DNA from: a virus
DNA: 21,010 nt
Virus record (IMG/VR): IMGVR_UViG_3300010885_015854
Coordinates: 1 to 21,010 of that record
Strand: one strand, 5' to 3'
The translations under genes and the position numbers were made by a program. Each line of letters begins with the position of its first letter. Position 1 is the first letter of the stretch. Of this stretch, positions 1 to 21,010 are shown piece by piece. The notes beneath the pieces are model-generated. The model had not been told where the DNA came from, ran no database searches, and worked only from the letters and a program-made list of their open reading frames with translations.

Positions 1-2056
1 AATTTTTGATAGTTACAATGGCTTCGATTGTACCTGCTTTGGAGGTTGGTTTATCAACCAGACTTCGGCCAATTACATTAAAAGCCGTTATTTCACCAGG
101 TTGTGCCGCTCTAGCAATACCATTTCCTGCTGAGACTAATCTGTCGCCTTTGCGTACAGTGCCTACTACTTTGACTGGGACACGTCCAGTCATTGCAACT
201 GGAGGATGTGTGTCGTCTTCGCCGGCAGCACCGTTCATCAAGTAGGCCGCTCTAGTACTTATTACACCAAACACTTTATCGCTTAAATCTGTAAGTGATT
301 TAGTAATTTCTGCCGAGCCGCCAAGTTCAACCACAGTACCTGCATCAAGTACTTCATCTGCGGCAAAGCGTTCTGCAACGTCAGCATAGAGTGCTGTGGT
401 TGCTTGTGCAAATAATCGGTTAAAATATATGCTTGAACTACCAATGTTGCCGACTCCGTTGGCTCCAGAATTGAAAATATTACCTACTGTTAAACCAGTG
501 CTGGAGAATGTTGCTACGTTTGGTGTTCCAGCTACTCCTACAGTTACATTACCGCTTGCAGCCACACTAACATTACTAGTTCCATTATAGATATTTGTGG
601 GGCTAAGACCAGTTACGAAAAACGCATTACCTAACAAATAGTTACTGCTCACATTACCAGAGGCTGTGATATTACCACTTACACTAATTGTAGTACCGTT
701 AATTGTGGAGCCGGTGTTACCAATAGTAGCGGCGTTAACAACTGAACCAACCAATGATCCAGTACCACCAGCGCGAACGTTTCCAGTAGCACTAAGGTTT
801 GTAGCATATAATGTGGCAGTATCAACAGTGACCACAAGTGTTCCAGCAACTGCCATTTCTATGTTGCTATTTGATGATGCTATATTAGCATAACTTTGTC
901 CGTTGAGTAGTTTAGTAGCCGCACCGCTGACTGCCACAACGCCAGTAAGTCCACTACCATTACCAGTAATATATCCACCAAAGATATTTCCAGATCCAGA
1001 CACAATGCCTGAACCAAATAATACGTTACCGCCAGTGATATTGGCAGTGGTTGTTATGGTCGAAGTGGCACTAATCAGGCCACCAGTTAATAAGTTGCCA
1101 CCAGTTATGTTGGCAGCAGATGTAATTGTTGATGTGGCGCTAATCAGGCCACCTGTTAAGATATTACCACCAGTTATATTACCAGTAGAACTCATTAATC
1201 CACCAGTTAATACATTGCCAGCAATAATATTACCAGTTGTGCTGACATTACTGCCTGCTGGAGGGATTACGTTACCAACAAAATTTGCACCAATAACATT
1301 GCCTGTGGCTGATACTACACCTGCAGTTAACAAATTACCAACAGTGGCATTGCCAGTTATAGTTGTATACCCAGTGATATTGGCGCCTGTACTAGTAACT
1401 TTACCAGTAGCAACGCCACCAGAAGTTAATATAATATTACCAGTATTAGTTACGTTACCAACCATGACAGTGTCAGTGGCATTACTAAATGTAACACCTT
1501 TATAAACGGTGGGGAACAAGGTACTAACCGGTGCTGCCGCAGTAAAAGTTGAGTCTGTACTAAAGATTGCAACCCTAACGTTGGCCACATACAAACTTGT
1601 CACATAATGCGATACTGCACCGCTATCTGTAATTGTTTCAGGGATGGCGCCTGCTGTTCCTGTGGCGCTCGAATACGCTGGACCAACTACTAAAAATGAT
1701 GTACCAGTATAAACTTTAAGTTGTTGATTAACAGTGTCATACCACAAATCACCGGTTACGTTTGAAGTAGGTTGAGTGGAACTGGCTGTTGCGGCACTAA
1801 TGACTTTCCAAATGGCACCATTATAAACTTTGAGCAATGTATTGGTTTTGTCCCACCAAATTTGGCCGGTTAACGGAGATGTCGGAGCCGTGGAGTTTGA
1901 AAAATTTTCCAACATTTGGATGAAATTCTCATCCAAAAATTCACCGTAGCCAGCATAGTTTTTACCTACTAGGGTTACACTACTGGAGGTGTTGACAGTG
2001 CCGTCGTTTACTGTAGCAAAAACTGTCCCGTCGGTAAGATTAATTGTATATGCCAT
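1..2056 (-). CDS. Tail fibre protein with chaperone-like C-terminal domain (3' end cut by window edge)
   Basis: I translated this frame by hand: it opens at the ATG at 2056-2054 (MAYTINLTDG) and runs 685 codons without a stop to the window edge. Residues 1-55 look like a virion-attachment head. Residues 58-85 and 96-124 hold two copies of a motif with the pattern PTS..TG..W.D..N..LKVY.G. Residues about 200-545 are Gly/Asn/Thr/Ser/Val-rich, with repeated phrases such as STGNI, ITGGN and GSGLTG, as expected of a trimeric beta-structured fibre shaft. Residues about 545-685 begin with YADVAERF and contain GTVVELGG, VFGVIST, ALTGR-like AMTGRVPVKV and a GTIEAIVTI end. This pattern recurs at the C-terminus of many phage fibres and resembles an intramolecular chaperone or assembly domain; no S74-type motif is visible. 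The C-terminus is probably within a few residues of the window edge. The spacing is 26 bases after the 201-aa gene, with a late promoter in between. Role inferred: host-contacting fibre. Confidence 0.85.
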   Translation of the reverse strand, partial: MAYTINLTDGTVFATVNDGTVNTSSSVTLVGKNYAGYGEFLDENFIQMLENFSNSTAPTSPLTGQIWWDKTNTLLKVYNGAIWKVISAATASSTQPTSNVTGDLWYDTVNQQLKVYTGTSFLVVGPAYSSATGTAGAIPETITDSGAVSHYVTSLYVANVRVAIFSTDSTFTAAAPVSTLFPTVYKGVTFSNATDTVMVGNVTNTGNIILTSGGVATGKVTSTGANITGYTTITGNATVGNLLTAGVVSATGNVIGANFVGNVIPPAGSNVSTTGNIIAGNVLTGGLMSSTGNITGGNILTGGLISATSTITSAANITGGNLLTGGLISATSTITTTANITGGNVLFGSGIVSGSGNIFGGYITGNGSGLTGVVAVSGAATKLLNGQSYANIASSNSNIEMAVAGTLVVTVDTATLYATNLSATGNVRAGGTGSLVGSVVNAATIGNTGSTINGTTISVSGNITASGNVSSNYLLGNAFFVTGLSPTNIYNGTSNVSVAASGNVTVGVAGTPNVATFSSTGLTVGNIFNSGANGVGNIGSSSIYFNRLFAQATTALYADVAERFAADEVLDAGTVVELGGSAEITKSLTDLSDKVFGVISTRAAYLMNGAAGEDDTHPPVAMTGRVPVKVVGTVRKGDRLVSAGNGIARAAQPGEITAFNVIGRSLVDKPTSKAGTIEAIVTIKN
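1012..1215 (-). repeat. Degenerate tandem repeat in tail fibre shaft (period about 66 bases / 22 residues)
   Basis: Reading the minus strand, three consecutive units follow the pattern LTGGL(I/M)S.T..IT...NITGGN. Two of them (about 1025-1092 and 1093-1158) are nearly identical in protein sequence: both contain GLISATSTIT and then ANITGGN. The third, upstream unit is shorter by about six residues. DNA identity is high between the two full units, including the same stretch CACTAATCAGGCCACC or close to it on the plus strand. This looks like recent unit duplication in a beta-repeat fibre shaft. Confidence 0.7.
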
Positions 2057-2064
2057 GCCAGTTA

Positions 2065-2068
2065 CCTG
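2065..2068 (-). promoter_or_regulatory. Weak ribosome binding site of tail fibre gene
   Basis: The minus strand reads ACAGGTAACTGGC immediately before the ATG at 2056. The AGG core is about eight bases upstream. It is a weak Shine-Dalgarno match, but it falls inside the short leader expected from the late promoter at 2080-2087, so it supports this start codon. Confidence 0.4.
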
Positions 2069-2079
2069 TTTCCATTCTA

Positions 2080-2087
2080 TATTTATA
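2080..2087 (-). promoter_or_regulatory. T4-type late promoter upstream of tail fibre gene
   Basis: The minus strand carries TATAAATA, an exact match to the T4 late promoter core. It lies 23 bases upstream of the fibre ATG and overlaps the stop codon of the 201-aa gene (GCT GTA TAA). If transcription starts about six or seven bases downstream, as in T4, the leader would be about 17 bases and would still include the AGG ribosome-binding core. Activity is inferred from motif and position only. Confidence 0.65.
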
Positions 2088-2688
2088 CAGCATTGATATT
2101 GCTCAGAGTTTGTATTCTCAGAGTATAATCAATTTGAATTTGTCTATTCAAACTTTTTTGTACAGGGTGAAAAATTACATGGGTTATTAATCGTAGATTA
2201 TCAACTGATCCATTCCACGATTTTAGCCCTAATTCATCAAACACGTACTCTCCATTAAAATTTGTTGAGTTATCAAACGCTTGTTGTTCAGGTGGTTCAC
2301 CGTAATCTAACAAGCAAGTTACTAAAATATCAGTATAAGCATTTCCAGATGTGTGCAATACTGTCATTTTGTTATTTTCGGGGTCAGAGTCAGCAGCCGA
2401 ATTATCGTCAACAACTTTTTGATATGTTTGGTTGTACAGGTCAGCATTTTGCCCGGTAGTGTTTGGGGGCAAGTATGTGATAACTCCTGTGGGATCTACA
2501 CTGGATCCGCCATTGCCAAATGCCATTTGATAGATGTAACCCAAATTGCGATCGCTCAGGGTTTGAGCCATTGCTATACTAATATTTTCATAGTGGATAG
2601 CGTTCTTTTTGTCCACAAGCACTTCGCCTGTAACAGGGTCATGTATTTTGACAAACCCCTCAATTTTGCACAAACCTGGGGTTATCAT
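2083..2688 (-). CDS. Phage structural protein, probable tail/baseplate accessory (201 aa, function unknown)
   Basis: A 201-residue protein starting MITPGLCKIEGFVKIHDP. Visible landmarks are an N-terminal I.DP.TGE..VD..NAIHYEN segment (residues 14-36), a glycine-rich FGNGGSSVDPTGVITY segment (about 58-73), a DYGEP motif near residue 130, and a C-terminal strand-rich segment HVIFHPVQKSLNRQIQIDYT. I see no signal peptide, membrane segment or enzyme motif. From memory, proteins with these landmarks sit in tail gene clusters of marine T4-like phages, but I cannot name a proven function. The start is well supported: it overlaps the 49-aa gene as ATGA and has GGAGGG six bases upstream inside that gene. 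Its stop codon overlaps a late promoter for the fibre gene. Position between the giant baseplate-type protein and the fibre suggests an adaptor or connector; this is inference. Confidence 0.8.
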   Translation of the reverse strand: MITPGLCKIEGFVKIHDPVTGEVLVDKKNAIHYENISIAMAQTLSDRNLGYIYQMAFGNGGSSVDPTGVITYLPPNTTGQNADLYNQTYQKVVDDNSAADSDPENNKMTVLHTSGNAYTDILVTCLLDYGEPPEQQAFDNSTNFNGEYVFDELGLKSWNGSVDNLRLITHVIFHPVQKSLNRQIQIDYTLRIQTLSNINAV

Positions 2689-2834
2689 GCTCTGCCCTCC
2701 ACATAAGTTTTTTGGGTTTTTGGATCATAGATTCGCATGTGAGCCTGCACCGAGATGGATCCAGTTTCGTTGGGTTTGCGAGGAGTTGCCTCTTTTTTTG
2801 GTTCAACTGTTTGTTTTGACTGTGTATTTGACAT
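2685..2834 (-). CDS. Small phage protein (49 aa), translationally coupled to the next gene
   Basis: This short gene was translated by hand from the ATG at 2834-2832 to TGA at 2687-2685. The protein begins MSNTQSKQTVEPKKEATPRK and is Lys/Glu/Thr/Pro-rich and probably disordered to about residue 25. It then has a compact end, VQAHMRIYDPKTQKTYVEG, followed by RA. It fills almost exactly the gap between the giant gene (stop at 2854) and the 201-aa gene, overlapping the latter by four bases (ATGA). Its last 19 residues resemble residues 12-30 of the 201-aa protein (shared I.DP.T....V pattern), which argues that it is a real coding region and perhaps a related or interacting element. The ribosome binding site is weak: AAGG about 13 bases upstream. 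No function is known to me. The chance that it is only a spacer is modest. Confidence 0.7.
   Translation of the reverse strand: MSNTQSKQTVEPKKEATPRKPNETGSISVQAHMRIYDPKTQKTYVEGRA
2695..2700 (-). promoter_or_regulatory. Strong ribosome binding site of 201-aa structural gene
   Basis: GGAGGG on the minus strand ends six bases before the ATG at 2688-2686. It lies within the last codons of the 49-aa gene, and together with the ATGA overlap it indicates translational coupling. Confidence 0.6.
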
Positions 2835-2850
2835 GGTCTTTTATTTACCT

Positions 2851-2858
2851 TGTTTATA
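2851..2858 (-). promoter_or_regulatory. Possible weak late promoter before 49-aa gene
   Basis: The minus strand reads TATAAACA, one base from the late-promoter core TATAAATA. It overlaps the TAA stop of the giant gene and lies 16 bases upstream of the 49-aa ATG. A second A/T-rich stretch just after it (GGTAAATAAAAGA) resembles the sequence following the gp6 promoter motif. One mismatch in an AT-rich genome is weak evidence. Confidence 0.3.
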
Positions 2859-5800
2859 ACCCACGCAAGAACCTTGCGGCCTGCGTATCGGTGTCTTGTA
2901 ATGCTACCCCATCACTAGGAGTGCCATCTCCCAATTGATACCATGTAGTAGCACATTGTCTTACCAAAACAGTAACTTCTACCCCGGCTGGCGGTGCATG
3001 CAACTCTGGGTATGTTGCACCATCAACCACAAATTCAACTGCAACAGGATCAAATTGACTTACAAACCACCGATACTGACTTGTGGCTGTTGTGTCACTG
3101 TATGCATATTGTCTAGTACCGCCAACATAAACTTCAATAGCATCGATTTCGATTGTGCTATCGTCAAATGTTGCAACATCTATGCTGGGTGCATAGAATG
3201 TTGTTGTGCTACCATCCCCAGTGGATGTATCGCTTACCACGTAATTTTGTAAAGATTCTGGCAATAAATTTTCTCTGCTCATGTTGTATACATCAGTTCC
3301 AGCAGTATGAGTTGCAAGAGCAGTTCCTGCTGTGCCTCTCATGAGTCCGCTGACTGTATTATCTACAGTATTTCTTGAACGGTACATTATTCTTTCGCCA
3401 TCAATGGTTAATATCCCAAATATTCCCAATTCTAGATTTGGTTCAGATAATGCATTGGCATTATCTACATATACTATATCATCTATTATTTCAAGATCTT
3501 GAACCAAAATTGTTGTGGTATTTGTGGTAATTCTGTATGTGGCTTGTATTCCACGCATGTCTTGGAATATGCGGAATGCCATAGCGTCTGGTACTGTACT
3601 ACTTGTAAATTCTGTTACCGCTAAAATTTGTGCTGGCCCAATTGTGCCGCTAGACAAAATCAAATAATCCCCAGCTGGATTGGTTCCGTCATCTTCTTGA
3701 TATGCAACGGTAAAATCTTGACCTTCAAAAAGTTGGTACCCATCAAGAGATACCCACAATCTACTGGCCAACACACCGGTTCTTTGCAACCAGAAATTGT
3801 TATTGCTAATGGAAATTCCAGCTGAATAATCATAGGCACCCGGAGCAAAGTTGGAAGAGTCTGGATAACTGTAATTGGTGCTGTCATAATCTTCTGTAAT
3901 TAACACGCCGCTACTGGTTGGACCAATGAATACTAAAGTCAATGGGTATTGTTGTGATGTATCATTCCACGACGTAATACAAAATGCATCATTTAAATTT
4001 ATAGATGTATTAATGATTAATTGATTTGATGACACCCTATAATCAGCTTGTGTACTCATGCTAATTAAAATTCTTGCTCCGCTAACCGGTGGAGAGTTAA
4101 ACACAACTTGCCGACCCGGTGTATTACTACCAGTATAAGGGGTGACAATATAATTTCCAGCAGTTAATCCAAAAGTTTGTGGTTGTAATACATCATCTAT
4201 CCACACTTGAATGTCTGTGGGGGGATAAACATAAGTTTGACTAATAGTAGTTCTTTGCGGTAATCCAAAACTCAAACTTGACCCATCGCCAAACCACTCT
4301 ATGCCAGCCGGTGGTGTTAATTTTAATCCATTGCGTGTGACAATCAAATTGGCTGGATTAGAACCTTGCATGCTATTGGTCAATGTAATTATTTTTGTAG
4401 ATACAGTATTTGAAGTGGCTGTTGTGATCTGAGTTTGTGGGGTACTCCAGCTGTATACTGTTGTGGCTTGGCCTGTACCTGATCCTATGCCAGTTGCTGT
4501 GAAGACAACTCCCACAGTATTACTAGCGGCGCCAATCAAAACAAAATTAGTTGTTCCCAAAGTGGATATAGTGTATTGACGACCAATAATAAAATATCCA
4601 GCATCAATTGTGGATGTACCAAATGCAGTCAACGAGATTCCGTCACCGGCTCCGTATGTGGTCCCAAACTCTACCATACTTTGTGTTGTGGGTACAAATT
4701 CTAACCAATATGCCACATTGGTAATGAGTATTCCAGGAATTGTATCTTGGAGAGCGCGGTAATATGAACCGCTGTTGTTGACGATGTCTAATGTTGTATA
4801 ACTATTGGTTATGTTCCAATCTGTACTAGCAACATACGGACTCCAGGTGGCTCCACTGGTTATTGCCCCATTAACAAAAATTGCCAAACTTATTATTTCA
4901 GCAGAATTTACAGGAATTACTACCGAACTACCCACGTTTTCACCCATGTAGTTATTGCGGTATAACTGACTTCCGCCACCAAGTTCATACACACTGATAT
5001 TAATTAAATTTCCACTAGCCGCAGTGAGCAAAGTTATGGTTTGGTTGTCCCAATCTACAGTATAATCAATATTTAAATTCAAATCCAATTCAGTGGTGAT
5101 ATTGCTAACCAAGACCTGGACTGGATTTTCAACAACTCCTGCCCAGCTGAATGTATCAGTTACAGCAGAATCATATGTGTAACGTATACTGGAAATTTGG
5201 AACCCGTGTCCATCCCTGTTCCAGTCTGCACCCGGTCTAGTGTAAACACGCATATCAAGGGTGTCAAATTCTGATCCGTTGACTAGTTCTTCAGGAGCAT
5301 GTGCTTCGTAAAGGCCAATAAATTTACCACCATCTACATTGATGTCTGAATCAAGTGCGCCCAGTGTTGTGTCTGTAAATTCACTTTGATAAATTGTATC
5401 TATTGAGTCAGGTACCAAGAAATAGTTTCCATATACTTGTACCCCAGGATATGCTATTCCATCTATCAATAAAGGTAAATCAATACCGGGCTGATTAACT
5501 CCTGGCACATAATATCCACGAGTACGGTCAATACCGCTTAGGTCTCGAGCCGGCACAAGTGTCCAATCTTCAAGATTGAATACTGGGCCCACAACTGCGG
5601 TAGAGTCTGTACTAGATGCTTGCCACACACGATCATCATATCGAACCAAAGTACCATCTTGATATGTGCTAGACGAATTCCAATCTTGCACATCAGAGAA
5701 GTATTGGAATCTATCATACTTGATTGTTGTTTTAATACTTCTTACAAGACCTGTGTATCTGCTGAGAGCTCTGCTGTAATTCATCACAGCATACGCACGA

Positions 5801-8800
5801 GCACTGACACCGTTGCCGCCATCAAATGATATCTCTGGTGTTGCTGTATATCCTGATCCTGTATCAATGACCGTAACACTTGTTACCTGGCCAAGACTAT
5901 TAATTTCAGCCACCGCTGTGGCTGCTACAGTAGCATCACCAGTAATCGTAACTATTGGTGCTTCTGTGTAACCACTACCACCATCAATAATTTCAATGCT
6001 GGTTAAATTTAATAGATAGTTGCTGTACCACTGATTATACGGCCAAGTACTCCACACTGCACTTGTGGATGGCAAATCGCTTTCTGTGGTCAATTGTGAA
6101 TTAAATGCATCACTTTGAGCGTATGGTAACAGTATTGGGCTAGTGTATTGTGGAATTTCTAGCGTGGTATTATAGTACGCTGGTAAATCAAAATCAGTAT
6201 TATCTCCAAAAAATTCATCAAAGCCGGTGTACTTTAAGTTAAATTCTCGAACTGACACGTGATAAGGTTTGACCTCTTGAATATAATCACTTACAAATTC
6301 TTGATTGTCACGAATATAGTTTTGATATGGTATCAATTGACGGATTCTGTGATCAACATCAATTAAACCAGTTTTAACTAGCCATTCAGGTGCAGAAAAT
6401 TCACTTAGTACAAAGTTAAACATCAATACCAAGGTTCGATTGCGCTCAATTGCCAACTCGTCAATAAACAATTCTTCGTTAATGGCTTGAATAATTTTTC
6501 TTGTTTCTGTTACAGGTTCTTGGTCAAAATACTGTGCATCAAACACTTCAATATCATAACCAAAACGGCCAAGTTGATAGTCCCACAATTCTGCTGAGAA
6601 CTCAATGGTGCCGTCTTGCAACACAACTCTTTCCCATCCAGTATCAGTCAACAAATAAATTTCATACTTGCCTTGAGAATTAGCGGTAACTTTGACACTG
6701 CTACCGACGGGCACAGTCACGGTTGCTAATGCCGCATAATTAGAAACTTCAGTAATTACCTTGATACTGGAATTGTATCCAGGCCGTACCCAGTTGATAT
6801 AGCTCCAATACGCAGGAGTGTCGTACGTTTGCACTCTTGATAGAATTAACACTCGTTCACCAGGCGTGGTGTCGCTGGCAGTGACTGTGTAAATTGTCCA
6901 TAAACCCCGGTTGTAACTATCAGTTGTCACAAGGTACTTGTATCCTAGATCAACTGCATAGATATCTTGATAACCAAGAATTTCTAAATTAGCAACTTGC
7001 AAATTCCAATTTACAACAGTATTTCCATTGATAATTTCAGATTGTATGGGCTCAGGCTCACTGCTGTTCAACAAGTCAAACATGCGCATTTCAGTTATGG
7101 GCACCTGTGCTAATATAGTGTTAGATCTAACAAGATAATTTTTTAACGCCGCAAATCGATCTACAAACATGGATTGACGCGGGCGAAATTGTACTCCATA
7201 TCTTTCAGCTGGGCTTAGATTTGGATCTGGCACTTTGTTTCCAAACGTGTCAACTCCGCAAAAACTATCTTGAAGTTTGCGATATAAATTAGTACTTAAA
7301 AATCCATCTGCACGATCTTGTGGTATTAGTTCATACTCGACGTGAACATTATTGTTAGTGAGTTCTCGATCAAATTCAATACTGATAATCGTATCACTGG
7401 CTTCTATATAATCTGCGCTGTTGTAAAGAGCAATAGTACTACCATTAATGGGTGCCATGTAGGGTATACCACTAGCCCGAGGATCTGTAATATAAGAAGC
7501 AATGGTACTAATTGGTAATGTTTTGTTAAGATTAGTAGAAGTGACTGTGATATCTCTTACCCAGAAATAATATTCTGTGTTAAATGTACCATCTTTTGTG
7601 AGTCGAGTATTCACAGTGTATGACACTGTGTTGTATGGTGTTCCTTCACCAGCGTAACTGGCTGGAGGCACTGGACTTGATACCCATTGATACACATCAA
7701 CTACACTTCCTGGGAACAGTTGTGCCCATCTGCGACTTGCGTATGTAATGTTATCTTGATTGGGATCGATAAATCTAACGGTGCCAATGTCCCACCATAT
7801 TTCACCCACATGGTCACCAAACCAGGTTGTGCCACGAACGTTGTATGCTCCAATATTGTACGAAGCAGGGTCTATAGTGCTGATGTAATCAAGGTTTTGT
7901 CTGGCGGCGCCAAGAATCTTGCCTTGTAAGGGATTGATAAAATCTAAGAATTCGGTTTTTGCTCCTGTGATTCTATCATACAAGAATACACTATTCAACA
8001 ATCTAATATCCACTGTGGGCTGTTGGATTTTGGTTATAGTCCAAGCCGGTGTTTGTGTAGCATTTTCAAATACAAACACCGCGCCAAAATTTGCATCGCT
8101 GTCGTCTGAATCATTTTTAGGGGCACCGGCCACAAGAACTCCAGAAGTATAACTAACTGAAGTTCCATAAGCATCATAAGGTGCTATGTCTGGGTTGTTT
8201 ACTTGTTGTCCAAACACAAACTTTCCAGGATTAGACAATGTTGTAGTCGAACTTGGCAAATAATCATATGTATAAATTGCTCCACTTTGTACAAATATCG
8301 AGAAGAATATAGTAGTACCAGCATCAAAGAAAGTGGTGCCGTCATCAAATTCAGTTTCAAGATACAACGTACCTTGGGGCGAGCCTACCACAAGATTCAC
8401 AGCAGAATCATCAAGACTCAAACTGCTACCAAAGGCAGCATACTCTATAGGATATGGACTTTCAATTGTTTGTGTCCATGCAAATGTTTCAAACCCTAGA
8501 TCATCAAATGCTGTGCCCACGCTACCTGGTGCCACTTGTACTTTGTTGACCGGTGAGGCTGCCGCAGGATTCTTGACTGATATTGTGAGATACCCCGTGG
8601 TGCTTACAGTGGCCAGTACATTTTGTACACCAGTTTGTGATCCTGCAGGAATTCCATTGATTTGATCTGCTAGACCTTGTACCGTTGGGTTATTAGCCGG
8701 AACTGCAACATCAATATTGTTGACGCGAATTGTATCACCAGCTGTGAGTGTGGGGTTGGCCACTGTGGCAGTAATTGTACCGTAGATACGACTTTGATTT

Positions 8801-11800
8801 ACAAATCTTTCAACCACTCCGCCTTTGAAAACTTGCGCACTGCTCTGTGGTTCTCCCACATACAGGCTACAGTTATAAGAACAAATATCTAATGCTTGTC
8901 CAAAATTACAAAATTCAGCCACTGTGTTTTGATTGATCTCTTGTGCTAAACTGAATTGATTGATTTCAATCTCAATTACATCGCCCACTGATAAATCTTG
9001 GTTGATAGTAATAGTATTGCCGGATACTGTAAAAGAATTTTGGGCATCAATTACACTGTCAGTTTGATTGATTAAAAATACATTATTAACAATCACAGTA
9101 ATTGGTGCTGTAACTGTGCCAAGTACAGTATAAGAATTGCTTGAATCGTCATTCTTGATAAAAGTTTGTACATTGCGATCAAACACATACACCGCACCAG
9201 CTTCGGTTTCGCCATTAACTGTGATATATGGGGTTCCCACAATGAGTTGACGTCCATCAGTTGTACACGAAACTGATTGGCCAAACCTATCACTTGCTCC
9301 TAGCCCAGGTACAGTAATACTATCAACATAGGTAAAATACCCCTTGGAATTAATTACTGCAACGTCACTGACACCTAATGCAGTTACAAAAGTAACAGTG
9401 GTTCCGGCAAAAGTATAATCAATATTGGGACGCCATAATACATCATTTACTTTGACTGAGAATGAATAGATATCAGTGGCTGTGAACAATCCCACTGTTC
9501 TTCCCTGCTGATCAACGCCTTGAGCCAAGTTGAAAGACACGGTAGAGTACGGTACTTGGAAAGTATTCCATCTATCAAATTGAATCAAAAGTCCTGATGT
9601 TGGCGCTGTTGTAAACGTCACTGTGCTAAAATCACCAGCCACAGTATAATCAACACCTAGTGTTTGAACCACGGTGTTCACTATCACTCGAACTTGGTAA
9701 CTGTTATTGATTTGTATTTCATCATCAATAACATAAGTGGTGGTGGCACCGTCACTAATAAAACTTGCAGATTGTTGTTGCCAATCTACAAAACCATATG
9801 CGTGTACATAATTCAATCCAGGGGCGCCAATGTACATCCAACGCTCGTCCAAGCTCATGGCAACTGAATATCCAAATTCTCCAGCGCCGGGTGTTGTGCT
9901 AGTTGTTGTACCAGGTTGTGTAAACAATTGCCATGTTGTGTATGGGTTAGTTCCGGCAACACCCAACGTGGGATCTCGATATATCACCGAAGCGTATCCA
10001 TTGTTGGCTGTGCTGGTTGAACCAAGACTGGCTGATGCGCCAGCCACTGCCCATTCTTGATTGCCAAAATTTATAGCATTACCAAATCCACGAACGCCAG
10101 TAACGTCTAAAGTAAGAACTGCGTCTCCAGTTGAAAGGGGGCTAACCGGTGTGTATTGATCACTGTAACTCTTTAGATAAACATACACGCCACCTTTTTC
10201 AACTCCTGATCCAAATCCATATCTCGGACTGCCTACAAACAAGGCTGTTTTGTTACGTCCCTGAGCCACACTGGCTCCATACTGCTCGTTTGCATCAAGC
10301 AGTACTGGTGACAACGAAATGATACTAGAGAATACTGTGTTCTTTTCTAATACTTCCCATAACCCTTCGCCATTGTTGTCAACCCAGACTCGTGCACCAG
10401 GTAAAATATCATTTGCATAAGGTAAATTAACAACATCACTGGCCTGAGCAACACGCATGGTTTGTAGTGTCAGCCCAGTTCCGACACCGTTAGCAACTGT
10501 GCGGTTGCTAGAAAATGCAAATGCAATGTTTACTGTGGTCAAATTTGGTACCGATAACACTTGATAAACACCATTGACTTCAACGTCAAAGAATTTAATA
10601 ATCAATTTATCGCTGGCAACTAGTCCATGGTTACTGCTGAAAATTACTCGACTGGTACCATTTAAGTTATCACAAACGTGTTGTATCTGTCCGGGGACTG
10701 CTTGTGCTCGATATATGTTCCAGTCATAGTCATTGATTTTGGCTACCCAAATACTGGTGCCAACATTAATGGCATCAATGTTGGCATTTAAACTGGCATT
10801 GTTGGTAATGTCAAATACTGTAATGTCAGCATCATTTAAATTTACATAACCAGCTGTGGGAAGTCCAACATCTGTAGGAAGTTCTGTAGTGGTTGGGAGA
10901 ATTTCTGTGCTGGTGAGTTTGTAACTCTGTCTCCATACATCACTTAAAAATATTGTTTGATCAGCTTGGCTAACTTGTTGTGGTACCACAACTTGAACCA
11001 CACTGGGATTTGAGCTCAACAAGGCACGATTTAATCTTAATTCAAAGAAACTACGATTAGCATTGGCGCCATACACAGCACGTTGAACTGCCCAGTTTTC
11101 ATAAATGTCATAGTCAGCGGCTTCCTTGCCAAGGTTAGCAGCTTTGAATAATTCAGCACTGAGTATGGTTCCCTTGGTGTCAAGAAATTGTCGGTACACA
11201 TTGACTTGACTAACATCATCAAGATTTAATGCGGCCATGTACTGTCTGGGTTTAAATCCAATTAGTCCATAACTTAGTAAATCGTTGTCAAGTTCAATAT
11301 TAGCGGCATTGATATTGTAACTATTGGCCAATTGATTGGCCTTGTTGGCTATATTTGGTAATAACCCAAGTTCAATTTGTGTATAATCGCTCTGGACCCA
11401 ATCATCAAAACTGAATTTAACGCTGGGTTGTACAATTTTTAATGCAGACCAATACACATTTTTATACTTGACAATTTCACCTTTACTATATGTGCGTAAT
11501 CCCGTCCACTCTTGTACATTGTCTTGATTTAAAATAAATCCTGGAGTATCAACTGTGCCGTTCCAATTGGCTGTGGTCACCGCCACAAGGTTCAGACGAT
11601 TTTGTCTAGCACCGGTTGTGGGGTCATATATTAAATCGCCAAACACACTTTGATTGCTTAAAACCATCATGTGTTCAAAACTAGTAAATCTTAAATCTAT
11701 AAAACTGATATTTTGTGTGGTCAATGGTTGTATTACAAATGTATTATCAGTTCTTACAATATTCAATGTGCGAGTTGGTAATTCTCTTGAATTTTGATCT

Positions 11801-14800
11801 AGCAATAGATTTTCTGTAGTTTCTGTAGTTATGTTGTCAACCACAGCACCAGCACGAGTCACAGTAAGACCACCGGCCAGGGGATTCAAATTAATAATAG
11901 CGTTTGTATCCCAACCTTGTTGACTCCAATACAAAAATTCATTAACCATTCTTGGCCAATCCAATGTGTAACCGTTGGCGCGATCAGTAAAAGTTAATCC
12001 TTGAGTTTCTAATAATTTTCCATAGCTCAATAAAAAGTCACTTACAGCAGTTTCGTTGCTGAATATAAAACCATAAGGCACCTGTACTACTGTATCGGTA
12101 TAAAATGTTGGTACTCTAACTGTGATTCCGCCGGTGCTGTATTCTTGTAATTTTCCTACTGCTTGGCTTTGCAATATTTCAAAATAAACCTGAGTGGTTC
12201 CATACCCAAATACTGCATATCCACCTGTGACTTTTTGCACAGCCACCGCACTATATCTGATGCTTTCAAATGGTTGGTTTTTGTACAATACAATATCATA
12301 ACTCTCATCTGGAATCATTAGTGTGTTGTTGGTGCTATTGGGACTGGATTTTTCAGTAAACAATTTAATATATTGTTTGTCTGAATAACTGGCCATACGA
12401 TAACACAATCTAACATCTAAATTTTGTAATTCGGCTGTGAGTTTATCAGTGCTGTTGATACCACTCTGACGATTAAAGTCTACAATCCAATCAATATAAC
12501 TGGCCTTGCTGACGCCGTTACCATAAACTTCAACGTCATTAGCATTTAATCTGTAACGTTCATTGTAAAGATACTGCGCATAATCTAAATTGTATTTGTA
12601 TAAATCTCTATCAACAAACAATGCAAAAAACTTTGCAGGTCGAGTAACAGCCAACACATGCATTACCGAGAATGGGTATGCACTAGAATTCCACCACGAC
12701 GCTTCAACAGGACCGCCATCACCAATTGCCCAACTTTTACTGAATGCGCTGGCAAGATTATAATTTGGAGGTAGTGCGCCAACCACGCTGTTCAACGGGC
12801 TTAGTAATTCGCCTTCTGATCCTGTGGGAATAACTGATGTTAATCCGGATCTGGCGTATTCAGGTAGATAGTATGGTGCTACGGGATCTGCTACATAGCC
12901 AGCTTCTAGGTCATCCCATAAAACCAAGTTGTCAGCGGTATAAGGGGCCACACCGTAGGTGCTTTCCCACCAATCAGGTTTGACAAAAAATCCCAACATT
13001 TCCCAGGGCGTATAACTGGGCTGTTGTGTATCATAATAATATCTATAAATTCCGCGCCAGGCACCTAATAAATTCTGTTGGTCAAGACGGCTTTTTGAAT
13101 TACTATAATTCCATGTAAATTCATTTGTGGCTGAATAATCTTGTTGTTTGTAGTCTAGTTTGTTCCAACCACAATAACTTAAAAAGTCTTCAGCAAAAAT
13201 ATTGTTGATTTCGTCAAACGTATATCCAGTTTCTCGGAATTCACCAGGTAACACATCCGTCAATGTCATTGGTACTGGATTACCATCTAGTTTTAAATTG
13301 CTGTAAATTCTAGTTTCAAATTCTAATAGCACATCATCACGTATGTCTCCAAACAGCGGAGTTAAACTTCCATCATGACCTTGAATAAAGTCTTGAATAC
13401 CTTTACTGACAACTTGAGTAACTACCGCAGGTCTCCATGCAGGATACAACCCCATTTTGGTTGGAGTGTTAGGTGCAAAATTTCCATAAGTGGCATTGTA
13501 TTCATTGATTGTGACTTTGTCACTGATGGTAAGATCAACTAAGATAGTGAGTGTGGGGGCATCCAATGATACTATATAATCTCTTTGTCTTTCTAACAAT
13601 ACATCATTTAGATACACACACAAGCCAAGATAATTGGCCGATGTAAAATTATATGTTTGTACTGTATCAAATGTGGGTTGTGTGGTATAACCCACTGTGT
13701 ATGTGTTGGTAGCAAATGTTGAGCCAGTGGGCAACATATCACTCCAATAAAATGGTTGTGTGTCTACTTTGCCTAGTGTGATATCTTGTATAGCAGTATC
13801 AAGAATTTCTGCTGTTGTTTTAAAAGCAATATTTTCTTGAGTCAATACAGCGTCAAGCATTCTTGCCTTGTATTTGATGTATTCCCGGCTGTTGTATTGT
13901 AAACTAGCAAAAATATTGTAGTCCGGAGATCTCATGAAATATCCAGCTAGAGTTAGCGGGCTACTTTGTTGCAGTATTGTCAATCCATAAGGAACAATAT
14001 TACCAAGATCTCGAGTGTTGTTTGCACCGTTGATCCTGCCGGACAATGTGATTAAATTCTGACAGATACTTTCGTAATGTGTGCGAATTGTTCCTAGAGT
14101 AAATGCTGGACTGTTATTGTTGAGTGGGTTATTTTGTAAATTATTTGGAACCTGATAGAATCCTACTTTGCTGGTTTGGTCACTCAACACCATGACTTCT
14201 ATAATATCAGTTGGTACGTATGTGTTGACAAGAGTTATCGTGGTACTGTCAGTTGTGGTCAAGTATGTGTAGAGACCGGGGTCAAGGAATACGCTACCTA
14301 CATATATTTTAATTACAGGAACTGCAATAGAAGATTGCGTGTTAACTGCAATGTCTAATTTAAGAGTGGCCCCAGTATACTCAAATTTAAACTGCTGATA
14401 GATTTGTTGTTCAACAATGGCATTTTGCCAACCTAGCAATTTTTCATAGACGACTCGGTTGCCATATTCTCTAATAGAGCCAGAGCTGATATCGCTTGTT
14501 GTGCTTACATTATCTGTTGTGTATGTAAATGTATCAACATATAAATTGTTATCAAACACAATATCACCCACGTTGTTGATATTCAAATATTGCAGTGGCA
14601 ATTGCAAAACAGGATCAAGTATGGTAGTATCTCCAACTGCATAACTGAATAATTTTGATCCTATAAAGTTACTGGATTGATACTTTGCTTGATTACTAAA
14701 ACTTATTCCATCAATATCATATATGTTAAACAATGGTGCTTGTTGTACTGCGGTTTTTTGCTGTGCTTCTGTCCAGGTAAGGCCATCAAACCAATAGGTA

Positions 14801-16953
14801 ATACCTGCACTGGTATCTCCATCAATACAAACAGTACATTGATCAATTTCTACTACACCATCAGAAGCCAGTGTTAAATTAATAATTGGTTGTGAAATCA
14901 AGGGACTGACAGTATCAGGAGTAATAAAACTCACTACATAGATTTTGTCTCTGACATTGAAATCTGCATCGGCTGCAAATATAACTCTTGTGCCTTCAAC
15001 AAATGTATAGCCATCTACAGTATAGCTTGTAGATCCTTCAACATTGCTAAATGCATCAGACTGAGAAAAATCTATTATGTCCACTGGGTCCTTGCCCTGT
15101 GTGCCCATATTAAACAATCGCAGTCCTGGACGGAATTGTATAATTGGACGTTTTGCACGATAGTTGTTGTCAAGAACAATTGGAGTATTGTTATATTCTG
15201 CTGTGGCATTGATTACATCTATATGGAACCAACGATTACTCCTGGTCCAGGCATTTAGATCTTTGCCGGCTCTGCTGATTGTTAGATAATCTAATTTGGC
15301 AGGGTCAACTACAACTGTTGTTGTATCTGCATCTTCCGCATAAGGTTCGTAAATTTTAAAATTGTTGGTGGATAGTAATTCTATTGCTGATCCAACCCCA
15401 CTAACATAGTATTCTCGATCGCTGATAGCAATCGCATTCATTGTTCCAGTACCAGATTGTAATTCAAAAACTGTTCCGTACAGTGTTTCACTTATGGTAA
15501 ATTTTTGATAGTCTCCGGAAATTGACCTAACATAATATGTTTGTCCTGCTTCAATTCCACCCAATGTGGGTGCCAGGAACACAACTTCTTGTCCCACATA
15601 CAAATCAACAGCAGATGATGATGTGATATAATTGGTACCAATTTCGGTTTCGGTACATTCAAAACTTGTAGTACCAGATTTGTAACTAACGGGTAACACA
15701 TCACCGGTAAATTTTACTTTTAGTCCGTTTGTGAATGCAACTCCATTAGGGCTGGTATAATTTTTTTGTCCAAGTATTTGATCAATATCTAATATATTAG
15801 AATCTACAGAATCTATCAATTTGATAGTTCCAAATATTTCTGGGTCTGTGCCATCTTGGTAATACAAAGTGTCTTGAACCGCAGTCAACAACGGAATTTG
15901 TGTTATCGCATTTGCTGACGTTTTATACCACTGAGTATTACTGTAAGTGTTGCCATAAAGAATGGTAAATTTTTCCAACGGATTGATTGTGGCTATTAGA
16001 TTAACTTGAAGATATTCAACATCATCAACTGTGTTATAGGTAATTTGATATTTGTCAGTATATCCGGCCTGATCGATGAATACTAATGTGCGAGTGTTGA
16101 GATTGGTGGTACCGTCAATGCCACCATATTGTAAGATAAAATCGATTAGTGGCTGGCCGTTGATATCATCATAGGTCAATGTTGTGGCTAAGTCTATTGT
16201 GCCAATACTGGTCAAGTTATAATAAAAACTTTGTGCAGTTTTTTGTGGAACATTGAATATTATTGTTCCAAGATTTTCACCATTGTTTAGTACCCCGTAC
16301 ACATCTCTACTGCTTATGTTGGGTGCATATGGTAACACACCGTTTATGCCCGGCGCAGATTGTATCCAAAAATTACTATTTTGATCCACTTGGAATGTGT
16401 AATTTCCTCCGCGTACTAATTCAATTACAGGATCAGTTCCATATATGTTTGAAAAAGTATATGATGCACCGGTATCAGTTACTACAAAATTATCGCTTGT
16501 GGCGATTTCAGTTGCTGATACTGTTACCACATCTGGACCAGCAGGTAACCAAAAATACTGACTAAAATTTACAAACGTATCAAAATCAACAAACGGATCC
16601 CAAGTATAATAATCACTTGAATACAACAAATCTGGGCGACTGCTTGTGCCACCTTGAAATCCAACAGCATCGTTTAGGCCAGGATAGGTAATTGTGTTTT
16701 TTATTTTGCCGGTACCGGGTACCAAACTAACCACACCCGGCTCAAGTTGATAATTGGCACGTGTGGCCGTGGGCTCAATCACATACTTGTCATTTGGATT
16801 AACCCCGGGTCCAACTGTGCGACCAATAAATCCTTGTGTCTTTTTAAAACTGGGCTCTTGGACCAATTGATCTAAAGTGGCTGCAAGAAACTGTTTGTTT
16901 GCATCAGTTTGAAATATTTCTGGTAAAAAATCTACACTACGAACTTTGGCCAT
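2854..16953 (-). CDS. Giant multidomain virion structural protein (4,699 aa), probable baseplate/tail periphery
   Basis: A single uninterrupted frame of 4,699 codons starting MAKVRSVDFLPEIFQTD. Modules in order: conserved N-terminal block (1-150, with GFIGRTVGPGVNPND); cupredoxin-like beta domain (about 158-257); tryptophan-rich block with WRGIYRYYYDT, PWEMLGF and KPDWWE (about 1187-1438); W..Y..GE.V.Y carbohydrate-binding-like motif (about 1813-1854); seven-bladed FG-GAP propeller with inserts (about 2217-2978); a block with WAQLFPGS and YYFWV just after it; EVKPYHVSVREF and FGDNTDFDLPAYY (about 3555-3592); twin GSGY repeats (about 3651-3713); two further binding-like motifs; a GTTNF-type beta module (about 4116-4169); and a C-terminal block with FRIFQDMRG and TDTQAARFLRGL. 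Several of these blocks are, from memory, recurrent in structural proteins of marine T4-like phages. There are no enzyme motifs and no membrane segments. The start overlaps the gp6 stop as TAATG with GGAG seven bases upstream. The structural role is well supported by context; the exact place in the virion is inference. Confidence 0.85.
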   Translation of the reverse strand: MAKVRSVDFLPEIFQTDANKQFLAATLDQLVQEPSFKKTQGFIGRTVGPGVNPNDKYVIEPTATRANYQLEPGVVSLVPGTGKIKNTITYPGLNDAVGFQGGTSSRPDLLYSSDYYTWDPFVDFDTFVNFSQYFWLPAGPDVVTVSATEIATSDNFVVTDTGASYTFSNIYGTDPVIELVRGGNYTFQVDQNSNFWIQSAPGINGVLPYAPNISSRDVYGVLNNGENLGTIIFNVPQKTAQSFYYNLTSIGTIDLATTLTYDDINGQPLIDFILQYGGIDGTTNLNTRTLVFIDQAGYTDKYQITYNTVDDVEYLQVNLIATINPLEKFTILYGNTYSNTQWYKTSANAITQIPLLTAVQDTLYYQDGTDPEIFGTIKLIDSVDSNILDIDQILGQKNYTSPNGVAFTNGLKVKFTGDVLPVSYKSGTTSFECTETEIGTNYITSSSAVDLYVGQEVVFLAPTLGGIEAGQTYYVRSISGDYQKFTISETLYGTVFELQSGTGTMNAIAISDREYYVSGVGSAIELLSTNNFKIYEPYAEDADTTTVVVDPAKLDYLTISRAGKDLNAWTRSNRWFHIDVINATAEYNNTPIVLDNNYRAKRPIIQFRPGLRLFNMGTQGKDPVDIIDFSQSDAFSNVEGSTSYTVDGYTFVEGTRVIFAADADFNVRDKIYVVSFITPDTVSPLISQPIINLTLASDGVVEIDQCTVCIDGDTSAGITYWFDGLTWTEAQQKTAVQQAPLFNIYDIDGISFSNQAKYQSSNFIGSKLFSYAVGDTTILDPVLQLPLQYLNINNVGDIVFDNNLYVDTFTYTTDNVSTTSDISSGSIREYGNRVVYEKLLGWQNAIVEQQIYQQFKFEYTGATLKLDIAVNTQSSIAVPVIKIYVGSVFLDPGLYTYLTTTDSTTITLVNTYVPTDIIEVMVLSDQTSKVGFYQVPNNLQNNPLNNNSPAFTLGTIRTHYESICQNLITLSGRINGANNTRDLGNIVPYGLTILQQSSPLTLAGYFMRSPDYNIFASLQYNSREYIKYKARMLDAVLTQENIAFKTTAEILDTAIQDITLGKVDTQPFYWSDMLPTGSTFATNTYTVGYTTQPTFDTVQTYNFTSANYLGLCVYLNDVLLERQRDYIVSLDAPTLTILVDLTISDKVTINEYNATYGNFAPNTPTKMGLYPAWRPAVVTQVVSKGIQDFIQGHDGSLTPLFGDIRDDVLLEFETRIYSNLKLDGNPVPMTLTDVLPGEFRETGYTFDEINNIFAEDFLSYCGWNKLDYKQQDYSATNEFTWNYSNSKSRLDQQNLLGAWRGIYRYYYDTQQPSYTPWEMLGFFVKPDWWESTYGVAPYTADNLVLWDDLEAGYVADPVAPYYLPEYARSGLTSVIPTGSEGELLSPLNSVVGALPPNYNLASAFSKSWAIGDGGPVEASWWNSSAYPFSVMHVLAVTRPAKFFALFVDRDLYKYNLDYAQYLYNERYRLNANDVEVYGNGVSKASYIDWIVDFNRQSGINSTDKLTAELQNLDVRLCYRMASYSDKQYIKLFTEKSSPNSTNNTLMIPDESYDIVLYKNQPFESIRYSAVAVQKVTGGYAVFGYGTTQVYFEILQSQAVGKLQEYSTGGITVRVPTFYTDTVVQVPYGFIFSNETAVSDFLLSYGKLLETQGLTFTDRANGYTLDWPRMVNEFLYWSQQGWDTNAIINLNPLAGGLTVTRAGAVVDNITTETTENLLLDQNSRELPTRTLNIVRTDNTFVIQPLTTQNISFIDLRFTSFEHMMVLSNQSVFGDLIYDPTTGARQNRLNLVAVTTANWNGTVDTPGFILNQDNVQEWTGLRTYSKGEIVKYKNVYWSALKIVQPSVKFSFDDWVQSDYTQIELGLLPNIANKANQLANSYNINAANIELDNDLLSYGLIGFKPRQYMAALNLDDVSQVNVYRQFLDTKGTILSAELFKAANLGKEAADYDIYENWAVQRAVYGANANRSFFELRLNRALLSSNPSVVQVVVPQQVSQADQTIFLSDVWRQSYKLTSTEILPTTTELPTDVGLPTAGYVNLNDADITVFDITNNASLNANIDAINVGTSIWVAKINDYDWNIYRAQAVPGQIQHVCDNLNGTSRVIFSSNHGLVASDKLIIKFFDVEVNGVYQVLSVPNLTTVNIAFAFSSNRTVANGVGTGLTLQTMRVAQASDVVNLPYANDILPGARVWVDNNGEGLWEVLEKNTVFSSIISLSPVLLDANEQYGASVAQGRNKTALFVGSPRYGFGSGVEKGGVYVYLKSYSDQYTPVSPLSTGDAVLTLDVTGVRGFGNAINFGNQEWAVAGASASLGSTSTANNGYASVIYRDPTLGVAGTNPYTTWQLFTQPGTTTSTTPGAGEFGYSVAMSLDERWMYIGAPGLNYVHAYGFVDWQQQSASFISDGATTTYVIDDEIQINNSYQVRVIVNTVVQTLGVDYTVAGDFSTVTFTTAPTSGLLIQFDRWNTFQVPYSTVSFNLAQGVDQQGRTVGLFTATDIYSFSVKVNDVLWRPNIDYTFAGTTVTFVTALGVSDVAVINSKGYFTYVDSITVPGLGASDRFGQSVSCTTDGRQLIVGTPYITVNGETEAGAVYVFDRNVQTFIKNDDSSNSYTVLGTVTAPITVIVNNVFLINQTDSVIDAQNSFTVSGNTITINQDLSVGDVIEIEINQFSLAQEINQNTVAEFCNFGQALDICSYNCSLYVGEPQSSAQVFKGGVVERFVNQSRIYGTITATVANPTLTAGDTIRVNNIDVAVPANNPTVQGLADQINGIPAGSQTGVQNVLATVSTTGYLTISVKNPAAASPVNKVQVAPGSVGTAFDDLGFETFAWTQTIESPYPIEYAAFGSSLSLDDSAVNLVVGSPQGTLYLETEFDDGTTFFDAGTTIFFSIFVQSGAIYTYDYLPSSTTTLSNPGKFVFGQQVNNPDIAPYDAYGTSVSYTSGVLVAGAPKNDSDDSDANFGAVFVFENATQTPAWTITKIQQPTVDIRLLNSVFLYDRITGAKTEFLDFINPLQGKILGAARQNLDYISTIDPASYNIGAYNVRGTTWFGDHVGEIWWDIGTVRFIDPNQDNITYASRRWAQLFPGSVVDVYQWVSSPVPPASYAGEGTPYNTVSYTVNTRLTKDGTFNTEYYFWVRDITVTSTNLNKTLPISTIASYITDPRASGIPYMAPINGSTIALYNSADYIEASDTIISIEFDRELTNNNVHVEYELIPQDRADGFLSTNLYRKLQDSFCGVDTFGNKVPDPNLSPAERYGVQFRPRQSMFVDRFAALKNYLVRSNTILAQVPITEMRMFDLLNSSEPEPIQSEIINGNTVVNWNLQVANLEILGYQDIYAVDLGYKYLVTTDSYNRGLWTIYTVTASDTTPGERVLILSRVQTYDTPAYWSYINWVRPGYNSSIKVITEVSNYAALATVTVPVGSSVKVTANSQGKYEIYLLTDTGWERVVLQDGTIEFSAELWDYQLGRFGYDIEVFDAQYFDQEPVTETRKIIQAINEELFIDELAIERNRTLVLMFNFVLSEFSAPEWLVKTGLIDVDHRIRQLIPYQNYIRDNQEFVSDYIQEVKPYHVSVREFNLKYTGFDEFFGDNTDFDLPAYYNTTLEIPQYTSPILLPYAQSDAFNSQLTTESDLPSTSAVWSTWPYNQWYSNYLLNLTSIEIIDGGSGYTEAPIVTITGDATVAATAVAEINSLGQVTSVTVIDTGSGYTATPEISFDGGNGVSARAYAVMNYSRALSRYTGLVRSIKTTIKYDRFQYFSDVQDWNSSSTYQDGTLVRYDDRVWQASSTDSTAVVGPVFNLEDWTLVPARDLSGIDRTRGYYVPGVNQPGIDLPLLIDGIAYPGVQVYGNYFLVPDSIDTIYQSEFTDTTLGALDSDINVDGGKFIGLYEAHAPEELVNGSEFDTLDMRVYTRPGADWNRDGHGFQISSIRYTYDSAVTDTFSWAGVVENPVQVLVSNITTELDLNLNIDYTVDWDNQTITLLTAASGNLINISVYELGGGSQLYRNNYMGENVGSSVVIPVNSAEIISLAIFVNGAITSGATWSPYVASTDWNITNSYTTLDIVNNSGSYYRALQDTIPGILITNVAYWLEFVPTTQSMVEFGTTYGAGDGISLTAFGTSTIDAGYFIIGRQYTISTLGTTNFVLIGAASNTVGVVFTATGIGSGTGQATTVYSWSTPQTQITTATSNTVSTKIITLTNSMQGSNPANLIVTRNGLKLTPPAGIEWFGDGSSLSFGLPQRTTISQTYVYPPTDIQVWIDDVLQPQTFGLTAGNYIVTPYTGSNTPGRQVVFNSPPVSGARILISMSTQADYRVSSNQLIINTSINLNDAFCITSWNDTSQQYPLTLVFIGPTSSGVLITEDYDSTNYSYPDSSNFAPGAYDYSAGISISNNNFWLQRTGVLASRLWVSLDGYQLFEGQDFTVAYQEDDGTNPAGDYLILSSGTIGPAQILAVTEFTSSTVPDAMAFRIFQDMRGIQATYRITTNTTTILVQDLEIIDDIVYVDNANALSEPNLELGIFGILTIDGERIMYRSRNTVDNTVSGLMRGTAGTALATHTAGTDVYNMSRENLLPESLQNYVVSDTSTGDGSTTTFYAPSIDVATFDDSTIEIDAIEVYVGGTRQYAYSDTTATSQYRWFVSQFDPVAVEFVVDGATYPELHAPPAGVEVTVLVRQCATTWYQLGDGTPSDGVALQDTDTQAARFLRGL
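4447..4608 (-). other. GTTNF/IGA-type beta module in giant protein (residues ~4116-4169)
   Basis: The segment AGYFIIGRQYTISTLGTTNF continues with VLIGAASNTVGVVFTATG and GSGTGQAT. The pattern YTI..LGTT.F..IGA..NTVG..FTATG.G.GTG.A is a compact module that I recall as recurring, often in several copies, in aquatic phage structural proteins. It interrupts an otherwise continuous region, so it may be a mobile domain. Confidence 0.5.
4690..4830 (-). other. Carbohydrate-binding-like motif 3 in giant protein (residues ~4042-4088)
   Basis: The segment reads STDWNITNSYTTLDIVNNSG, then SYYRALQDTIPG and AYWLEFVP. It keeps the W...SY....IV....YYRAL....PG....W pattern but lacks the usual G-x-x-V turn, so it is the weakest of the three copies. 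Confidence 0.35.
5554..5693 (-). other. Carbohydrate-binding-like motif 2 in giant protein (residues ~3754-3800)
   Basis: The segment reads VQDWNSSSTYQDGTLVRYDD, then RVWQASSTDSTAVVGP, and ends in LEDWTLVP. The W...STY..G..V.Y....W.A......GP....W spacing is the closest of the three copies to the CBM5/12 pattern. Confidence 0.45.
5815..6002 (-). repeat. Twin GSGY repeat in giant protein (residues ~3651-3713)
   Basis: Two units in tandem: IIDGGSGYTEAPIVTITGD and VIDTGSGYTATPEISFDGGN, joined by an Ala-rich strand and LGQVTSVT. This VxxxGSGYTxxPxVxI pattern is a known recurrent beta repeat in large phage and bacterial surface proteins. It probably forms an elongated beta segment. Confidence 0.65.
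8020..10305 (-). other. Seven-bladed FG-GAP (integrin-type) beta-propeller with inserted domains (residues ~2217-2978)
   Basis: Seven units can be counted, each with an aromatic-Gly start, a VG.P-like strand and usually a G.VYV-like strand. Blade 1: QYGASVAQG, LFVGSPRYG, GGVYVY. Blade 2: GFGNAINFG, WAVAGASAS, GYASVIY. Blade 3: EFGYSVAMS, MYIGAPGLN. Blade 4: RFGQSVSCT, LIVGTPYIT, AGAVYVFDR. Blade 5: NFGQALDIC, LYVGEPQSS, GGVVERF. Blade 6: AFGSSLSLD, LVVGSPQGT, SGAIYTYD. Blade 7: AYGTSVSYT, LVAGAPKND, FGAVFVFEN. These are the hallmarks of FG-GAP repeats. Large inserts separate blades 3/4 (two beta modules, about 9300-9770), 4/5 (about 8935-9150) and 5/6 (about 8455-8775). The classic DxDxDG calcium loop is not clearly present. 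Confidence 0.7.
8455..8775 (-). other. Flagellin-IN-like module inserted between propeller blades 5 and 6
   Basis: The encoded segment runs AGDTIRVNNIDVAVPANNPT, then QGLADQINGIPAG, QNVLATVSTTGYLTISVKNP, and FDDLGFETF. The order (a G-D-T-I-x-V-N-N strand, a short helix with L...IN, a V.A.....G.L.I strand pair, and a final LGF) resembles the IN motif of flagellin or hook-associated proteins and similar modules in phage tail proteins. It interrupts the propeller. Confidence 0.45.
11392..11516 (-). other. Carbohydrate-binding-like motif 1 in giant protein (residues ~1813-1854)
   Basis: The segment VQEWTGLRTYSKGEIVKYKN continues with VYWSALKIVQPSV and ends in DDWVQ. The pattern W....Y..G..V.Y...YW.A.......P....W resembles the short chitin-binding (CBM5/12) fold. 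Related segments occur at 5554-5693 and 4690-4830. Confidence 0.4.
12640..13395 (-). other. Conserved tryptophan-rich block of giant protein (residues ~1187-1438)
   Basis: Reading the minus strand, this stretch encodes GHDGSLTPLFGDIRDDVLLE, ETGYTFDEINN, NEFTWNYSNS, GAWRGIYRYYYDT, PWEMLGFFVKPDWWES, YTADNLVLWDDLEAG and IGDGGPVEASWWNSSAYPF. It is dense in Trp, Tyr and Gly turns and has the look of a strongly constrained folded domain. From memory, this block recurs in large structural proteins of aquatic T4-like phages. It has no known enzymatic signature. Confidence 0.5.
16185..16480 (-). other. Cupredoxin-like beta domain in giant protein (residues ~158-257)
   Basis: The encoded segment contains DPVIELVRGGNYTFQV, then FWIQSAPG, GVLNNGENLGTIIFNVP and SFYYN. 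This order (strand, RG..Y.F, then G..I.F.VP and a YYN/YYC-type end) matches a cupredoxin-like beta sandwich seen in many phage and marine microbial proteins. The His, Cys and Met residues that would bind copper are absent, so a structural rather than redox role is more likely. Confidence 0.45.
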
Positions 16954-19900
16954 TAGATAACTCCACTACCGGGAGCAGTACGCAAGTTGGTACTGGTCAA
17001 TGCTTCAATCACTTCAATGTTATCAATGGTAGCACCATTAACAAATATTTCACTAGGTGCTGAACGTATTTCATACAGGTCGCCAAAATACTTTTGTGAA
17101 TTTAATGGTACTAATACTACCGAACTAATAATAGTGCCCAATGTTCTGTGTAGATATGCCGCAAGTTCTGAGAAATAAAACGTGTCGCCAAAGTTCCACT
17201 TGTCAATTGAAAAGTAGTCATTCATTGCAGCCACCACACTACTTTTAATTTCGCTGGTACTAGCCGTGGATCCCGATGCACGAATTACTTTTATTGTGGC
17301 CCGAAGACTTTGTGCGGCCTTGGCGCCAAATAATGGTTTAAATATAACAGAATTTAAAATAATGTTATCACTTATCATTTTGTAATCTTGCAATCCTTGA
17401 TACTCAGTACTTAATTCATCAATAGTAGGCACCGCAGGTTCAGTCACTGTATCAGTTGTATCGCGAATCCAATTTTGATATGAAGTATAATAGCTCAAAG
17501 TTACCACATATAAATCGATAATATTGGTCGTGCCAGGATCAATTCGATTTGTTAACGGACTGTTGTGTCTATACTGATAATACAAACTTTGTCTTCCAGT
17601 TCTTGCAATCCATTCGGCACTGACGTCAATCAAGGTGCGCACACCGGTTGTGCTCACAGACAACTGATAGAACATTTGATCGCTGTAGGCATAGAATACT
17701 TGTCCCGGAACCCATTCATTTATGGCAGCCACTATGTCATCATAGTTGGCATAGTCACTGGTAACAATACCAGGCTCAACCAAGAGATATCTTTGCAAGT
17801 TGTCAAAGTCCACAGTCTTTTGTAAGTACACATATTTTTGTGTGGAGTTGGTGTCGGGTGCAACAATTTCACTAAAGAAATCAGGGTTATCTGGCACACC
17901 GTCATTGTCGCTGTCACGATATCCCACTAACACCTGGAAGTCATCCACATAGCCATCGCTTTCAACAGGTTGGCCGGTAATTGTCATGATAATGTCGCCA
18001 GGTAAATGATCAGTAGAATCTGGTTGAGTATTCACTGCCAAGCAATTGATATAATCTTTAATCACCGTACCTGTGCGACTATCGTACACTTGTGCGCCAT
18101 CATAGAAAAAGAAACGTGTTTGCAACACACTACCAAAGTAGTAAGCAAGACTACGGAATGTGACTGTGTAGTTTTGATTTTGTACCACAAACTGTACCAT
18201 CCAACTGGCATCTAAATTTGTGCCCGATGTGTTGCCTGCATATTGTTGACTCCAGGTAGCATCTGCCGCAAGGTTTGTACTGGTAATCAAGTACCAAGAG
18301 TAAGGTGTGCCAGTAATGTCACCGTTGTTGTCATATCCAATACCAAAATTACGATTGAGTATGATTTGTTCAGTTATGGCCAGCTCTAGATCTTGTGGTA
18401 AGTCAGTAACAAACAATGGAATAATAGTGTCAACTATGGCGCCAGTGGGCACAAAGTTGTTGAGCGAAATTGGTCCTGCACCCGATGAGAGATTACCAAG
18501 TCCGTTATTGTAACCAGTGCCAATAATTTCTAGTGGGCTGGCCCAAATTTCTAATTTCTGATCTGCACTGGTAGGTGTACCTTGTTGTAGTTTGTTATTT
18601 TTGTCAAAGTAGTAGCCAGTGGGCGGTACAAATTTAATTAAACTTCCCACTGCTACATATTTGAAATCTGTAGTAGTTGTGAATCCTACTGGTATTGGCG
18701 CCCCATTTGGCCATGTACTAGAATAGATTGTGTTTCTAAAATATCCTGTAGTTTCGTTGGCCAGAGTAGTACTTTGGACCCAGTTGGCGCCAGGTACCCA
18801 AGTGGTACCACCATATGTGGGTAATGTACTTTCGGTTACCCTGGGAAAATTAGCATAATAAAATTGTTTTGTTGTGGTTTCAGCTAGTTTTGGTTGAAAC
18901 TGATTTGTAATGGCTTCTGCAATTTCGTTACGATTGGTCCAGGAAAATAAGATTGTGGGTAGTATGTTTTGTTCCCATAAACCACCATCACTGCCAAAAC
19001 TATTGGTACTAGAATACTTGCCGGTGTTGTCTACTAAATCAAGATATCGACTGGTACCAATGCTTGCACGATTCAACGCCTTACTCTTCACAATTGAATT
19101 GTATTGTGTATAAGGGAAAAGGTTATAGTCTTCGCCATTGACCATGCGATTTTGTGTGTAATATCTTGCAGGGGCACGTTGTTTAATACCGTCAATACTT
19201 TCACGTGCCTGACTATTGCTAACAGGTTGAGTAATGCCACACGTGAATGTTATGGTTTCTAAATTGCCAGCTCTACTGATATAACTGATAGGAATTGTTA
19301 CTGCCTGCATCTCTTCAGGATTGATAATATACTGCAATCCATTACTTGCGCGAACATAAGCACGGAATGTGCCTACTGGGATTTCTGAAAATACACCATC
19401 ACCAAATATCATGGTAATCTGATCATTAGTTCTTGATGTCACTGAGTATATGGGTCTTGTGTCCGTGGCCACTTGTTCGCCACCTGCGGCATAAATGTTT
19501 TCAGTATAGGCCCACTCACGATTTACGTTACCCACATTATCAAGTTGAAACAACCAACGATCTTGATTGTTAATGCCTTCAATGTTGATGTTTACTGTGC
19601 GATTGCTCACTCGTTCACCAAGGTTAAAATCTTGATTCTGCAATACACCTTGTTTAAACATAAAGAAATAGCCAGTATTGGCTGATTGGAATCCTAGGCT
19701 GTCGTTACGGAACACCACATTAAAAGGTACGTTGGCTCTTGGTGAAGGCTCATACAGATAATCTTTGCCTACCGAAGTTGATGTCATGGCCTCAAATGGC
19801 ATATTGACGCCATCCACTGTGGCTGTGTAAGGAACTACTGGCAAGTATCCAGGAACTAAATTAATAGCATATTCATCAGTGCGTATGCCTAAAATTGTTT

Positions 19901-20429
19901 GTCGATTGCCGGGGCGTCCCACTCGTTGTGTGTCTACCAAGCTGGCATTGATAATTGTGGTAAACTGCTCTTGCCAATCTGGATTGGTTTGGTCAGCCCA
20001 GTCCACAGTGACGTTTGATAAATTAACGCCTTGATAATCCACAACATTTTCTGTTGTGGTTACTGAAAATACTTTTAACAAGCCTTGTGCGGCAATGTTG
20101 CGTTTGGCTGTGTAACTTACTAAGTTAGCAAGCCGTACTACGCTGTCACGGCGCTCGGCCGTGTCCATGTAGTTTTCACGTGTGTTTAAGTCTGTACGGA
20201 AGGCAAGTGCTTGTCCCATGAACGCAATAACATCCAAGAGAGCAACATATTCACTTGATTCAATGTAGTCATTGAATGTTTCTGGATAGTACAAGCGCAG
20301 ATAATCAACAAAACTCTTGCGTAAGGTTTCAAAATCATAACTTTGAAAATCTGCTTCGCGATAGGTTTGATAGATCTGTTTCCAATCCTGAACACCAAAT
20401 ATCGCCGTTTGTCTTGTGGTTTTTGCCAT
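16953..20429 (-). CDS. gp6: Baseplate wedge protein, T4 gp6-like (1,158 aa, enlarged)
   Basis: In T4, gp6 dimers form the continuous ring joining neighbouring baseplate wedges. Here the N-terminus (residues 1-120: VQDWKQIYQTYREADFQSYD, then YLRLYYPETFNDYIESSEYV and LAFRTDLNTRENYMDTAERR) is characteristic of the family. Residues 339-354 hold the FGDGVFSEIPVGT motif shared by gp6/gpJ-type wedge proteins. The C-terminus (SLRATIKVIRASG, then SIDKWNFGDTFYFSELAAYL) also fits. T4 gp6 is about 660 residues, so the middle (roughly 470-1010) holds an extra 500 residues. That middle includes an acidic DSDNDGVPDNPD loop at residues 839-850 that resembles a thrombospondin-type-3 calcium loop. The start is the ATG at 20429 with GAGG about nine bases upstream and a late promoter at 20450-20457. 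The gene ends in a TAATG overlap with the giant gene. It follows gp25, the usual wedge-gene order. Confidence 0.9.
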   Translation of the reverse strand: MAKTTRQTAIFGVQDWKQIYQTYREADFQSYDFETLRKSFVDYLRLYYPETFNDYIESSEYVALLDVIAFMGQALAFRTDLNTRENYMDTAERRDSVVRLANLVSYTAKRNIAAQGLLKVFSVTTTENVVDYQGVNLSNVTVDWADQTNPDWQEQFTTIINASLVDTQRVGRPGNRQTILGIRTDEYAINLVPGYLPVVPYTATVDGVNMPFEAMTSTSVGKDYLYEPSPRANVPFNVVFRNDSLGFQSANTGYFFMFKQGVLQNQDFNLGERVSNRTVNINIEGINNQDRWLFQLDNVGNVNREWAYTENIYAAGGEQVATDTRPIYSVTSRTNDQITMIFGDGVFSEIPVGTFRAYVRASNGLQYIINPEEMQAVTIPISYISRAGNLETITFTCGITQPVSNSQARESIDGIKQRAPARYYTQNRMVNGEDYNLFPYTQYNSIVKSKALNRASIGTSRYLDLVDNTGKYSSTNSFGSDGGLWEQNILPTILFSWTNRNEIAEAITNQFQPKLAETTTKQFYYANFPRVTESTLPTYGGTTWVPGANWVQSTTLANETTGYFRNTIYSSTWPNGAPIPVGFTTTTDFKYVAVGSLIKFVPPTGYYFDKNNKLQQGTPTSADQKLEIWASPLEIIGTGYNNGLGNLSSGAGPISLNNFVPTGAIVDTIIPLFVTDLPQDLELAITEQIILNRNFGIGYDNNGDITGTPYSWYLITSTNLAADATWSQQYAGNTSGTNLDASWMVQFVVQNQNYTVTFRSLAYYFGSVLQTRFFFYDGAQVYDSRTGTVIKDYINCLAVNTQPDSTDHLPGDIIMTITGQPVESDGYVDDFQVLVGYRDSDNDGVPDNPDFFSEIVAPDTNSTQKYVYLQKTVDFDNLQRYLLVEPGIVTSDYANYDDIVAAINEWVPGQVFYAYSDQMFYQLSVSTTGVRTLIDVSAEWIARTGRQSLYYQYRHNSPLTNRIDPGTTNIIDLYVVTLSYYTSYQNWIRDTTDTVTEPAVPTIDELSTEYQGLQDYKMISDNIILNSVIFKPLFGAKAAQSLRATIKVIRASGSTASTSEIKSSVVAAMNDYFSIDKWNFGDTFYFSELAAYLHRTLGTIISSVVLVPLNSQKYFGDLYEIRSAPSEIFVNGATIDNIEVIEALTSTNLRTAPGSGVI
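16961..16964 (-). promoter_or_regulatory. Ribosome binding site of giant structural gene
   Basis: GGAG on the minus strand lies seven bases before the ATG at 16953-16951, inside the last codons of the gp6 gene. Combined with the TAATG overlap, it indicates that translation of the giant gene is coupled to gp6. Confidence 0.6.
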
Positions 20430-20449
20430 TTGTCTGCGCCTCTATCTTT

Positions 20450-20457
20450 TATTTATG
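20450..20457 (-). promoter_or_regulatory. T4-type late promoter upstream of gp6-like gene
   Basis: The minus strand reads CCCATAAATAAAAG; the CATAAATA core differs by one base from T4 TATAAATA. It sits in the 47-base gap after gp25 and 20 bases before the gp6 ATG. A start about six or seven bases downstream would give a leader of about 14 bases that keeps GAGG as ribosome binding site. Confidence 0.55.
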
Positions 20458-20476
20458 GGTATTAAAAACGGCTACG

Positions 20477-20854
20477 TTATACATAGGAGGCAGAACGTTG
20501 TTGTAAATCAAAGAAAATACTTAATCTTTCCGCATTAGTACTAGGCACAACTGCTAGTTCAACTTGAATTAATATACCATTTTCTTGGGGGAAAGATTGT
20601 ACATCACTTATGATAATTCTAGGATCTCCACCAGCCACACGTTGTACTTCTCGAATGATTGCGTTTTGTAAATCTTCAAGTTGTTGCTCAAACAACAAGT
20701 CCCACAGCACTGTGCCATACGCTGGACGTCCGGGCAATTGCCCTTGACGAATATTAAATGCGTTAAGCAGGTCGCGTTTGATCAAAGCAAAACCCGTGAG
20801 TGTGAACTTTTTGTATTGATTTTGTGTGTTAAAGCCGATGAATGTTTGTGCCAT
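20477..20854 (-). CDS. gp25: Baseplate wedge protein, T4 gp25-like (125 aa)
   Basis: A member of the GPW/gp25 family, which in T4-like and P2-like phages lies at the inner edge of the baseplate wedge, next to the sheath and gp6. The 125-residue length is close to T4 gp25 (132). The family pattern is visible: a strand followed by ALIKRDLLNAFNI (residues 23-35), the conserved turn GQLPGRPAYGTVLWDLLFE (38-56), a helix with LQNAIIREVQRV (62-73), then DPRIIISDVQSF and the strand GILIQVELAVV. The family has a lysozyme-like name in databases, but catalysis is not expected here. The start is the ATG at 20854. No Shine-Dalgarno sequence is visible upstream, where the minus strand reads AACCTCCCATAAATACCAT. 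It lies 17 bases after the stop of the preceding partial gene and 47 bases before gp6. Confidence 0.9.
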   Translation of the reverse strand: MAQTFIGFNTQNQYKKFTLTGFALIKRDLLNAFNIRQGQLPGRPAYGTVLWDLLFEQQLEDLQNAIIREVQRVAGGDPRIIISDVQSFPQENGILIQVELAVVPSTNAERLSIFFDLQQRSASYV

Positions 20855-20858
20855 ATGG

Positions 20859-20866
20859 TATTTATG
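20859..20866 (-). promoter_or_regulatory. Late-promoter-like motif abutting gp25 start
   Basis: The minus strand carries CCCATAAATA, identical over ten bases to the motif before gp6. Here the octamer ends only four bases before the gp25 ATG, so a T4-like start site would fall on or just inside the start codon. Either the transcript is nearly leaderless, or this copy serves another purpose. Confidence 0.45.
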
Positions 20867-20871
20867 GGAGG

Positions 20872-21010
20872 TTATTCACCAGTTCCTCGCCCTTCAATTT
20901 TTAAACTCAAGGCAGCCAATCTTTCTTTGATATTTTTGCTCTTGTCTAACAGTATTGATTTAGCGGCCCTGATGTTTGCTATGTTGGTAAAATTCCCAGT
21001 GTCGCGTAAT
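20872..21010 (-). CDS. C-terminal fragment of an unidentified phage gene (5' part outside window)
   Basis: Translated by hand: 45 codons ending LAALSLKIEGRGTGE and TAA at 20874-20872, open to the right window edge. The visible part (LRDTGNFTNIANIRAAKSI, then LLDKSKNIKERLAALSLKIE) is rich in Lys, Leu, Ala and Ile and probably helical. The frame choice rests on its being open to the window edge and ending just before gp25; another frame here has an early stop. In T4-like phages the gene before gp25 varies (hub, gp5-like or small baseplate genes), so I do not assign it. Confidence 0.55.
   Translation of the reverse strand, partial: LRDTGNFTNIANIRAAKSILLDKSKNIKERLAALSLKIEGRGTGE

Follow-up and report, generated by a model that had tools for sequence, protein, structure and literature searches.

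A predicted integrin-type FG-GAP propeller inserted in a giant baseplate protein of large phages

The N-terminal β-propeller of the integrin alpha chain is composed of seven FG-GAP blades with four strands each. Integrin propellers can bear an additional domain, alpha-I, which interrupts the connector that leads from blade 2 to blade 3. Integrin ligands are bound on the face opposite the C-D and A-B turns of the blades. The FG-GAP fold and FG-GAP annotations in phages are both already known. Stand-alone phage proteins of this kind are F417_gp054 of the cyanophage S-TIM5 (407 aa, annotated as a virion structural protein), UFOVP1367_22 (LR797314), XYS97267 of Phosso, which is a repeat-rich giant, and A0A2L0UZX4 of Atu_ph07, which is named a hemagglutinin. 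An uncultured phage has one such stand-alone protein encoded within its tail module. These proteins share FG-GAP units or a similar predicted fold with the region described here and differ from it in being separate from the giant wedge protein. The predicted phage propeller resembles that of the integrin alpha chain in its seven four-stranded FG-GAP blades, but it is viral and set inside a baseplate protein. It bears inserted domains, as integrins do with alpha-I; here they occupy C-D hairpins, namely those of blades 3, 4 and 5, and not a connector.

The giant baseplate protein and its gene neighbourhood

The window, that is the whole stretch of 21,010 nucleotides analysed here, is a complete virus record in itself and encodes the following baseplate proteins:

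20477..20854, minus strand: baseplate wedge gp25-like protein, 125 aa (PF04965, E 1.1e-6)
16953..20429, minus strand: baseplate wedge gp6-like protein, 1158 aa (phrog_10646, E 8.7e-275; phrog_219, E 1.9e-23)
2854..16953, minus strand: open reading frame of the giant baseplate protein, 4699 aa (phrog_10938 type; gp7 position)

The giant comes after the gp25-like and gp6-like genes, which is the slot of gp7 in T4. It differs from T4 gp7 in its length (4699 aa versus about 1000 aa), and no match was obtained when two scaffold profiles were compared with the solved gp7. The term gp7 position therefore refers to gene order only. The scaffold of the giant matches the profile of phrog_10938, a virion structural protein, with an E-value of 1.4e-282. 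Homologous giants with the same gp25-gp6-giant order are PA5oct gp355, Atu_ph07 gp180, CBB gp236 and SCTP-2 140. They share the scaffold and the gene order with the giant of the window and differ from it by having no propeller. Detection of PA5oct gp355 in virions by mass spectrometry is on record. The gene order at the SCTP-2 locus was seen with sparser annotation than in PA5oct, Atu_ph07 and CBB. The sequence-only reading had assigned the region to a phage tail protein; the phrog_10938 assignment and the position after gp25 and gp6 specify this as a baseplate protein. As to the host, the genome scan gave nothing beyond isolated contigs, in metagenome bins of unrelated taxa.

Seven FG-GAP units and the predicted fold

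The region at 8020-10305, which corresponds to residues 2217-2978 of the 4699-aa minus-strand open reading frame, had been read as an integrin-type propeller with exactly seven FG-GAP units. The count was reproduced by the family profile, which detects seven units spanning residues 2223-2967:

10165..10287, minus strand: FG-GAP unit 1, residues 2223-2263; family and independent profiles
9973..10089, minus strand: FG-GAP unit 2, residues 2289-2327; degenerate, with AGAS in place of GAP; family profile only
9775..9879, minus strand: FG-GAP unit 3, residues 2359-2393; family and independent profiles
9172..9288, minus strand: FG-GAP unit 4, residues 2556-2594; the strongest; family and independent profiles
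8794..8907, minus strand: FG-GAP unit 5, residues 2683-2720; weak; family profile
8254..8436, minus strand: FG-GAP unit 6, residues 2840-2900; conserved extension FDDGTTFFDAGTT between strands B and C; family and independent profiles
8053..8172, minus strand: FG-GAP unit 7, residues 2928-2967; family and independent profiles

Each unit starts with an aromatic residue followed by glycine; next come a strand whose last residues are VGAP or a variant thereof and a GAVYVY-type strand. The distance from unit 6 to unit 7 is nearly fixed at 88 residues. A strict motif gave five matches in the propeller region and none in the rest of the protein (mean of 0.0035 over 2000 shuffles). The Pfam family FG-GAP_2 (PF14312) is found with an E-value of 2.9e-12 in the whole protein and of 1.5e-14 in the region alone (54.3 bits, cut-off 23), and it is present in all 15 close relatives of the window. 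An independent blade profile, in the training of which only distant relatives with uninterrupted blades had been used, detected five units (E-values between 6e-11 and 4e-4) and no further one in the remainder of the 4699-aa protein; five significant repeats was the number below which the sequence-only reading would have abandoned the propeller. The weak units 2 and 5 were picked up by the family profile only. The integrin calcium motif DxDxDG of the A-B loops does not occur in the window, and in the family it was found in 7 of 247 cases.

The number of units was also determined in related giants. Scans of IMG/VR yielded just over 400 giants; both flanks of the site were present in 342 of them, and 280 remained after removal of redundancy. 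FG-GAP units occupy the site in 267 of these 280. Seven units are present in 155 of the 280, far more often than any other number; the next most frequent count is six (55). Shuffled or reversed sites gave no unit or one unit in nearly all cases. Counts below seven probably often reflect weak units missed by the profile. The apparent eighth unit of L007, L009, L010 and L014 comes from a hit within an additional blade 4 insert and is in all likelihood an artefact.

The fold was assessed on relatives with uninterrupted blades. No long insert is present at any blade in 29 of the 155 seven-unit relatives. In the alignment of uninterrupted relatives (A8) all seven units stay in register, and each of 38 uninterrupted relatives, out of 38, contains FG-GAP_2. 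A profile of nine of them matched only integrin alpha chains among the PDB sequences, with a best E-value of 7.2e-14, and the profile of all 38 likewise matched integrin alpha chains only. The profile built from the close relatives of the window alone found no kinship to the integrin alpha chains. The AlphaFold2 model of the uninterrupted relative L315 (490 aa, nine alignment rows) reached a pLDDT of 79.2 and a pTM of 0.82, and its 28 strands read as seven times four. A Foldseek search with this model against the PDB returned integrin alpha chains as all of the top 32 matches, with E-values from 1e-14 and a best TM-score of about 0.6. Ranked below them are seven-bladed WD40 discs, such as Sec12, EED and WDR91. 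The integrin alpha chains are the best matches by sequence as well as by structure.

For the propeller of the window, modelled with 15 close relatives, AlphaFold2 gave a pLDDT of 39.8, with the blades at about 22. The inserted modules, unlike the blades, folded with moderate to good confidence in this model. The region is predicted to be a seven-bladed propeller of the integrin FG-GAP type, in agreement with what had been read from the letters; its closed disc is attributed by homology to relatives that are about 30% identical to it in the scaffold. It is conceivable that the repeats are loosely similar beta hairpins which form no closed disc. This would agree with the low confidence of the window's own model and with the fact that Pfam alone passes just two individual stretches there. 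The unit counts obtained with profiles in comparison with the controls, the integrin alpha matches in the PDB, the L315 model and the Foldseek ranking make such an explanation very improbable.

The propeller as an insertion and the modules within its blades

The propeller is a domain insertion in a beta-hairpin of the giant baseplate protein. It is flanked by two scaffold strands:

10339..10389, minus strand: residues 2189-2205, VWVDNNGEGLWEVLEKN; scaffold strand that precedes the propeller
7975..8046, minus strand: residues 2970-2993, AWTITKIQQPTVDIRLLNSVFLYD; scaffold strand that follows the propeller

The giants of PA5oct, Atu_ph07, SCTP-2 and CBB align to the window until residue ~1990-2115 and again from residue ~2950-2992. 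No FG-GAP units were found in these four cultured relatives, and the analysis brought up no cultured phage with the propeller. A LamG-like domain suspected by eye at the SCTP-2 site was not supported by Pfam. In the related giants L326 and L274 the bare site is a short plain hairpin, which in L326 has the sequence WTVYRWNIGTWEIYR. The first half of this hairpin, in both giants, is matched by the strand that precedes the propeller, and so is the corresponding stretch of L082. The strand following the site is also kept in the empty-site relatives, as TWEIYRNAEPKVD in L326 and as GWTAVRRQPRVMD in L274. In L082, which is 44% identical to the window over a long stretch before the site, residue 2223 is joined to residue 2970 through a short linker. 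The scaffold strand after the propeller probably serves as strand D of blade 7, and its counterpart in the L315 model is the strand 459-464.

A tree of the scaffold alone was calculated with FastTree, with no root inferred. The presence of the propeller requires two changes on this tree, one at a deep split and one in L082. All cultured relatives lie on the empty side of the deep split. L082 is placed beside L092 and is a nested loss of the propeller. Because the tree carries no root, the deep change could be either a gain or a loss.

Long stretches of 147, 74 and 97 aa follow units 3, 4 and 5, respectively. They contain the following modules:

9334..9774, minus strand: residues 2394-2540, inserted into the C-D hairpin of blade 3; two beta modules in tandem, which fold on their own and whose end leads into strand D
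8950..9171, minus strand: residues 2595-2668, inserted into the C-D hairpin of blade 4; one beta module
8503..8793, minus strand: residues 2721-2817, inserted into the C-D hairpin of blade 5; alpha/beta module of flagellin-IN-like type

In the sequence-only reading, modules of this kind had been placed between blades 3/4, 4/5 and 5/6. The three beta-module inserts were confirmed, but they lie inside blades 3, 4 and 5 and not in the loops connecting the blades. In every blade of the L315 model, strands C and D make up a tight hairpin with a turn of 2 to 7 residues, and it is precisely in this hairpin that the long stretches following units 4 and 5 are located in the window. Since the MAFFT alignment of the window with L315 is wrong for blades 2-3, the position of the insert in blade 3 is taken from the motifs and from strand D, which has a weak profile score and is displaced to residues 2536-2554, just before unit 4. 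The inserts replace the tight hairpin between the outer strands C and D and do not lie in the D-A connectors. In a propeller every C-D turn lies on one face, which is shared with the A-B turns. It follows from this general geometry that the three inserts would stand side by side on a single face, as had been suggested before.

Counted over the related sequences of the family, long inserts are found at blades 3, 4 and 5 in 74, 73 and 75% of the cases, in comparison with 6, 7 and 1% elsewhere. More than 100 relatives bear all three inserts. On the scaffold tree the inserts at these blades need nine, two and five changes, respectively. Flagellin_IN (PF07196) was detected in 2 of 15 relatives with a best E-value of 0.0016, and the window itself gave no match to it. 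Among the inserts there is further likeness to CBM_X2 (E 0.05-0.08) and, in one relative, to a T7 tail module (E 0.011). It may be argued that the propeller is a passive spacer or bulk domain and that its inserts are neutral passengers drawn from promiscuous phage beta modules. The likeness of the inserts to such common modules and the existence of seven-unit relatives that carry none would be in line with this. Against it stand the recurrence of inserts at these three hairpins, with very few at other places, and a blade count that is held at seven over deep divergence; a passive spacer is considered unlikely.

Possible role at the baseplate

We propose that the giant baseplate protein carries, in the form of a propeller with modules in three adjacent blades, an accessory binding part at the edge of the baseplate (probability of roughly 0.6). 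The disc would be located at the baseplate edge and would most likely make reversible contact with the host surface. The inserted modules may tune this contact. Being set in C-D hairpins, they would stick out from the face opposite to that used by the integrins for ligand binding. The propeller is probably a surface-binding or fibre-docking part. Among the functional options adhesion is the most likely one, at slightly better than even odds, followed by fibre docking, with the passive spacer last.

A binding role is favoured because the propeller can be lost, because it evolves comparatively fast and because stand-alone FG-GAP proteins occur in phages. Its identity to relatives is about 54%, whereas that of gp6 is 78% and that of the scaffold 71%. 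The propeller does not show the hypervariability that is often seen in receptor tips, which counts against a binding role. No ligand or sugar-binding site was seen in the propeller of the window. Since the calcium motifs of the integrins are absent, ligand binding through an integrin-like metal chemistry is not suggested. The loss of the propeller in L082 and the sister group without it disfavour an obligatory role in assembly.

The same fold could act inside the virion as a docking platform, with the disc and its inserts holding tail fibres, whiskers or a neighbouring wedge and making no host contact. Propellers are common protein-docking discs. The propeller of the window is part of a wedge protein that adjoins gp6 and lies upstream of a fibre gene, and both blades and inserts are moderately conserved, in line with such a role. 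The whole sister group and L082 keep the scaffold without the propeller, so that no obligatory partner is implied. We regard docking as a possible but clearly less likely role than adhesion at the baseplate edge.

With more reservation, we suggest that a large phage group captured an integrin-type propeller once in a hairpin of its wedge giant. It might serve there as an exchangeable sensor or adhesion head, the specificity of which would be tuned by modules in three neighbouring C-D hairpins. This way of loading a propeller appears to be undescribed for FG-GAP propellers in the searchable papers. In the literature searched, which excludes most subscription journals, no paper brings FG-GAP, phage and baseplate together; judged from title and abstract, none on FG-GAP and bacteriophages or their tails dealt with such a protein. 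An adhesion fold of the integrin type would here be placed inside the infection machine of widespread, mostly uncultured large phages, with some contigs above 200-340 kb. Modules have been gained at three neighbouring blades, and the blade count is unchanged. The empty hairpin, the plain propeller, the propeller with modules and its secondary loss form a natural series, through which the role of the domain can be tested by comparison and deletion. The propeller of the window gave no match among 50,697 phage records; in the same records the propellers of its relatives gave only weak matches, to stand-alone FG-GAP proteins.

Additional insertion points and a recurrent module

Six of the relatives' giant baseplate proteins (L007, L009, L010, L011, L013 and L014) carry an additional insert of about 85 aa in blade 4, between strands B and C, and this insert is a fourth insertion point in these proteins. 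The spacing between unit 1 and unit 2 is 129-133 in L032 and L038, compared with the usual value of about 65, which corresponds to a long insert between the two units. The module YTIxSxGTTDFxxIGA recurs in L098 and others (26 matches). It is located mainly at the propeller site, frequently after blade 3, and at times in other parts of the giants. It is possibly a mobile phage beta module.

Matches elsewhere in the giant and FG-GAP proteins of other phages

Residues 3649-3739 of the window giant contain a GGSGYTxAPxVTITGG stretch, which matches phrog_1922 and phrog_460; similar repeats occupy much of the site in Atu_ph07. A weak CBM_5_12-like match, below the cut-off (E 0.002), is found at residues 3758-3779, and comparable weak matches are present in the giants of PA5oct (residue 1595), Atu_ph07 (1272) and SCTP-2 (1385).

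FG-GAP proteins separate from the giant are encoded by other phages. The repeat-rich protein of Sinorhizobium phage Phosso (L411, 5977-12531) contains about 20 FG-GAP units within the portion read, enough for several tandem propellers. The stand-alone protein of cyanophage S-TIM5 (L413:13290-14513; 407 aa; PF14312, E 1.3e-79) is annotated solely as virion structural protein and packaging.

Genes following the giant

2083-2688 (-): 201-aa protein, phrog_11259 (unknown function), located after the giant and before the fibre gene
2-2056 (-): fibre-like gene, 685 aa, downstream of the giant, open at the window end

The phrog_11259 gene shows the highest conservation among the genes of the window (86% in relatives). 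The coverage of the fibre-like gene in relatives is less full than that of the giant. This gene contains 69-nt direct repeats at 1013-1150, and the C-terminal stretch of its product displays weak likeness to a tail fibre family.
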